Assembly: GCA_016870365.1 (NCBI GenBank)
Contig: VGBW01000002.1
Span: 1-64,000, forward strand
Direction of reading: 5' to 3'
Origin: Actinomycetota bacterium
Lineage (GTDB): Bacteria > Actinomycetota > Actinomycetes > Nanopelagicales > Nanopelagicaceae
DNA: 64,000 nt
Each line of letters starts with the position of its first letter. The stretch's first letter is position 1. A program made the position numbers and the translations under genes. Below are positions 1 to 64,000 of this stretch, one piece after another. The notes under the pieces were generated by a model, which was not told the DNA's origin, ran no database searches, and saw only the letters and a list, made by a program, of their open reading frames with translations.

Positions 1-254
1 GTGTTGCAGATTGCGATGGGGTTTGAGACAAGATAAGCAAAACGGCTAAGAAGGTGGGGATCATTCGCCGAACTCTCACGCGGTCAGGCTAGGCGCTACT
101 GCCTCGAATGGGAAATGGTTCTGCGGTCACTAGGAGATACAAGGACGCTCACAAGTAAAACAAGTCAATTTGTGCTCAAAAAAGTGCACCAATGCCTGGT
201 GGCGCCAGCGCCGTGTACCTTCACGGTAGAAGAGAATTTGAGTAAGGCGAAGGA
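1..254. other. No recognised gene; open frame of unknown meaning
   Basis: I recognise nothing here. On the plus strand one frame stays open from 37 to a TGA at 256-258. Its only good start is an ATG at 115, giving 47 residues (MVLRSLGDTRTL...). The TGA overlaps the GTG at 255 that opens the next frame, an arrangement that would allow translational coupling. The peptide resembles no family I know. It may be another decayed piece of the mobile DNA found at this end of the window. Confidence 0.2.
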
Positions 255-469
255 GTGAGAAGGCCAATCACAAAGAAGCGCTCCGATAAGAACTTTATTG
301 GAGCCACAGGAGAGCATTTAGTTTGTCAAGACTTTACTCTCGTCGCGTCCTCGCGTCCCTAGCTACTCCAAATGCCCCTGAGGTTGATATCTTGGTAAAT
401 CCAGTCGATAGTAATAAGTCGAAATTGATACAAGTTAAGTCAACAGAGAACACAGGTAAAAACCGATGA
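255..469 (+). pseudogene. Frameshifted PD-(D/E)XK-like nuclease remnant
   Basis: Two adjacent frames together spell a small nuclease-fold protein. The first (from GTG 255) reads NFIGATGEHLVC, the usual N-terminal helix of this family. It then runs into a TAG near 358. The second frame (from about 323 to the TGA at 467-469) reads RRVLASLATPNAPEVDILV followed by KLIQVKST, matching the D...(Q)xK core of PD-(D/E)XK proteins. A frameshift lies at about 323-345. The C-terminal part expected after QVK is missing, so the gene is both shifted and truncated. Family assignment is by motif memory and no function is claimed. Confidence 0.55.
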
Positions 470-578
470 TGGACAATGAGAGATGAGCACCTGAATCTTT
501 TCAATCTTTTCTCACCAAAGCTGTTTTGTTGTTTCGTTGAACTCAGCTCAAAACCGCAGAATATCTTTGTGATTCCCT

Positions 579-917
579 CTAAGGTTTTTGTCCTCCACCG
601 CCGGATTGCCCCTTTCCAGTTTGGCCTCCAGGTTGCCCAGGTTGGCCGGATTGCCCCTTTCCAGTTTGGCCTCCAGGTTGCCCAGGTTGGCCGGATTGCC
701 CCTTTCCAGTTTGGCCTCCAGGTTGCCCAGGTTGGCCTCCGGGTTGACCAGGTTGGCCGGGTTGCCCCTGTCCAGTTTGGCCGGGTCGGTTTTGCTGTCC
801 CGGTTGATTCTGTTGGCCGGTCTGCGCGAATGATGATTCTGGGGTGGCGAGCATTAGGACAACTGCGCCAATCGAGCCCGTTGCAAATAATCTCAATTTT
901 CTCCTCATAAGGATCAT
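579..917 (-). CDS. Secreted Gly/Gln/Pro-rich repeat protein
   Basis: From the ATG at 917 the protein has 112 residues. It begins MILMRRKLRLFATGSIGAVVLMLATPESSFAQ, a basic n-region, hydrophobic core and SFA-Q type signal-peptidase site. The mature part is almost only Gly, Gln, Pro, Thr, Lys and Ser, with three copies of a 15-residue unit (GQPGQPGGQTGKGQS). It ends GGGGQKP. No catalytic domain is visible, so a flexible surface or extracellular polymer is a reasonable guess. A longer reading frame reaches 1067 but would overlap the divergent gene's start and hide the signal peptide; ATG 908 is an alternative start. Neither has a clear Shine-Dalgarno. Confidence 0.6.
   Translation of the reverse strand: MILMRRKLRLFATGSIGAVVLMLATPESSFAQTGQQNQPGQQNRPGQTGQGQPGQPGQPGGQPGQPGGQTGKGQSGQPGQPGGQTGKGQSGQPGQPGGQTGKGQSGGGGQKP
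601..735. repeat. Three identical 45-bp tandem repeats
   Basis: Units at 601-645, 646-690 and 691-735 are identical base for base, each starting CCGGATTGCCCC. Partly matching, shorter versions follow to about 815. They encode the GQPGQPGGQTGKGQS unit of the minus-strand repeat protein. Perfect identity at silent sites points to recent expansion or homogenisation, and copy number is likely to vary between strains. There are no spacers, so this is not a CRISPR. Confidence 0.9.
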
Positions 918-989
918 CGTGGTGTCCGGTCGATTGTTTGTCGACCTAAGTGACCTAGGTCTCCTTCCTCCTTTAGAGTACTCCTTTGA

Positions 990-1445
990 ATGAGGTTGTC
1001 TACAGGGGTTTGCAGAAAGTCTTCCGTGTTGCCCGTTATTTTCATGCTTCTTTTTTATCCGTTGCAACCTAGCGTTGCTGCCGCTTTTGGCGAGGCCAGG
1101 GTAGAGATTGCCGGCAAGGTCATCAAAGTAGAGGTAGCCGCTACTGAGGCGCAGCGTATTAAGGGTCTGTCCTCAAGGGCGGAAACCTCTAAAAAATATT
1201 TTATGCTTTTTGTATTTGATACTCCTCAACAAGTTATTTTTTGGATGAAGGACACTAATCGTGATCTTTCAATTGCATTCGTTGATAAGAAAAATATAAT
1301 AACTCAGATTGTAAATCTTAAAGCTAGATCATTGAAAACAGTAGAAAGTAAAAGTAAACAAATCAAATACGCTCTTGAGGTGCCGAAAGGGTACTTTGCT
1401 ACAAGTAAAATTAAGATTGGCGACAAATTGGTACTTATCGATTAG
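990..1445 (+). CDS. Secreted DUF192 family protein
   Basis: The 151-residue product starts with a signal peptide (hydrophobic stretch about residues 13-30, ending SVAAA) and continues as one DUF192 domain. Visible family features are a QRIKGLSSR segment near residue 55, MLFVFDTPQQVIFWMKDTN near 75, a SIAFVDKKNII strand, ALEVPKGYF near 130 and a final KIGDKLVLI. DUF192 proteins are small, usually exported, and of unknown function. The gene is divergent from the repeat protein, with only about 70 bases between the starts, so the two may share a control region. It is AT-rich compared with that neighbour. Confidence 0.75.
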   Translation: MRLSTGVCRKSSVLPVIFMLLFYPLQPSVAAAFGEARVEIAGKVIKVEVAATEAQRIKGLSSRAETSKKYFMLFVFDTPQQVIFWMKDTNRDLSIAFVDKKNIITQIVNLKARSLKTVESKSKQIKYALEVPKGYFATSKIKIGDKLVLID

Positions 1446-1447
1446 GA

Positions 1448-1750
1448 TGCCCCCGTATTAAATTTGGGGTTTCTGAATATGCTTCAGATGTTATTAACAA
1501 TCGCTCACTGAAATATGGAACTAGACAGTCTTACATCAAGATCGTTAAGTCGCTCGGCATTTGGTATATGGAGATCTCAGATCTCAACTGTGCCTTGATC
1601 TTCAACAAAGTAGATCAAATGCGTAGCCATAATGTGAAAAAGAATGTCTACATTTGTCTTCGATCAGTATTCAGAGATCTAGGAATTTTCGCTGATCTAC
1701 CAATACTTCAAGGTATTTCCAAAGAGTATGACTTAGCAACGGCCCTTTGA
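1448..1750 (+). pseudogene. Tyrosine integrase fragment (N-terminal core-binding part)
   Basis: A frame open from just after the DUF192 stop encodes a segment typical of the SAM-like core-binding domain of phage-type integrases. It contains SLKYGTRQSYIKIVKSLGI, then a VYICLRSVFRDLGIF helix, then a QGISKEYDL segment that in actinobacterial integrases leads into the catalytic domain. The upstream part lacks a start codon; the only ATG-initiated piece is 60 residues from 1568. The R...HxxR...Y catalytic domain is absent because the frame ends at TGA 1748-1750. It lies next to the 3' end of a tRNA-like gene, the usual place for an integrase. Confidence 0.6.
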
Positions 1751-1938
1751 TCGGTCTATGTAAGAACAGAATCCCTTGTTCCTTGATGATGACCCATAAA
1801 GATCATTGAATCCTTTATAGACCGTTTAGGCGAAAGAATTTTCATCGGAACGGGGAAAGAACGGACAAATGTGGTTTCAGTTTCAAACAGAATGACTGTG
1901 TAGATACAAAAAACAGCCTCCACCAGCACTTTTCCTGG
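1751..1938. other. Intergenic stretch with possible integrase debris
   Basis: One plus-strand frame (about 1808-1903) reads ERIFIGTGKERTNVVSVS before a stop. This loosely resembles the strand pair preceding the HxxR box in tyrosine integrases, and would fit as further debris of the fragment just upstream. The match is too short to call a gene. A short inverted repeat (ATAAAG...CTTTAT, about 1797-1818) is also present. Nothing else is recognised. Confidence 0.2.
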
Positions 1939-2011
1939 CGGGTTGTGAGGGGATCGAACCCCCGGCCCGGTGATTAGGAGTTACCTGCCCTACCATTTGA
2001 GCAAACAACCC
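1939..2011 (-). tRNA. tRNA-like gene, tRNA-Lys-derived, anticodon CCT
   Basis: The reverse strand folds as a full cloverleaf. It has a perfect 7-bp acceptor (GGGTTGT/ACAACCC), a D stem GCTC/GGGC, a T arm around TTCGATC and discriminator G. The anticodon loop reads CTCCTAA, giving CCT (arginine), but the body is that of tRNA-Lys(CTT). The anticodon stem GGTAA/TCACC has one A-C mismatch, where tRNA-Lys has GGTGA. A single base step CTT to CCT plus the stem mismatch suggests a drifting tRNA-Lys copy rather than the normal tRNA-Arg. No CCA is encoded. It may be functional, decayed, or an integration-site relic. Confidence 0.55.
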
Positions 2012-2050
2012 GAGGAGCGGGCACACTATGACGAGAATTGGATCGCAACC

Positions 2051-5000
2051 CTAATTCTTTGGATGCGCGTCTGAGAGGCCTAAGACATGGGGTTTTGGAC
2101 CGCCATTGACGTTTCCGTAGCGATGATGAGTTACGGAGACGGATTGTTCAAGTAGCCATCTTGGAGTTTCAATATCGCCGCGCTGTGCAATCGGGCGATG
2201 ATCAACTGAGATTCCACGAGAAAGTAATTCGTATCTAGGTGGATTTGATGCAGCTAACCAGCGAACTTTCGCATAATCCCCTGAAACTGAATTGGGATTG
2301 CCCGATATTACGGCATCTACTGTCGCGACATTCATGATGTAGTTAACCAACTCTAGTTCGGGCTGTGTAGTCGTTCCATCGACAAATACCAAGATTGGTT
2401 TCGAATATCGTCGGTAGCGGTGATAGTTCTTTTCAACACTTAGGTTCGAATGATCAATCGCCTTGGAACCGACTGTGGACCACCATTTATCTACGCCGAA
2501 TTTAGCCGAGTTCATCTCTGTGACTCGAGGCCAAACTCGCAGAGAGTTGACGTAATTCCAGCCACCGGCTTTTGCGTTTGGTCCAACTGAGGAGCGTTTC
2601 CAGCCGCCGAAGGGTTGGCGGTTAACAATTGCGCCTGTTGTACCTCGATTGACGTAGAGATTCCCGGCTTGAATGCTTTCAATCCATTCTTCGCACTCAA
2701 ATTGATCTAGTGATTGAATCCCTGCTGTTAATCCAAAGTCGGTTTCATTCTGCCACTTGATTGCAGTTTGAAAATCCGGGGCTTCAATGATTGCAAGCGC
2801 CGGTCCAAACCATTCATTGCGGTGGGACCAAGAACCGGCTTGAACACCGATCCTTACTCCGGGCTGCCATAGCAATCCAGATTCATCAATTTGTTTCGGT
2901 TCAACTAACCACTCTTCGCCTTCATCGAGAGTTGTAAGCGCTCTGCGGAGAGCGGTTTCTGGAGTGCGGATCACAGGGCCCACGGCGGTGCCTAGATTCC
3001 ATCCAGCTCCCACCTCGAGAGAAGTGACAGCATCCTTTAGTTGGCGCATGAAAGCCGGATTTCCATAGATTGATGATTCAACGATTGCAACTGATGACGC
3101 TGAACATTTTTGACCAGCATGACCAAAAGCGGATTGAACTAGATCTCTCACGGCAGAATCGATATCGGCACATGCCGAGATCAGAGTTGCATTCTTGCCG
3201 CTAGTTTCAGCGAGAATATTCATCTCTGGGCGCCAACTCGTGAATAGTTTCGCCGTTTCGAAAGATCCGGTAAGAATTACTCCATTAATGCCTTCATGGG
3301 TTACAAGATATCTACCGGTTTCGTCGTCTCGCATCGGAAGGAAATGCAGAACGTCTTCTGGCACTCCGCCCTCCCATAGATGGCTTGCAACTTCAAAGGC
3401 AGTTGCCACGGATTCAGGGGCTGGCTTCAAGATAACTGCGTTTCCAGCTGCAAGAGCCGCACATACACCGCCCATCGGAATTGCATATGGGAAATTCCAT
3501 GGTGGAACTACAAGGACTGTTCCAAGTGGCTTAGACAGACCGAAATCTCGCGCAGAGAGCGAATAGAAATTTGCGAAATCAATAGCTTCACTTATTTCGG
3601 GTACAGCTTCGGCAACAGTTTTCCCAGCATCACGCATCATTACCGCGATGGTTTCGACTTGGCGCTCCTCCATCACTCTTGCTGCCGCTCTTAGGATTTG
3701 ACCGCGTTCTGCGATAGTGAGAGAGCTCCAACGATCTTGGGCAGATTTAGCAGCCTTGATTGCAGAGTCGACTAGCTTCTTTTTGCCAACAGCGTAGTGA
3801 TACCAAACTCGATCTCCATCCGAGGGGTCGCGTCCTTCTTCCAATTTATCGGCTACTTCGCGGCCAGCAATTACAGCCGGAATTTCCCAGTCCTTTACCG
3901 ATCTAAGGCGTTTCAGCGCAATTGATAATTTAGGAAGAAACTTGGGGTCGGTTGGATCGGCTTCATTGTGGTTTTCAAACTTTTCGGCCTCAGAATGTTT
4001 TGATCTTATGTGGCGCAATGATTTGGTGCTAATTGTGAAACGATCATCTAGTGCTTTGCGGAAACGCGACTCTTGATCACTGAAAATTTCTTGATTGGCA
4101 TTTATCTCAAAGGCAGCGCACAGATAGTTCTCCGGAGAAGTGTTCTCATCAAGACGGCGAACTAGATATGCGACTGCCGCTGCGAAATCATCTGGTTTTG
4201 TGACTGGTGCGTAGAGCAGGACCGGATGGCCTGACTTCGCCAGTGATAAGACCTCTGCGTTTGCCATTCCTTCCAGCATTTCGACATCCATCTGGACGAG
4301 AATCCCGCGATCTTCAGCCAGCGCGAGGGCCCATGAGAGATGGAAGAGATTGTGTGATGCGATTCCGATACGAACAGCCTTGGCATTCTCCTTTCGTAGA
4401 GCAACATCGACGAGTCGAAGATAGGAGGCATCAACATCGGCCTTGCTTCGATAAGGCGCAGGGGATAGTCCGTGAAGTTGCGCTTCGGCATGCTCCATAG
4501 CTAGGTTGGCGCCTTTAACAAGACGAATTTTTATGTGCGATCTATATCTCTTGTAGCGCTCGCGCGACCATTCGGCAAGCTCATCAAAAACATCATGCGA
4601 CTCAGGTAGGTAGGCTTGGAGCACGATTCCAGCATTTGTCGTTGTGAACTCCTCTTCATCAAGCACCGACATAAAAGCGGCAACTGTCATGGCGAGATCG
4701 CGGTATTCTTCCATGTCAAGATTGACGAAGACATTGTGTTCGTTTGCGATTCGATAAAGCTTTCGAAGGCGCGTTGTCGCGCGTTCTTTTGAGCCAACGA
4801 CGTCCACCGTGATTAGCTGGGCGACGATTGCAGATAATTTAACTGAGATATAACCAACTTCAGGTCGTTTAATCATTTCAACTATGGAGTGGAACCGATC
4901 CTCTGCTTCTTGATGACCCAGCACGGCCTCGCCGATGACATTTATGTTGAGCGAAACTCCATCATCCTGGCGTTTAGCAATATGTTTTCGCAACTTCTCT

Positions 5001-5404
5001 TCACGGGAATCGAGAATCAAGTCTTTTGAATAAGAGCGCACTCGCCAATGAACAATTTTCACAATTAGTTTTGGAAAGAGTCCAGAAAGGAGCGCTAAAA
5101 ATCTGAGGCCGATTGAATTAGTCAGGCCGAGGCCACGAATCGAAGCCTTGGCTGCGGCTCGTCGCAGCAACCTTGTTGCTGCTCTCGCAGAGCCAATTCG
5201 CATAACCTCGTCAGTTAGAGTCATGGTCGCTTCGATAGCTTCTGGATCTTTGAATAGACGCGCGATCCTTTTCCTACTGGAGCTGTCACGAAAGCCCCGC
5301 AACTTCTCAGATGAGTCAATTAGCGATCGCGCATTCTTAATAGCCTTTTCAGTGAGTTGCTCAGTTCTTGGGTCTGACTCACCGAGCATGAGAATAATCT
5401 TCAC
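2051..5404 (-). CDS. putA: Bifunctional proline dehydrogenase / glutamate semialdehyde dehydrogenase
   Basis: The enzyme oxidises proline to pyrroline-5-carboxylate (FAD domain) and then to glutamate (NAD aldehyde dehydrogenase domain). At 1117 residues it is of PutA type without the DNA-binding N-terminus. The proline dehydrogenase barrel covers about 130-450, with YISVKLSA, RLVKGAN and the QMDVEMLEGMA segment. The ALDH domain covers about 540-990, with VPPWNFPYAIP near 640, catalytic Glu in AETSGKN near 730 and catalytic Cys in AGQKCSASS near 767. About 130 further C-terminal residues follow. Translation starts at GTG 5404. The gene gives access to proline as carbon, nitrogen and energy source. 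Confidence 0.93.
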   Translation of the reverse strand: MKIILMLGESDPRTEQLTEKAIKNARSLIDSSEKLRGFRDSSSRKRIARLFKDPEAIEATMTLTDEVMRIGSARAATRLLRRAAAKASIRGLGLTNSIGLRFLALLSGLFPKLIVKIVHWRVRSYSKDLILDSREEKLRKHIAKRQDDGVSLNINVIGEAVLGHQEAEDRFHSIVEMIKRPEVGYISVKLSAIVAQLITVDVVGSKERATTRLRKLYRIANEHNVFVNLDMEEYRDLAMTVAAFMSVLDEEEFTTTNAGIVLQAYLPESHDVFDELAEWSRERYKRYRSHIKIRLVKGANLAMEHAEAQLHGLSPAPYRSKADVDASYLRLVDVALRKENAKAVRIGIASHNLFHLSWALALAEDRGILVQMDVEMLEGMANAEVLSLAKSGHPVLLYAPVTKPDDFAAAVAYLVRRLDENTSPENYLCAAFEINANQEIFSDQESRFRKALDDRFTISTKSLRHIRSKHSEAEKFENHNEADPTDPKFLPKLSIALKRLRSVKDWEIPAVIAGREVADKLEEGRDPSDGDRVWYHYAVGKKKLVDSAIKAAKSAQDRWSSLTIAERGQILRAAARVMEERQVETIAVMMRDAGKTVAEAVPEISEAIDFANFYSLSARDFGLSKPLGTVLVVPPWNFPYAIPMGGVCAALAAGNAVILKPAPESVATAFEVASHLWEGGVPEDVLHFLPMRDDETGRYLVTHEGINGVILTGSFETAKLFTSWRPEMNILAETSGKNATLISACADIDSAVRDLVQSAFGHAGQKCSASSVAIVESSIYGNPAFMRQLKDAVTSLEVGAGWNLGTAVGPVIRTPETALRRALTTLDEGEEWLVEPKQIDESGLLWQPGVRIGVQAGSWSHRNEWFGPALAIIEAPDFQTAIKWQNETDFGLTAGIQSLDQFECEEWIESIQAGNLYVNRGTTGAIVNRQPFGGWKRSSVGPNAKAGGWNYVNSLRVWPRVTEMNSAKFGVDKWWSTVGSKAIDHSNLSVEKNYHRYRRYSKPILVFVDGTTTQPELELVNYIMNVATVDAVISGNPNSVSGDYAKVRWLAASNPPRYELLSRGISVDHRPIAQRGDIETPRWLLEQSVSVTHHRYGNVNGGPKPHVLGLSDAHPKN

Positions 5405-5498
5405 CTATTTCGGGGGTTGCGGCGCTCGCAAGGCCACCGGTAATCAGAGCCACCGAGCCAAGAATCAATCCCCAAAGTTTTCGATCGCCATTCAACAT
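5379..5498 (-). CDS. Possible small single-span membrane protein overlapping putA start
   Basis: A 39-residue frame from ATG 5498 to TGA 5379-5381 begins MLNGDRKLWGLILG and has one hydrophobic segment (about residues 8-27), ending in a hydrophilic tail. It overlaps the first 26 bases of putA in another frame, so it could be a leader or a translationally coupled small protein. No clear Shine-Dalgarno is visible. It may be real or chance; the polar-TM-polar layout is the main support. Confidence 0.35.
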   Translation of the reverse strand: MLNGDRKLWGLILGSVALITGGLASAATPEIGEDYSHAR

Positions 5499-5578
5499 GT
5501 AGTCACTCGGTCTGCGCCTATGCATCACCCCTAAGATCACATTGATAATTGTTGGCCTTTCCTACTTAACTCCTAAAG

Positions 5579-6031
5579 GTGAACCCTACCCTGTCGCGTT
5601 ACTCGCGGCATGAACTCTCAGCCGAAGTAGGGGTATCTGGACAAAACAAACTCCGTAGCGCCAGAGTGTTGCGTGTCGGGGCCGGCGGACTTGGGTTGCC
5701 GGTTATTAGTTATCTCGCAGCAGTGGGAATAGGAACTATAAGAATAGTTGATTATGAAAGGGTAGATATTACTAATTTACAAAGACAGATGATTCACACC
5801 GAGTCATCCATTGGCGAATTAATAACCGTGAACGCCGCTAATTATGTGTCCCGACTAAGTTCGGCAGTGCAAGCGAATCTCTATTCAGAACGATTATCAG
5901 AAGTAAGCGGTATTGAGACAATGAGAAACTATGACATCGTCATAGATGGCAGTGATAATTTTTCAACCAGATATCTTGTAAGCGATGCCTGTGCCGCTGC
6001 ATTGCTTTTTGTGTTGGTAAAGAACAGGTAG
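5579..6031 (+). pseudogene. Truncated ThiF/MoeB-type E1-like adenylyltransferase
   Basis: The first 140 or so residues match the E1-like fold that adenylates ThiS/MoaD-type sulfur carriers: LSRYSRHELS at the N-terminus, the nucleotide loop VGAGGLGLP near residue 32, IVDYERVDITNLQRQ, and DGSDNFSTRYLVSD near 125. The frame then stops at 6031, about 100 residues short, before the catalytic Cys and zinc-binding CxxC parts. The Gly-Arg-Pro-Lys segment after IHTESSIG is replaced by ELITV. Truncation plus a lost ATP-site motif suggests a pseudogene. It starts at GTG 5579 after AAAGG. Only 44 bases separate its stop from the convergent ABC ATPase gene. Confidence 0.7.
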
Positions 6032-6075
6032 AAGAGGCAAGCAAGGCAGAGTTGTGCATGATGGCTATTACTGCC

Positions 6076-7110
6076 CTAGCCATCTGAAAGCAGGGTTGCA
6101 TCAGCCGGGTTCCAACTGAGGTGACAGGTAGTACCAACTACTGGTACCTGATCTAATACACAGGTGACCTTTATTAGTTGATCAAAGCCACAATCAATAA
6201 ATAACAGAGTAGAGCCACCGTAGAAGTTAGAGCTAATTAATTTACCAGCGACAAATCCGCTAACCCCCAAAGTTATCTGCTCGGGCCGTAAGACCAAGAC
6301 CGCATTACTACCACTTGGCAATTGCGTGTTGGCAATTGGTAGTGATTTACCAGCCACCATGAAGGAGCTAGTAGTAATTTGCCCAGTGAGTAGATTATTT
6401 TCACCAATAAAATCTGCCACAAATTTAGTTTTTGGTGCGCGATACATCTCAACTGGTGTTGCCACCTGGATTACCTCACCTTGATCCATAAGTGCGATGC
6501 GATCTGCAATTGACATCGCCTCCTCTTGATCATGGGTTACTAGAATAAATGTTATCCCCGCCTCATGTTGTAATCGCTTAAGCTCAAGTTGCATCTCGGA
6601 TCTCACCTTTTTATCTAGCGCAGATAAAGGCTCATCCAATAATAGGATCTTTGGTCGCTTCACTATCGCTCTAGCGAGCGCCACCCGTTGCTTCTGGCCA
6701 CCAGAGAGTTGAGATGGACTGCGATTTTTTTGATCAAGTAGCGACACTGTCCTTAATACCTTACTAGTTCGCTCAGCTATCTCATCCTTAGGTAATCCCT
6801 CTCTGCGCAAGCCGTAGGCCACATTCTCATAGACAGTTAGGTGGGGAAAGAGTGCGTAAGATTGAAACATTAGATTAACTGGCCGTTTATTAGCAGGTAG
6901 TGATAAGAGATCTTGATTTTGTAATCTAATCTCTCCTGCATCAACTGACTCAAGGCCAGCAAGTGCGCGCAGTAAAGTGGTTTTGCCACAACCTGATGGC
7001 CCAAGGAGAGCGAAGAACTCATTTTCGGCAATCTCCAATGAGAGATTTTTTATTGCTATCTGCTGCCCATAATTTTTGGAGAGATTTTCAATACTTAAGA
7101 AGGCGCTCAT
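6076..7110 (-). CDS. ABC transporter ATPase, polyamine/Fe type (PotA-like)
   Basis: This is the energising subunit of the importer encoded by the next three genes. Its 344 residues show Walker A GPSGCGKTT (about 37-45), a Q-loop MFQSYALFPHLT, signature LSGGQKQR (about 135), Walker B ILLLDEP, the switch region LVTHDQEEA, and a C-terminal TOBE-like domain (about 240-340) typical of the PotA/FbpC/CysA group. It is last in a four-gene operon and overlaps the permease stop by 4 bases. The substrate is most likely spermidine, putrescine or a related cation judged from the permease and binding-protein types; iron or thiamine are alternatives. Confidence 0.88.
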   Translation of the reverse strand: MSAFLSIENLSKNYGQQIAIKNLSLEIAENEFFALLGPSGCGKTTLLRALAGLESVDAGEIRLQNQDLLSLPANKRPVNLMFQSYALFPHLTVYENVAYGLRREGLPKDEIAERTSKVLRTVSLLDQKNRSPSQLSGGQKQRVALARAIVKRPKILLLDEPLSALDKKVRSEMQLELKRLQHEAGITFILVTHDQEEAMSIADRIALMDQGEVIQVATPVEMYRAPKTKFVADFIGENNLLTGQITTSSFMVAGKSLPIANTQLPSGSNAVLVLRPEQITLGVSGFVAGKLISSNFYGGSTLLFIDCGFDQLIKVTCVLDQVPVVGTTCHLSWNPADATLLSDG

Positions 7111-7889
7111 ATTTGATCTTTCACCTTTAGATTACGTTGGGCAATAATGATAATCAACGCGCTAGTTAGTAGGACTAATGTGGCAAGTGCGTTGATCTCA
7201 GGTGAGACGCCAAAGCGGACCATAGAGTAGATAACAATTGGTAACGTTGGTGTGCTTGGACCGTTGGTAAAGAAGGCAATTACAAACTCATCTAGCGATA
7301 AGGTAAATGAGAGAAGGGCGCCGGCAATTAATGCAGGTTTGATACTAGGTAGGGTAATGCGAAAGAAGGCGCCAACTGCGGTATCACCTAGATCGGCCGC
7401 CGCCTGCTCGAGCGATGAATCTATTTGGTGTAGTCGTCCCCGAACGATTGCGGTGACAAAGGCGGCGCAAAATAGCGCATGACTAATAATCACTGAATCT
7501 AGTCCCAGTGCGTAATTAAGATTGGTAAATAATGTTAATAGGCCAATCGCTAAGGCCAAATCTGGAAAGATTGCTGGGGTAAGTGCAATCGCCTCCAAGG
7601 CAGCTGATCTTTGATACCGCGCTAATCCCACCGCTAATAAGGTGCCAAGTACTACAGCAATAATGGTGGCAGCGATCGCCACAATTAAGGTGTTTCTGAA
7701 GCCGGTTAAGATCTCAGGGCTTGAGATTAATTCGCCATACCACCTAGTGCTAAAGCCGGTCCAGGTAAAAGGGGCATCTGATTCATTAAAGGACATAAAG
7801 ATCAGAACTGCAATTGGTAGATATAGAAATAGCAGTGCGCCATATAGTGGCAACTTCAGCCAGCCTAATTTACTACCCACTTTTTTCAC
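7107..7889 (-). CDS. ABC transporter permease, PotC-like
   Basis: The 260-residue inner-membrane permease has about six hydrophobic segments: residues about 14-34, 64-90, 100-125, 130-150, 180-205 and 235-255. The cytoplasmic EAA-type coupling loop reads EQAAADLGDTAVGAFFRITLP (about 160-180). With the PotB-like partner it forms the heterodimeric channel of a PotABCD-type importer. It overlaps its partner by 17 bases and the ATPase gene by 4. The opening segment ending FMSFNESDAPFTWTGFSTRWY is characteristic of PotC relatives. Confidence 0.87.
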   Translation of the reverse strand: MKKVGSKLGWLKLPLYGALLFLYLPIAVLIFMSFNESDAPFTWTGFSTRWYGELISSPEILTGFRNTLIVAIAATIIAVVLGTLLAVGLARYQRSAALEAIALTPAIFPDLALAIGLLTLFTNLNYALGLDSVIISHALFCAAFVTAIVRGRLHQIDSSLEQAAADLGDTAVGAFFRITLPSIKPALIAGALLSFTLSLDEFVIAFFTNGPSTPTLPIVIYSMVRFGVSPEINALATLVLLTSALIIIIAQRNLKVKDQI

Positions 7890-8766
7890 CTAACACCGCT
7901 TTATTTACCCGCGCCTGCAGAAAAAAGAGAATTAGTAACATAACCACCATCGAGATCGCTAGAACCGATCCAAATGGCCAATCCCGCGCCTTTAAAAATT
8001 GATCTCGAATTAGATTTCCTACCATCACAGTTTTGCCACCACCTAGTAGCTCTGGCACAATAAAATTTCCAATACTCGGCACAAAGACAAATATGGCACC
8101 CACCAAGACCCCAGGTAAGGCAAGTGGCAAGGTAATCTGCCGAAATGCTTGGGATGGGCTTGCGCCTAGATTAATCGCCGCCTCTTTCATAGCTGGATCA
8201 ATTCGTACCAGAGCAGAGTAGATCGGCAATATCATCAGCGGCAGGAATGCATATAGCAGACCTAAAATAACTGCCCCTGGCTTATATAAAAACTCCAGCG
8301 GTTGGTTGATTAAACCCGTATTAATTAAGCCCTTATTGAGGAAACCTTGGGTGTTCAGTAGCACAATCCAGGCGTAGGTGCGGATCAAAAAATTAGTCCA
8401 AAATGGCAGCACAATCAAAAGTAAAAAGACATTTTGCCAATTACTTGGTAGCTTAGTAATGGCATAGGCGGTAGGAAAGCCAATCAAAAATGCTAACAGG
8501 GTTGCGGCCGCTGCAATCATTATTGATTCCATCAAAATCCCTACATAAAGTGAATCTAACGCCCGGGTGTAATTTTCTAAGGTAAATATGTACTCCACCC
8601 CGCCGTAGGTGCCACGGGTTAAGAAGGTGTAGAAGAAAATAAAACCAAGGGGAACCAACATGAAGATAGTGATGTAGGCCAGGCCGGGGATCAAGAAGAT
8701 GGAGCGAGAAATAAGAGCGCGACGCTGATTCGCGTCGCGCTCTGTCTTTACTAGCGCCTGCGCCAT
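7873..8766 (-). CDS. ABC transporter permease, PotB-like
   Basis: The 297-residue permease has six predicted spans, beginning LIPGLAYITIFMLVPLGFIFFY at about 24-45. Its coupling loop is EAAINLGASPSQAFRQITLPL (about 195-215). The periplasmic segment YTRALDSLYVGILMESI is also PotB-like. It sits between the binding-protein gene (21 bases upstream) and the PotC-like gene (17-base overlap). The pair defines the translocation pathway, probably for a polyamine or similar small cation. Confidence 0.87.
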   Translation of the reverse strand: MAQALVKTERDANQRRALISRSIFLIPGLAYITIFMLVPLGFIFFYTFLTRGTYGGVEYIFTLENYTRALDSLYVGILMESIMIAAAATLLAFLIGFPTAYAITKLPSNWQNVFLLLIVLPFWTNFLIRTYAWIVLLNTQGFLNKGLINTGLINQPLEFLYKPGAVILGLLYAFLPLMILPIYSALVRIDPAMKEAAINLGASPSQAFRQITLPLALPGVLVGAIFVFVPSIGNFIVPELLGGGKTVMVGNLIRDQFLKARDWPFGSVLAISMVVMLLILFFLQARVNKAVLGEKSG

Positions 8767-8787
8767 CTGCTAAGTAACTTACTTAAA

Positions 8788-9885
8788 TTACTTAGAGGTG
8801 ACTTCTGTTGCTATTCGGGTATATAGAGATGAGGCCTTGCCCAAATCTACTAACCCCTCTTGCTGAAGTAACTCAGCTGGCGAGATGCCCATATTTGGGA
8901 AATCGCCTACTAATGCTGGCAATGATTTTGCCATAGCAGCTTTGTTAGGCACCTTATAAAGAATATTATCGACTACCCAAGAGTGTACATCTACATCATA
9001 GATGTAATTCAGGAAGGCATGAGCTGCCTCTTTATTCTTAGATGTCTTTAGTACCACCATGGTGTCGGCCCAAAGATCTGAGCCCTCCTTGGGCACTATG
9101 AACTTAATATTCTTATTTTTGGCAATGCCATAGTTGCACCAGCCATCCCAGGCTTCAACCATTACCGCTTCCCCAGAGACTAATCTCTCGTAAAATGTGG
9201 TGTCATCATAAGCTAGCAGGTTCGCTTTAGCTTTGATTAATAGATCCTTCACCTTACCCATCTCGGTCTCATCTTGAGTATTGGCGGAGTAACCCAGTGC
9301 TTTCTGAGCTGGCAACATTAACCAGCGCTCAGTAGCGAGCATGGTGATCTTACCTTTATATTTTGGTTTAGGGGTGAGTAGATCATTCCAACTAGTTGGC
9401 TCATCACCCTTCATTAAGTCTGATCGATAGCAGATACCTGTGGTTCCCCAAGCGTAAGGAAGTGAGTACTTAGCGCCTTGATCGTAGGAGAGCTGCTCCG
9501 CCTCTTTAATTAAGTTACTTGAGTTTGGAATCAAAGATTTATCTAAGTTTTCTAATAAGCCTTGGGCTGCCAGTGCCTGGGCAAATTGACCAGAGACAAA
9601 TGCCACATCGATTCCAGAATCACCACCGGCAGTTAATTTAGCCATCACCTCTTCATTGGTGGCGTGGTTAGTAATGGTCACCTTAGTGCCATACTTTTCT
9701 TCAAACTTAGCTGCAATATCCTCCGGGTAGTAAGCTGCCCAAATACTAACCGTAAGTGTTTGCTTTGACAGATCAGCATTAGGATCTAGAGCAGAGGAGT
9801 CAGAATCAGAGCCGCTACAAGCAGATAATCCAAAAAGTAATAGTGCCGCAAAACTACTTACTGTTACCTTTCGTGTCATTCTCAT
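8788..9885 (-). CDS. Lipoprotein substrate-binding protein, PotD-like
   Basis: This is the extracytoplasmic receptor of the importer. Its 365 residues begin with a lipoprotein signal ending LSAC (lipobox, Cys about 23), a Ser/Asp linker, and then a PotD-type fold: TLTVSIWAAYYPEDIAAKFEEKYG, NEEVMAKLTAG, LPYAWGTTGICYRSD and a late AHAFLNYIYD. PotD-like proteins bind spermidine or putrescine between two lobes through acidic and aromatic residues, but specificity cannot be read here. AGGAG lies just upstream of the ATG. It is first in the operon and divergent from the glycosyltransferase operon, with a palindrome between the two. Confidence 0.87.
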   Translation of the reverse strand: MRMTRKVTVSSFAALLLFGLSACSGSDSDSSALDPNADLSKQTLTVSIWAAYYPEDIAAKFEEKYGTKVTITNHATNEEVMAKLTAGGDSGIDVAFVSGQFAQALAAQGLLENLDKSLIPNSSNLIKEAEQLSYDQGAKYSLPYAWGTTGICYRSDLMKGDEPTSWNDLLTPKPKYKGKITMLATERWLMLPAQKALGYSANTQDETEMGKVKDLLIKAKANLLAYDDTTFYERLVSGEAVMVEAWDGWCNYGIAKNKNIKFIVPKEGSDLWADTMVVLKTSKNKEAAHAFLNYIYDVDVHSWVVDNILYKVPNKAAMAKSLPALVGDFPNMGISPAELLQQEGLVDLGKASSLYTRIATEVTSK

Positions 9886-9904
9886 AAAGTTCTCCTAAAT
9901 TATC

Positions 9905-9921
9905 CCCCCAAAATTTGGGGG
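9905..9921. promoter_or_regulatory. Palindrome between divergent operons, operator candidate
   Basis: CCCCCAAAATTTGGGGG consists of two perfect 8-base arms around one base. It lies 20 bases upstream of the PotD-like start and 12 bases before a TATAAT facing the glycosyltransferase operon. The placement suits a dimeric repressor controlling both directions. No regulator gene is nearby. Confidence 0.5.
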
Positions 9922-9932
9922 TGAGTTACCCT

Positions 9933-9938
9933 TATAAT
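9933..9938 (+). promoter_or_regulatory. -10 element TATAAT for the glycosyltransferase operon
   Basis: A perfect TATAAT lies within TTACCCTTATAATAGAG. No good -35 is visible, since the palindrome occupies that position. It implies a transcript start near 9945, so translation of the downstream gene must begin after that, which rules out the TTG at 9915. Confidence 0.45.
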
Positions 9939-10025
9939 AGAGAAGTATTTGCTATCCATCCAGAGGTTTTAACTTTTGGCCGGTTAAATATTTACATCTT
10001 CACTAGGATGGTGTTTGATAAAGCC

Positions 10026-11333
10026 ATGGCTGGGCAAAGATTCACCATTCTTTTCATGCCTGAATCTGCTTACGGACCAACTAATCAATGCATTGGAATT
10101 GGCTACCGATTGCTCAAAGCAGGTCATCGGGTGGTATTTGCTGCCGAGGCATCTTGGGCTGGCAAATTAACCGCACTTGGCTTTGAGGAGGATTTGGTAG
10201 ATCTAGCCCCACCAGCACCAGCTGATACTAACGCCGATCCGGGACAGTTCTGGACCGATTTTATTCGCAATACCTCACCAGAGTTTAGAAAGCCAACTAT
10301 TGTCCAATTAGAAACCTTTATTAAACCAACCTGGCAGGCGTTAATTGATGGTGCCATCTACTGTCAACCGCAATTACAACAGATCATTAGTCGAGTAAAT
10401 CCCGATGTAATTGTGGAGGATAATGTGGTGGCATTTCCAGCGCTATTAACCGCCGGAAAACCATTTATTCGCATCGTCTCCTGTAATCCGCTTGAGATGA
10501 AGGGTGAGAATGTTGCCCCAACTTTTTCTGGATACGCTGCCAACGATCGAAATAATTGGCAGGAGTTTAGAGACGAGTATAAACGTACTCATTATCAGAT
10601 GTGGCAGGATTTCAACACTTGGGTACAGGGCCAAGGAGCACCAGCCCTTGCTGAGTTGGAATTTGTTCATGAATCCAGAGATGCAAATCTCTACCTCTTT
10701 CCCGAAGTTGCCGATTACGTTAAAGAGCGACCTCTAGCTTCATCTTGGATCCGAATGGATTCCAGCGTGCGCGAGACTGATGGTAAGTATGAGATTCCAA
10801 GTACGGTCGTAAATCGCCCTAATGACGCTAGATTGATTTACCTCTCCTTAGGTTCATTGGGTTCAGCTGATGTGGGATTAATGAACCGACTTACGGAGGT
10901 CTTAGGTAGAACTAAACACCGCTATATCGTAAGTATGGGCCCACAGCATGAGCAAATTAATCTGCCAGCAAATATGGTGGGCTCACAATTCCTACCCCAA
11001 ACAAAAATCATCCCACAGGTAGATTTAGTAATTACCCATGGTGGTAATAACACCACTACCGAAGCCTTACACTTTGGTAAACCGATGATTTTATTACCAT
11101 TATTTTGGGACCAATATGACAACGCGCAACGGATGCATGAACTGGGCTTTGGTATCAGACTTGCTACTTACAGCTTTACCGATGATCAAATGCACTCGGC
11201 CATGTCAGCACTACTAACAGATCTAGCTTTGCATAAAAAGATGCAAGAAAATGCCAAACTTATTCAAAGCCGGGATGGCTTAGGGGTAGCAGCAGCCGTG
11301 ATTGAAAAAGTAGCAAATAAATATAAATCCTAA
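10026..11333 (+). CDS. GT1-family (UGT/MGT-like) glycosyltransferase
   Basis: From ATG 10026 (MAGQRFTILFMP) the protein has 435 residues in the GT-B fold. The N-terminal lobe has a first strand plus a Gly-rich turn (TNQCIGIGYRLLKAGHRVVF). The C-terminal nucleotide-sugar lobe shows LIYLSLGSLGSADVG, the donor-site box VDLVITHGGNNTTTEALHFGKP and LPLFWDQYDNAQRM, all typical of macrolide and sterol-type glycosyltransferases. It would move a sugar from a nucleotide donor to a small acceptor. An ATG at 10008 is an alternative start and neither has a strong Shine-Dalgarno. It is first in a tight three-gene operon with a sugar kinase and a SIS protein. Confidence 0.8.
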   Translation: MAGQRFTILFMPESAYGPTNQCIGIGYRLLKAGHRVVFAAEASWAGKLTALGFEEDLVDLAPPAPADTNADPGQFWTDFIRNTSPEFRKPTIVQLETFIKPTWQALIDGAIYCQPQLQQIISRVNPDVIVEDNVVAFPALLTAGKPFIRIVSCNPLEMKGENVAPTFSGYAANDRNNWQEFRDEYKRTHYQMWQDFNTWVQGQGAPALAELEFVHESRDANLYLFPEVADYVKERPLASSWIRMDSSVRETDGKYEIPSTVVNRPNDARLIYLSLGSLGSADVGLMNRLTEVLGRTKHRYIVSMGPQHEQINLPANMVGSQFLPQTKIIPQVDLVITHGGNNTTTEALHFGKPMILLPLFWDQYDNAQRMHELGFGIRLATYSFTDDQMHSAMSALLTDLALHKKMQENAKLIQSRDGLGVAAAVIEKVANKYKS

Positions 11334-11335
11334 AT

Positions 11336-12334
11336 ATGCACCTGACAGCTGCTGCGTGCAAACAACTTCTACCCCCTACTCGTCAAGATTTGATTAAATG
11401 CGACTCAAATCAGGTCTTTGATTTCAAGATTGATGACGCCTCTGGTGTACTGATTTTTGAATCGGATGAACAATTTTTTATTGCTCCATATGTCAAAGGT
11501 TTAGATTATCAACGAGCCCAAGCGGCAGATGGAGTAAGCGCCAAATTACTTAGTAATCCCCTCCCAGCTGGCCTATCCTCTACCTTTCAAGCCGGCGATT
11601 ATAAAAAGGAGCGAATGATTACGGCCGAACAAAGTAATCAATCAATTGTAGTTGATGATCAGGTCATAGTTAAGTGGCAATTAGTAGCCAAAGAATCGGT
11701 GGATGCTAGAAAGCAGGAGTTACTTAGTAGAAATGGTTTTACCTACCTACCTAAGTTATTAGGAAATATTTACTGGGATACGAGATTAATTGCCAGCGTA
11801 AATAAGTATATTCCAGGTGCGCAAGATGGTTGGAAATGGTGTGTGGACCTGGCAAAAGATGGTGATGCGGGCAGGTGGGTAGAGAATTTGGCACTTCTTA
11901 CCAAGCAGATGCATGAATCTCTAGATGGTTTAACACATGGAGATCTTCATGTAGGTCAAATTCTAAAAACAGATGATTCCGACATGCTTTGGGTAATTGA
12001 TTTTGAGGGCGATCCGTTAGGCATCATTGATGATGAACTGGACCAATTACGAGATATCGCCAGCATGTGTGTCTCATTTTTTCATGTCGGGGCGGTAGCA
12101 ATCAAATATGGCTCAAATACCACCATGATCAAGGAATGGATAATCGCTACGCAAGATAAATTTTTGGCAGCTTATTTTGGAGGGAAAAGATTTGATCTAA
12201 GCCAATTACAGCAAAAAATGCGGGTACTTGAAGACAGAGAGTTAGAGTATGCCAACAAATTTTTGAATTATTGGCGTTATGCACCCGAATTTGCGATCGG
12301 CTATATGCAAGAGTTGGGCTATGGATCCAATTAA
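11336..12334 (+). CDS. Maltokinase-like sugar/aminosugar kinase
   Basis: The 332-residue protein has the eukaryotic-like kinase fold of maltokinases and aminoglycoside phosphotransferases. The C-lobe catalytic loop is LTHGDLHVGQILKT (about 200-213) with Asp as base. The metal-binding box is WVIDFEGDP (about 222-230), the maltokinase form of DxD/DFG, and LRDIASM follows. The N-terminal 90 residues resemble the maltokinase cap more than an aminoglycoside kinase. Maltokinase-like glucosamine kinases are known in Actinobacteria, and a SIS-domain partner fits an amino sugar. It starts 3 bases after the glycosyltransferase stop. Substrate is inferred, not shown. Confidence 0.68.
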   Translation: MHLTAAACKQLLPPTRQDLIKCDSNQVFDFKIDDASGVLIFESDEQFFIAPYVKGLDYQRAQAADGVSAKLLSNPLPAGLSSTFQAGDYKKERMITAEQSNQSIVVDDQVIVKWQLVAKESVDARKQELLSRNGFTYLPKLLGNIYWDTRLIASVNKYIPGAQDGWKWCVDLAKDGDAGRWVENLALLTKQMHESLDGLTHGDLHVGQILKTDDSDMLWVIDFEGDPLGIIDDELDQLRDIASMCVSFFHVGAVAIKYGSNTTMIKEWIIATQDKFLAAYFGGKRFDLSQLQQKMRVLEDRELEYANKFLNYWRYAPEFAIGYMQELGYGSN

Positions 12335-13259
12335 GTTTGGCGAGGACTTAGCTAGAAAAGCTGAATTAACTTATCTTCTTGCAACGAAAGAGTTTGATTG
12401 GCCAGATTTATCTGGCCAATCGTTAGTATTTATCGGCATGGGTTCCTCATCTTATGCTGCACAAGCCATTGTAAATCGATTACAAAATTTAGGTCATAAT
12501 TCAATTTTTTCATTAGCTAGTAATCCATTTCCACCTAAATCTTCAGACGATAAAACACTAATTGCGATCTCGGCGACTGGTAGCTCCATTGAAACAGAAA
12601 CTGCTTTTGATAATGCAACTGGATTTAGATCTAAGATATGGCTGACAAATTCGCTAAAGAGACCAAAAGATTCGGTAGCAATGCAAGCTGGAATAGAGCG
12701 TGGTGAAGTCGCTTCCTTAACCTATTTAGCCACCCATATGGCGCTACTTAGATTATGTGAGCAATTGGGTTATATAAGTAATCTTGAACGCTCTTTTTTG
12801 CTAGCAGCAGAGGCGATCTCTGATATCTATGATCGCAAAGAGCAGTGGCTACCACAATTAGTCGAGCATATTTCCTCACCTTTTGGTACTTTTTTTATTG
12901 CTCCTAGTGATCGAATTTGCAGTGCCCAGCAAAGTGCGTTAATGATGCGCGAGTGCCCAAGACTGCCAGCATTCGCATGTGAAACTGGCGATTGGGCTCA
13001 TGTTGATGTCTACCTTACTAAAACATTAGATTATCGAGCAGTTCTATTTCCTGGCTCTGTTTGGGAAGATCAATTCTTCAACTGGACTAGGCAGCGAGAG
13101 GCAAAGGTGGTTACTATCGGATTTGAGCATCAATCCGCCGCCACCGCTCTGCGGTATAAGAATGATGCAGATGCCATAGTGCAGTTATTGGCCGAGGTGA
13201 CCTTTTTCGAAGTGCTAGCCCAAAAGATTTGGCAATCTCTAGTTGATCAAGCGCACTAA
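12321..13259 (+). CDS. SIS-domain sugar isomerase/deaminase-like protein
   Basis: From ATG 12321, overlapping the kinase stop by 14 bases, the protein has 312 residues with two SIS lobes like the isomerase half of GlmS. Lobe one has FIGMGSSSYAAQAIVNRL (about 37-54) and LIAISATGSSIETETA, the Ser/Thr-rich phosphosugar loop. Lobe two begins near 180 and has SAQQSALMMRECPRLPAFACETGDWAHVDVY, where GlmS relatives keep a Glu near the sugar phosphate. The protein lacks the glutaminase domain, so it may isomerise or deaminate an aminosugar phosphate. With the kinase and glycosyltransferase it suggests a small aminosugar-glycoside pathway. Confidence 0.72.
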   Translation: MDPIKFGEDLARKAELTYLLATKEFDWPDLSGQSLVFIGMGSSSYAAQAIVNRLQNLGHNSIFSLASNPFPPKSSDDKTLIAISATGSSIETETAFDNATGFRSKIWLTNSLKRPKDSVAMQAGIERGEVASLTYLATHMALLRLCEQLGYISNLERSFLLAAEAISDIYDRKEQWLPQLVEHISSPFGTFFIAPSDRICSAQQSALMMRECPRLPAFACETGDWAHVDVYLTKTLDYRAVLFPGSVWEDQFFNWTRQREAKVVTIGFEHQSAATALRYKNDADAIVQLLAEVTFFEVLAQKIWQSLVDQAH

Positions 13260-13261
13260 AT

Positions 13262-13376
13262 TCAACTGCTCTCCTCCGTAATTGAGTTCCCCCCATCAAC
13301 CACAATTGCCTGCCCAGTTAGGTAGGCAGCAGCTGGTGAGGATAGGTAGAGGGTGAGGGATGCGATCTCAGGCCAT
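13262..13376 (-). pseudogene. C-terminal remnant of an SDR
   Basis: The reverse strand reads PEIASLTLYLSSPAAAYLTGQAIVVDGGNS and ends TEESS-stop at 13262. This is the standard last 40 residues of a short-chain dehydrogenase (ASxxTGQxxxVDGG). The rest of the gene is gone: upstream of about 13376 the similarity stops. Another SDR of the same strand survives at 15.3 kb. The remnant shows that the gap between the SIS gene and the amidotransferase gene is a deletion scar. Confidence 0.75.
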
Positions 13377-13404
13377 AAGTAAACAAATGGGTAAGAAATA
13401 AGCA

Positions 13405-13448
13405 AGAAAAGTTAAGGGGGCAGCTAGAAGCTGGCCCCTTAACTTTTT
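13405..13448. terminator. Bidirectional intrinsic terminator
   Basis: AAGTTAAGGGG..GCAGC and GCTGGCCCCTTAACTT form a long hairpin around TAGAA, flanked by an A-run on the left and TTTTT on the right. It can stop transcripts from either side. It now ends the SIS operon and isolates the amidotransferase gene. Confidence 0.85.
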
Positions 13449-13478
13449 GTCTTCAAATCACTTAAGACTAAAATAGAA

Positions 13479-13484
13479 TAAGGT
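13479..13484 (+). promoter_or_regulatory. Leaderless-type -10 element TAAGGT
   Basis: TAAGGT sits 6 bases before the ATG at 13491, and there is no Shine-Dalgarno. This is the spacing expected for a leaderless transcript starting at or near the A of the start codon, common in Actinobacteria. TAGAAT at 13474-13479 is an overlapping alternative. Confidence 0.5.
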
Positions 13485-13490
13485 TTACCT

Positions 13491-14231
13491 ATGTGTCGAC
13501 TCCTTGGCTACTCATCGAACACCCCCACTACATTTAGTGAGGCTGTGGGGAAGAATTTTCAAGAGTTTGTATCCCTTGCCAATGATCACTGTGATGGTTG
13601 GGGTATTGCTACCACCGATAATAGAAGAGCAGATCTCTACAAAGAGCCAGTTGCTGCAACTAAGAGTTCACACTTTAGAGAGCAACTAGAAAAACGCAAA
13701 TCGAATGCTGCCATATTACACTTTCGCTGGGCAACAGAGGGCATGCCAGTTAATGAAAACAACACCCACCCATTCACCTACCAAGATATAGCCTTTATTC
13801 ACAATGGTTCTATTACTCCCGCAACAACATTAGATCCATTAATAGATAAGAAGTATCTGCAAATAGCCAAGGGCACAACCGACTCAGAGCGATACTTTCT
13901 CTATCTGCTTACCCAAATAGAAAAGCATGGCTTTATTGAAGGTATTAATGCAGGCCTTTCCTATATTAAAGATAATTGCACATACTCCTCCATGAATATG
14001 ATGATTATTAATGATCAAACCTTTATGGCAGCTTGTATCTATAACCAAGATAAGATCCCGGATAGATTCAAGGCCTCCCCTGATTACTACCATCTCAAAT
14101 ACACAACCCGTTATGGCCAGGTGGTTGTGGCATCTAGCGGTTGGGATCAAGAAGGGTGGCAAGAGCTCCCAAACGGGAGTGTGTTAGTGGTGGATAGGGA
14201 ACTACAAAAAGATTTCCTCACAAGGCTTTAG
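13491..14231 (+). CDS. Class II glutamine amidotransferase (YafJ/EgtC-like)
   Basis: The 246-residue protein starts MCRLLGYSS, so Cys2 becomes the N-terminal nucleophile after Met removal. Other class II features follow: CDGWGIAT (about 40-50), LHFRWATEG (about 74-82), NTHPF and FIHNGSI (about 103-109). It is a free-standing Ntn glutaminase that releases ammonia from glutamine or cleaves a gamma-glutamyl amide, as EgtC does. No ergothioneine genes are nearby. It stands alone between a terminator and a tRNA-like repeat, and its partner is unknown. Confidence 0.8.
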   Translation: MCRLLGYSSNTPTTFSEAVGKNFQEFVSLANDHCDGWGIATTDNRRADLYKEPVAATKSSHFREQLEKRKSNAAILHFRWATEGMPVNENNTHPFTYQDIAFIHNGSITPATTLDPLIDKKYLQIAKGTTDSERYFLYLLTQIEKHGFIEGINAGLSYIKDNCTYSSMNMMIINDQTFMAACIYNQDKIPDRFKASPDYYHLKYTTRYGQVVVASSGWDQEGWQELPNGSVLVVDRELQKDFLTRL

Positions 14232-14367
14232 TTCACTTTGAAGATTGAGATATCCACTCTTAAGTTAAAGACTCTGCTTGCCTGATAACAAGATCAACAG
14301 TTGCTCTCAGAAAAGTCAGGTAAGTAGCTCTGAATCCTTCAAGCACTTCAACTCACACGTGAAACCA

Positions 14368-14413
14368 GCGGGTTGTGAGGGGATCGAACCCTCGACCCGG
14401 TGATTAAGAGCTA
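14368..14413 (-). repeat. 3' half of tRNA-Lys(CTT), direct repeat of 1938-1983
   Basis: The 46 bases match 1938-1983 with four differences and lie in the same orientation. They cover the anticodon loop, the variable loop, the T arm and the 3' acceptor strand of a tRNA-Lys; here the anticodon is the proper CTT. The 5' half is missing. The sequence to its right is instead the end of a membrane protein gene, so no cloverleaf can form. Partial tRNA copies of this kind are usually attachment-site duplicates left by integrative elements. Confidence 0.75.
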
Positions 14414-14418
14414 ACGGA

Positions 14419-14769
14419 TTACCAAACCACCGCTATAGCAATATTGCTTATCGATAGCGCCACCATTGCTAACCAGGCGCTCTTGGGTAGTTTTGGTTTC
14501 TTTACATTGATGTAGCCAATAATCAATATGGCCACCAAGATATTGCTCTTTACCCAAATCTTTACATTATCTATTGCTTCATATTGATCTGGGTAGCTAT
14601 CAACTAGGGAGTATCTGATTCCTACTAGGCCTAGCCCTGTTACTAGAGCAAGAAGGCTCGAGTGAAGTACTCCTTTATTGAGCTTTGCTGGGGAGGCAAG
14701 TAGGCCTCCTAGAACTCCTGCCATAGCGATCAAATGCAGGATTAAGAGCAGGTTCCTGGTGATTTCCAT
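14419..14769 (-). CDS. Small integral membrane protein
   Basis: From ATG 14769 (AGGG eight bases upstream) the protein has 116 residues and four hydrophobic segments: about 5-25, 36-55, 70-90 and 97-115. The first contains ILHLIAMAGVLGG. Its stop codon lies a few bases from the tRNA-Lys fragment, so the 3' end marks an element junction. No enzymatic motif is visible and the function is unknown. The frame is open further upstream to 15063 in sequence that looks like part of a different gene. Confidence 0.6.
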   Translation of the reverse strand: MEITRNLLLILHLIAMAGVLGGLLASPAKLNKGVLHSSLLALVTGLGLVGIRYSLVDSYPDQYEAIDNVKIWVKSNILVAILIIGYINVKKPKLPKSAWLAMVALSISNIAIAVVW

Positions 14770-14829
14770 GGCCATAACCCTAGACCTATACCAGGGAGAA
14801 GTCTTCATCGCTGAGCAATAAATCCTCAC

Positions 14830-15063
14830 CAAAATTGTTGATATTGCTTCAATTAAGGGCTGAGCGCGGGCAGGATTACGAGTTTGCCTAAGATCATGAG
14901 GGTTGGCAAACTTTTGGCTCTCAGCAAAATCTAAGGTTAGTTGATCATTCTCGTAGGCATCCAGTTGGGCATCAAGGAAGGTTAACCAAGCAATTCGATC
15001 CTTTTCAAGAAGTATATCTGGTACTTCATTCCAACGAAGCTTTAGTTGTGAAAGCGCTACACT
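14830..15063 (-). pseudogene. Start-less coding remnant, possibly DnaX C-terminal-like
   Basis: The minus frame from 15063 reads SQLKLRWNEVPDILLEKDRIAWLTFLDAQLDAYENDQLTLDFAESQKF in pieces and continues LRQTRNPARAQPLIEAI. The pattern of LxxxWxEV...R.AW......LTLDF resembles the small C-terminal domain of DNA polymerase III gamma/tau and related proteins. It has a stop immediately upstream at 15064-15066 and no start codon before the TTG near 14830, so it is a gene fragment fused in frame to the membrane protein region. Assignment is tentative. Confidence 0.4.
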
Positions 15064-15098
15064 CTAAATCAATATGCCATAAACAATCATAGGAATTA

Positions 15099-15206
15099 TT
15101 AGAGCCACTTTTTAGCCATACCTTGAAGTAAGATATTTGAAATCTTTGGAATAAATGTGGCAATAGATACTAAAGATCCAACCGTAATTAACACTGAGCT
15201 TGTGGG
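15099..15206 (-). pseudogene. C-terminal remnant of a membrane protein
   Basis: A minus frame reads TSSVLITVGSLVSIATF followed by PKISNILLQGMAKKWL-stop. It is hydrophobic, has a typical positively charged end and is preceded directly by a stop codon. It looks like the tail of a transporter permease, family unknown. A further AT-rich 90 bases to 15297 hold nothing I recognise. Confidence 0.35.
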
Positions 15207-15297
15207 TTAATTACCCTCATTTCCTGTTTGCTACCTGAGATCTATATATCCCATAGCAGTAGGGCATATGAGCCAAATCTGTAGTTGTTTAAGGGAT

Positions 15298-16050
15298 TCA
15301 TTTTTTAGGAATTCTTAATGAGTGAAGGCCACCATCAACATTAATAGATGTGCCAGTGATAGCTGCTTGCAGAGGACTTGCCAGGAAAATAATGGCACTA
15401 GCAATTTCGGCGGGCGTGACAAGTCTTCCCATTGGCTGCCGCGCTTCTAAGGCTGCCTTCGCTGTTTTAGCATCATCTGATTGTTCCAATAATCTCTTTA
15501 CCCAAGGGGTATCGGTTGTTCCTGGATTAACAGCATTAACTCTTATGCCATCTGATAAATGATCAGTGGCCATGGCTAGAGTCAAAGTTAAGATCGCTCC
15601 CTTTGAAGCACTATACGCAGCGCGATTTGGAATTCCATCAATCGCAGCAACGGATGCAGTGTTTACTATGGCAGCAGATTTACTCTCTCTAAGCAGTGCA
15701 ATTGCCTCTCGAGATACCCTGGCGGTACCAATCACGTTTGTGTTCAATACTTTTTGCCAAATTTCATCACTTTCATGCTCTACTGTTGTTAATGATCCAA
15801 TGCCAGCATTATTAATCAGAATATCTAAGTTATCGCTGGATTCTCTAAACTCAACAAATGCATTTTTTACCGAAGATGTATCTGAAATATCACAGTGAAT
15901 ATAGGTTGCATATTCAGCCATCTCGCCTTTAGAAACATCAAGCCCAAATACCCTTGCACCCCGAGAAGATAATCCTTTAATAACCTCTAACCCAATACCA
16001 GAGCCTGCACCGGTCACTATCGCAGTTAGACCTGCAAACTCCTTTTCCAT
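15298..16050 (-). CDS. SDR, sugar or sugar-acid dehydrogenase
   Basis: This short-chain dehydrogenase of about 250 residues has TGAGSGIG (about 13-20), NNAGIGS (about 83-89), the YSASK active-site Tyr and Lys (about 147-151) and the C-terminal FLASPLQAAITGTSINVDGG. The Asp in FGLDVSK after the second strand favours NAD over NADP. Three ATGs lie in a row; the third, at 16050, has GAAGG seven bases upstream and is preferred. It is divergent from the aldo/keto reductase gene, 70 bases away. In the L-fucose-type oxidative route an SDR oxidises the 2-keto-3-deoxy acid, which is one possible role here. Confidence 0.82.
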   Translation of the reverse strand: MEKEFAGLTAIVTGAGSGIGLEVIKGLSSRGARVFGLDVSKGEMAEYATYIHCDISDTSSVKNAFVEFRESSDNLDILINNAGIGSLTTVEHESDEIWQKVLNTNVIGTARVSREAIALLRESKSAAIVNTASVAAIDGIPNRAAYSASKGAILTLTLAMATDHLSDGIRVNAVNPGTTDTPWVKRLLEQSDDAKTAKAALEARQPMGRLVTPAEIASAIIFLASPLQAAITGTSINVDGGLHSLRIPKK

Positions 16051-16111
16051 CATCATGCCTTCAGTCCTTCATCTCATTAGTCGAGCACCATTAACTATCT
16101 CAACACTTTCC

Positions 16112-16117
16112 TATACT
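16112..16117 (+). promoter_or_regulatory. -10 element TATACT for the aldo/keto reductase operon
   Basis: TATACT lies nine bases before ATG 16127 with no Shine-Dalgarno between them. This suggests a leaderless or nearly leaderless transcript. No convincing -35 is seen. Confidence 0.5.
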
Positions 16118-16126
16118 ATTGCGTAG

Positions 16127-17122
16127 ATGGCTAGACACAGTGAGTTAGTGAAAATTCCCCGTATAGACCGGTATGTAACGAAGTTAGCTTTAGGAAGCGC
16201 CCCGCTTGGCGGGCTATTTACCGAGGTAACTGATGCCGATGCTGAGGCAACTATTTTGGCTGCCATTGATTCTGGAATCAATTTTTTTGATACTGCGCCC
16301 CTATACGGCCATGGTAATGCCGAGAGGAGAATGGGAGCGGCATTAAACAAATCAAATAAACCCTTCGTGATCTCCACAAAAGTTGGCAGAGTGCTACAAA
16401 AGTTCACACCAGAGGAGATTGCAGGAAAAGTGGCTGGCCTAGCTGCCTTTGTTGGGGTTGATCCTACAATTTTTCCAGTTTTTGATTTTTCAAGACAAGG
16501 AATCTTAAAATCACTAGAGGAAAGTCTAAGAAGACTAGATCTAGATAGAGTAGATATTGCATTAATTCATGATGCCGATGATCAATTGGATAAGGCAATT
16601 GCAGAATCTTATCCAGTATTGGATGAGCTTCGCTCTCAAGGCGTAATTAGAGGTGTTGGCGTTGGATTAAATTACTGCTCATATGCAACTAAGGCCGTTA
16701 AGGAAATGGATTTAGATATCATTCTGATTGCCGGCAGATACTCGTTACTAGATCAATCAGCACAGGATGAACTCTTTAAAGAGTGTTTAAAGAAAGAAAC
16801 CGGCGTGATGGTCGGAGGAGTCTATAACTCAGGTGTTCTAGCAAGTCCAACGCCAGAGTCCACTTACGATTACGTAAAAGTTAAACCTGAGATTCTTAAG
16901 CGAGCCTTAGATATAAAGCATCTTCTGGCTGACTTTCATATTCCATTGACTGCAGCAGCAATTCAATTTCCACATCGACATCCTGCGGTAACTTGCGTAT
17001 TAACTGGATCAAGAAGTGTTCAAGAATTGAGTTCAAATATTGCCGATTTCGATATGGATATCCCAGATGCTACTTGGAGTGCACTTGAAGAATCTGGATT
17101 AGTAAATCGAATTGAGATCTAA
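16127..17122 (+). CDS. Aldo/keto reductase, aldose 1-dehydrogenase-like
   Basis: The 331-residue TIM barrel belongs to the aldo/keto reductases. It shows LGSAPLGGLF at the N-terminus, the catalytic Asp and Tyr in NFFDTAPLYGHG (about 51-62), Lys in VISTKVGR (about 83-90), His in IALIHDADD, and a late AAAIQFPHRHPAVTCVLTGS. This subgroup includes D-threo-aldose (L-fucose) and L-galactose 1-dehydrogenases, which oxidise a free sugar to its lactone. A lactonase gene lies at 26.4 kb, so the pair could make a sugar acid. It is first of three plus-strand genes. Confidence 0.78.
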   Translation: MARHSELVKIPRIDRYVTKLALGSAPLGGLFTEVTDADAEATILAAIDSGINFFDTAPLYGHGNAERRMGAALNKSNKPFVISTKVGRVLQKFTPEEIAGKVAGLAAFVGVDPTIFPVFDFSRQGILKSLEESLRRLDLDRVDIALIHDADDQLDKAIAESYPVLDELRSQGVIRGVGVGLNYCSYATKAVKEMDLDIILIAGRYSLLDQSAQDELFKECLKKETGVMVGGVYNSGVLASPTPESTYDYVKVKPEILKRALDIKHLLADFHIPLTAAAIQFPHRHPAVTCVLTGSRSVQELSSNIADFDMDIPDATWSALEESGLVNRIEI

Positions 17123-17123
17123 T

Positions 17124-17990
17124 ATGAGTCATTTAGCTGTTATTAAGACCTCAACTGAACGATACCAATTGGTTAAAGAAGTTAATGGTAAGTATTTTGA
17201 AATACCTGGATTAAGGACGTTATCTTCTGCGCTTAGATTAGGTTTAACAGATTTGAAAAAGGTATATGAATCTGCAACTTCTAAAGAAATGAATGGAGAG
17301 TTATCAGCTCCGGTTGCAGTAGACACAGAAATTTGGGGGGCAGGTGTTACATATCAACGCTCTAGAGATGCTCGCAAAGAAGAGAGTGGAATTCCAGATG
17401 TGTATCAATTAGTTTATGAGGCAGATAGGCCAGAGTTATTTTTTAAGGCAACTGCAAGAAGGACTGTAGGCCATGGAGCTGAAGTTGGCATTAGAGAAGA
17501 TGCACTCGCTTCAGTACCAGAGCCTGAGGTTGCCATAGTTGTCAATAGATTTGCAGAGTTAATTGGTATGAGTATTTGCAATGATATGACTGCAAGAAAT
17601 ATTGAAGGCGAGAATCCACTTTACCTATCGCAGGCCAAGATTTATTATGGCTCAAATGCCATTGGTCCAATGATCCGGCCGATTTGGGAGATATTTGATC
17701 ACAATAAACTTGATATCCAAGCAAAGATAGAACGAAATGGTTCAATCGTTTGGCAAGCTCAAACCTCGCTAAAGGCATTAAGTAGGTCGTTTGAAGATTT
17801 AATAAATTACTTGTTTAGATGTCAACATTTTCCGGTTGGAGTTTTGTTATCAACTGGGACTGGAATAGTTCCACCACTTGAGATCTCGTTGGTAAATGGC
17901 GATGTAGTTACAATTACGGTTGATCAAATCGGTACTTTAGTTAATAAGGTGGTAACAACACCACTTGATATAAATGATCGGAAAAAGTGA
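17124..17990 (+). CDS. FAH-family hydrolase/dehydratase, KDA dehydratase-like
   Basis: From ATG 17124, one base after the previous stop, the protein has 288 residues. The C-terminal FAH fold holds WGAGVTYQRSRDARKEES (about 75-92), YEADRPELFFKA, the metal ligands in VPEPEVAIVV (about 133-142) and CNDMTARNIEGENPL. This set is characteristic of 2-dehydro-3-deoxy-D-arabinonate dehydratase relatives rather than fumarylacetoacetase. The expected reaction is dehydration or cleavage of a 2-keto-3-deoxy sugar acid. An in-frame TTG at 17112 overlaps the preceding gene and is less likely. No ketoglutarate semialdehyde dehydrogenase is seen nearby, so the product is uncertain. Confidence 0.75.
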   Translation: MSHLAVIKTSTERYQLVKEVNGKYFEIPGLRTLSSALRLGLTDLKKVYESATSKEMNGELSAPVAVDTEIWGAGVTYQRSRDARKEESGIPDVYQLVYEADRPELFFKATARRTVGHGAEVGIREDALASVPEPEVAIVVNRFAELIGMSICNDMTARNIEGENPLYLSQAKIYYGSNAIGPMIRPIWEIFDHNKLDIQAKIERNGSIVWQAQTSLKALSRSFEDLINYLFRCQHFPVGVLLSTGTGIVPPLEISLVNGDVVTITVDQIGTLVNKVVTTPLDINDRKK

Positions 17991-18895
17991 TGGCAGAGCA
18001 TGCTATTTGGACGCAGTGGGATGACTTAAATGTTCCTAGCAAGTTCAAGAGGTTATCACCAGCCACAACGCCAATTGAGACTTCAGATTTATCTGAAATA
18101 ACTTTTTACGTACCCACCTATATGGGTGGACGGCCAGCACTAGAGCTCACTAGGAAAATGCCGAATCTTAAAATATTACAAATGCCAAATGCAGGTTACG
18201 ACGATGCCTTGGAATTTGTTCGTGAAGGTATGACTTTATGTAATGGTAAAAGTATCCATGATGATTCAACGGCTGAACTAGCAGTTGGACTAACTATCGC
18301 CTCGCTTCGAGGCTTTCCAGATTTTGTCCGCAATCAAGATAAATCTGCTTGGGTGCATGTTGAAAGGAAATCAATAAATGATAGAAAGATTGGGATAATT
18401 GGATTTGGTTCGATTGGAACCACAATTGCAAAAATGCTTTCAGGTTTTGCAGTTGAAATTGTTCCCTTTACTCAAAGTGGCCGAGACAACACAATTCCAA
18501 TTGCTGATCTAGATAAACACCTACCTTTACTTGATGTTGTTATCTTGATTTTGCCACTAACACCTGAAAGTAGAAAATTGTTTGACGCCCGAAGATTGGC
18601 ATTAATGAAGGATGGTGCTCTTCTAGTGAATGTAGCGCGAGGTCCAATTGTTGATACTGATGCACTAATTGCGCAACTTAACTCTGGTCGTATTTCCGCT
18701 GCTTTGGACGTTACCGATCCAGAGCCACTACCTAGTGATCACCCACTGTGGAAAGCAAAAGGTGTCTTTATCTCTCCCCACGTTGGTGGAAATACTTCAG
18801 CCTTTGAAAGCCGGGCAAAAAGATTAATTGAGTCACAGCTCAATCTTCTAGCGGCCGGTAAGTCGCTAAACAATGTCATCGTGGCTGGTAATTAG
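17990..18895 (+). CDS. D-isomer-specific 2-hydroxyacid dehydrogenase
   Basis: The 301-residue NAD(P)-dependent enzyme interconverts a 2-hydroxyacid and a 2-ketoacid. It has the Rossmann loop IGIIGFGSIGTTIAK (about 135-149), catalytic Arg in NVARGPIVD (about 222-230), Glu in DVTDPEPLP (about 248-256) and His in ISPHVGGNT (about 267-275). ATG 17990 overlaps the previous TGA. Its last 20 bases overlap the convergent TIM-barrel gene. It may reduce a glyoxylate- or hydroxypyruvate-type product of the pathway. Confidence 0.82.
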   Translation: MAEHAIWTQWDDLNVPSKFKRLSPATTPIETSDLSEITFYVPTYMGGRPALELTRKMPNLKILQMPNAGYDDALEFVREGMTLCNGKSIHDDSTAELAVGLTIASLRGFPDFVRNQDKSAWVHVERKSINDRKIGIIGFGSIGTTIAKMLSGFAVEIVPFTQSGRDNTIPIADLDKHLPLLDVVILILPLTPESRKLFDARRLALMKDGALLVNVARGPIVDTDALIAQLNSGRISAALDVTDPEPLPSDHPLWKAKGVFISPHVGGNTSAFESRAKRLIESQLNLLAAGKSLNNVIVAGN

Positions 18896-19772
18896 GCCAG
18901 TACTTACTAATCTTCTTTCGCAAGAAATCCGCGCTCTCATGCATTTGTTCCATGCCATCTACGCCATCCTCTATGGAAATCCAGCCATCAAATCCAACAC
19001 CTTTTAAGATACTAAAAATAGCATCATAGTCATTTAGGCCCTTTCCAATCACACCATGTTTGAAAAAGGAAACATAGCCTGCACTACCACCCTCTACCTT
19101 TCGTAAGTCCTCAACGGTGCCGTTGGCCAGATATCTATCTGAGGCGTGCATAGTTACGACTCTGTGCTTAACTCGCTCAAGTAATTCAAGTGGTTCTTCT
19201 CCAGCAGCTATTACGTTTGAAGGATCGTAATTAACACCGAAAGATTTAGACTCAATACGATTCACCAAATCAACAAACACATCCATCATTTGAGCAAACT
19301 CAGGTTCGGTCCAAAAATCATCCTTATAGTGGTTTTCAATAATAAGTGTTATGCCAAGTTTTTCGGCGCTAGGAATGCAGGCATTAATTGATTCCACCAC
19401 ATAATTCATTCCCTCTTCTCTAGATATATCTTTTCTTCTTTGACCAGAAAGTACTCGACAATATTTGGCACCTAAGGCTGCACTCATCTCAATTGCATAA
19501 ATTTCTTTCTCCACCTCATTTTGACGCAATTTAGGATCTGGAATTGTAAAATCAGGTGAGGCACACATCATTGGAATTACCATTCCGGCATCTTCAACCG
19601 CTTTCTTAATCTTAGGCCAATTTCTTGAATCTTTAACATCTGCAAAATTGTTGTAAAACTCAAGTCCATCAACTCTTAACTCATCAGCTAACTTGATCCA
19701 TTCATAAATACTCATTTGACCAGCGACTAGTTGCTTAATAAACCCCTTAGGAAACGCAGCTAATTTGGGCAT
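18876..19772 (-). CDS. Sugar (phosphate) isomerase/epimerase, TIM barrel
   Basis: The 298-residue xylose-isomerase-like barrel has the four metal ligands expected for the family: Glu in LIIENHYKD (about 145-153), Asp in VNYDPSNV (about 184-191), His in VTMHASDRY (about 211-219) and Glu in ISIEDG (about 270-275). Relatives include IolE dehydratase, hydroxypyruvate isomerase and 3-ketoglycoside epimerases such as YcjR. It shares one base with the preceding SDR and is last of a five-gene minus operon. With the adjacent zinc ADH and SDR it could act on a keto-sugar. Confidence 0.75.
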   Translation of the reverse strand: MPKLAAFPKGFIKQLVAGQMSIYEWIKLADELRVDGLEFYNNFADVKDSRNWPKIKKAVEDAGMVIPMMCASPDFTIPDPKLRQNEVEKEIYAIEMSAALGAKYCRVLSGQRRKDISREEGMNYVVESINACIPSAEKLGITLIIENHYKDDFWTEPEFAQMMDVFVDLVNRIESKSFGVNYDPSNVIAAGEEPLELLERVKHRVVTMHASDRYLANGTVEDLRKVEGGSAGYVSFFKHGVIGKGLNDYDAIFSILKGVGFDGWISIEDGVDGMEQMHESADFLRKKISKYWPNYQPR

Positions 19773-20545
19773 TACTTCTCTGGGTTTCTGCCGATAATTG
19801 AAAATTGTTCAAGGTCAACAACTGAGCCAGTAAATGGTTTGGATTCATCACCTAACCAGTAAATGCAAGCAGCGGCTAGTTGTTCTGGAGTGCTCATCTT
19901 TCCAAATGGAATATTGTCTTTACCTAGCTTGTCTGGCCAATTTTCAGGTAACCCTTTCTTTATTTGATCTGCGTACTCTCGATCAGTCAAGATCCAGCCA
20001 GGATTAATTAAGTTAAACCTAATACCATCAACTCCATGTGCATTAGCTAAGTTTCTAGTCATGGTTTGTAAACCTGCTTTGCTAATACTGTATGTCAAGA
20101 GCGAAGCTTCACCGGTATAGGCATTAATAGATCCAATATTGAGGACATTTCCTTGAGTTTGTTTTAGATAAGGAAAGGCTGCTTGAATTAAGAACAAGGC
20201 TGATTGCAGATTGATTGTGATTGTCTTTGAGAATGATTTTTCACTTACCTCTAGCAGATTATTACGCTCAATAACGGCTGCATTATTAACTATTGAATCA
20301 ATCTTTCCAAAGGCTTCGATGGCGCTTGTCACAATATGCTTTGGCGAATCTAGGTTATTCAGATCTGATATACACAGATGAACATTCTTGCCCAGATGTT
20401 CTACTAATTTTTGACCAGCAATCTGGTCTATGCCATGAATAAGTACCTTTGCACCTTCTAACACGCAACGGGTGGCTAAAGCTTTGCCGATACCAGATGT
20501 TGCTCCAGTAATTACAATTACTTTGTCTTTTAGCCGCATAGTCAT
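19772..20545 (-). CDS. SDR family oxidoreductase
   Basis: This short-chain dehydrogenase has 257 residues, with TGATSGIGKAL (about 14-24), NNAAVIERNN (about 87), Ser in NIGSINAY (about 138) and YSISKAG (about 150-156). It ends FTGSVVDLEQF rather than the usual VDGG, a mild oddity. ATG 20545 overlaps the ADH stop as ATGA, so translation is probably coupled. It would oxidise a hydroxyl of a sugar or sugar acid. The substrate is unknown. Confidence 0.8.
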   Translation of the reverse strand: MTMRLKDKVIVITGATSGIGKALATRCVLEGAKVLIHGIDQIAGQKLVEHLGKNVHLCISDLNNLDSPKHIVTSAIEAFGKIDSIVNNAAVIERNNLLEVSEKSFSKTITINLQSALFLIQAAFPYLKQTQGNVLNIGSINAYTGEASLLTYSISKAGLQTMTRNLANAHGVDGIRFNLINPGWILTDREYADQIKKGLPENWPDKLGKDNIPFGKMSTPEQLAAACIYWLGDESKPFTGSVVDLEQFSIIGRNPEK

Positions 20546-21576
20546 TCAGGTTTTATGACTGACTTAAGGATCTCACCAGATTGCATCTTTTCAAATGCAG
20601 TTCGCCAATCTTTAATCGGAAAAACGCCACCAAGAACTGGTCTTAAATCTAATTTTCCGTTGCCAAGTAACCTCAATACTCTCTCCCACATTGGCCAATT
20701 GTGCGAAAATGTTCCACGCAGTGTTACATTCTTTGCCACCAATGGATCTAACGAAAAATCCAAAGGTTGTGGCCCCCAGCCAACTTTGGAAATCCAGCCA
20801 TCTGGTCTGACAACTTCCAGAGCGTGCTTTAGTGATGCGCTAACACCGGCAGCATCAACAACGCCATCCGCGCCTAAGCCATCTACGCTTTTTGCCCACT
20901 CACTAGCATCACCAATAATTACTTCACATCCATAAGCTCTTGCGATGTTTAATCGGTTTTGATCTTTGGCTAACCCAACTAATGCCACCTCAGCGCCGGC
21001 GAGTTTTGCCACAGCTGCACATAAGACTCCGATTGGTCCGGGTCCTAAAATCACAATTCGATCACCTGGTCTAATAAACCCAGGTGCGATTGTGGCGCTA
21101 TAGGCAACTGCGCACGGCTCAGTCATGGCTGCATATTCAAATGAAATACTCTCTGGAATCTTATGAAGTAGGCGAGCGGCTACCTTGGCATATCTAGTCA
21201 TACCACCATTAACCCCATACCCAAAACCCTTTCGACCTGGATCTAAGTTGTATTTGCCGACCCTAGAAAGTGGTGAAGTTGTATCAACTACTGCGGCAGT
21301 TTCAGTAACTACCTTTTGACCTACCTGCCAATTGCCCAAAGCTTCTACATTCTTACCAAGCTCAACTATTACGCCACAAAATTCATGTCCTAGCACAACT
21401 GGATAATTAACCGCCCAAGAGTTGGTGCCATGCCACTGGTGTAGATCGCTACCACAAACACTCACAGCTTCAACTTGCAAAATAACATCATCATCACCAG
21501 CAATTGGCCGCTCAACCTCTTGCAACTCAACACTCATAGGCGCTGAAGAGTAATTGACTACCGCAAGAGATTTCAT
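20542..21576 (-). CDS. Zinc-type medium-chain alcohol dehydrogenase without structural-zinc cysteines
   Basis: The 344-residue MDR keeps the catalytic zinc ligands Cys and His in SVCGSDLHQWHG (about 38-48) and HE in VVLGHEFCG (about 61-69), and the Rossmann loop LGPGPIGVLCA (about 175). The lobe that normally carries four structural-zinc cysteines is present in length but reads ETAAVVDTTSPLSRVGKYN with none. A YNLDPGRKGFGYGVNGGM motif follows. I have seen this variant as a distinct sorbitol/threonine-dehydrogenase-like subgroup, so it may be family-typical. It sits mid-operon with an SDR and an HPS-like gene, and probably oxidises a sugar alcohol or sugar C-OH. Confidence 0.8.
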   Translation of the reverse strand: MKSLAVVNYSSAPMSVELQEVERPIAGDDDVILQVEAVSVCGSDLHQWHGTNSWAVNYPVVLGHEFCGVIVELGKNVEALGNWQVGQKVVTETAAVVDTTSPLSRVGKYNLDPGRKGFGYGVNGGMTRYAKVAARLLHKIPESISFEYAAMTEPCAVAYSATIAPGFIRPGDRIVILGPGPIGVLCAAVAKLAGAEVALVGLAKDQNRLNIARAYGCEVIIGDASEWAKSVDGLGADGVVDAAGVSASLKHALEVVRPDGWISKVGWGPQPLDFSLDPLVAKNVTLRGTFSHNWPMWERVLRLLGNGKLDLRPVLGGVFPIKDWRTAFEKMQSGEILKSVIKPE

Positions 21577-21597
21577 ATTTAGCTATCGCCCTTCTCA

Positions 21598-22311
21598 CTA
21601 AATGATTCTAGGGGTGATCGGAATATCACCATAAGCATGAACTTTTTCACAAATTTTACGCAACACCTCTTCCACATCTCCAGCACCTTTTGAAAATGAA
21701 TCAGCATCAATTGCCAGGGGGGCACCAATAACAACTAGAGGTGCACCATATGATGGACAGGCAATTGCTTGTTCAAGTGAAAGTCCACCAACTGCTTGAA
21801 CTGGAACTGAAACTGAATCAACCACTTGCTTTAGTTGATCCAAAGGATTCGGTGCACGTTGTCCACTTGCTGCAATTCCTCGGCGTTCGTCATAGCCAAT
21901 ATGGTGAATAATCATTTGACAACCAAGATCTTCTAGAAGTTGAGCTCCTTTGACCATATCTTCACAGCCAAGGTTGTCGCCCATAACTGTGATTCCATAA
22001 TCTTTTGCTGCTTGTACAACACATTTGATGGTTTCTGGGTGAGATCTCGCCATAACAACCACATGAGTGGCACCAGCTTTTGCCATCATCTTAGCCTCTA
22101 GGTAGCCACCATCCATTGTTTTTAAGTCTGCAACAACTGGAGTATTTGGAAACTCTTTTCGCAAAGCTGTCACACCATGTAAACCCTCTGCCAAAATAAA
22201 TGGCGTGCCAGCTTCTAGCCAATCAACGCCAGCACGTAGCGCAGCATGCGCCATTGCAAGCGCTTCATCCATATCAATTAGATCAAGTGATACCTGAACA
22301 ATTGGTTTCAT
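21598..22311 (-). CDS. HPS / 3-keto-L-gulonate-6-phosphate decarboxylase-like protein
   Basis: The 237-residue barrel of the OMP decarboxylase superfamily has the defining DxKxxD as ADLKTMDGG (about 60-68), and VQAVGGLSLEQA near 172. Relatives are 3-hexulose-6-phosphate synthase, which adds formaldehyde to ribulose-5-phosphate, and decarboxylases of 3-keto-L-gulonate-6-phosphate. It starts directly where the RraA-like gene stops. These two families also occur as one fused protein in archaea. No PHI isomerase gene is nearby, so formaldehyde fixation is not assured. Confidence 0.75.
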   Translation of the reverse strand: MKPIVQVSLDLIDMDEALAMAHAALRAGVDWLEAGTPFILAEGLHGVTALRKEFPNTPVVADLKTMDGGYLEAKMMAKAGATHVVVMARSHPETIKCVVQAAKDYGITVMGDNLGCEDMVKGAQLLEDLGCQMIIHHIGYDERRGIAASGQRAPNPLDQLKQVVDSVSVPVQAVGGLSLEQAIACPSYGAPLVVIGAPLAIDADSFSKGAGDVEEVLRKICEKVHAYGDIPITPRII

Positions 22312-22983
22312 TTATAAGACTCCATACTTTGCAAAGGCCTCACTTGGCGCCATTCCATCTCTTACCGCTTTTCTAAATAGATCTTCCCCCGAGTTTTTCT
22401 CTTCAACTCTGGCAATTACCTCATCAATTGCATCTTTGGGCACAATAACTACTCCGTCAATATCGCCAACAATCAAATCTCCGGGATTAATTACCACACC
22501 ATCAATCTCAGCTGGCACATTATGTTCAACCACCTCATATCTTGAGTTAATATCAAGGGGAGAGGTCTGAACACTAAAGACTTTAAAACCAAGCGCGCGC
22601 ATTCTGGTGGTATCTCTAACTGGACCATCAGTTAACGCACCTGCTACCCCCTTATGTTTACATGCAGTTGAAAGCAGTTCACCCCAAAAAGCTGCTGGAT
22701 GATTTCCACCATTATTTCGATTAGATGGTGTCACATAAACCTGATCTTGCCCAATAGCATCTAATGCCTTAAGTAATCCAACATAGGGCACATCAGGAGC
22801 TGAAAAGACCGCCTCGACTCTCACTGGAAAGGCGTATCCCATCATCACACCATCGCCTGAAATCATTTCAATATCTGGTTCTAAAACCTGATTGCGCAGA
22901 TTCATGTGATCTAAACAATCAGAAGCTAAGGCTGCGGTGAAAATTCTTGAGAGGTTGTGCAAGTCATACTTATCAGCGCCCAC
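22312..22983 (-). CDS. RraA-like / 4-hydroxy-4-methyl-2-oxoglutarate aldolase family protein
   Basis: The 223-residue protein has the RraA-fold motif GALTDGPVRDTTRMRALG (about 118-135), with the Gly, Arg and Asp used by HMG/CHA aldolases for pyruvate and metal binding, and DLIVGDIDGVVIVP near 185. Members are either RNase E inhibitors or metal-dependent lyases and decarboxylases of keto acids; in a sugar operon the latter is more likely. It starts at GTG 22983 with a -10-like TAATCT seven bases upstream and no Shine-Dalgarno, and is first in the minus operon. Confidence 0.75.
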   Translation of the reverse strand: MGADKYDLHNLSRIFTAALASDCLDHMNLRNQVLEPDIEMISGDGVMMGYAFPVRVEAVFSAPDVPYVGLLKALDAIGQDQVYVTPSNRNNGGNHPAAFWGELLSTACKHKGVAGALTDGPVRDTTRMRALGFKVFSVQTSPLDINSRYEVVEHNVPAEIDGVVINPGDLIVGDIDGVVIVPKDAIDEVIARVEEKNSGEDLFRKAVRDGMAPSEAFAKYGVL

Positions 22984-22990
22984 TCGGTAA

Positions 22991-22996
22991 AGATTA
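22991..22996 (-). promoter_or_regulatory. Leaderless-type -10 element TAATCT for the RraA operon
   Basis: On the minus strand TAATCT lies seven bases before the GTG start at 22983. The transcript would therefore begin at or next to the start codon, as with the amidotransferase and aldo/keto reductase genes in this region. Confidence 0.45.
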
Positions 22997-23052
22997 GAGG
23001 GTCAGTTACCTGCACAAGTAGACTCTAAACTCCTACTTTAGGGATGAGATCC

Positions 23053-23079
23053 GTGCTTTATAACAATTGGATAAAGCAC
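23053..23079. promoter_or_regulatory. Inverted repeat between the two divergent sugar operons
   Basis: GTGCTTTAT and ATAAAGCAC are perfect 9-base arms 9 bases apart. They lie in the shared upstream region of the RraA operon and the sugar ABC operon, with no T-run. This suits a repressor operator better than a terminator. A weak TTGACG (23112-23117) further right may be the -35 for the ABC operon. No regulator gene is encoded in the locus. Confidence 0.55.
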
Positions 23080-23203
23080 CTTTACTAACCGATTGTTTAG
23101 CCATGTTCGCATTGACGGAATTACTTGGGAGCACAAGGATTAACCTCAGGTTCGACGGGTCGCGTCGTACCACTCTAGATATCAAGAAGGAATGGAGAAA
23201 TGG

Positions 23204-24490
23204 ATGCGTAAAGGTTCATTTCGTCTTGTTGCAGCTGCAGTAGCTATTGCCCTTGGGGTAAGCGCGTGTGGTTCATCATCAGATGACGCAGCAAAGACAG
23301 ACACAGAGTTTGAAATCTTTACCTGGTGGGCATCTGGTGGCGAAGCTGCTGGCTTACAGGGAATGATTGACGTTTTCACAGCACAAAATCCAGACACAGA
23401 GTTTATTAACGCTGCTATTGCTGGCGGTGCTGGTGTAAATGCTAAGGCGGTATTAACTAGCCGTCTTGAGGCAGACAATCCACCAGATTCGTTCCAAGCA
23501 CACGCTGGTATGGAACTTGATGGATATGTAAAGACTGGAAAGCTAGAGGATCTAACATCACTGTATGAATCAGAGGGATGGGACAAGGTATTCCCATCTG
23601 ATCTGATTAAGACACTTACAGTAGATGGCAAGATCTACTCAGTTCCAGTAAATATTCACCGTGCAAATGTTCTCTGGTGGAATCCTGGTGCTGCTGCCAA
23701 GGCAGGAGTCACCGCTGCACCAAAGACACTTGATGAATTCATGGGTGCACTAGATAAGTTTAAGAAATCTGGTATCGATGGAATTGCATTAGCTGGTAAA
23801 GGTGACTGGGCGATTGCTCACCTACTTGACTGGGTACTGCTTGCCACATTAGGTCCAGATAAGTTTGACGGTTTGTTTAATGGATCAACCTCATGGACAG
23901 GTCCTGAGGTGGCAGAGGCACTTAAGAACTTCCAGAAGATTCTTTCTTATGGAAATAAGGGCGCTGCTAACCTTGACTGGCCAGATGCTGGAAGACTTGT
24001 AACCCAAGGCAAGGCCGGCTTCTTCATCATGGGCGACTGGGCATCAGCACAGTGGCAATCGGATGGTTTGAAGCTAGGAACTGATTACACCTGGGCTCCA
24101 GCTCCTATGAAGGATGGCAACGTTGCTGTTTATCAATGGTTGTCAGATTCATTCACACTTCCAGTTGGTGCGCCACACCGCAACGCTGCAATCGCATGGC
24201 TGAAGGTTTGTGGTTCAAAGGCTGGACAAGATGCATTTAATCCAAAGAAGGGATCAATCTCAGCACGTACTGACTCTGATCTTTCTTTGTATGATGACTA
24301 TCTAAAGGCTGTTGCCCAGCAATGGAAGACCGACCGCTTGGTTGGATCAACTGTCCATGGTGTTACTGGCAACAACGCGCTGATGGCTGCATACAACTCG
24401 GCTGTAGGTAAGTACTTCTCTGGCGGTTTTAAAGATAACGCTGGATTAGCCAAGGATCTACAGGCTGCCTACGATGCAGGTAAGGCCTAA
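23204..24490 (+). CDS. Sugar ABC transporter substrate-binding lipoprotein
   Basis: This is the extracellular receptor of a carbohydrate importer of the CUT1 class. From ATG 23204 (GGAG six bases upstream) it has about 428 residues. The ATG at 23192 abuts AAGGA too closely. The lipoprotein signal ends GVSAC (Cys about 22) and a GSSSDD linker follows. The mature part has FEIFTWWASGGEAAGLQGMID, FQAHAGMELDGYV, WWNPGAAAKAG and a late KAGFFIMGDWASAQW, all usual for sugar-binding proteins. A hairpin after the gene separates it from the permeases, which would allow excess binding protein. Confidence 0.88.
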   Translation: MRKGSFRLVAAAVAIALGVSACGSSSDDAAKTDTEFEIFTWWASGGEAAGLQGMIDVFTAQNPDTEFINAAIAGGAGVNAKAVLTSRLEADNPPDSFQAHAGMELDGYVKTGKLEDLTSLYESEGWDKVFPSDLIKTLTVDGKIYSVPVNIHRANVLWWNPGAAAKAGVTAAPKTLDEFMGALDKFKKSGIDGIALAGKGDWAIAHLLDWVLLATLGPDKFDGLFNGSTSWTGPEVAEALKNFQKILSYGNKGAANLDWPDAGRLVTQGKAGFFIMGDWASAQWQSDGLKLGTDYTWAPAPMKDGNVAVYQWLSDSFTLPVGAPHRNAAIAWLKVCGSKAGQDAFNPKKGSISARTDSDLSLYDDYLKAVAQQWKTDRLVGSTVHGVTGNNALMAAYNSAVGKYFSGGFKDNAGLAKDLQAAYDAGKA

Positions 24491-24504
24491 GAAAGAAGTA
24501 GTTG

Positions 24505-24550
24505 CAAGTTTTGGTGGGTGAATCATTTCGCCCACCAAACTTGTTTTTGT
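24505..24550 (+). terminator. Attenuating terminator between binding protein and permeases
   Basis: CAAGTTTTGGTGGG pairs with CCCACCAAACTTG (13 pairs, one bulged T) around a 10-base loop, followed by TTTTTG. It is strong enough to end most transcripts from the binding-protein promoter. A TTGACC (24559-24564) with TGATTA 17 bases on could restart transcription before the permease gene. Confidence 0.85.
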
Positions 24551-24600
24551 TTCCTAGTTTGACCATGCCTTACCCCACTATTGATTAGGGTGTGTGAAGA

Positions 24601-25515
24601 ATGAAGAGCGCAGTTGCATCTAAACCCAGGCCGTTACGTGCTCGGATTGGAGGATTGCCCTTTTTGATTCCATCGATTTTAGCGATGGCTTTTTTTGTTT
24701 ATGGCTTAATTCTTTGGACTTTAAATATGTCCCTAACGAATAAGAACTCAGTTGGTGTTAAGGAAATTAAATATGTTGGCTTCAAGAATTATTCTGACTT
24801 ACTAAGTGATGTAACATTCACCCACGCATTCACTAATTTGGTGAAGTTTACTGTGGTCTTTATTCTCGGTGCATTGATTTCCGGATTAATCATGGCATTA
24901 CTACTGGAGAAGGGAATAAAGGGTGAGGGATTTTTCCGCTCCTTTTATCTATATCCAATGGCGATCTCATTTATCGCCATGGGAACGGTATTTAACTGGT
25001 TACTCAACTCCACCACTGGCGAGGATGCAGGTGGTATTAATTTGCTTTTACAAAAGGTGGGCTTAGGATTCTTACAAAACCCTTGGTACGCCTCGCAATC
25101 AGGTGCGATGTACGCCATCGCTATCCCTGCTGTTTGGCAGGTGGCAGGTTATGTAATGGCATTATTTTTAGCGGGCTTTCGTGGTATTTCCGATGATATG
25201 CGCCAGGCTGCTCGAGTAGATGGGGCTTCGGAGTGGCAAATCTATCGCTTAGTTTTATTTCCCCATCTAACCCCCACGTTTTTGACAGTGGTAATTATTT
25301 TGGGACATATGTCCATGAAGGTCTTTGACCTAATTGTTGGTATTAATGGTAAGGGATTTGTCACCCAAACGCTGGCAGTTTACATGTGGCAAGCTACTTT
25401 TGATAATTTTGATTACGCCAAAGGCACAGCCATCGCCTTAGTGCTATTGATCATGGTGGCGGTTCTAGTCTTGCCATACCTGCGCTATGTGAACAAGCAT
25501 GAGGAGTTTAGATGA
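24601..25515 (+). CDS. Sugar ABC transporter permease, MalF type
   Basis: The 304-residue membrane subunit has six spans, the first being LIPSILAMAFFVYGLILW (about 21-38). The coupling loop is DDMRQAARVDGASEWQIYRLVLFP (about 200-223, the EAA motif). It forms a channel with the next gene product, whose ATG overlaps its stop. No ATPase gene is present in the locus, so a shared MsmX-type ATPase encoded elsewhere must power it, which is usual for CUT1 importers. Confidence 0.88.
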   Translation: MKSAVASKPRPLRARIGGLPFLIPSILAMAFFVYGLILWTLNMSLTNKNSVGVKEIKYVGFKNYSDLLSDVTFTHAFTNLVKFTVVFILGALISGLIMALLLEKGIKGEGFFRSFYLYPMAISFIAMGTVFNWLLNSTTGEDAGGINLLLQKVGLGFLQNPWYASQSGAMYAIAIPAVWQVAGYVMALFLAGFRGISDDMRQAARVDGASEWQIYRLVLFPHLTPTFLTVVIILGHMSMKVFDLIVGINGKGFVTQTLAVYMWQATFDNFDYAKGTAIALVLLIMVAVLVLPYLRYVNKHEEFR

Positions 25516-26438
25516 GCCATACCGCAGAGCTAATCATTGCGAAACGGGTAGTTCAGAGATCCAAACGCAAATTGACTGGCAAAGATCAGTTTTGGCTGGT
25601 TTTTAAGTATGTTTCATTAATCTTTATTTGGTTCTTAGTAATTATGCCAATCTACGTGTTGGTAGTGAACTCCCTAAAGGGCGTAAAGGGTGTTTATCTA
25701 ACTACAGCTTTTCAACTACCAACTTCATTAGATTTTAGCGCGTGGAAGTTAGCATGGAGTGGGGATACAAAGACATTTCCTGGACTAAGTGCGGGCATGG
25801 GTGTCGCCATGCTTCGCACCTTAGTAATTGTGATTCAATCCTCGATCATTTCAGCAATAGTCGGATCAATAAATGGTTATGTATTTGCAAAGTGGAAGTT
25901 CAAGGGTAGTAATCTAATATTTACACTTTTCTTATTTGGCATGTTTATTCCATATCAAGCGGTGATGATTCCGCTAGTTCGGGTGGCCACTATCTCCGGG
26001 TTAAATAAGAGTATTTATGTATTGGTACTGGCCCATGTTATCTATGGCATACCTATCTGTACATTGATCTTTAGAAATTACTATGAAGCGATTCCTAATG
26101 AGTTAATTGAGGCAGGTCGAGTAGATAAAGCTTCGATGGTAAGAATTTACCGTTCGATTATCTTGCCGCTGTCTATTCCAGCTTTTGTGGTGGTGCTAAT
26201 CTGGCAATTCACCTCAGCCTGGAATGACTTCTTATTTGCGATCTTTTTGACTGGCGGTAATCCCAAGTTAGCAGTTGCTACCACCCAATTAAACTTTTTG
26301 ACTGGCTCCACTAATCAGGTCTATTACGGGTTAAACATGACGTCTGCGTTACTTGTATCCTTGCCTACCTTGATTGTATATATTTTCCTTGGACGATATT
26401 TCTTGCGTGGCTTGCTCTCTGGCTCCCTAAAGGGGTAG
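25512..26438 (+). CDS. Sugar ABC transporter permease, MalG type
   Basis: The 308-residue partner permease has a first span near 30-53, FGMFIPYQAVMIPLVRV near 155, the coupling loop NELIEAGRVDKASMVRIYRSIILPLS (about 199-224) and the typical end FLRGLLSGSLKG. The four-base overlap with the MalF-type gene implies coupled translation. The same C-terminal pattern appears in the unrelated permease remnant at 31.94 kb. Confidence 0.88.
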   Translation: MSHTAELIIAKRVVQRSKRKLTGKDQFWLVFKYVSLIFIWFLVIMPIYVLVVNSLKGVKGVYLTTAFQLPTSLDFSAWKLAWSGDTKTFPGLSAGMGVAMLRTLVIVIQSSIISAIVGSINGYVFAKWKFKGSNLIFTLFLFGMFIPYQAVMIPLVRVATISGLNKSIYVLVLAHVIYGIPICTLIFRNYYEAIPNELIEAGRVDKASMVRIYRSIILPLSIPAFVVVLIWQFTSAWNDFLFAIFLTGGNPKLAVATTQLNFLTGSTNQVYYGLNMTSALLVSLPTLIVYIFLGRYFLRGLLSGSLKG

Positions 26439-26440
26439 GT

Positions 26441-27334
26441 ATGTCAGTTGCAATCGAAGTATTTGACTCCCGGCGCAATCAGTTAGGTGAAGGTCCAACA
26501 GCAACTGGCCCAGGAAACAATATTGTGCAGTGGTGTGACATTTATGGCCAATTTGTCAGATCAAGAAATCTAATCACAGGTGAAATAGGTGAGTATCAAA
26601 CTGATGAGGCGGTTGGGTTTCAGATACCGCGAAGTAAGGGCGGAGAGATCTTGGGAACTGCCAACGGACCAGTACTACGGGATATTGATGGGCAAATAAC
26701 CAAGCTTTCCAGTAGGCAAGATGCTGATGGCCATCCAGATAAACATAAATTACGATGGAATGATGCAAAAGTTTCTCCAGATGGATATCTATTTCTAGGT
26801 TCTATGGCTTATGAAAATCAAAGTAATGAAGGTGCGTTTTATCGATTAAGCAAAGATGGCACAAAACTTAAGCGCTTGTTTGGTGATGTTGGTATCTCGA
26901 ACGGTATGGATTGGAGCAATGACCTAACCAGGATGTATTACATCGATACCCTAACTTTGAAGGTAGAGGTGTTTGATTACCATTATGGCGAGATTTCAAA
27001 CAGAAGGACGTTAGTTCAAATTGAAGAGGGGATGGGCTTTCCCGATGGCATGTGCGCTGATGCAGATGACAATATCTGGGTGGCCTTTTGGATGGGATCA
27101 GCTGTGAGGTGTTTTGATGGCAATACAGGTAAACAGTTAGCCGAGATTAAGTTACCCGTTCAAAAGGTGACATCCTGTTGCTTTGCTGGTGAAAAACTAG
27201 ATAAATTGATTATTACTTCAGCTGTTGGAAATCATGGGGAATCGATGGATTTAGATGAGTACCCCAAAGCAGGGTTTATTTTTATTGCAAACCCTGGAGT
27301 AAGTGGCAAAAAAACAACAACATTTGGAGCTTAG
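26441..27334 (+). CDS. SMP-30/gluconolactonase-family lactonase
   Basis: The 297-residue six-bladed propeller hydrolyses a sugar lactone to the open acid. Family metal ligands are visible: Glu in LGEGPTATG (about 16), Asn in HKLRWNDAKVSPDG (about 107), Asn in GISNGMDWSND (about 153) and Asp in MGFPDGMCADADDNIWVAFW (about 204), plus CCFAGEKLDKLIIT near 250. It follows the permeases by two bases. With the aldose dehydrogenase at 16.1 kb it would complete the first two steps of oxidative sugar breakdown. Confidence 0.85.
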   Translation: MSVAIEVFDSRRNQLGEGPTATGPGNNIVQWCDIYGQFVRSRNLITGEIGEYQTDEAVGFQIPRSKGGEILGTANGPVLRDIDGQITKLSSRQDADGHPDKHKLRWNDAKVSPDGYLFLGSMAYENQSNEGAFYRLSKDGTKLKRLFGDVGISNGMDWSNDLTRMYYIDTLTLKVEVFDYHYGEISNRRTLVQIEEGMGFPDGMCADADDNIWVAFWMGSAVRCFDGNTGKQLAEIKLPVQKVTSCCFAGEKLDKLIITSAVGNHGESMDLDEYPKAGFIFIANPGVSGKKTTTFGA

Positions 27335-28288
27335 TTGAGCTTCGATCTTTTCACATTTGGTGAAGTTCTATCAGTATTCATTACTGCAGATACTGAATCT
27401 GTAATGAGCGCCAAAAGTTATGAGAGAGTTACAGCCGGCGCTGAAGCTAATGTGGCGGTTGCGATTTCAAGGCTGGGTTTAAAAGCTCAATATTTCTCTA
27501 GATTCGGCACTGACCAATTAGGTTCGGTGATGATCAACGATATTAAATCTGAGGGTGTGGATGTCTCAGCCGTTAAACGAGTCTCTTCATTTTCAGCTGC
27601 AATGGTAAGAAATCCAGGAAAATCTGCCCCGGTTGAAATAAGTTACCTAAGGAAAGGATCTGCTGCATCAACTATTGAGCCAACTGATATTCCTGAGACT
27701 TTCATTTCATCATCCAGATGGCTTCATACCACCGGCATAACCTGTGCTATCTCAAAGACTGGTGCAGATACAGTCAAATTTGCCTTAGGAAGAGCAAGAG
27801 AAAGAAGGGTTAAATCTAGTTTTGATCTAAATATTCGTCGAAAACTCTGGAGTGAGAGCGAGGCAAAAGCAGTCTTAGAGCCGTTAGCTACTGATATTGA
27901 GTTACTAATTGGTGGCGAAGATGAGTATCAAGTGGTATTTGGACTTACCGATGCTAAGAAAGTACTTGCTGAGGCAAATAATCGAGGTTGCAAAATTGCG
28001 GTAATGACCAAAGGTAGCCAGGTTTTAAGGTACTCAATTGATGGCGAGTTTGACCAGTTCACACCACCAAAGGTTGTTTCGGTAGATCCCGTTGGATCAG
28101 GAGATGCCTTTACTGGTGGCACCATCGCCGGTTTACTAAGTGGGATGAATCCATTTCAAGCACTTACTCAGGGGAGTATCTGTGGTGCATCAGTTGCAAG
28201 TATGTTTGGGGATTGGACTGGCATACCAAAAGGAAAATTTGGTGTGGTTGATTCTGATGTCTTAAATAGGCTAGGGAGTTTAAAGTGA
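27335..28288 (+). CDS. PfkB-family sugar kinase, 2-keto-3-deoxygluconate kinase-like
   Basis: The 317-residue ribokinase-fold protein has AGAEANVAVAISRLGLKAQYFSRFG near the start and the PfkB signature with catalytic Asp in VDPVGSGDAFTGG (about 250-262). ILLIGGEDEY-like sequence near 190 and the early FGEVLSVF fit KDG kinases. It begins at TTG 27335 with GGAG six bases upstream, directly after the lactonase TAG. The next gene is a KDPG-type aldolase, so the pair phosphorylates and then splits a 2-keto-3-deoxy acid. Confidence 0.83.
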   Translation: MSFDLFTFGEVLSVFITADTESVMSAKSYERVTAGAEANVAVAISRLGLKAQYFSRFGTDQLGSVMINDIKSEGVDVSAVKRVSSFSAAMVRNPGKSAPVEISYLRKGSAASTIEPTDIPETFISSSRWLHTTGITCAISKTGADTVKFALGRARERRVKSSFDLNIRRKLWSESEAKAVLEPLATDIELLIGGEDEYQVVFGLTDAKKVLAEANNRGCKIAVMTKGSQVLRYSIDGEFDQFTPPKVVSVDPVGSGDAFTGGTIAGLLSGMNPFQALTQGSICGASVASMFGDWTGIPKGKFGVVDSDVLNRLGSLK

Positions 28289-28923
28289 AGACACTAGATA
28301 CATTGCTGCAAGAGAAAATGATGACCTTAGTTAGAGCAAACTCACAAAGTGAAGGACAAGCTCTAGCTGATGCTTTGGTTGAATCTGGAGTCAAGGTGAT
28401 AGAGATTACTTTGACTACTCCTGGAGCCTTAGAAATCATTGCTAACTTATTGCAAAACAAGGGATTACTCGTTGGAGCTGGCACTGTTAGAACTGTTAAG
28501 GATGTAAAGAAAGCTGAAGATGTAGGTGCAAAGTTTATTGTTTCACCAGATACCAATGAGGATGTAATAACTGCTACTAAGAAATTGAGACTCGTCTCAA
28601 TGCCAGGAGTGTGTACACCTACCGAGGTGGCTATTGCCGAAGAGAATGGCGCAGATATTTTGAAACTATTTCCGGCATCAACAATGGGACCTGGACATCT
28701 AAAGATGCTCCGTGAGCCATTTCCAAACAATCGCTGGTGCCCAACAGCAGGCATCACATTAGAGTCGGTTCCTAAGTGGTTTGAAGCCGGTGCGGATCTA
28801 ATTGGTTTAGGCGGTCCTGTAACAAAGGGTGGGGTCACTAAAGTTAACGAAAATGTAGAAGCTTTCCGTAATGCAATCAATGAGGCTAGTAAGGTAGTTT
28901 ATCGACATGAAGTTAGCCAATAA
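28285..28923 (+). CDS. KDPG/KDPGal aldolase
   Basis: The 212-residue class I aldolase cleaves 2-keto-3-deoxy-6-phospho-gluconate or -galactonate to pyruvate and glyceraldehyde-3-phosphate. Catalytic Glu lies in VIEITLTTPGA (about 39), GAGTVR near 63, and the Schiff-base Lys in ILKLFPAS (about 130). PTAGI and IGLGGPV give the phosphate site. It overlaps the kinase gene by four bases and the following SDR by 17. Confidence 0.87.
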   Translation: MKTLDTLLQEKMMTLVRANSQSEGQALADALVESGVKVIEITLTTPGALEIIANLLQNKGLLVGAGTVRTVKDVKKAEDVGAKFIVSPDTNEDVITATKKLRLVSMPGVCTPTEVAIAEENGADILKLFPASTMGPGHLKMLREPFPNNRWCPTAGITLESVPKWFEAGADLIGLGGPVTKGGVTKVNENVEAFRNAINEASKVVYRHEVSQ

Positions 28924-29665
28924 GCACATCTTTGTAACTGGCGGCGCCAAAGGTATTGGTGAAGCAATAGTTAGAGATGCTGCTGCTGAATCTGCTTCAG
29001 TGACTTTTATTGATATCGATGAGTACGCTGGAAATAGATTGGCCTCAGAACTAAGTGCTGATGGGAAAAGCGTAGCCTTCTTTAGTGCTGATGTGGCTAG
29101 TTTTGATCAGTTGAAAACTGCTTTTGAATCAGGTGTCAATAGATTTGGTGAGGTTACTGGCGTAGTTAATAATGCTGGCGTTAACTCCCATGCTGACCCA
29201 GTCAAGATGACGGACAAGGAGTGGGATGATTTTTTTGCAATTGATATGAAACCAGTTTGGTTAACGGCCAAATTGGCACTTCCTGCAATGCGAAAAGCAA
29301 AAGCAGGTTCAATAGTTAATATCTGTTCAATTCATGGTCGACTAACTTATCCAGGTTTTTTCCCATATGGTGCGGCTAAATCTGCCGTCCTTGGATTAAC
29401 TAGAAATTTGGCATTAGATGAGGGTAGGCATCAAATCAGAGTCAATGCAGTTTCACCTGGATATATATTGACTGAATTAACAAAAACTTGGCTAAGTGGC
29501 GAATCTGGTCGGCTTGAGCGAGCCAATTCAATCCAACCATTAGGAAGAATGGGAGAACCATTTGAGGTGGCTAAAGTAGTTACATTTTTACTCTCCGATA
29601 AATCAACCTATGTTAGTGGATCTGATTGGGCAGTTGATGGGGGATTAGGGGCAAGATCTGCATGA
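28907..29665 (+). CDS. SDR, first of a tandem pair
   Basis: The 252-residue dehydrogenase has FVTGGAKGIGEAI (about 9-21), VDI-type FIDIDEY after strand two (Asp, NAD-preferring), NNAGVN (about 85), Ser in ICSIHGR (about 140), YGAAKS (about 152-157) and VSGSDWAVDGG at the end. It closely resembles the next gene, including the FFPY and RNLALDEG segments. It overlaps the aldolase gene by 17 bases. Its substrate is presumably a sugar, sugar acid or lactone of the same pathway. Confidence 0.82.
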   Translation: MKLANKHIFVTGGAKGIGEAIVRDAAAESASVTFIDIDEYAGNRLASELSADGKSVAFFSADVASFDQLKTAFESGVNRFGEVTGVVNNAGVNSHADPVKMTDKEWDDFFAIDMKPVWLTAKLALPAMRKAKAGSIVNICSIHGRLTYPGFFPYGAAKSAVLGLTRNLALDEGRHQIRVNAVSPGYILTELTKTWLSGESGRLERANSIQPLGRMGEPFEVAKVVTFLLSDKSTYVSGSDWAVDGGLGARSA

Positions 29666-30420
29666 TATTGAAAGGTGAGCATTTATTTGTTACAGGTGGA
29701 GCTGCCGGCATTGGTGAAGCTTTGGTTTTAGGTGGAGTCAAGGAAGGAGCAAAGGTTTCATTTGTCGACATAGATGATGTTAGAGCAAATACTCTGGTTG
29801 AAAATTTAACTAAAGAAGGTCATCAGGTTCAATTTGCCCATGCCGATGTCTCTAAATTTGAAACCTTTAAAAATGGTTTTGATAAATTGGTATCAAGCTA
29901 TGGCCCAGTAACAGTAGCGGTCTCAAATGCCGGCAGAAATTCATATGCAGATGCGGTGGAGTACGCTGAGGAGGAGTGGAGTGATTTTTTTGCACTCGAT
30001 CTAAAATCTAGTTGGTACTTAGCCAAGTTGTGCTTGCCTGAAATGAGGAGGGCTGAATATGGCGCTATAGTGAATATTTCATCGATTCATGGCCGAATGT
30101 CTAGACCAAATTTCTTTCCATACTCAGCGGCCAAAGGTGGCATTATTGGCTTATCCAGAAATCTAGCCTTAGATGAGGGAAAGTATGGGATAAGAGTTAA
30201 TTCAGTCTCCCCAGGTACAACTGCTACACCCTTATTAAAGAGCTATATGGAGAAGTTCCCAGATGAAAAGACTCACTCACTTGCTGTGGCACCGAATGCC
30301 AGGTTTGGATCACCGGAAGAAATTGCAAATGTAGTCTTGTTTGCTCTCTCTAAAGATGCCTCATTCATTACTGGCGCAGATTTAATGGTTGATGGCGCAC
30401 TTCACGCCAGATATGCCTAA
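29662..30420 (+). CDS. SDR, second of a tandem pair
   Basis: The 252-residue paralogue of the preceding gene has FVTGGAAGIGEAL (about 9-21), FVDIDD, VSNAGRNSYAD (about 84), NISSIHGR (about 138), YSAAKGG (about 151-157) and ITGADLMVDGA. Same length and many shared segments indicate a local duplication followed by divergence, perhaps one enzyme for each of two steps or epimers. It overlaps its twin by four bases. Its stop overlaps the convergent FMN dehydrogenase stop. Confidence 0.82.
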   Translation: MILKGEHLFVTGGAAGIGEALVLGGVKEGAKVSFVDIDDVRANTLVENLTKEGHQVQFAHADVSKFETFKNGFDKLVSSYGPVTVAVSNAGRNSYADAVEYAEEEWSDFFALDLKSSWYLAKLCLPEMRRAEYGAIVNISSIHGRMSRPNFFPYSAAKGGIIGLSRNLALDEGKYGIRVNSVSPGTTATPLLKSYMEKFPDEKTHSLAVAPNARFGSPEEIANVVLFALSKDASFITGADLMVDGALHARYA

Positions 30421-31637
30421 GCTCTTATATTTACAAAATCTGGCAATAATTCAGTCAGATTTTTAACTCCCATTAGCTTCATCGCTGTCTCCATTTCAAA
30501 TCTAAAAATCTCAACCACTTTTTCAACTCCAGGTTTTCCAGCCGCCATAGCACCATAAAGATAGGCACGACCTATCAAGACCGCATCAGCCCCAAGAGCA
30601 ATTGCCGCTAAGACATCAGCCCCACTCATGATTGCGCCATCTATATAGATTTGAGGGCCATCGCCTTTTGCTCCAATTACCTCTCTTACATTTGGCAATA
30701 ACTCAAGTGGTACGACAGAGCGGTCTAATTGCCGGCCGCCATGATTAGAAAGTACAATCGCATCCACGCCGATTTTGGCTAGCTCTTTTGCATCTGCAAC
30801 TCTCTGAACTCCCTTGATTATTAACTTTCCCTGCCAGACTGATCGAAGCCATTTAACATCCTCAAAAGTAACTGCGGGATCAAATACTTTTGCAGCGATT
30901 TCAGAGAGTGGTTTATCAAAATTTCTAAAGGTTGCAAACTCAAGTGGAGCGGTAGTTAGCAAATTAAACCACCACTTAGGTTTAAGGACCATGTCGAGAA
31001 AAGTCTTCAATCTAATTCTTGGCGGCACGGTTAAGCCATTGCGCATATCCCGCCACTTAATACCACCTATCGCAGTATCAACTGTCAGCATTAATCCTTC
31101 AAAACCAGCAGATCTAGCCTCTTCAATGAATCTTAGGCTCTGATCTCTATCCCGCCACAAATAAAGCTGAAACCAACGGCGCACATTTGGAACCTGCTGA
31201 CCAATCTCGGTAGAAGAGGTTGTACCCATGGTGGACAGGCTGTAAATCAGATTGTGTGCTTCACAAACTTTTGCCACCATAACTTCGCCTTGATAATGCA
31301 TCATTCTGGTGTAGCCAGTGGGTGCAAAAATTATTGGTAGTGCCGAGGGAGTGCTCAAAACATGTGTTGAAAGGTCAATCATTGAAACATCTCTTAAAAC
31401 CCTGGGCTTGAATTCAACTCTTGAATAAATTTCCTGGCTTCTTGCATAAGAAAGTTCATCATTGGCACCACCATCGACATAATCAAAAATAGCTTTTGGT
31501 ACACGTTTTTTGGCTAGTAATCTCATTTCAGATAGATTTACCACAGACTTCAACTTGCGATCTTGAGCAGAAAATGTTGGCAAACTCCAACCAAGAAGTG
31601 GTCTTATATTTTTCCATCTTGGAAGTTGGCGCTTCAT
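30417..31637 (-). CDS. FMN-dependent 2-hydroxyacid dehydrogenase (LldD-like)
   Basis: The 406-residue barrel oxidises an L-2-hydroxyacid with FMN. It has FDYVDGGANDELSYAR (about 50-65), FAPTGYTRMMH (about 104), YSLSTMGTTS (about 131), QLYLWRDR, LTVDTA, IIKGV (Lys), and the catalytic His-Arg box LSNHGGRQLD (about 298-307), then IYIDGAIMSGADVLAAIALGADAVLIGR. Lactate is the most common substrate, and lactate is a product of L-fucose and L-rhamnose oxidation. It is convergent with the sugar operon at the right end of the locus. Confidence 0.87.
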   Translation of the reverse strand: MKRQLPRWKNIRPLLGWSLPTFSAQDRKLKSVVNLSEMRLLAKKRVPKAIFDYVDGGANDELSYARSQEIYSRVEFKPRVLRDVSMIDLSTHVLSTPSALPIIFAPTGYTRMMHYQGEVMVAKVCEAHNLIYSLSTMGTTSSTEIGQQVPNVRRWFQLYLWRDRDQSLRFIEEARSAGFEGLMLTVDTAIGGIKWRDMRNGLTVPPRIRLKTFLDMVLKPKWWFNLLTTAPLEFATFRNFDKPLSEIAAKVFDPAVTFEDVKWLRSVWQGKLIIKGVQRVADAKELAKIGVDAIVLSNHGGRQLDRSVVPLELLPNVREVIGAKGDGPQIYIDGAIMSGADVLAAIALGADAVLIGRAYLYGAMAAGKPGVEKVVEIFRFEMETAMKLMGVKNLTELLPDFVNIRA

Positions 31638-31639
31638 CT

Positions 31640-31948
31640 TTAACCCTTTAGCCTATAAGCCCGTTTTGCGGTATCTGACCAAGAATATTCTTGCTCTGAT
31701 GGCGAAGAATCTTTCGTGCATTGTTCCATAAGCTCAATGGTATCTGCATAAGTTGTCTTTATGGAGCCATGCAGATCACGCACAAACTCCTTTGCTTTCA
31801 AGGCGCCACGTAACACCTCGACAAAATAGCCTTTACCAGAGAGAAAAATCGAATTGGCAGAATCAGTGCAACTTTCATAAACGAATCTCAGGCTAACAAG
31901 TGTTCTACCGGCGCCTGGCACACCTGAAACAAAAGGAGGCCTATCACT
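31640..31948 (-). pseudogene. DUF2075-type P-loop ATPase fragment
   Basis: The frame reads VSGVPGAGRTLVSLRFVYE, then SNSIFLSG-like SANSIFLSGKGYFVEVLRGALKAK, then FVRDLHGSIKTTYAD, matching the start of DUF2075 ATPases (Walker A, the FLSGNGPLV strand, the VRDxHGF helix). The Walker Lys is replaced by Arg (GAGRT). Upstream sequence is cut by a stop at 31949, and the DEAQRAW box expected downstream is reduced to DTAKRAY near the end. About 100 residues of a family several times longer remain. DUF2075 proteins often travel with mobile or defence DNA. Confidence 0.6.
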
Positions 31949-32101
31949 TCAGCACTTGGCCGGCTTCAAGGAGAGTATGTAACTGACTTTAATTTACTTG
32001 TGGCAGGTGCTACTATGGCCGCTCTTCCCACCTTAATAATTTTTCTTATCCTTAAGCGCCAGTTCGTTTCAGGTTTGACGCTCGGTTCGACGAGGGGTTA
32101 A
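31940..32101 (+). pseudogene. C-terminal remnant of a MalG-type ABC permease
   Basis: In frame from 31940 to TAA 32099-32101 the sequence reads PITSALGRLQGEYVTDFNLL, then VAGATMAALPTLIIFLILKR and ends FVSGLTLGSTRG. This is the last transmembrane helix and tail found in nearly all MalG-type permeases. A stop at 31925 and lack of a start show it is only the tail. It lies 3 bases before a nucleoside hydrolase gene, so the lost importer probably carried a nucleoside or ribose-like substrate. Confidence 0.8.
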
Positions 32102-32104
32102 GCA

Positions 32105-32932
32105 ATGCGCAAAATCATGGTCGATACTGATATCGGCAGCGATGTTGACGATGCGATGGTGCTAACCGCTCTTCCCACCTTCACAGATTTGAAGGTTCTT
32201 GGTATCACTTGCGTATATGGAGACGTCGAACTAAGAGGGAAGATTGCGCTTAGTTACACAGGTGGTCGATATCCCGTTTTCAAGGGAGAGTCTTTACCAC
32301 TTTACGGTAGTGAGCCTTGGCACTCAGGAATCGAGGGATTCCAGCTTGAGGGCTTGAACTCATTTGCCGCTGCCGATGGAGCTATTGAGTTTCTCCTTTC
32401 TGAAGTTAACGAACATCCAGGGGAGATAGAGATACTTGCGATAGGTCCGCTCACCAACATCGCTACTGCAATAAAGAGAGATCCGAGCTGGAGTTCGAAA
32501 GTTAAAGCGCTATATGTGATGGGCGGGGATTTTGCCCGTGATTTTGCCGAACATAATTTCAAGTGTGATTCGCTCGCTGCTCAGATTGTGTTCGGGGCAG
32601 ATATGAGAATCTGGGTCATGCCACTTAATGTGACCCGACAAGTTTCGATAGAGATTGGCGACTTTGATTTCCTAGGAGATAGCGCTTTGGGCAAGGAAAT
32701 CCGGCAATGGGCAACCTATAGAAATGTCGATTTCAATAATCCGCATGACCTGATCGCCCTTTTGATGGCTCTAGAGCCTGATTTGTTTGATTTTTCCGGT
32801 CTAGGTCAAGTGACCGTCAGCGAAGGTGGCAAGTGTTCTCACGCTGAGTTAGAAAGAGGAAGACATAAGATAGTTAGCGATCTTGATGAATTGGCAGTTC
32901 GGGAGAGAGTGCTTCAGGTACTTAGGAAATGA
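32105..32932 (+). CDS. Inosine-uridine preferring nucleoside hydrolase family protein
   Basis: The 275-residue enzyme hydrolyses N-ribosidic bonds of nucleosides to base and ribose. The calcium-binding N-terminus reads VDTDIGSDVDDAMVL (about 6-20), with LAIGPLTNIATAI (about 117-129), VMGGDF and FKCDSLAAQIVF (about 155). It is slightly shorter than the usual 300-320 residues. It lies 3 bases after the permease remnant and overlaps the ribokinase-like gene by 4, pointing to a former nucleoside uptake and salvage operon. Confidence 0.85.
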   Translation: MRKIMVDTDIGSDVDDAMVLTALPTFTDLKVLGITCVYGDVELRGKIALSYTGGRYPVFKGESLPLYGSEPWHSGIEGFQLEGLNSFAAADGAIEFLLSEVNEHPGEIEILAIGPLTNIATAIKRDPSWSSKVKALYVMGGDFARDFAEHNFKCDSLAAQIVFGADMRIWVMPLNVTRQVSIEIGDFDFLGDSALGKEIRQWATYRNVDFNNPHDLIALLMALEPDLFDFSGLGQVTVSEGGKCSHAELERGRHKIVSDLDELAVRERVLQVLRK

Positions 32933-33807
32933 GTTCAAAGGTAGTTGTGGTCGGGAGCGTCAACGTTGATCTCTCCTGTTACATCGATGCAATCCCATTA
33001 GCGGGTGAGACGAAACGCGGCCTATCTTTCAAAGTCAGTTTTGGCGGAAAGGGAGCGAATCAAGCTGTGATGGCAGCTAGGTGTGGCGTCCCGGTTTCGA
33101 TGATTACAGGGTTTGGTCGAGACGAGAATGGCGAATCGTGTAAGCGCAACTTTGAAGATAACCAGGTCGACTTTTCATCCTCTTTTGACTTTCCAGAGAA
33201 CACTGGAGTTGCACATATTTGGATCGAGCAAGGTGGCGAGAATCGGATAGTGATCATTCCAGGGGCAAATGAGCGTTTGGTCGTAGATGAAGTAACAGAG
33301 CGCTTTGTCAACCTAGAGGATGTCGGGGTTGTGTTATCCCAACTTGAAACTCCTCTAGAAGTTACCGAGAGCGTGTTCATTGCCGCCCAAGAACGCGGGA
33401 TAACGACAATCTTGAATCCTGCGCCATTTAGAGAACTGACTCGAGGACTCCTAGAGAACACCGATTGGCTGGTTGTAAATGAATTGGAATATGAATTGAT
33501 GAGAAGTCCGGGATTCAAAGGCGGGTTGATAATCACACTAGGTGAGGCAGGTGCGGTGCTCCAATCTAGTGATGGTGAGAGAGTTGAGATTCCTGGGCGA
33601 AAGGTTCTTTCGATTGACACAGTTGGCGCGGGCGACTGCTTGATAGGAGCTTTTGCAGCAGGGATTTCCTTGGGGCTTTCTCCTAAAGAGGCGCTCACAT
33701 TTGGCCTCGAATGCGCCGCTATAAGCGTGACTCGTGAGGGAGCCCAAGCTTCCTTTCCCTCCCGGGAAGAGGCGGTGCGAGTGTTAGAGATAGTCTCCCG
33801 ATCATGA
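32929..33807 (+). CDS. Ribokinase-like PfkB kinase
   Basis: The 292-residue kinase shows VVVGSVNVDLSCYIDAIPLAGETKRG at the N-terminus and GGKGANQAVMAARCG (about 38-52), both classic for ribokinase. The catalytic-Asp box is IDTVGAGDCLIGAFAAG (about 225-241). It would phosphorylate ribose released by the hydrolase encoded just upstream. It overlaps both neighbours by 4 bases. Confidence 0.85.
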   Translation: MSSKVVVVGSVNVDLSCYIDAIPLAGETKRGLSFKVSFGGKGANQAVMAARCGVPVSMITGFGRDENGESCKRNFEDNQVDFSSSFDFPENTGVAHIWIEQGGENRIVIIPGANERLVVDEVTERFVNLEDVGVVLSQLETPLEVTESVFIAAQERGITTILNPAPFRELTRGLLENTDWLVVNELEYELMRSPGFKGGLIITLGEAGAVLQSSDGERVEIPGRKVLSIDTVGAGDCLIGAFAAGISLGLSPKEALTFGLECAAISVTREGAQASFPSREEAVRVLEIVSRS

Positions 33808-34754
33808 AAGCAATCTATATAACTGAGTTCGGTGGGCCGGAGGTAATGAAGTATGTCGATCTTCCAGAACCAGTCCCATCGGGTAGCCAGGTCCTTTTGG
33901 ATGTGACTGCGATTGGGATTAATTACGCAGATACGCACCAGACTGAGAATTCATATCTATCCTCACAGAAATTGCCCTTGATTCCAGGGATGGAAGTCGT
34001 GGGCAAGATGCCAGATGGGTCGCGGGTGTTGGCGCTCGCTTCGACGGGTGGATATTGCCAGAAGACGTTGGTGAATCCGAAGACCGTGATTCCACTTCCA
34101 GATGGCGTAAGTGATGGTGCGGCGCTTGCGATGATGGTGCAAGGAACGACTGCGCACATGATCCTAAAGACGATGGGACATGTGAAAGCGGGCCAGAGCG
34201 TTGTGGTTCATGCCGGCGCGGGGGGAGTCGGGTCGGTCGCGATTCAGCTGGCGAAGTTGTGGGGCGCGTATGTAATCGCGGTGACTTCATCGGATGAGAA
34301 GAAGAAGTTATGTAAGGAGTTGGGCGCAGATGCGGTTGTCGATGCCGGGGAAGCGGATTTGAAGGCGGCGTTGATTGCGGCGAATAACGGTAAGCCAGTT
34401 GATTTAGTTTTAGAGATGGTGGGCGGAAGTACCTTTGATCAATCGTTAGAGGCGTTGGCGCCATTTGGTCGATTGATTTTCTACGGTATGGCATCGCGGA
34501 GACCGCCGAAGGGTTTGCAGCCAGGAGTGTTGATGCCGAAATCCCGGACTGTTAGTGGATTTTGGTTAGTGAATGCGCTTGCAAACAAGGAGTTGATGGC
34601 AGAAGTTTTCATGGATCTATTTGGATTGATGATGAGTGGGAAGTTGAAGCCGATTGTTGGGGCGACATATCCGTTGTCGCAGGCAGCGCAGGCTCATCGC
34701 GATATGTTGGCGCGTAAGACAGTAGGCAAAATCGTACTGAATCCAGCTGAGTAA
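33804..34754 (+). CDS. NADPH:quinone reductase-like MDR
   Basis: The 316-residue zeta-crystallin-type dehydrogenase has YVDLPEPVPSGSQVLLDVTAIGINYADTH (about 15-43), lacks zinc-binding Cys/His, and has the NADPH loop VHAGAGGVGSVAIQLAKLWGA (about 132-152) followed by VTSSDEKK. It reduces quinones or enones. It overlaps the ribokinase-like gene by 4 bases. A link to nucleoside use is not obvious, and it may be a bystander at the operon end. Confidence 0.83.
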   Translation: MKAIYITEFGGPEVMKYVDLPEPVPSGSQVLLDVTAIGINYADTHQTENSYLSSQKLPLIPGMEVVGKMPDGSRVLALASTGGYCQKTLVNPKTVIPLPDGVSDGAALAMMVQGTTAHMILKTMGHVKAGQSVVVHAGAGGVGSVAIQLAKLWGAYVIAVTSSDEKKKLCKELGADAVVDAGEADLKAALIAANNGKPVDLVLEMVGGSTFDQSLEALAPFGRLIFYGMASRRPPKGLQPGVLMPKSRTVSGFWLVNALANKELMAEVFMDLFGLMMSGKLKPIVGATYPLSQAAQAHRDMLARKTVGKIVLNPAE

Positions 34755-34786
34755 AAATCAGGTATTCTTCAACCCGCTCTTCCTTT

Positions 34787-34859
34787 GCCCCCCTAGCTCA
34801 GTCGGTAGAGCGTTTCCATGGTAAGGAAAAGGTCATCGGTTCGATTCCGATGGGGGGCT
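34787..34859 (+). tRNA. tRNA-Thr(GGT)
   Basis: Complete cloverleaf: acceptor GCCCCCC/GGGGGGC, D stem GCTC/GAGC, anticodon arm TTTCC-ATGGTAA-GGAAA with anticodon GGT, and T arm ATCGG-TTCGATT-CCGAT. CCA is not encoded. It heads the conserved tRNA-Thr, tRNA-Met, rpmG order. Confidence 0.95.
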
Positions 34860-34881
34860 CGCAGTAAGGCAGGTAACTCTT

Positions 34882-34955
34882 GGCGGGGTAGCTCAGCTTG
34901 GTAGAGCAAGCGGCTCATAATCGCTGTGTCGTGGGTTCAAATCCCGCCTCCGCTA
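34882..34955 (+). tRNA. tRNA-Met(CAT)
   Basis: Cloverleaf with acceptor GGCGGGG/CTCCGCT (two G-T pairs), D arm GCTC-AGCTTGGTA-GAGC, anticodon loop CTCATAA (CAT), T arm GTGGG-TTCAAAT-CCCGC, and encoded CCA at 34956-34958. The first acceptor pair is G-T rather than the open C-A of initiators, so this is probably elongator Met; an Ile2 (lysidine) identity cannot be excluded by eye. Confidence 0.88.
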
Positions 34956-35041
34956 CCAAGATACCTTGCGGTTTGGAGTAAATCCGAGTCGCGAGGTATT
35001 CTCCCCGCCTTACTTGAGGAAAGAAAAATTAAGGAGTCACC

Positions 35042-35212
35042 ATGGCCAGCAAGAGCGTGGATGTCCGCCCAAAGATCACTATGGCCTGCGTGGATTGCAA
35101 AGAGCGTAACTACATCACCAAGAAGAACCGCCGCAACGATCCAGATCGTATGGAGCTAAAGAAGTACTGCCCACGTTGCAAGGCCTCAACTCTTCACCGC
35201 GAAACCCGCTAA
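35042..35212 (+). CDS. rpmG: 50S ribosomal protein L33
   Basis: The 56-residue large-subunit protein starts [16 protein letters not shown] after GGAGTCACC. Two CxxC pairs (CVDC, CPRC) bind zinc, making this the C+ form, and [18 protein letters not shown] is the conserved core. It follows tRNA-Met, the usual actinobacterial order before secE-nusG. A longer overlapping frame from 34926 is a shadow. Confidence 0.95.
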
Positions 35213-35225
35213 TTTAAGGCCAGCT

Positions 35226-35906
35226 ATGGCTGGATCGATTCGCATATGTCTAATAGCAGATACTTTTATTGAGGATTTCTCCAAATGCATTTCCTCTATT
35301 AGAAGCCACTGTGATAGCCCAATATCGATATTTGCCTCAGGCAAAGGGCTATCTAGTTATCAAGAGCGCTTTGAGCAAGAAACAGTTATCTATCAGAAGA
35401 ACAAACTTGGCTGGGGACATAGTGTCAATTACCTTCTAAACAACTCAAGCGAGAAGTATCTAGTGATCATGGACTCTTCCACGATATTTACCTCAGATGC
35501 GATTTCACCCACCTTAGAGAAACTTGAACAGGGATACCAGGCCGTGGGATGGCGTGGTGGATTAGTAAATATTGAAGATCAATGGCGAAGCATTGATGAC
35601 AAAGGCGTAGGCGAAGTCGATGTTCTCTTCAGTTATTTCTTAGCACTCGATAGGCAGTTTGCAATTAGCGCAGGGGGAGCTAACCCCTCTGCTACCTATT
35701 ATCGAAATGCTGATATCGAATTAAGCCTGGCCTTAAGGGCTGCTGGGGCAAAGCTCTATCAGATCGATCTTGACCTTAGACAGGAGCGCCATCATGGCTA
35801 TCACGATGTTGATCCTGATTTCCGGGAGAAGAAGTCTAAGGAGAATTACAACCGTATCCTTGAGAAATATCGCGGGCGTAGCGACATCTTGAGTGCGCGG
35901 AGATAG
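35226..35906 (+). CDS. Family 2-like glycosyltransferase
   Basis: The 226-residue protein has a GT-A type layout: SIRICLIADTF, a YQKNKLGWGHSVNYLL segment (about 57-72), YLVIMDSSTIFTSDAI (about 78-93) where DSS stands in for the DxD box, and FLALDRQFAISAGGANPS (about 138-155). Family 2 members add sugars to lipids or polysaccharides, but the weak metal motif leaves activity open. It lies 13 bases after rpmG and just before murB. That slot often holds other genes in Actinobacteria, so it may be a lineage-specific envelope gene. Confidence 0.6.
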   Translation: MAGSIRICLIADTFIEDFSKCISSIRSHCDSPISIFASGKGLSSYQERFEQETVIYQKNKLGWGHSVNYLLNNSSEKYLVIMDSSTIFTSDAISPTLEKLEQGYQAVGWRGGLVNIEDQWRSIDDKGVGEVDVLFSYFLALDRQFAISAGGANPSATYYRNADIELSLALRAAGAKLYQIDLDLRQERHHGYHDVDPDFREKKSKENYNRILEKYRGRSDILSARR

Positions 35907-35916
35907 CCTTCTACTT

Positions 35917-36942
35917 ATGAGCGAGTTACTTGCCAATCACACCAGCCTTCATGTTGGGGGCCCGGCTAAGAAATTCGTTCGCGCAACTAGCGAACAAGAA
36001 CTAGTAGGTGCGGTAAAGAGCTGTGATGAGACGGGCGAGCCAGTATTGATTATGGGCGGGGGATCTAATCTCTTAGTTGCTGATGCTGGTTTTAGTGGCA
36101 CAGTAATTCGCGTTGAAAGTAAAGGAAATACCTTCCATCTTGATGCTTGCAGTGGGGCAATGATCACTGTGGCCTCGGGGGAGGATTGGGATGAATTTGT
36201 AGCATTCATGATTGAAAGAGGTTTTGCCGGCCTTGAGAGCATGTCTGGAATTCCAGGAAGTGTGGGAGCTGCTCCGATTCAAAATATTGGCGCATATGGC
36301 CATGAGATATCAGAGGTAGTAGCAAGGGTTAGATGTTGGGATAGAAAAGAGAGCGCTTATAAGACTTTCTCTAACTCTGAATGCCAGTTTTCTTATCGCT
36401 CATCTATTTTCAAGAGCAACCCTGGAAGATATGTCGTCCTTGGTGTCACCTTCCAACTAAGACAAGGTGAGATGAGCCTTCCTATCACCTATAGCGATCT
36501 AGCTAATTATCTGAAGGTTAGATTAGGGGATCGAGTACTAATTACCGAGCTAAGAAAAGCAGTATTAGCCTTAAGAGCCGCTAAGGGAATGCTCCTTGAT
36601 GAGAAAGAAAGAGATAGTTGGTCTGCTGGGTCCTTCTTTATTAATCCAATATTGAGTGCAAGTGATGCGGAAAAATTACCAAGCGGGGCCCCTAGATGGC
36701 CGCAAGAAGATGGAAGAGTAAAGACCTCTGCGGCATGGCTTATGGAGAGCGCCGGAGTGAAAAAAGGCGATAGCCATAACGGGGCTGGTATATCTAGTAA
36801 GCATGTACTAGCGCTTGTTAATACTGGAAGTGCTAGCGCAGCTGACATATTAGAGCTAGCCCGGATAGCAAGAAAGGCAGTAAAGGATAGGTTTGGAATA
36901 CTACTAGAGCCAGAAGTTGCTCTAGTGGGATTAAATCTATGA
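35917..36942 (+). CDS. murB: UDP-N-acetylenolpyruvoylglucosamine reductase
   Basis: The FAD enzyme reduces UDP-GlcNAc-enolpyruvate to UDP-MurNAc in peptidoglycan synthesis. From ATG 35917 (MSELLANHTSLHVGGPAKKF) it has 341 residues. The GTG at 35893 overlaps the previous gene and adds an atypical tail. FAD and active-site features are MGGGSNLLVAD (about 45-55), GLESMSGIPGSVGAAPIQNIGAYGHEI (about 105-131), proton donor Ser in AGSFFINPI (about 237) and Glu in LLEPEVALVG near the end. It overlaps the CopC-like gene by four bases. Confidence 0.93.
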   Translation: MSELLANHTSLHVGGPAKKFVRATSEQELVGAVKSCDETGEPVLIMGGGSNLLVADAGFSGTVIRVESKGNTFHLDACSGAMITVASGEDWDEFVAFMIERGFAGLESMSGIPGSVGAAPIQNIGAYGHEISEVVARVRCWDRKESAYKTFSNSECQFSYRSSIFKSNPGRYVVLGVTFQLRQGEMSLPITYSDLANYLKVRLGDRVLITELRKAVLALRAAKGMLLDEKERDSWSAGSFFINPILSASDAEKLPSGAPRWPQEDGRVKTSAAWLMESAGVKKGDSHNGAGISSKHVLALVNTGSASAADILELARIARKAVKDRFGILLEPEVALVGLNL

Positions 36943-37424
36943 AAAAGATATTACTTACTTTACTACTTAGTCTTATTTCTCTTAGCCCTGCCTCTAGCCA
37001 TAGCGTCTTAGTCAGCGCTAGTCCCAGTAGTGGTTCAGTTTTAGTTGATTTTCCTATGGAGGTGATACTTGAGTTTAATGAAGGGTTATTATTAGTTGGC
37101 CAAGATGATCCCAATAGCGTTGAAGTCTTTGATGCAGAGGGCAAGTTAGTTTCAGGCAAGTCAAAAGTCTCAGGCGCAAGGATTACTGCAGGGCTCTCAA
37201 TTATCGGCAATGGCGGTTATAGCGTTAAGTACCGCGTAGTCTCAGAAGATGGCCATAGCATCGAAGATGAATATGAATTTGAAGTTCAATCACCGGTTGC
37301 GATTTCAGCACCGGTTGAGGATGAAGCAAATCTCAGTACTAACTCTTCATCCTTGCCGATCACCTCAGCGCTTGTGCTTGCTTTGATTGTTGGGCTAATT
37401 ACCTTAACTAAGAAGCGTAAGTAG
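36939..37424 (+). CDS. Exported CopC-domain copper-binding protein, membrane anchored
   Basis: The 161-residue protein has a signal peptide (1-20), then a CopC domain beginning SHSVLVSASPSSGS, where the first His of the mature chain is the usual copper ligand. EVILEFNEGLLL, VKYRVVSEDGHSIEDEYEFEV (about 95-115) with the second His follow. A C-terminal helix (about 137-155) and KKRK tail anchor it. The domain matches the YcnJ/CopC group used for copper uptake or tolerance. The stop is 3 bases from the convergent aminotransferase stop. Confidence 0.8.
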   Translation: MKKILLTLLLSLISLSPASSHSVLVSASPSSGSVLVDFPMEVILEFNEGLLLVGQDDPNSVEVFDAEGKLVSGKSKVSGARITAGLSIIGNGGYSVKYRVVSEDGHSIEDEYEFEVQSPVAISAPVEDEANLSTNSSSLPITSALVLALIVGLITLTKKRK

Positions 37425-37427
37425 CAC

Positions 37428-38630
37428 TCAAGAATTACTAAGTACCTTCTTTATTCTTGCCACACCTTCGATTATGTCTTCATCTGAGGTGGCATAAGAA
37501 AGCCTGATATATCCCGAAGGTCCAAAGGCCTCGCCAGGAACTACTGCTACTTCGGCCTCCTCCAATATGATCCTAGCAAGCTCAGCAGAAGTAGTTGGAG
37601 TGCGACCATTAATCTCTTTGTTAAGAACGCCTTTCACAGATGGATAAGCATAGAAAGCTCCTTTAGGCATCGGGCAGGTAATTCCTGGGATCTCATTTAG
37701 AAGTTTTACCATCAATCTTCGCCTTCTATCAAAGGCCTCACCCATCTTCCTAACTGCGCTTAAGTCACCATCGAGTGCAGCAACTGCAGCCCTCTGGGCG
37801 ACATTTGAAACATTAGATGATAAATGTGATTGTAGATTAGTAGCAGCTTTGATTACATCCTTTGGCCCGATCATCCAGCCAACTCGCCAACCAGTCATGG
37901 CATAGGTCTTAGCAACCCCATTGACAATTATTGTTTTATCAGCCATCTCTGGAACGAGGACGGGAATTGATGGAGCAGTAGCGCCGTCATAAAGCAGATG
38001 TTCATAGATCTCATCGCTAATAATCCAGATGCCATATTTAGCGGCCCATTGACCAATTGCTTTTACCTGCTCTGCTGCATAGACAGCACCTGTCGGGTTT
38101 GAGGGTGAACAAAAGAGAAGCGCTTTAGTCTTTTCATTTCTTGCAGCCTCTAGTTGATCGATACTTACTAGATAATCTTGGGATTCATCGGCAAATACTT
38201 CAATCGCTTTTCCACCAGCTAATTTGATGCACTCTGGATAAGTGGTCCAGAAAGGAGATGGCAGAATCACCTCATCTTCAGGATTGATAATCGTGGCAAA
38301 TGCTTGATAGACCGCCTGCTTGCCACCATTAGTTACCAGGACTTGGTCTGGACTAATTTCATAATTTGAATCACGCTTGGTCTTATTGACGATCGCTTGG
38401 CGAAGCTCTGGTAGCCCTGGAGTTGGCGAGTAGCGATGATTTGCGACAACCTTTGTGGCGCTAGCTGCTGCTGCAACGATGTAATCAGGGGTGGGAAAAT
38501 CTGGCTCTCCTGCTCCAAAGCCGATGACAGGGCGGCCGGCAGCTTTAAGGGCCTTGGCTTTGGCATCAACGGCTAAGGTTGCTGACTCTGCGATAGCGGC
38601 AATTCTTGAAGAAATTCTGGGCTTGCTCAT
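37428..38630 (-). CDS. Pyridoxal-phosphate aminotransferase, AspC type Ib
   Basis: The class I/II aminotransferase, probably aspartate-specific, has 400 residues from ATG 38630, with AAAGGA nine bases upstream; the ATG at 38648 contains that Shine-Dalgarno and is unlikely. It shows [12 protein letters not shown] (about 35-46), [11 protein letters not shown] (about 97), [11 protein letters not shown] (about 165-175), [11 protein letters not shown] (about 195-205) and the PLP Lys in [16 protein letters not shown] (about 234). It lies between the CopC-like gene and tRNA-Trp, outside any amino acid operon. Confidence 0.9.
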
Positions 38631-38806
38631 AGGCGGTAATCCTTTCATAAGCGCAGATGAGCGCGGGCTCTTCCCCTTTAGATGCGGGTTTTACCTAGAG
38701 GGCTCACCTGACCTACACTTTCCCATCCTGGCGCTTGCTTGATCAGGTAATTTGAAGAATCTGATTATGAAAAGTCCATGCTTTGTCGTGTTCGAAAGCG
38801 CCGTAT

Positions 38807-38880
38807 AGGGCAGTAGCTCAACTGGCCAGAGTTCCGGTCTCCAAAACCGGCGGTTGGGGGTTCAAGTCCCTCCTGCCCTG
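38807..38880 (+). tRNA. tRNA-Trp(CCA)
   Basis: Acceptor AGGGCAG/CTGCCCT, D stem GCTC/GAGT, anticodon arm CCGGT-CTCCAAA-ACCGG with anticodon CCA, T arm GGGGG-TTCAAGT-CCCTC, discriminator G. It precedes secE as in most Actinobacteria. TTGATC (38739-38744) and GATTAT (38763-38768) upstream may be its promoter. Confidence 0.95.
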
Positions 38881-38925
38881 CGCAGTTGTATTAACGAGGT
38901 AAGAAGAGAGAAAGGAAAGATGTAA

Positions 38926-39147
38926 ATGAGTGAAAACTCAGAGAGCAAAGAGTTAGGTTTCTTTGCTCGCATCGCCCTTTTCTATCGCCAGGTTATCAAC
39001 GAGCTACGGAAGGTGGTCTGGCCATCTAGGAACATGTTGACCACCTACACCGGAGTGGTCCTAGTCTTCGTGGCCTTTGTTATCGCAGTGGTTTCACTAT
39101 TTGACTTAGCTCTAACTAAATTAGTTTTCTTTGTATTCGGCGATTAA
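38926..39147 (+). CDS. secE: Preprotein translocase subunit SecE
   Basis: The 73-residue SecY partner has one transmembrane helix (about 42-65). The amphipathic region FARIALFYRQVINELRKVVWPSRN just before it is the conserved SecE signature. It is 14 bases upstream of nusG, in the secE-nusG-rplK-rplA order. Confidence 0.95.
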   Translation: MSENSESKELGFFARIALFYRQVINELRKVVWPSRNMLTTYTGVVLVFVAFVIAVVSLFDLALTKLVFFVFGD

Positions 39148-39160
39148 GAGGTAAGCAGGG

Positions 39161-39844
39161 ATGATGAGCGAAGAGCAATTAACTGCCACTACTGATGAAG
39201 TTGTAGCAGAAGACGCAGCAGTAGATACAGATATTGAACTTGAAGAGGAAGAAGTTCAAGAGATCGTACCTCCTGAGGTCGCAGCATTCCGCGCCGAGCT
39301 GGCGGCAAAGGGCGGGGATTGGTATGTCGTCCACTCTTATGCCGGTTTTGAAAAGCGCGTAAAAGGAAACCTGATGCAGCGCATCACCTCACTTCACATG
39401 GAGGATTTCATCTTTGAAATCCAAGTCCCTGAAGAAGAGGTCACTGAGATTAAGAATGGTCAGCGCAAGCAGGTTAAGCGCAATGTTTATCCTGGCTATG
39501 TCTTGGTCCGTATGGACCTTAGTGATGAATCATGGTCTTGTGTGAGAAATACTCCAGGAGTGACTGGATTTGTTGGTAACTCTCATAACCCAAGTCCGCT
39601 GCCACTATCGGAGGCCGAGAGAATGCTGATGCCTAGAGAGCTTAAGAAATCTATGAAGCCCGATGTGAAAGTTGTTGACTTCACTATTGGCGAGTCGGTA
39701 ACAGTTATGGATGGGCCATTTGCCACACTTCCAGCATCGATCTCTGAGATCATGCCTGAGCAGGCAAAACTAAAGGTTTTGGTATCAATCTTTGGCCGTG
39801 AGACTCCGGTTGAGCTCTCATTTCACCAAGTTCAGAAGATCTAA
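39161..39844 (+). CDS. nusG: Transcription elongation/antitermination factor NusG
   Basis: The 227-residue protein has an acidic N-terminal extension (to about 50) common in Actinobacteria. The NGN domain covers about 52-160 ([37 protein letters not shown]) and the KOW domain about 175-227 ([18 protein letters not shown]). It binds RNA polymerase and couples to ribosomes or Rho. Two ATGs occur in tandem at 39161 and 39164. Confidence 0.95.
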
Positions 39845-39874
39845 AGAGAATAGGTAGATAAGGGAGAGGAAGAG

Positions 39875-40303
39875 ATGGCACCGAAGAAGAAGGTCCAAGC
39901 GGTAATCAAGCTGCAGATCCAAGCTGGAGCTGCCACACCTGCCCCACCAGTAGGCCCTGCCCTAGGTCAGCATGGTGTGAACATAATGGACTTTGTTAAG
40001 CAATATAACGCCGCCACCGAGAAGCAAAAAGGCGAGATCGTTCCGGTTGAGATCACTGTCTATGAAGATCGCTCCTTCACCTTTATTACCAAGACCCCTC
40101 CTGCCTCACGTCTACTTCTTAAAGCAGCAGGACTTGAAAAAGGTTCCTCAGTCCCTCACAAGGACAAAGTTGGCTCAGTTACTTGGAAGCAATGTGAGGA
40201 TATTGCCACCTTGAAAAAGGATGACCTAAACGCCAATGATGTTAAAGCTGGAGCAAAGATCATCGCAGGAACTGCAAGATCGATGGGAATTATCGTCAAC
40301 TAA
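39875..40303 (+). CDS. rplK: 50S ribosomal protein L11
   Basis: The 142-residue protein is of normal length. It has [29 protein letters not shown] at the N-terminus and the rRNA-binding C-domain with [10 protein letters not shown] and [23 protein letters not shown] precedes the ATG. It forms the stalk base where EF-G and RelA act. Confidence 0.97.
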
Positions 40304-40310
40304 ATAGGTC

Positions 40311-40342
40311 GTGGGAGGACCGCGCTGGTCCGCTACTACCAC
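40311..40342 (+). promoter_or_regulatory. L1-binding autoregulatory site between rplK and rplA
   Basis: GTGGGAGGACC..GGTCC..CTACTACCAC can fold into a GGACC/GGTCC stem closed by GTGG/CCAC with an internal loop. This copies the L1 site of 23S rRNA and is the kind of element L1 uses to repress its own mRNA. It lies in the 77-base gap between the two genes. Confidence 0.6.
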
Positions 40343-40380
40343 TACTTCCAAAGCAAAGAAAGGGAAAAGAGGGAGAAGAT

Positions 40381-41091
40381 ATGAAGCGCAGTAAGAAATA
40401 CACCGCAGCAGCGGCGAAGATAAATAAGGGCCAGCTCTACACCCCGCTATCTGGTATGAAGCTGGTTAGAGAAACTAATGTCACCAAATACGATGCCTCA
40501 GTCGAGGTCTCCATGGTTCTCGGCGTTGATCCTAAGAAAGCAGATCAAGCAGTTCGCTCTGTGGTCAACCTGCCACATGGAACCGGAAGGAGCGCGCGCG
40601 TTCTAGTCTTTGCAACAGGCCCAAGGGCAGAGGAGGCCAAGGCAGCAGGGGCCGATATCGTCGGTGGCGATGAGTTAATTGAAGAAGTCAACAAGGGCCG
40701 CCTTGATTATGACGCGGTAGTTTCAACCCCTGAGTTAATGGGCAAGGTGGGGCGCCTTGGAAAAGTTCTTGGGCCCCGTGGTCTTATGCCAAATCCCAAG
40801 ACTGGAACTGTTACTACCGATGTGGCAAAGGCTGTCGGCGATATCAAAGGTGGAAAGATCGAATTCCGCGTTGATAAGGATTGCAACCTACATTTCATTA
40901 TTGGTAAGTCCTCATTTAGCGCAGAGGCGCTTGCTGATAACTATGCCGCAGCATTCGATGAGATCTTGCGCGCTAAGCCTGCCTCATCTAAGGGTCGCTA
41001 TATTAGAAAGGCAGTTGTCTCAACCACGATGGGACCTGGGGTAAGCCTTGATCCAAGCTATGCCCGTGAAGGTGGACCAGCAATAGAGTAA
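40381..41091 (+). CDS. rplA: 50S ribosomal protein L1
   Basis: The 236-residue protein has [29 protein letters not shown] (about 41-69), [22 protein letters not shown] (about 122-143) and GKIEFRVDK. It is full length and binds the L1 stalk as well as the leader site upstream. Start ATG follows GAGGGAGAAGAT. Confidence 0.97.
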
Positions 41092-41107
41092 GTAGTTCCT
41101 CTAAACA

Positions 41108-41145
41108 AATACCCCATCTCCTAACCGCAGTGGGGTATTGCTTTC
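41108..41145 (+). terminator. Intrinsic terminator after rplA
   Basis: AATACCCCA and TGGGGTATT form a perfect 9-bp stem around a 14-base loop, followed by GCTTTCCCC. It ends the secE-rplA transcript before the inserted secreted-protein gene. Confidence 0.8.
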
Positions 41146-41167
41146 CCCTTGAGGTAATTTCTCCTCT

Positions 41168-42211
41168 ATGAGGCGCGCACGAATCCTTCTCTTTGCACTT
41201 TTCTTGGCTTTGGCAAATTTGCCTAGCTATCAAGCTCATAGTTCTGAGTGGAGTATGACTGAAGATATGGGTCTTCATCTAAGGATGAATATGAATGGCG
41301 TCTCCCCACATGTGGAGAGAATAAATGGCCTTGATCGGGTGTGGAGATCAGATGGACCTACCGGAACTGTAATCAGCGACTGCAATGAAGGAGGCGTCTG
41401 CACCAATGTTTCAGTGCCATCTCGTCTTGGAGTTGATTTCACAGTTGTCACATTTGCCAACGGCACAAAGCGCGCCTATTTCAAAGACATTGATGGCGCC
41501 AATCAACAGGTTTATTCAGCTCCTTGCAGTGATGCAGGATGCACCACTATTGGCGCAAGGACTGCTACTTCAAGTGAGATGAGAGTTCCAACTGGCACTA
41601 AAGCATGGGGTGTTCCAGATCCTGTATTGCTGCCAGATGGTCGGGTGCGAATCTACATAGTGGAAAGCCCAGTGCCAGGAAAGTGCACAGAGAAGATTGC
41701 TTCCTATATCTCTAACGATGGAATCTCATTTACCAAGGAGCCAGGCTGGCGCTTTGAGAATGGCTATGTTGATACTGAGATCTTGCGTGCTAAGCAAGGC
41801 GATTACGTCATGATCATGGCCGATATTGGCTGCACTAGCACCAATCGCCAGATGCTCTTTGTTAGTACTTCAAAGGATGGCTTGATCTGGACAACACCTC
41901 AACTTCTTACAGGACCCGGCGTAGAAGGGCTAGATCCAACGGGATATGAAGTATCACCAAATGTTTTTCGTATCTATTACTCCCAAGGCGGACCATCACA
42001 GACATTCATAGTCAAGCGTGGTGTATTGAGATTTACTCCAGCTACGGTTGTGATGTCAACCCCAACGCCTACGCCCACAGCATCAGTTGCACCAACTCCA
42101 ACTAAGTCGGCAGTTGCTAGGAAAACATCTATCGCCTGCTTTAAAGGTAAAGCTGTGAAGAAAGTTACTGCTTTGAACCCTAAGTGCCCTGCGGGCTATA
42201 AGAGGAAGTAA
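41168..42211 (+). CDS. Secreted protein of unknown function with CFKGK...CPAGYK tail
   Basis: The 347-residue protein has a signal peptide (about 1-23). A repetitive beta-rich body (about 30-280) includes WGVPDPVLLPDGRVRIYIVESP, ISFTKEPGWRFENGYVDTEIL and PNVFRIYYSQGGPSQT, resembling the five-bladed propellers of glycosidase/sialidase-like proteins. A TPTPTPTASV linker (about 297-315) and a basic Cys-pair tail (SIACFKGKAVKKVTALNPKCPAGYK in pieces) follow. The tail occurs on other exported proteins of freshwater Actinobacteria as far as I recall, perhaps for wall binding. It has its own slot between rplA and the L10 leader. Confidence 0.65.
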   Translation: MRRARILLFALFLALANLPSYQAHSSEWSMTEDMGLHLRMNMNGVSPHVERINGLDRVWRSDGPTGTVISDCNEGGVCTNVSVPSRLGVDFTVVTFANGTKRAYFKDIDGANQQVYSAPCSDAGCTTIGARTATSSEMRVPTGTKAWGVPDPVLLPDGRVRIYIVESPVPGKCTEKIASYISNDGISFTKEPGWRFENGYVDTEILRAKQGDYVMIMADIGCTSTNRQMLFVSTSKDGLIWTTPQLLTGPGVEGLDPTGYEVSPNVFRIYYSQGGPSQTFIVKRGVLRFTPATVVMSTPTPTPTASVAPTPTKSAVARKTSIACFKGKAVKKVTALNPKCPAGYKRK

Positions 42212-42254
42212 TTCACGCTCGGTTTTGACCGAACTGCGCCCCTAATCTAATATC

Positions 42255-42370
42255 TGCCTCCTCGCCAGAGACTGCTGGTTTCAGATCGCAAGGTCTGAAG
42301 TAAATGTCGAAAGACAACCCGCATAGGTTCGAGCGGATCACCCCGCGCGTTTCTATGCGTCGGGGTCTTT
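42255..42370 (+). promoter_or_regulatory. Ribosomal protein L10 leader
   Basis: The 215-base gap before rplJ has the layout of L10 leaders. TTCAGA/TCTGAA forms a hairpin (about 42280-42299). CGCATAG (42320-42326) can pair with CTATGCG (42353-42359), and ACCCCG (42340-42345) with CGGGGT (42361-42366) to give a terminator-like hairpin followed by CTTTA. The last two pairings are mutually exclusive, as expected for attenuation by L10(L12)4 binding. Confidence 0.7.
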
Positions 42371-42426
42371 ACATTCATAAAGAAATTAGCAGACGACCTC
42401 TGGAGATCTAATAGAAAGGAAGCCAG

Positions 42427-43092
42427 ATGGCTCGCTCTGATAAGGCGGCATCAGTTGCTGAATTGGTCGAAGACTTCAAGTCTGCCGATGCAACTGTTGT
42501 TACCGAGTATCGCGGTCTAACCGTGACTGCGATCAAAGAGCTACGTCGCCTACTTGGTGTTGGCACTAAGTACAAAGTTGCTAAGAACACCTTGGTAAAG
42601 ATTGCTGCAAAGGAAGCTGGAGTAGAGGTCGCTGACTCACTACTAACCGGTCCAACTGCTGTGGCCTTTGTTCAAGGCGATTCAGTTGCAGCAGCAAAGA
42701 GCTTAAAGAATTTCCAGGAGGATAATCCATTCCTAGTAATTAAGGGTGGGATCTTCGAAGGAAAGGCAGTAACCACAGCTGAAATCTTGAAACTTGCCGA
42801 TCTTGAATCGCGCGAAGTTCTCTTGGCCAAGCTTGTTGGCGCTATGAAGGCATCTATGGCAAAAGCCGCTAGAGCATTTGATGCGCTCCGTATTAAGAGA
42901 GAAGCTGAATCTGGAGCACCTGCTGCCCCAGCCCCAGTTGCCCCTGCTGCAGAAACAGCACCAGTCGGGCAAAGCACAACAGAAGAAGTTGTTGAGGATG
43001 CAGCACCAGTTGCTGAAAGTACAACCCCAGAAGTTGTAGCTGAAGCAACACCGCAAACTTCTGCGCCAGTAGAACCAACAGAGAAGGCATAG
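42427..43092 (+). CDS. rplJ: 50S ribosomal protein L10 with extended acidic tail
   Basis: The L12-stalk anchor has a normal core to about residue 165, with [20 protein letters not shown] (about 20-40) and [12 protein letters not shown]. The next 55 or so residues are Ala/Pro/Glu/Thr-rich repeats ([14 protein letters not shown], then [16 protein letters not shown] twice in variant form), giving 221 residues against the usual 170-180. Such extensions occur in some Actinobacteria and their role is unknown. GAAAGGA precedes the ATG. Confidence 0.95.
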
Positions 43093-43110
43093 AGAAAAGG
43101 AAATTCGCAA

Positions 43111-43509
43111 ATGGCAAAACTAACAAAACTAAGTGGCACAGACCTATTAGCTCAATTCAAAGAGATGACTCTGGCTGAGCTCTCAGATTTCGTAAAGGCA
43201 TTTGAGACCGAATTCGATGTCACTGCCGCAGCACCAGTTGCGGTTGCAGCAGCAGGTGGCCCAGCGGCAGGTGGGGCAGAGGCCGCAGCAGCTCAAGATG
43301 AATTCACCGTAGTAATTGAAGAAGCCGGCTCACAGAAGATCGCGGTGATTAAGGAAGTTCGCGCCCTCAACTCCAGCCTCGGTCTAAAGGAAGCCAAGGA
43401 TCTAGTCGATTCAGCTCCATCCACCGTGCTTGAGAAGGCTGATAAGGCAAGAGCTGATAAGGCCAAGGCCGCCCTTGAGGCAGCTGGCGCAAAGGTCAGC
43501 ATCAAATAA
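43111..43509 (+). CDS. rplL: 50S ribosomal protein L7/L12
   Basis: The 132-residue stalk protein has an N-terminal dimerisation domain ([21 protein letters not shown]), an Ala/Gly hinge (about 40-60), and the globular EF-binding domain ([37 protein letters not shown]). It follows rplJ by 18 bases, and a terminator lies 20 bases after its stop. Confidence 0.97.
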
Positions 43510-43526
43510 GTCCACTATTAGTCGAG

Positions 43527-43550
43527 CCCCCTCTCACAGGGGGAGTTTTG
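43527..43550 (+). terminator. Intrinsic terminator after rplL
   Basis: CCCCCT/AGGGGG stem with loop CTCAC, then AGTTTTG. It separates rplJL from rpoBC, which has its own promoter downstream. Confidence 0.85.
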
Positions 43551-43574
43551 CTATTTGACTTCCGCCCTTCTGAT

Positions 43575-43603
43575 TAGACAGCGGCGTGTCGCTAAGGTAT
43601 CCT
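43575..43603 (+). promoter_or_regulatory. Candidate rpoBC promoter
   Basis: TAGACA (43575-43580), 17 bases, TATCCT (43598-43603). Spacing is optimal for the housekeeping sigma factor. The start would be near 43610, leaving a leader of about 120 bases before rpoB. Confidence 0.6.
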
Positions 43604-43732
43604 GCCCCCTCGCTCAAAAAAACAGAGGCAGGCATATAGCGGCTGAGGCCTTCGCTTTGCTGTGCGAATGAGAAAAAGACGAAAGAGTTCGAAAACTAGA
43701 AGAAGTAGTGACTAACTTTGGAAGGGCAACTC

Positions 43733-46700
43733 TTGGCCGCGAAGACGAAATCAACTGCTCCTAACCGCATTTCCTTCGCCAAGATCCGTGAACCACAAGA
43801 AGTTCCAAATCTATTAGCTCTCCAGATCGAGAGCTTTGATTGGTTACTTGGCAATGATGCCTGGCGCGCAAGACTTGGCAAGAGCGAAAGACCAAATCGA
43901 GGAGAGATTCCTAAGACCTCGGGACTTGAAGAGATATTTGAAGAGATTTCACCGATTGAAGATTTCCAAGGATCGATGTCGCTCTCATTCCGCGATCATC
44001 GCTTTGAACCTTCCAAATACACCATCGCAGAGTGCAAAGAGCGCGATATTACATACGCTGCTCCATTATTCGTCACCGCTGAATTTACTAACAATGTAAC
44101 TGGCGAGATTAAGTCCCAGACCGTCTTCATGGGTGATTTCCCACTGATGACTCCACGCGGAACCTTCGTTATCAATGGAACAGAGCGCGTAGTTGTCTCA
44201 CAACTTGTCAGATCGCCTGGCGTCTATTTTGAAAGAGCGGTTGAGAAGGGATCTGATAAAGATATCTTCACCGCCAAGGTCATCCCTAGTCGTGGAGCAT
44301 GGCTAGAGTTTGAAATTGATAAGAAAGATTTCGTGGCAGTTCGTATCGACAGAAAGCGCAAGCAATCAGTCACAATCTTTCTCAAAGCACTCGGCTGGAG
44401 CAATGATCAGATCTTGGCTGAGTTTGGCCAGTATGAATCTGTAAGAGAGACTCTGGCTAAAGACAACGTCTCAACTCAAGATGAAGCGCTCCTTGATATC
44501 TATCGCAAGATGCGTCCAGGTGAGCCACCAACTAAGGAAGCAGCACAGACCCTTATTGAAAACCTCTATTTCAACCCCAAGCGCTATGACCTGGCGAAAG
44601 TAGGGCGCTTTAAGGTCAATAAGAAACTAGGCCTAGATCTTGACCTTGGTAAATCACTTCTGGCCATCGACGATATCGTCGGAGCGATTCGCTATATCGC
44701 AGCCCTGCATAAAGGCGAGGCGCTAATCGATTTAGGTAAGCAGGTTCGCCTTGAGACCGATGATATCGACCACTTTGGAAACCGTCGCTTGCGAACTGTT
44801 GGTGAACTAATCCAAAACCAGGTTCGCGTTGGCCTCTCTCGTATGGAGCGCGTGGTTCGTGAACGTATGACTACTCAAGATGTTGAGGCGATTACTCCAC
44901 AAACCCTTATTAATATCCGCCCCATCACCGCATCGATCAAAGAGTTCTTTGGAACATCCCAGCTCTCACAGTTTATGGATCAGACCAATCCGATCTCAGG
45001 TCTTACCCATAAGCGTCGCCTCTCAGCCCTTGGGCCTGGCGGACTATCACGCGATAGAGCCGGCTTTGAGGTAAGAGACGTTCATCCATCTCACTACGGT
45101 CGTATGTGTCCGATTGAAACGCCTGAGGGACCAAACATTGGTCTTATTGGTTCTCTTGCAACTTATGCTCGCATCACTCCATTTGGCTTTGTCGAGACTC
45201 CATATAGGAAAGTAGTCAAGGGCAAAGTCACAGATGCCGTTGATTACCTAACTGCTGATGAAGAAGACGAGCACATTATTGCCCAGGCAAACGCCCCTCT
45301 AACCGATGATAACCACTTTGCCGAAGCTAGAGTACTAGTTCGTCGCCGCGGCGGAGAAGTTGAATACATCCCAGCTGAAGAAGTTGATTACATGGATGTC
45401 TCACCTCGTCAGATGGTTTCAGTTGCCACAGCGATGATCCCATTCCTCGAGCACGATGATGCCAACCGAGCACTTATGGGCGCTAACATGATGCGCCAAG
45501 CAGTTCCACTACTTCGCGCCGAGTCTCCACTGGTGGGAACTGGCATGGAGTATCGCGCAGCAGTTGATGCCGGAGATGTGCTTCTAGCCCTCAGAGGCGG
45601 GGTAGTAAGTGAGGTCGCCTCAGATTTGATCGTGATTACCACCGATGATGGCGAGGAGGAGACCTATAACGTAGATAAGTTCATCCGCTCCAACCAAGGA
45701 ACTTCTCGCAATATGAGAGTAATTGTCAGCCAGGGGCAGAAAGTCGCTGCCGGTCAGCCGATTGCTGATGGACCAAGCACTGATCTTGGCGAGATGGCAC
45801 TTGGCAAGAACCTACTTGTGGCATTTATGTCATGGGAAGGCCATAACTATGAAGATGCCGTCATCATCTCGCAGCGCCTAGTTCAAGATGATGTGCTCTC
45901 CTCAATTCACATTGAAGAGTATGAAGTCGATGCTCGTGATACCAAACTTGGGGCAGAGGAGATCACTCGTGATATTCCAAATGTCTCTGAGGAAGTTCTA
46001 GCAGACCTTGATGAGCGCGGAATTATCCGCATCGGTGCAGATGTGGTTCCTGGCGATATCTTGGTTGGAAAAGTAACGCCAAAGGGAGAGACAGAGCTAA
46101 CTCCTGAGGAGCGCTTACTTCGCGCCATCTTCGGTGAGAAGGCCAGGGAAGTTCGAGATACCTCATTGAAAGTTCCCCATGGCGAAGGCGGAAAAGTAAT
46201 TGGCGTAAAAGTGCTCGATCTAGATGATGGCTACGACTTGCCAGCCGGAGTCAATCAAGTAGTTCGCGTCTATGTCGCTCAGAAGCGAAAGATCCAAGAT
46301 GGTGACAAGCTGGCAGGGCGCCATGGAAACAAAGGCGTCATCTCCAAGATCTTGCCAGTTGAAGATATGCCATTTCTTGGCGATGGAACTCCAGTGGATG
46401 TAGTACTAAATCCACTAGGTGTTCCAGGACGTATGAATGTCGGTCAGGTATTGGAGACCCACTTAGGTTGGGTGGCAAAGAGCGGCTGGCAAGTATCTGG
46501 TTCTAATCAAGAGTGGCAGGAGCGTCTAGGTGCAATCGGCGCGCTCTCTGCAGAGCCTGCAACTCGCCTGGCGACACCTGTTTTTGACGGCGCAAGAGAG
46601 CAGGAGATCACAGGCCTATTGGGTTCAACTCTTCCAAACGGCGATGGTGATCGTCTAGTCGGAGAGCAAGGCAAAGCGACGCTCTTTGATGGCAGAACTG

Positions 46701-47185
46701 GTCAGCCATACCGCGAGCCAATCACCGTCGGTTTCATGTATATCTTGAAGCTACATCACTTAGTCGATGACAAGATCCATGCTCGCTCCACTGGTCCTTA
46801 CTCCATGATTACTCAGCAACCACTTGGTGGAAAGGCTCAGTTCGGTGGGCAGCGATTTGGTGAGATGGAAGTTTGGGCCCTTGAAGCATATGGTGCGGCC
46901 TACACTTTGCAGGAGCTACTAACCATTAAGTCTGATGACGTTCTAGGTCGCGTCAAGGTCTATGAAGCGATCGTTAAGGGTGAAAACATCCCAGAGCCAG
47001 GAATTCCTGAGTCATTTAAGGTTCTAGTGAAAGAGATGCAATCGCTCTGTCTCAATGTTGAAGTACTTTCATCAGAAGGCGTAGCAATTGAGATGCGCGA
47101 TACTGATGAAGAAGTCTTCAAGACAGCCGAAGAGCTAGGTATCAACTTGTCACGAGTTGAACCAAGTTCTGTAGAAGAAGTTTGA
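43733..47185 (+). CDS. rpoB: RNA polymerase beta subunit
   Basis: The catalytic subunit runs 1150 residues from TTG 43733, with GGAAGGG six bases upstream; an in-frame TTG at 43718 comes before that Shine-Dalgarno. The rifampicin pocket reads [29 protein letters not shown] in pieces, with wild-type Asp, His and Ser, so no resistance substitution is visible. Other landmarks are [35 protein letters not shown] and [13 protein letters not shown]. It overlaps the reading frame upstream of rpoC only through its TGA. Confidence 0.97.
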
Positions 47186-47202
47186 CAGGGGGAGGAAAAG
47201 AT

Positions 47203-50200
47203 ATGTTAGATGTCAACTTTTTCGATGAGCTAAGGATTGGTCTTGCCTCGGCTGGCAATATCCGCGAATGGTCATTCGGTGAGGTCAAGAAGCCAGAGAC
47301 CATCAACTACCGCACCCTAAAGCCGGAAAAAGATGGCCTCTTTGATGAGAAGATCTTTGGACCGACCAGGGACTGGGAGTGCTACTGCGGCAAATATAAG
47401 CGCGTACGTTTCAAAGGAATTATCTGCGAAAGATGCGGAGTCGAAGTAACTCGCGCCAAAGTTCGCCGTGAACGTATGGGCCATATTGAACTTGCCGCTC
47501 CCGTTACCCATATCTGGTATTTCAAGGGAGTTCCATCACGCCTGGGCTACCTTCTAGATCTTGCTCCAAAGGATCTTGAGAAGGTCATCTACTTTGCCGC
47601 CTACATGATCACCGAAGTTGACGTTGAGGCAAGGGAAGAGGACCTGCCAAAACTAGAAAAGAGATTCAACTCCAATCGCAAGAAGATTGAAACCAAGCGC
47701 GATAATGATCTAGCTCTTCGCCAAGAGAAGATGGAAAACGATTTGGCAGATCTAGAGGATGAAGGAGCAAAGGCTGATCAACGTCGTAAGGTGCGAGAAG
47801 CTGGCGAGCGTGAGCTAAAGAATATCCGTGAGCGCTCACAGAAAGAGCTAGATCGCCTCGAGGAAGTCTGGAGCCGTTTCAAGAACCTAAAGGTCCAAGA
47901 CCTTGAAGGCGATGAGAACCTATATCGCGAAATGCGTGATCGCTACGGCATCTACTTCAAAGGCTTTATGGGAGCCGCAGCGATTCAGCGCAGGCTTGAA
48001 TCCTTTGACCTTCAAGTTGAGTTCGATAAATTAAGTGTCTTAGCCGAGACTGGCAAGGGACAGAAGAAGACTCGCGCCATTAAGCGCCTCAAGGTGGTCA
48101 ACTCATTTCTAACTACCTCTAATAAACCAGCTTCAATGGTCCTAGATTGCGTTCCAGTCATTCCACCAGATCTTCGTCCGATGGTGCAATTAGATGGTGG
48201 TCGCTTTGCCACCTCTGATCTAAATGATCTCTATCGCCGCGTGATCAACCGCAATAACCGCCTAAAGAGGCTAGTTGATCTTGGAGCACCTGAAATCATT
48301 GTCAATAACGAAAAGCGCATGCTTCAAGAAGCGGTCGATGCCCTATTTGATAATGGTCGTCGTGGCCGCCCAGTAACAGGACCTGGAAATCGTCCCTTGA
48401 AATCACTTTCAGATATGTTAAAAGGAAAGCAGGGACGCTTCCGCCAGAACCTACTTGGAAAACGCGTTGATTACTCAGGTCGTTCGGTAATCGTCGCTGG
48501 TCCCCAGCTAAAGCTTCATCAATGCGGTCTGCCCAAGCAGATGGCACTTGAGCTCTTTAAGCCCTTTGTCATGAAGCGCTTGGTGGATCTAAATCATGCT
48601 CAAAACATCAAGAGCGCAAAGCGTATGGTTGAGCGTTCCAGATCTGTGGTTTGGGATGTGTTGGAAGAGGTAATTGCTGAACATCCAGTGCTACTAAACC
48701 GCGCACCAACCCTGCACCGTCTAGGTATTCAAGCATTTGAACCGCAACTTATTGAAGGAAAAGCAATCCAGATCCACCCTCTAGTCTGTACTGCCTTCAA
48801 CGCAGACTTTGATGGTGATCAGATGGCGGTTCACGTTCCACTATCTGCAGAGGCTCAAGCAGAGGCTCGTATCTTGATGCTCTCTTCAAACAATATTCTC
48901 TCCCCAGCATCTGGAAGGCCGCTGACTGCGCCAACCCAAGATATGGTCCTAGGTCTTTACTTCCTAACCTCACTTCGGCAGAAGCAATTAGGTGAGGGAT
49001 CAAGCTTCGCCTCGATAGCAGAGGGCCTGATGGCCTATGAGCAAAATAGCCTCTCACTACAAGCCAAGATAAGGGTTCGCATCAATATCAATGGCGAGCT
49101 AGTAACAAAAGAAACAACTCTAGGAAGAGCGATCTTTAATGAAGTGCTCCCTGAATCCTTCCCATTTGTTGATTACGATGTGACCAAGAAAGCACTGGGT
49201 TTGATCGTTGACAATCTAGCTGAAGGCTATCCAAAGGTTGTTGTCGCTGGGGTGCTAGATGGCTTGAAGGAGCTTGGTTTCACTTGGGCAACCAGGGCTG
49301 GAGCAACAATCGGAATCGTTGATGTAGTGACTCCGGGACGAAAGACTGAAATCCTTGAAGGCTATGAGAGCAAGGCCGATAAGGTCCAATCTCAATACGA
49401 GAGGGGTCTAATTACCGATGATGAGCGTCGTCAGGAGTTAATTGAGATCTGGACTCAGGCCACCAACGAAATCGCTAAAGAGATGGAAGATAATTTCCCA
49501 AGAACCAATCCAGTTTGGATGATGGTCTTCTCTGGTGCCCGTGGAAATATGATGCAGATCCGCCAGATTGCCGGCATGCGCGGACTTGTAGCAAATCCCA
49601 AGGGCGAGATCATTCCTCGCCCGATTAAATCTAACTTCCGTGAAGGACTCTCAGTCCTTGAGTACTTCATCTCGACCCATGGAGCTCGAAAAGGCCTTGC
49701 AGATACCGCCCTTAGAACTGCAGATGCTGGTTATCTAACCAGACGCCTCTGTGATGTGGCGCAAGATGTGATCATCAGGGAGGAGGATTGCGGAACTGAT
49801 CGCGGTCTGACTCTAAAGATTGGGAATGTCGTTGCTGGAAAACTAACCCGCGATGATCACGTTGAGACTTCAATCTATGGCCGCACGCTGGCAGAAGATG
49901 TTGTAGCAGATGGCAAGACCATCGTTGCAGCAGGTGCTGATCTTGGCGATCGCCTAATCAATGAGCTAGTCGGTTCTGGAGTTGATGAGATTAAAGTCCG
50001 CTCAATTCTTACCTGCGATAGCAAGGTAGGGCAGTGCGCTAAGTGTTATGGCCGCTCGATGGCCTCAGGCAAGTTAGTTGATGTGGGCGAAGCAGTGGGA
50101 ATCATTGCAGCGCAATCAATTGGTGAACCTGGAACTCAGCTAACCATGCGTACCTTCCATACCGGTGGTGCTGCAACCGCCTCAGGTGATATCACCCATG

Positions 50201-51030
50201 GTCTGCCTCGTGTAGTCGAGCTCTTTGAAGCGCGCACTCCAAAGGGCGTTGCTCCGATTGCAGAGACCGCAGGCGTTGTTAGCTTCCGTGAAGATTCCAA
50301 GGGCAGGAAGATCATCGTTACCCCAGAAGATGGCTCAGAAGCTGTGGCTTATCCGATTACTCGCCGTCAGAAACTTCTAGTTGAAGATGGTCAGAAAGTA
50401 AGCGTTGGACAGCAGATGGTTGTTGGAGCTATTGATCCTAAGCAAGTATTAAAGATCCTAGGAGCAAGAGCCACACAAACCCATCTAGTCCATGAGATTC
50501 AAGAGGTTTATCGCTCACAAGGCGTGGGTATTCACGACAAACATATTGAAATTGTGGTCAAGCAGATGCTTCGTCGCATCACCGTTCTTGAACCAGGTGA
50601 TACCGATCTACTTCCAGGCGAGTTAGTTGATCACCTAAGGTTCCAATCTGCTAACCGCGAAGCGGTGCAGAAAGGTGGCAAGGCTGCCAATGGTCGTCCA
50701 GAACTTATGGGTATTACTAAGGCCTCACTTGCAACCGAATCTTGGTTATCAGCAGCTTCCTTCCAGGAAACCACTCGCGTTCTAACAGATGCAGCGCTAT
50801 CTGAAAAGAGTGATCCACTCCTTGGTCTTAAAGAGAACGTCATCATTGGGAAACTCATCCCAGCAGGCTCCGGACTTGCTAGATATCGCAACATTCGAGT
50901 CGAACCTACTGAGGAGGCAAAGGCAGCGGTCTATGCTGCTTACGAAGAGTATGACTACGCACCATTTGAAACAACTGGCTCAGGGGAGGCAGTCCGCCTT
51001 GATGATTACCAAGTTGGAGAGAATCGCTAG
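47203..51030 (+). CDS. rpoC: RNA polymerase beta' subunit
   Basis: The subunit has 1275 residues from ATG 47203 ([13 protein letters not shown]), with GGGGGAGG upstream. The in-frame TTG at 47182 is before the Shine-Dalgarno. N-terminal zinc site: CYCGKYK and CERCGVEV (about 60-78). Catalytic Mg loop: [13 protein letters not shown] (about 532-544). Second zinc site includes [13 protein letters not shown]. Bridge and trigger helices are intact. The actinobacterial insert near 140-230 (coiled, Lys/Glu-rich) is present. Confidence 0.97.
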
Positions 51031-51048
51031 TTGGTGAATTCTAGATAA

Positions 51049-51079
51049 TCCCCGGCCAATAATGGTCGGGGAGTATTTT
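51049..51079. terminator. Terminator after rpoC
   Basis: CCCCGGCC/GGTCGGGG (8 bp, one G-T) around AATAAT, followed by AGTATTTTAAGG. The stop of the convergent ADH gene lies at its right edge, so it may serve both. Confidence 0.85.
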
Positions 51080-52061
51080 AAGGCTTCAAAACAATCCTTA
51101 TGGGATTTCCTATTTTCTTACTTAGCTTTTCTAGAGCAAGATCTGCTTGATCAAGCGAGAGTACCTCTGTTACTGATTCAGATAACTTCAATCTTCCGTC
51201 ATTCACCATCTCAACAAGCTCTACCGTGTGATGACGTTCAGACCCATAGTGCCCTAACACTTGAGTTCGCATATAGGTAAAGGCAATGTCATTGGGAATA
51301 GTTATCGCTTCATTGGCGATTCCAACAATTACTAATCTGCCCTGCTCGCCAAGGAGTGAGAGTCCTTGCTTTCGAACCGAAGCAATTCCAGCAAAATCAA
51401 AGACAGCGTTTAGACCACGATGCTTCTTTAGCTCTTCATCGCTGGGGTCAAAGGCGCAATTCGCCCCTATTTCTAGGGCCTTTCCGCGGGCTTCTGGGCG
51501 GGGATCAATTGCAATAATCTTGCTACACCCTAGGATCTTAAGAAGTTGGATTGCATGAATTCCAAGTCCACCAATTCCAAATACTGCAGCGCTTTCACCT
51601 TTCTGCATTCTTGCAGTCGATGAAATCGCAGCCCAAGGAGTTGAAACGGCATCAGGAATAATGGCAGCTTCTTCAAAGGTAAGTGAGTCAGGAATTCCTA
51701 CCAGTAGTGCTGCTTTAGCTATGACATATTCGGCATAACCGCCATCGTAATCAAAACCAAGAGTCGTAATTTGATTCTTTTCATTTCGCTCACCAGCGAT
51801 AACAATTACTCGATCTCCAACTTGGTAACCCTTTACTCCGCCACCTAGTTGATCAATGGTTCCTGCCACTTCATGGCCAAGAGTGACTTCATCGCCTTTG
51901 AGATAACCAGGGGAGAGCGTTCCATCAAGCAAGTGAACATCTGAGAGGCAAACTCCAGCAGCACCAACTTTGATACGAACTTCTCCTTGCTTAGGAGTGG
52001 GGGTTGGAATTTCCTTTACTTCAAACTTTCGAGTGGAGATAGTAACGCGACCGGCCTTCAT
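51078..52061 (-). CDS. Zinc-type alcohol dehydrogenase lacking structural-zinc lobe
   Basis: The 327-residue MDR retains Cys, His and Glu for catalytic zinc in VCLSDVHLLDG (about 37) and VTLGHEVAG (about 60). The Rossmann loop is FGIGGLGIHAIQ (about 161). The structural Cys lobe is replaced by a short ERNEKNQITTLGF segment. It is third in a minus operon and overlaps the kinase gene by 4 bases. Given its neighbours it may oxidise an alcohol to feed acyl-CoA metabolism. Confidence 0.82.
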   Translation of the reverse strand: MKAGRVTISTRKFEVKEIPTPTPKQGEVRIKVGAAGVCLSDVHLLDGTLSPGYLKGDEVTLGHEVAGTIDQLGGGVKGYQVGDRVIVIAGERNEKNQITTLGFDYDGGYAEYVIAKAALLVGIPDSLTFEEAAIIPDAVSTPWAAISSTARMQKGESAAVFGIGGLGIHAIQLLKILGCSKIIAIDPRPEARGKALEIGANCAFDPSDEELKKHRGLNAVFDFAGIASVRKQGLSLLGEQGRLVIVGIANEAITIPNDIAFTYMRTQVLGHYGSERHHTVELVEMVNDGRLKLSESVTEVLSLDQADLALEKLSKKIGNPIRIVLKP

Positions 52062-53083
52062 GAGATCAATCCTTGAGCACGATTAATCAAGATGTTGACT
52101 CCTATGCCGAATCCTCTAAAGGCAGGATTAGTTGTCTGCCCTGCCTTATAACGCGCCCAGATTTGTTGAATGATTACTGTTAATCTAAACAGACCAAATA
52201 CTTCATAGAACGTAAAGTCCTCGCATCTTCTATCACTTAGTTCTAGATATTCTGCAATAAATTCCTTACGAGTAGGCATTCCTTCAAGATGGCTTGGTTG
52301 ACGACGAAGAGAGGCAAACATTGGCTCGTCATCTTTATCTATCCAATAAGCCAGAGCAGAACCTAAATCCATAAGTGGATCACCGACTGTGGCTAGCTCC
52401 CAATCCAGTACGCCTACTAGCTTTTTCTGCCCTAAATCAAAGACCATATTGTCGATGCGCCAATCACCATGAATGATGCAGGAGCCCACATCATCGGGTT
52501 TATTGGCATCAAGCCAAGCCATCACATCTTCACCGTCTGGGACATCATCGGTAAGGGCGTTTCGATATCGTTTAGACCAGCCCCCTACTTGGCGGGTTAC
52601 ATAGCCGGCTCCCTTATTAAGTTCTTGCAAGACCGAGGCATCGACTAAGTGAAGTTTGGCAAGTCCAGAGACCAAAGAGTTGGCCATGATGGAGATATCT
52701 TCTTTGGTGAGAGACTCTGGAACATCGCGGCGAAATATTTCACCTTTGACTCTCTCCATTACATAAAAGTCAGAACCGAGGATTAGATGATCTGCACATA
52801 ACGCAATTGCATTTGGAACTAAATCATAGACAGCCTTTAGGCGGGATTGAATGAGAAACTCTCGTTTCATATCGTGAGCTGAAACTGCCTTCGTTCCTAC
52901 TGGAGGACGGCGAAGTACTAACTCACGATCGGGATATTTGAGTAAGTAGGTGAGATTTGATGCTCCAGATCGAAATTGAAAAACTTCTGGAAGCAAAGTT
53001 TGATTTATGTATGGTTCAAGCCAGGCGTGAACCTTGCCAATATCAAATGAATCTTCATCTCTAACCGGAGTGAGATCACTCAT
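52058..53083 (-). CDS. ACAD10/11-type phosphotransferase (APH fold)
   Basis: The 341-residue kinase-fold protein has FRSGASNLTYLLKYPDRELVLRRPP (about 41-65), catalytic loop IIHGDWRIDNMVFD (about 203-216) and metal box VLDWELATVGDPLMDLGSAL (about 225-244). This is the form found at the N-terminus of human ACAD10/11 and in bacterial LvaA, which phosphorylate 4-hydroxyacyl-CoAs. It overlaps the acyl-CoA dehydrogenase gene by 4 bases, the split version of the human fusion. Confidence 0.8.
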   Translation of the reverse strand: MSDLTPVRDEDSFDIGKVHAWLEPYINQTLLPEVFQFRSGASNLTYLLKYPDRELVLRRPPVGTKAVSAHDMKREFLIQSRLKAVYDLVPNAIALCADHLILGSDFYVMERVKGEIFRRDVPESLTKEDISIMANSLVSGLAKLHLVDASVLQELNKGAGYVTRQVGGWSKRYRNALTDDVPDGEDVMAWLDANKPDDVGSCIIHGDWRIDNMVFDLGQKKLVGVLDWELATVGDPLMDLGSALAYWIDKDDEPMFASLRRQPSHLEGMPTRKEFIAEYLELSDRRCEDFTFYEVFGLFRLTVIIQQIWARYKAGQTTNPAFRGFGIGVNILINRAQGLIS

Positions 53084-54291
53084 GGCAGATAGGATTTGAG
53101 CTCTAACCTAGCAATATCGCGCATATGAACTTCATCTGGGCCATCAACAATTCTCAAAGTTCGAATTCCAGCATACATAGCTGCAAGCGGCGTATCTTGG
53201 CTAACACCTGCTCCTCCATGAACTTGGATTGCTTTATTGATTATCTCCTCTACCATCCGAGGCACCGCTACTTTTATTGCGGCAATCTCTTTACGAGCAG
53301 CTTTTGCCCCATGATTATCAATGATCCAGGCTGTTTTTAGGACCAACAAGCGAGATTGCTCGATATCGATGCGCGCTTGGGCGATCCACTCTTGGATGAC
53401 TCCTTGGCGAGCTAATTCTTTCCCAAAGGGAGTTCTAGTAAGGCTACGCTTAATCATTAATTGCAGTGCACGTTCTGCCATACCAATAGCTCGCATACAG
53501 TGATGGACTCGACCAGGACCAAGGCGAGCTTGAGCAAGAGCAAAACCCTCACCTTCTTCGCCAAGAAGATTACTTGAAGGCACTCTCACATTGGTAAATG
53601 AAACTTCAGCATGGCCATGTTGATCAACATATCCAAATACACCTAGGTTTCGAACTACTTTCACTCCAGCAGTATCAATAGGAACTAGAATCATCGATTG
53701 TTGATGATGATCATCTGCCTCAGGATTGGTCCTTCCCATCACAATTAGAATCTTGCAACGCTCATCCATGGCACCCGTGGTCCACCACTTAGTGCCATTG
53801 ATGATGTAGCCATCGCCATCCTTCTTGATGCTAGTTCTAATATTTCGAGCATCACTTGAGGCAACGTCAGGCTCGGTCATAGCGAAGCCGGAACGAATTT
53901 CACCTGCCAGTAGCGGCTCAAGCCATTGCTTCTTCTGCTCAGCGCTTGCAAACATATCTAGCAATTCCATGTTTCCGGTGTCTGGTGCTGCGCAATTAAT
54001 CGCTTCAGGAGCGATATCAGGTGACCAGCCAGTAATTTCAGCAAGCGTTGCATAATCTGTAACAGTCAATCCATGATCAAGATGAGGCAAGAAGAGATTC
54101 CATAATCCTTGAGCTCGGGCTTTCTGCTTTAACTCTTCAATAATTGGCGGCAGCTTATGAGGCGTTCCAGCTGCAATGAACGCTTCGCGCTGGCTGTGAT
54201 AGATGGATTCGGCTGGAAAGACCTCCTGATCCATGAAAAGTTGGAGCCTCTTGGCATACTCGCTTGCCTTCTCTGTGAGGCTAAAGTTCAT
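53080..54291 (-). CDS. Acyl-CoA dehydrogenase, ACAD10/11-like
   Basis: The flavoenzyme has 403 residues from ATG 54291 (MNFSLTEKASEYAKRL); the longer frame to 54696 runs through the divergent SDR gene and is spurious. Landmarks are LPHLDHGLTVTDYA (about 70), FAMTEPDVASSDA (about 130-142), WWTTGAMDERCKI (about 163), GPGRVHHCMRAIGMAERAL (about 260-278) and QVHGGAGVSQDTPLA near 360. The kinase next door suggests it removes phosphate from a 4-phosphoacyl-CoA, as proposed for LvaC and ACAD11. Confidence 0.88.
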   Translation of the reverse strand: MNFSLTEKASEYAKRLQLFMDQEVFPAESIYHSQREAFIAAGTPHKLPPIIEELKQKARAQGLWNLFLPHLDHGLTVTDYATLAEITGWSPDIAPEAINCAAPDTGNMELLDMFASAEQKKQWLEPLLAGEIRSGFAMTEPDVASSDARNIRTSIKKDGDGYIINGTKWWTTGAMDERCKILIVMGRTNPEADDHHQQSMILVPIDTAGVKVVRNLGVFGYVDQHGHAEVSFTNVRVPSSNLLGEEGEGFALAQARLGPGRVHHCMRAIGMAERALQLMIKRSLTRTPFGKELARQGVIQEWIAQARIDIEQSRLLVLKTAWIIDNHGAKAARKEIAAIKVAVPRMVEEIINKAIQVHGGAGVSQDTPLAAMYAGIRTLRIVDGPDEVHMRDIARLELKSYLP

Positions 54292-54334
54292 GCCTATACC
54301 GTACGCATACTTGCTCGAAATTAGGAGAGGGAAA

Positions 54335-55096
54335 ATGGGTGTTCTTGACCGCTTTCGTTTAGATGGCAAGGTTGCTGTTGTTACTGGAGCCTCATCAGGT
54401 CTTGGAGTTGCTTTTGCTAAGGCCCTTGCCGAAGCAGGCGCTGACGTGGTCTTAGGTGCTAGGCGCGAAGAGAGATTAGCCGAGACCGGAAAATTGGTTG
54501 AAGCTGCGGGAAGAAAGTATGTGGCGAAGAAAACTGATGTCACAAAGCCCGAAGAGTGCGATGCGTTGATTGCATTTGCAATTGAGAAACTTGGCAAAGC
54601 AGATATTTTGGTCAATAACGCTGGCGTTGGAACAGCGGTGCCGGCAACTCGAGAAACTCCGGATGCATTTAGAAGTGTTATTGATGTCAATCTCATGGGC
54701 GCATATTGGATGGCTCAGGCTTTTGCTAGAGCCAATAAAGATGGTGGAGTAATAGTTAATATCTCCAGCATTCTTGGAATTAAACCCCAGGGACTTCCTC
54801 AAGCTGCTTATGCTTCAAGTAAGGCAGGCCTCATTGGATTAACCCGTGATCTAGCAGCGCAATGGACAGGGCGAAAGAAGATTCGAGTAAATGCACTTGC
54901 GCCTGGGTTTTTCCCATCAGAGATGAGTGATGAACTACCAAGAGATATGGTGGAGATGCTCAAGATGTTTACTCCAGCTGGCCGCCTTGGGCAGCCAGAG
55001 GAATTAGCAGCAACCTTAGTTTGGTTAGTAAGCGATGCCTCAAGCTACGTCACTGGAATTACAGTTCCAGTTGATGGCGGCTTAGTCATGCCGTAA
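54335..55096 (+). CDS. SDR, 3-oxoacyl/3-hydroxyacyl type
   Basis: From ATG 54335 (GGAGAGGG upstream) the protein has 253 residues: TGASSGLGVAFAKAL (about 16-30), GARREERL (about 41, basic, NADP-friendly), NNAGVGTA (about 92), NISSILG (about 143), YASSKAG (about 158-164), VTGITVPVDGG. It is divergent from the acyl-CoA dehydrogenase operon with 43 bases between starts, so both may be co-regulated. It probably acts on the same fatty or hydroxy acid. Confidence 0.83.
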   Translation: MGVLDRFRLDGKVAVVTGASSGLGVAFAKALAEAGADVVLGARREERLAETGKLVEAAGRKYVAKKTDVTKPEECDALIAFAIEKLGKADILVNNAGVGTAVPATRETPDAFRSVIDVNLMGAYWMAQAFARANKDGGVIVNISSILGIKPQGLPQAAYASSKAGLIGLTRDLAAQWTGRKKIRVNALAPGFFPSEMSDELPRDMVEMLKMFTPAGRLGQPEELAATLVWLVSDASSYVTGITVPVDGGLVMP

Positions 55097-55100
55097 GGGA

Positions 55101-55802
55101 TTAGCCCTTGAGGGCTGCCTCTAGCGCCACCTCAACCATATCGCTAAGGGTGCGCTCGCGAGCCTTTGAATCCATAGCCTCATGAGTAAATACATGATCT
55201 GAGATAGTCATGATTGCCAGGGCTCTTCGCCCTTTTCTAGCTGCAATTGAATAGAGCTGGCTAGCCTCCATTTCAAGAGCTAGAACGCCGTGGGCGGCAA
55301 GTTTCTTCGCAGAGTCGGTCTCGTCGTAGAAGAAGTCCATCGATGAGACTCCACCAACATGGACTCGCTCAAACTTCTTAGAGGCCTCATAGGCAGCCAT
55401 AAGTAATTTGAAATCGCAGTGTGGTGCAAAATCAAGTCCATTGGTCATACGCCTATTGATATTGGAATCAGTTGAGGCGCTCATGGCAAGAATTAAGTCG
55501 CCAACCTTTGTCTTATCTTGAATTCCACCAGCAGTTCCGATGCGGATAGCGACTTGAACATCGTATTCATTAAAGAGCTCAGTGACATAGATAGAGGCTG
55601 AGGGAAGTCCCATTCCAGTTCCTTGAACTGAGATCCGCTCGCCTTTATAAGTTCCGGTAAAGCCAAACATGTTTCTAACCGAGTTATATTGTTTAACATT
55701 TTCTAGGTAATTCTCTGCAACCCATTTGGCTCTTAATGGATCTCCAGGAAGCAGGATTCGCTCGGCGACCTCGCCCTTTTCTGCTCCGATATGTACGCTC
55801 AT
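55101..55802 (-). CDS. deoD: Purine-nucleoside phosphorylase, DeoD type
   Basis: The 233-residue enzyme splits purine nucleosides with phosphate. It shows MSVHIGAEKGEVAERILLPGDPLRAKWVAE (phosphate loop, about 20-27), GTGMGLPSASIYVTEL (about 61-76), RIGTAGG (about 87) and LALEMEASQLYS (about 174-185), followed by the catalytic Asp in TISDHV (about 200). It is convergent with the SDR gene, 4 bases apart. Confidence 0.92.
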   Translation of the reverse strand: MSVHIGAEKGEVAERILLPGDPLRAKWVAENYLENVKQYNSVRNMFGFTGTYKGERISVQGTGMGLPSASIYVTELFNEYDVQVAIRIGTAGGIQDKTKVGDLILAMSASTDSNINRRMTNGLDFAPHCDFKLLMAAYEASKKFERVHVGGVSSMDFFYDETDSAKKLAAHGVLALEMEASQLYSIAARKGRRALAIMTISDHVFTHEAMDSKARERTLSDMVEVALEAALKG

Positions 55803-55804
55803 AG

Positions 55805-56443
55805 TTAGGCAACTATAACCAGAATTGCAGCGCTAAAGTGTGAGATAAATGCCGCAGCGGTCATGGCGTGAAATAACTCATGGAAACCAAACCAGTCGAT
55901 AGAAAAATTTGGCCATTTAACAGCATAGATAATCGCCCCCAATGAATAGAGAAGCCCACCAAAGGCAACTAGGAAAAAGACAATTACTCCTCCATTTGTG
56001 TAGAAGTCAGGCAGATAGACAAGAGCAGCCCATCCCAGTGCTAGATAGATCGGCACATAGAGCCAGCGTGGGGCACTAAGCCAGAAGACTCTAAAGACTC
56101 CGGAAAAGAGAGCCCCGCCCCAGACGAGAGCCAGCAGTATTTCTGCTTGGCTCTTATCCAATAGGTAGATAGCAAAGGGGGTATAGGTCCCAGCTATTAG
56201 AAAAGGAATATTGGCATGATCGATTCTGCGCCAGATTGCCTTGGCAGAAGGTCCCCAAGGAACGCGGTGATAGATGGCGCTGCAAGTAAAGAGCGAGACT
56301 GCAGTAAGAATAAAGATCGTTAAGGTCACTCTTCCACGAAGTTCTGTGGTTATGGTGATTAGAACTAGACCTGCAACCAGGACAAGCGGTGACATAACTA
56401 GATGAATAATGCCGCGAAGCTTTGGTCTACTTAACACGTTCAT
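55805..56443 (-). CDS. Hemolysin III / PAQR-family membrane protein
   Basis: The 212-residue protein has seven hydrophobic spans. PAQR metal-site motifs are visible: CSAIYHRVPW (Ser-His, about 55), DHANIPFLIAGTYTPFAIY (Asp, about 76-94) and FHELFHAMTAAAFISHF near the C-terminus (His pair, about 190). Function in bacteria is uncertain; hydrolase or lipid-linked roles have been suggested. It overlaps the VapC-like toxin gene by 17 bases. Confidence 0.85.
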   Translation of the reverse strand: MNVLSRPKLRGIIHLVMSPLVLVAGLVLITITTELRGRVTLTIFILTAVSLFTCSAIYHRVPWGPSAKAIWRRIDHANIPFLIAGTYTPFAIYLLDKSQAEILLALVWGGALFSGVFRVFWLSAPRWLYVPIYLALGWAALVYLPDFYTNGGVIVFFLVAFGGLLYSLGAIIYAVKWPNFSIDWFGFHELFHAMTAAAFISHFSAAILVIVA

Positions 56444-56810
56444 AGACGCCCATCATCTTGCGATCAAAGGAAACTAAGGTTAATTCGTTCACGATCGCAG
56501 TGGCGATGATGATTGCATCCGAGATTCTAGTCTTCTGATTTGATCTTATCTTTGCTGAAAGATTGGCAGCCTGAGAGTCGAAGGAACAGATATTTCCGAC
56601 CAACTCTCTAATCTTTGACTCCGCCCTTGTGGCATGTATTGCCCCCAGCGAGTGGGGTCTGATCAATGCTTCAGTTAAAGTGATGGCGCTAATTGCCAGA
56701 GTTGACTTACTGCTGGCCATAAAAATCTCGCGGGCCTGTTCATAGTTAGCATCACCCTCGCGTAGAGCAGCGATTAACACCGTGGTATCTAGAAGTATTT
56801 GCTGTCCCAC
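56427..56810 (-). CDS. PIN-domain ribonuclease toxin (VapC-like)
   Basis: The 127-residue protein carries the four acidic PIN positions: Asp in ILLDTTVLIAAL (about 8), Glu in AITLTEALIRP (about 47), Asp in RISDAIIIATA (about 97) and Asp in VSFDRKMMGVY (about 115). VapC toxins cut tRNA or rRNA. The GTG start lies inside the last codons of the antitoxin gene (22-base overlap), the usual antitoxin-first order. Confidence 0.85.
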   Translation of the reverse strand: MGQQILLDTTVLIAALREGDANYEQAREIFMASSKSTLAISAITLTEALIRPHSLGAIHATRAESKIRELVGNICSFDSQAANLSAKIRSNQKTRISDAIIIATAIVNELTLVSFDRKMMGVYERVK

Positions 56811-57103
56811 TCGCGCCTTTCTTTCTCCAAATCAAAGCCTTCATAGATCTCGCTCATACTTCCTAAGATTTCATCGAGAGTTTTCAACCACTCAGAATCA
56901 ACCGGAGTGATTACTAGGCGATTTTCTTTACTAATATGAAACTCAACTTGATCGCCGGGAGTTAGAGACATTTCGCGCAACACCTCCACAGGAATAGTTA
57001 TTTGATTCTTCGAACTTATCCGAGAAGTAGTAGCCCGCCCGCGACGAGAGCGGGTGGCTGTGGATTTCTTAAGCGCCTTCTTAGCCTTTACTTTGCCTGC
57101 CAT
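56789..57103 (-). CDS. AbrB/SpoVT-type antitoxin (VapB-like)
   Basis: The 104-residue protein has a swapped-hairpin AbrB domain, SRISSKNQITIPVEVLREMSLTPGDQVEFHI (about 27-57). It has an unusual Lys/Arg-rich N-terminal arm (about 1-25) that may add DNA contact, and a C-terminal toxin-binding tail ERREWDSKYF. It would neutralise the PIN toxin and repress the operon. It lies 170 bases from the str operon, divergent from it. Confidence 0.8.
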   Translation of the reverse strand: MAGKVKAKKALKKSTATRSRRGRATTSRISSKNQITIPVEVLREMSLTPGDQVEFHISKENRLVITPVDSEWLKTLDEILGSMSEIYEGFDLEKERREWDSKYF

Positions 57104-57176
57104 AGGTAAAGGCTAATGGCGTTTCCCTCGGCGTGTTGAGGGTCAACAAGCGGCGTGTTTGGCTCATCTTCCCATT

Positions 57177-57204
57177 TTGACCTGTATTAGATCTTTCCTA
57201 TAGC
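57177..57204 (+). promoter_or_regulatory. Candidate str operon promoter
   Basis: TTGACC (57177-57182), 16 bases, TATAGC (57199-57204). The start would fall near 57211. The leader holds a CCGACC/GGTCGG hairpin (57237-57253) before the rpsL Shine-Dalgarno. Confidence 0.6.
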
Positions 57205-57276
57205 CTCGCGCCCTTGCGCTCAAAGGAGCGACACACCCGACCGCGTGGGTCGGACGGACGAGATGGAGATGAAGTA

Positions 57277-57651
57277 GTGCCAACAATTCAGCAGTTGGTC
57301 CGCAAGGGTCGAGTTGATAAGTCAGATAAGACAACAACTCCGGGCCTTAAGGGAAGTCCGCAACGTCGTGGCGTCTGCACACGCGTTTACACCACAACGC
57401 CAAAGAAGCCGAACTCAGCGCTAAGAAAAGTTGCACGTGTTCGACTAACCAGCGGTATGGAGGTAACGGCATACATCCCTGGTGAAGGACATAACTTGCA
57501 AGAGCACTCAATTGTTTTAGTTCGTGGTGGTCGCGTTAAAGACCTTCCTGGCGTTCGCTACAAAGTAGTTCGCGGTTCCCTCGATACTCAAGGTGTTAAG
57601 GATCGCAAACAAGCGCGTTCCCGTTATGGTGCAAAGAAGGAGAAGAAGTAA
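57277..57651 (+). CDS. rpsL: 30S ribosomal protein S12
   Basis: From GTG 57277 (GGAG upstream) the protein has the standard 124 residues, [12 protein letters not shown]; a longer frame from 57214 runs through the leader hairpin. The decoding-site lysines in TTPKKPNSA (about 43) and RVKDLPG (about 88) are wild type, so no streptomycin-resistance substitution is seen. Confidence 0.97.
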
Positions 57652-58121
57652 TGCCACGTAAAGGCCCTGCTGCTAAATCTCCAGTTATCGCCGATCCGGT
57701 ATATAACTCACCAGTTGTTACAGCTCTTATTAATAAGTGTTTAGTTCACGGAAAGCGCTCGACGTCTGAAGCTATTGTTTATGGAGCTCTAGAGAATTGC
57801 CGGGCAAAGACTGAAGTGGATCCAGTAATTACTTTAAAGCGCGCGCTAGATAATGTTAAGCCAGCAGTTGAGGTCAGATCGCGCCGCGTCGGTGGCGCTA
57901 CCTATCAAGTTCCAGTCGAGGTCAAAGCTGCTCGCTCTATGACCCTTGGTCTTCGTTGGTTAGTTGATAATGCGCGCCTACGTCGTGAAAAATCTATGTC
58001 TGAGCGTTTGGCAAATGAAATGATCGATGCCTCCAATGGCCTCGGCGCTGCAGTAAAAAAGCGTGAAGACACCCACAAGATGGCAGAAGCTAATAAGGCT
58101 TTTGCGCACTATAGGTGGTAA
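57651..58121 (+). CDS. rpsG: 30S ribosomal protein S7
   Basis: The 156-residue protein starts [14 protein letters not shown] overlaps the rpsL stop. [19 protein letters not shown] and [13 protein letters not shown] are conserved. It nucleates the 30S head and in other bacteria represses the str operon. Confidence 0.97.
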
Positions 58122-58126
58122 CTACT

Positions 58127-60232
58127 ATGTCTACAGCTACGGCTATTGATCTAACTAAGGTGCGCAACATCGGCATCATGGCTCACATTGATGCAGGTAA
58201 GACCACCACCACAGAGCGCATCCTTTTTTATACTGGTATTAACTACAAAATCGGTGAGGTTCATGAGGGTGCAGCCACGATGGACTGGATGGAGCAGGAG
58301 CAAGAGCGAGGCATCACTATTACCTCAGCGGCGACCACCTGTGAGTGGAAGGGCCACACCATCAACATCATTGATACCCCCGGCCACGTTGACTTCACAG
58401 TTGAAGTTGAGCGATCCCTTCGCGTTCTAGATGGCGCGGTAACGGTTTTTGATGGAGTAGCTGGCGTTGAACCACAATCCGAGACTGTCTGGCGCCAAGC
58501 TGATAAGTACAGCGTTCCTCGCATCTGTTTTGTTAACAAGCTAGATCGCACTGGCGCCAACTTTGATCGTTGCGTGGAGATGATCGGTTCACGTCTTGGC
58601 GCAACTGCTCTGGTGCTTCAAGTTCCAATTGGAGTCGAGGCTGACTTTATCGGAGTTGTAGATCTAATCGCCATGAAGGCGCTTACCTGGAGAGGTGAGA
58701 CCCAAAAGGGTGAAGATTATAAAGTTGAGGAGATTCCTGCAGCTCTAAAAGAGAAGTGTGATGCAGCCCGTTTTGCTCTCATCGAAACTCTCTCTGATGC
58801 CGATGATGCCATCATGGAAAAGTATCTGGAGGGCGCAACCTTAAGCGAAGAGGAGATCATCGCTGGAATAAGACGAGCAACACTTGCTTACAAAATAACT
58901 CCAGTTCTAACCGGTGCTGCCTTTAAGAATAAGGGCGTTCAACCAATGCTTGATGCCGTTACTCGCTATCTGCCATCACCTCTTGATATCGATGCGATCA
59001 AGGGAACCAAGATGGGCGATAAGAGCGTTGAAATTGATAGGAAGCCCGATGCCTCTGAGCCTTACTCCTCACTTGCTTTTAAGATCATGAGCGATCCACA
59101 CCTTGGAAAGTTAACTTTCGTGAGAATCTATTCAGGGGTATTAGAGGCTGGAACTGGCGTCCTGAACTCCACAAGAGATCGTAAAGAACGCATCGGCAAG
59201 ATCTATCGCATGCATGCCAACAAGAGAGAGGAAATTCCTCAAGCATCTGCTGGAGATATCATCGCTGTGATGGGTCTTAAAGACACGACCACCGGAGATA
59301 CTCTCTGCGATATTGATAAGCCAGTGATTCTTGAATCAATGGATTTCCCAGCCCCAGTCATGCATGTGGCTATTGAGCCAAAGACCAAGGGCGATCAAGA
59401 AAAACTGGGAATTGCGATCCAAAGACTTGCTGAAGAAGATCCCACATTTCATGTTAGGACTGATGAAGAGACTGCGCAGACCATTATCGGTGGGATGGGC
59501 GAGCTTCACCTGGAGATCTTGGTCGATCGTATGAAACGTGAATTCAAAGTAGAGGCAAATGTTGGAAAGCCTCAGGTTGCCTATCGCGAAACCCTAAGAA
59601 AGCCAGTTGATCGCTATGACTACACCCATAAGAAGCAGACGGGTGGTTCTGGACAGTTTGCCAAGATTCAGATCGCACTTGAACCACTTCCAGTCGGAGC
59701 TGTTGAAGGCGGATATGAATTCGTAAATAAAGTCACCGGCGGTCGAATCCCGAAGGAGTACATCCCTTCTGTAGATGATGGTTGCCAAGAGGCGCTCCAA
59801 AATGGCCCTCTTGCCGGCTATCCGCTAACTGATGTACGAGTAACTCTTCTTGATGGCGCTTATCACGATGTTGACTCATCGGAGTTGGCCTTCAAGATTG
59901 CTGGTATCGCAGCGTTTAAGGAAGCGGCAAGGCTTGCCGGTCCGGTACTGCTGGAACCAATGATGAGCGTTGAAGTCACCACCCCTGAAGATTTTATGGG
60001 CGATGTCATCGGCGATCTCAACAGCCGTCGTGGCCAGATTCAGGCCATGGATGAGCGAGCCGGTGCTCGCATCGTAAGGGCGCTAGTTCCACTCTCGGAG
60101 ATGTTCGGCTATGTCGGAGATCTGCGCAGTAGAACTCAGGGCCGGGCGAGTTACAGCATGCAATTCGATTCCTATGCCGAAGTTCCGGCCGCGGTTTCGA
60201 AAGAAATCATCGCGAAGATTCGCGGCGAGTAA
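58127..60232 (+). CDS. fusA: Elongation factor G
   Basis: The translocase GTPase has 701 residues from ATG 58127 ([14 protein letters not shown]); an in-frame GTG at 58115 overlaps rpsG. GTPase motifs: [12 protein letters not shown] (about 18-29), RGITITSAA (switch I), DTPGHVDF (about 83-90) and NKLDR (about 137-141). Domain IV has [20 protein letters not shown]. All five domains are present. Confidence 0.97.
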
Positions 60233-60270
60233 GTCAAATCCAATAACGAAATAAAGAAGGAGAAACCACA

Positions 60271-61464
60271 GTGGCAAAGGCAAAGTTCGAGCGGACAAAG
60301 CCGCACGCAAACATTGGCACCATTGGTCACATCGACCACGGTAAGACCACTCTTACTGCTGCGATTTCCAAGGTGCTACACGACAAATACCCAAACCTCA
60401 ATGAGGTAAGCGCATACGATCAGATCGATAAGGCTCCAGAGGAGCGCGCTCGCGGTATTACCATTTCGATCGCACATATCGAATATCAGACAGAGAAGCG
60501 TCACTACGCACACGTTGACTGCCCAGGCCATGCTGACTACATCAAGAATATGATCACTGGTGCAGCTCAGATGGATGGAGCAATTCTGGTTGTTGCGGCA
60601 ACCGATGGACCAATGCCACAGACCAAGGAGCACGTTCTCCTTGCTCGCCAAGTTGGCGTTCCTTCAATCGTTGTAGCTCTAAATAAGTCTGACATGGTCG
60701 ATGATGAGGAAATCCTTAGTCTAGTTGAGGAAGAAGTCCGCGATCTATTGACTAAATACGAATTCCCAGGAAAAGACACTCCGATCGTTCGCGTCTCAGC
60801 ACTTAAGGCTCTTGAAGGAGATGCCGCATGGGGCGAGAAGATCAAGGCGCTAATGGATGCTGTTGATACTTTCATTCCTCAGCCAGTACGCGAAGTTGAT
60901 AAGCCATTTTTGATGCCAGTGGAAGACGTATTCACCATCACTGGTCGTGGAACTGTTGTAACTGGTCGTATCGAGCGCGGTATCGTCAAGGTCAACGAAG
61001 AAGTTGAGATTGTCGGTATCCGTCCAGATTCACAGAAGACCACCATCACCGGAGTTGAAATGTTCCGCAAACTTCTTGATGAAGGACGAGCTGGCGAGAA
61101 CGTCGGTCTACTTCTTCGTGGATTAAAGCGTGAAGATGTTGAGCGCGGACAGGTTGTTTGCAAGCCTGGCAGCGTTACTCCACATACTGATTTCGAGGCT
61201 TCCTCCTACATCCTTTCGAAGGATGAAGGTGGACGGCACACTCCGTTCTTTAACAACTATCGTCCTCAGTTCTACTTCCGCACCACGGACGTGACTGGCG
61301 TGGTAGCCCTTCCATCAGGAACCGAAATGGTTATGCCTGGCGATAACACTGCAATGAGCGTGACTCTGATTCAGCCAATTGCGATGGAAGAGGGTCTGCG
61401 TTTTGCTATCCGCGAAGGTGGACGCACAGTTGGCGCAGGTCGGGTAACCAAGATCGTCAAGTAA
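60271..61464 (+). CDS. tuf: Elongation factor Tu
   Basis: The 397-residue GTPase starts at GTG 60271 (GAAGGAG upstream). Motifs: [11 protein letters not shown] (about 18-28), RGITISIAH (about 60), DCPGHADY (about 82-89) and NKSDMVDD (about 137), where Ser replaces the usual Cys of [16 protein letters not shown] lies in domain III. It delivers aminoacyl-tRNA. Confidence 0.97.
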
Positions 61465-61474
61465 GAAGAAGTAA

Positions 61475-61503
61475 TTAAGTGGGGCGCTTCGCGCCCCACT
61501 TAA
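61475..61503 (+). terminator. Hairpin after tuf
   Basis: AAGTGGGGCGC and GCGCCCCACTT form a strong stem around a TTC loop. The following bases are A-rich without a T-run, so it may act as a partial terminator or mRNA-end stabiliser between the str and S10 operons. Confidence 0.6.
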
Positions 61504-61539
61504 GAAAAGAAGCACTTAAGTAGAAGCGAGGGAATGAAA

Positions 61540-61848
61540 ATGGCGGGACAGAAAATCCGCATCAGGCTCAAGGCTTATGACCATGAGATGATCGATACTT
61601 CAGCGAAGAAAATCGTTGAAACTGTCGAGCGCACAGGGGCAACGGTCGCAGGCCCCGTTCCGCTGCCTACTGAGAAGAACACCTATTGCGTGATTCGCTC
61701 TCCGCATAAATACAAAGATAGTCGCGAACACTTTGAGATGCGCACCCATAAGCGTCTAATCGACATCATCGATCCAACTCCTAAGACAGTCGATTCCTTG
61801 ATGCGTCTTGATCTTCCTGCCGGCGTCGATATCGAGATAAAGCTCTAA
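61540..61848 (+). CDS. rpsJ: 30S ribosomal protein S10
   Basis: From ATG 61540 (GAGGG eight bases upstream) it has the standard 102 residues, [19 protein letters not shown] 61534 sits too close to the Shine-Dalgarno. [18 protein letters not shown] and [13 protein letters not shown] are conserved. First gene of the S10 operon. Confidence 0.97.
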
Positions 61849-61860
61849 GGAGATCTGACA

Positions 61861-62553
61861 ATGACAACTACTCAATCAAAGGGCAGCGCCATCAAGGGAA
61901 TCCTTGGCGTTAAGCTCGGTATGACTCAGGTCTTTGATGAAAATAGCCAAGCTATTCCAGTCACTGTGGTTCAAGCAGGCCCGTGTGTGGTCACTAAGGT
62001 CCGCACTCTGGAAAAGGATGGTTATGAAGCTGTGCAATTTGCATTTGGGGCAATTAATCCAAGGAAAGTTTCAAAGCCAGAAGCTGGTCAATTTGCCAAG
62101 GCGGGAGTTACTCCAAGAAAGTATGTCGCAGAGTTAAGAACAGCCAGCGCCTCTTCCTACAACGTAGGACAGGAAGTCAAGGCAGATATTTTTAGCGCCG
62201 GTGAGATCGTTGATGCTCAAGGAACATCTCTGGGGAAGGGATTTGCTGGTGTTATGAAACGCCATAACTTTAGAGGCTTTGGCGATGGCCATGGTGTGGA
62301 GCGTAAGCACCGCACCACAGGTTCTATTGGTAATCGCACCACCCCAGGGCGCGTATTTAGGGGTAAGCGGATGAGTGGTCGCATGGGAGTTGAGACGGTA
62401 ACTGTTCAGAACCTCACAGTGCAGGCCGTTGATGTTGAGAAATCTCTGATTCTCATCAAAGGTGCGATTCCTGGGAAAACTGGCGCGCAAGTTTTGATTC
62501 ACTCAGCCTCTAAGAAGGCTCTTGGCGAAGTTATCAATAAGGCAGGTGCTTAG
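61861..62553 (+). CDS. rplC: 50S ribosomal protein L3
   Basis: The 230-residue protein has [15 protein letters not shown] near residue 15, [20 protein letters not shown] (about 129-148) and [23 protein letters not shown], the loop reaching the peptidyl transferase centre. It has an N-terminal extension of about 10 residues ([10 protein letters not shown]). Confidence 0.97.
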
Positions 62554-62556
62554 AGA

Positions 62557-63237
62557 ATGGCACTAACTATTGAAATAAAGGACGCTAAGGGCGCAAGTGC
62601 TGGAAGTTTTAGACTTCCATCTAAGATTTTTGATGTTCAAGTAAATGTGCCGCTGATTCATCAAGTAGTTACTGCTCAGCTAAATGCAGCAAGGGCTGGA
62701 ACTGCAAAGACCAAGAACCGCGGTGAGGTGAGCGGTGGTGGAAAGAAGCCTTTCAAACAGAAGGGAACTGGAAGAGCTCGTCAGGGTTCAACTCGTTCAC
62801 CAAATCAGCGCCATGGTGGTGTTGCTCAAGGACCAGTTCCTCGTAGTTACGATGAGCGCACTCCTAAGAAAATGATCAAGGCAGCCCTTGCTGGAGTCCT
62901 CTCAGATCGGGCAAGAAATAGGAGAATTCACATCGTCTCAAGCATTGTCGAGGGCGTTAATAGCAAGGCTGCGATCGCTGCGGTTCGCCAATTCTCAGAT
63001 CGCAGACGAATACTTGTAATTCTGGCTCATGGAGAAGAGGCCTCATGGCGCTCACTTCGCAATGAGGAAGATCTGCATCTAATTCGCCAGGATCAACTAA
63101 ATGCCTATGACGTGGTAGTTGCCGATGACTTGGTATTTTCAAAGAAGGCCATCACTGAATTTGTGGCCGGCCCTGCTAAAGGAAAGAGCGTTACCGCCAG
63201 AGCCTTTGAGTCAGAGTTAGCAGAGGTGTCAGCATGA
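62557..63237 (+). CDS. rplD: 50S ribosomal protein L4
   Basis: The 226-residue protein has [32 protein letters not shown] (about 47-78), the extension lining the exit tunnel. [15 protein letters not shown] follows. It starts 3 bases after rplC and overlaps rplW by four bases. Confidence 0.97.
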
Positions 63238-63527
63238 GAGATCATCGCGAAGTTCTAATCGCTCCTGTGGTTTCAGAAAAGTCATATGGAATGCTCGATG
63301 AGAACAAGTACACATTCATTGTAGCTCCTGATGCCAATAAGACTGAGATCAAGATTGCCGTTGAGAAGATTTTCAAAGTTCGCGTCCTTAAGGTCAACAC
63401 TATGAACCGCGAGGGAAAGAGCAAGCTGACTCGTTACGGAGTTGGGAAGCGAAGCGATACCAAGCGCGCGATTGTGCAGATTGCCGCAGGAGATCGCATT
63501 GACATCTTTGGAGGCCCTGTCTCCTAG
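63234..63527 (+). CDS. rplW: 50S ribosomal protein L23
   Basis: The 97-residue tunnel-exit protein has [20 protein letters not shown] and [32 protein letters not shown] overlap with the rplD stop. It docks SRP and trigger factor. Confidence 0.97.
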
Positions 63528-63566
63528 CAATAGGTGATGGGACTAATTTGAGAAGAGGGATATGAG

Positions 63567-64000
63567 ATGGCACTTCGTAAGTTAAGACCGGTAACCCCGA
63601 GCTCTCGTGGCCAGAGCGTTGCCGACTTTGCTGAGATCACCCGATCTACTCCAGAGAAATCACTGATTCGCCCGATTAACTCTAGTGGTGGTCGTAACGC
63701 CTCAGGCAAGATCACAGCGCGTCATCAAGGCGGGGGGCATAAGCGGGCATATCGCGTAATCGATTTTCTTCGCAATGATAAAGATGGGGTTCCTGCAGTA
63801 ATTGCCCAGATTGAATACGATCCAAATCGCTCTGCACGTATTGCACTAGTGCACTATGCCGATGGCGAGAAGCGCTACATCATCGCCCCACTTGGAGTTG
63901 AGCAGGGAACCAAGATTGAGAACGGTCCAACTGCAGATATCAAGCCCGGTAATAACTTGCCGCTTAGAAACATTCCAGTCGGAACGATGATTCATGCAAT
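63567..64000 (+). CDS. rplB: 50S ribosomal protein L2, 3' end outside window
   Basis: The gene starts at ATG 63567 ([18 protein letters not shown]) and runs off the window after about 144 codons of an expected 275-280. [25 protein letters not shown] is the conserved N-terminal rRNA-binding part. No disruption is seen in the visible portion. Confidence 0.97.

Follow-up and report, generated by a model that had tools for sequence, protein, structure and literature searches.

Very probable replacement of a sugar importer by a catabolic block from another genus in a small-genome actinobacterium

Near the middle of a 64,000-nucleotide stretch of actinobacterial DNA, the whole of which is referred to here as the window, the tail of a permease gene meets pieces of other genes on the opposite strand, raising the question of what was lost there and what took its place. 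The window, contig C2 of a draft genome of 1.29 Mb (25 contigs, 96%-complete) whose size and gene content suggest a freshwater actinobacterium of the acI type (Nanopelagicales), was compared with 23 congeners (genus g1, that of the host) and ~270 further family members, including those of g2, another genus of the same family; 296 family genomes were searched. The junction proves to be a 462-bp scar (31640-32101) composed of three gene remnants. At a probability of roughly 0.9, it is the right-hand end of a horizontal replacement, in which a ~17-kb g2 fragment stands in place of a CUT1-type sugar importer. The remnants are the following:

31640-31756, minus strand: remnant 1, the last ~38 codons, stop codon included, of an L-fuconolactonase-like amidohydrolase (the C-termini of the intact g2 genes in this position are 61-67% identical)
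31757-31936, minus strand: remnant 2, an internal ~60-codon Walker-A segment of a DUF2075/SLFN-g3 ATPase (profile match and matches to family proteins)
31937-32101, plus strand: remnant 3, the last 54 codons, with stop, of the lost importer's MalG-type permease (congener permease C-termini)

The original prediction, made from the bare sequence, placed two opposite-strand remnants in contact near 31,940. The contact is real, with the DUF2075 piece and the permease tail abutting within 3 bp (31934-31937), but the remnants number three. A comparison at codon level locates the inner join at ~31756/31757 and the outer one at 31934-31937. Remnants 1 and 2 are fused in one minus-strand frame, open over 31640-31939, with a GTG start at 31921, a length of 93-102 codons and an end 2 bp upstream of the start of an FMN-dehydrogenase gene. 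This frame had been taken for a shortened DUF2075 ATPase, an assignment that holds for ~60 of its ~100 codons, the rest being the fuconolactonase tail. Its alignment to the DUF2075/SLFN-g3 model is confined to positions 5-74 of the 354 in the profile and scores 29.5 bits against a cut-off of 24. In the family search, its residues 3 to ~62 share 57-62% identity with intact 626-742-aa DUF2075-type ATPases of other genera; residues ~60-98 align instead with the C-terminal end of ~285-aa amidohydrolases, at up to 63% identity. Because its two halves match different protein families, the frame is a chimera rather than a single DUF2075 gene. Assignment of the entire frame to DUF2075, its end then corresponding to the DEAQRAW motif, was rejected, as that end matches amidohydrolase C-termini. 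In g2, the amidohydrolase gene is intact and the same FMN-dehydrogenase gene follows it at a distance of 1-4 bp, whereas the amidohydrolase gene of the window is cut. The intact protein matches Amidohydro_2 (E=4.9e-40) and NCBIfam FuconLaconase (E=1.3e-59, below that model's cut-off). A general caution follows from this case: short scar ORFs can be chimeras, and family searches name them by one part only.

The permease tail was likewise identified correctly at the outset. The window at 31928-32098 matches residues 238-294 of the permease of congener G002 with 84% identity (E=2.1e-25), and the tail shares 89-95% amino-acid identity with the permease C-terminus in 12 congeners, a likeness that is, on these alignments, far beyond chance. 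The tail has three private changes at columns that are otherwise invariant, where each congener has 0-1, and with 54 of 294 codons left, the MalG-type remnant lacks a complete transmembrane domain with its ATPase-contacting loop. In the DUF2075 piece, the Walker-A GAGKT has become GAGRT, with loss of the catalytic Walker lysine; other conserved positions are also changed, and a complete P-loop domain with GxxGAGKT (PF09848) is absent from it. No intact DUF2075 ATPase was found in the host's own genome or in congeners (PF09848 over relatives and family search), and plasmid and phage collections gave only weak, distant matches to the DUF2075 frame. The Walker lysine-to-arginine change and the three private permease changes make the remnants look non-functional and released from constraint, and they are probably decaying non-coding sequence now. 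An open 93-codon fused frame is, by itself, compatible with expression, and its GTG start and its end just ahead of the dehydrogenase gene would suit a new small functional protein. Such a protein is nevertheless extremely unlikely, given the lost lysine, the other altered conserved positions and the absence of any full-length relative in the 296 family genomes.

What the third remnant once belonged to is readable in the congeners, where a complete SBP-perm1-perm2 importer occupies the position of the window's scar and island. The gene order there is a 116-aa membrane-protein gene, SBP-perm1-perm2, a qor-like dehydrogenase, tRNA-Thr, tRNA-Met, GT and murB, and the window retains both flanks of this locus. 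The left-hand one is:

14419-14769, minus strand: host left-flank gene for a 116-aa membrane protein, which precedes the SBP gene in congeners (tblastn and blastn to L033, L085-L088, L090, L094 and L095; 80% nucleotide identity to G001)

The window lacks the importer's binding protein, perm1 and ~240 codons of perm2; host homology resumes at 31937, inside perm2, so that only the last 54 codons are kept. The removal of an importer was thus rightly called, the full version standing upstream of the oxidoreductase/tRNA-Thr/tRNA-Met/GT/murB block in congeners. Nor does the short permease frame occur as a conserved, free-standing gene, since in the relatives, wherever an undamaged contig continues beyond it, the stretch forms the 3' end of a complete permease gene. 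No close copy of the importer was found elsewhere in the 96%-complete genome, the best other matches being 30% for the permease and 26% for the binding protein.

The same locus varies in other congeners as well. Two contigs of genome G005 (L032:888-3243 and L090:4591-6023) carry different reduced forms of the importer: on one, perm1 and most of perm2 are gone, and on the other, the leader is joined directly to the last 17 perm2 codons. This genome is ~6% contaminated and may therefore hold two strains. A permease lesion in G001 was rejected as a parallel loss, the lesion being a run of N. Between the permease and qor genes (cargo loci L085:3755-4358, L095:7951-8670 and L086:1112-2521), the cargo consists of RelB and a YafQ/ParE-like toxin in G016 and apparently G015, of a secreted peptidase-like protein in G013 and of a hydrolase in G002 and G005; in several congeners this slot is empty. 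To the left of the importer, G015 encodes a 363-aa protein without a Pfam match and a MUG113-type protein, possibly defence cargo (L095:2148-4289).

The lost system had been called a nucleoside/ribose importer, the absence of which would have left a hydrolase and a kinase without their transporter. In G002, a full importer is indeed found directly upstream of the nucleoside hydrolase gene, the place where the original prediction proposed to look. However, only G002 (complete importer) and G005 (reduced) pair the two; in most congeners the importer has no hydrolase beside it. Two Bmp-family binding proteins, of the PnrA type and thus of a nucleoside-associated group, remain on contig C8 of the host genome. 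The SBP of the lost importer, studied in its congeneric copy, has AcbH structures as its nearest solved relatives (E=2e-56), with other sugar-binding proteins also near; no NCBIfam equivalog scored over its cut-off for this SBP, which was not placed in a nucleoside-binding family. AcbH binds galactose (PMC3364876), and a galactose-like sugar would be the more likely substrate. The nucleoside assignment is accordingly not supported, and the notion of an orphaned hydrolase and kinase is weak, Bmp-type importers having been kept. An adjacent enzyme, it appears, poorly predicts the substrate of an importer.

The space vacated by the importer is filled by an island, whose principal features are listed here with that of its left-hand border:

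14797-15063, minus strand: g2-type copy (xenolog) of a gene of 86-89 aa that occurs across the family, truncated at its C-terminal end by the breakpoint (identities to g2 versus g1 copies)
14831-31756, unstranded: the island, contiguous L-fucose-type catabolic and transport genes (collinear with G109:C2; also G113, G116 and G024; G112 80.6% over 9.5 kb)
30417-31637, minus strand: FMN-dependent L-lactate dehydrogenase-like gene, the last complete island gene (PF01070, E=1.6e-118; 83% identity to G109/G113)

Against G109:C2 of genus g2, the island forms a single collinear block of 17,007 aligned bp at 75.6% nucleotide identity, with every gene in the same order; G113, G116 and G024, the last a complete genome, show the same over most of the parts compared. 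In the left half, the closest sampled genome is G112, at 80.6% nucleotide identity over 9.5 kb, about half the block. Two island proteins (20542-22311) are 95-97% identical to those of G112 and their neighbours 84-90%, which suggests further recombination within the island. Pfam content includes an aldo-keto reductase, FAA hydrolase, hydroxyacid dehydrogenase, epimerase-like TIM barrel, SDRs, SMP-30 lactonase, KDPG aldolase (by sequence), PfkB kinase, an ABC importer and the L-lactate dehydrogenase-like enzyme, and presumably fits non-phosphorylating catabolism of the L-fucose type. Elsewhere in the host genome (G000), on contig C1 (L131:229-4191), a fuconolactonase-like gene occurs intact together with one for an enolase-superfamily dehydratase; these could cover for the truncated lactonase and possibly complete the island pathway.

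Several observations bear on the source of this block. A marker protein tested was found in none of the 23 congeners, whereas 15 g2 genomes have it, as do some members of other family genera. The xenolog at the left border is 56-71% identical to g2 copies and 34-42% to g1 copies, with 39% identity to the host's own resident copy (C7:57915-58136). A g2-like flank gene in a genome that also has its own copy on C7 makes a g2 chromosomal segment the simplest source. Together, the full importer in congeners and the g2-collinear block in its place point to an inter-genus transfer that deleted the importer. A simple deletion of a nucleoside/ribose importer from an otherwise resident region would suit the hydrolase arrangements of G002 and G005, but it leaves the 17-kb foreign block at the site unexplained and sits poorly with both the importers that have no hydrolase neighbour and the galactose-binding nearest relative of the SBP; this reading is very improbable. 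An assembly or binning chimera, with g2 sequence misjoined into a g1 contig, is conceivable in a draft of 25 contigs whose g2 relatives presumably share its habitat. It would, however, call for two independent misjoins at both flanks of one importer locus, with a decayed 180-bp DUF2075 piece in between, and the island differs from every sampled g2 genome covered by the collinearity comparison, so that this explanation is highly unlikely.

The two joins of the transferred block can be placed closely. The left-hand one is:

14793-14810, unstranded: left breakpoint, in the intergenic/promoter region of the lost SBP gene (blastn to G001 ends at 14793; g2 alignment; donor block from 14831)

Donor-type sequence begins within ~20-45 bp of the end of host homology. 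Both ends of the donor block lie inside genes, the tail of the 86-89-aa gene on the left and the fuconolactonase-like gene on the right, where the order is donor block, 180-bp DUF2075 piece and host permease stub. The longest direct repeat between the island ends is 7 bp, with a mean of 8.1 bp in shuffled sequence, and inverted repeats do not exceed those of the shuffles. With respect to homologous recombination in the flanks, no shared repeat was found at the breakpoints, but the adjacent qor segment does look recombined. No integrase or transposase was matched among the island proteins scanned with Pfam.

A tRNA-like 3' fragment (14362-14430; 91% over 46 bp to tRNA-Arg(cct)) overlaps the end of the 116-aa membrane-protein gene. 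It is partly common to congeners, and the sequence to its left differs in each, as at the border of a variable region. An intact tRNA-Arg(cct) gene lies at 1936-2011 of the same contig. The 3' copy was rejected as an attachment site for the island, since it and the intact tRNA do not stand in the order expected of a simple element and the ends of the island lie elsewhere. Insertion of a site-specific integrative element or transposon into the permease gene could draw on this tRNA-like remnant and on the accessory content that varies among congeners, to the left of the importer as well as between permease and oxidoreductase. Set against it are the lack of an integrase or transposase match among the island proteins scanned and of a terminal direct repeat, and the fact that both ends cut through genes with ~2.5 kb of host DNA gone, unlike a clean insertion; the chances of such an element are likewise very slim.

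Replacement by a g2 fragment remains the preferred reading, and illegitimate joins are inferred because no shared sequence was found at the ends. A large, contiguous g2 fragment (~17 kb) would have joined the chromosome at the CUT1-type importer locus by illegitimate joining, with the host losing ~2.5 kb or more. The DUF2075 piece may have been captured as filler when the ends were joined, or it may be what is left of an earlier insert. A separate exchange, by recombination within the genus, probably accounts for the hydrolase-kinase-oxidoreductase segment. This segment and its genes are as follows:

32057-34751, plus strand: probable second recombinant segment, of clade-B type in a clade-A backbone (block-wise identities)
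32105-32932, plus strand: IU-type nucleoside hydrolase (PF01156, E=7.9e-43; orthologs in the same place in G002 and G005, 62-63% identity)
32929-33807, plus strand: ribokinase-like PfkB kinase (PF00294; ribokinase TIGR02152, E=1.4e-76, below its cut-off)
33804-34754, plus strand: qor-like zinc-binding-family dehydrogenase, the conserved right neighbour of the importer (77-96% identity in congeners)

The second segment spans the last ~45 bp of the permease tail, the hydrolase, the kinase and qor, its left limit resting on those 45 bp. By nucleotide identity, G001/G004/G014/G021 are the nearest genomes (79-94%) for the left flank, the first 120 bp of the permease stub, the tRNA region, GT and murB. 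For qor they are G013/G016/G002/G005 (84-92% versus 73-83%), and the final 45 bp of the stub tend the same way. The spacing from permease stop to hydrolase start is that of G005, and the clade-A genomes have no hydrolase there. The kinase is absent from the permease-qor slot in the congeners examined, and a promoter scan upstream of the hydrolase gave nothing above chance; with the importer, the three genes may have lost the promoter that lay ahead of it. The stretch of ~32.06-34.75 kb is thus probably the product of a second, intra-genus exchange. Position 31,940 had been proposed as the right edge of the accessory region, and the inter-genus island does end there (31937). Since the second segment appears to be of a different clade than its flanks, however, recombinant DNA probably does not stop at 31.94 kb, foreign-clade DNA reaching to ~34.75 kb.

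Taken as a whole, the locus represents ordinary genome turnover, unusually well resolved in that both breakpoints are still readable. It offers a base-resolved case of a small-genome actinobacterium changing its sugar diet, a foreign catabolic block having apparently been taken up in place of a resident importer. It is tempting, if rather doubtful, to suggest that in this genus the importer locus left of qor/tRNA-Thr/tRNA-Met serves repeatedly as an exchange slot, in which whole sugar import-catabolism modules are swapped between genera, here a galactose-like importer for an L-fucose-type module with its own importer. If so, the carbon niche would have changed in one step.

The individual parts have clear counterparts in the relatives. 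The intact L-fucose-type cluster of g2 (G109:C2, G113:C64, G024:C1) matches the island gene for gene and in order over 17 kb; what the window has lost of it is most of the fuconolactonase-like gene and the end of the flank gene of 86-89 aa. The CUT1-type importer of g1 (for example L033:512-3753) has the same neighbours and a tail that is 89-95% identical, of which the window holds the last 54 codons only. In the DUF2075/Schlafen group 3 helicase ATPase (PF09848; for example L134:6837-8717), the Walker-A segment is 57-62% identical, but the window has ~60 of 626-742 codons and the lysine of GxxGAGKT is replaced. At a larger scale, replacement and additive flexible genomic islands have been defined, with the replacement type typically being of glycocalyx-modifying content (PMC10872708), and gene-coding deletions were found most often to overlap transporter genes (PMC9426551). 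Like the replacement-type islands of streamlined freshwater and marine bacteria (PMC10872708), the present locus differs in content between relatives, has host genes replaced between conserved flanks and shares its contig with a tRNA-Arg(cct) gene. Unlike them, it has catabolic and transport content rather than glycocalyx genes, its joins look non-homologous and its source is a contiguous block of another genus. Replacement of transporter and catabolic modules in flexible islands is already known in aquatic bacteria, and the case described here is a clear new example of it, not a new kind.
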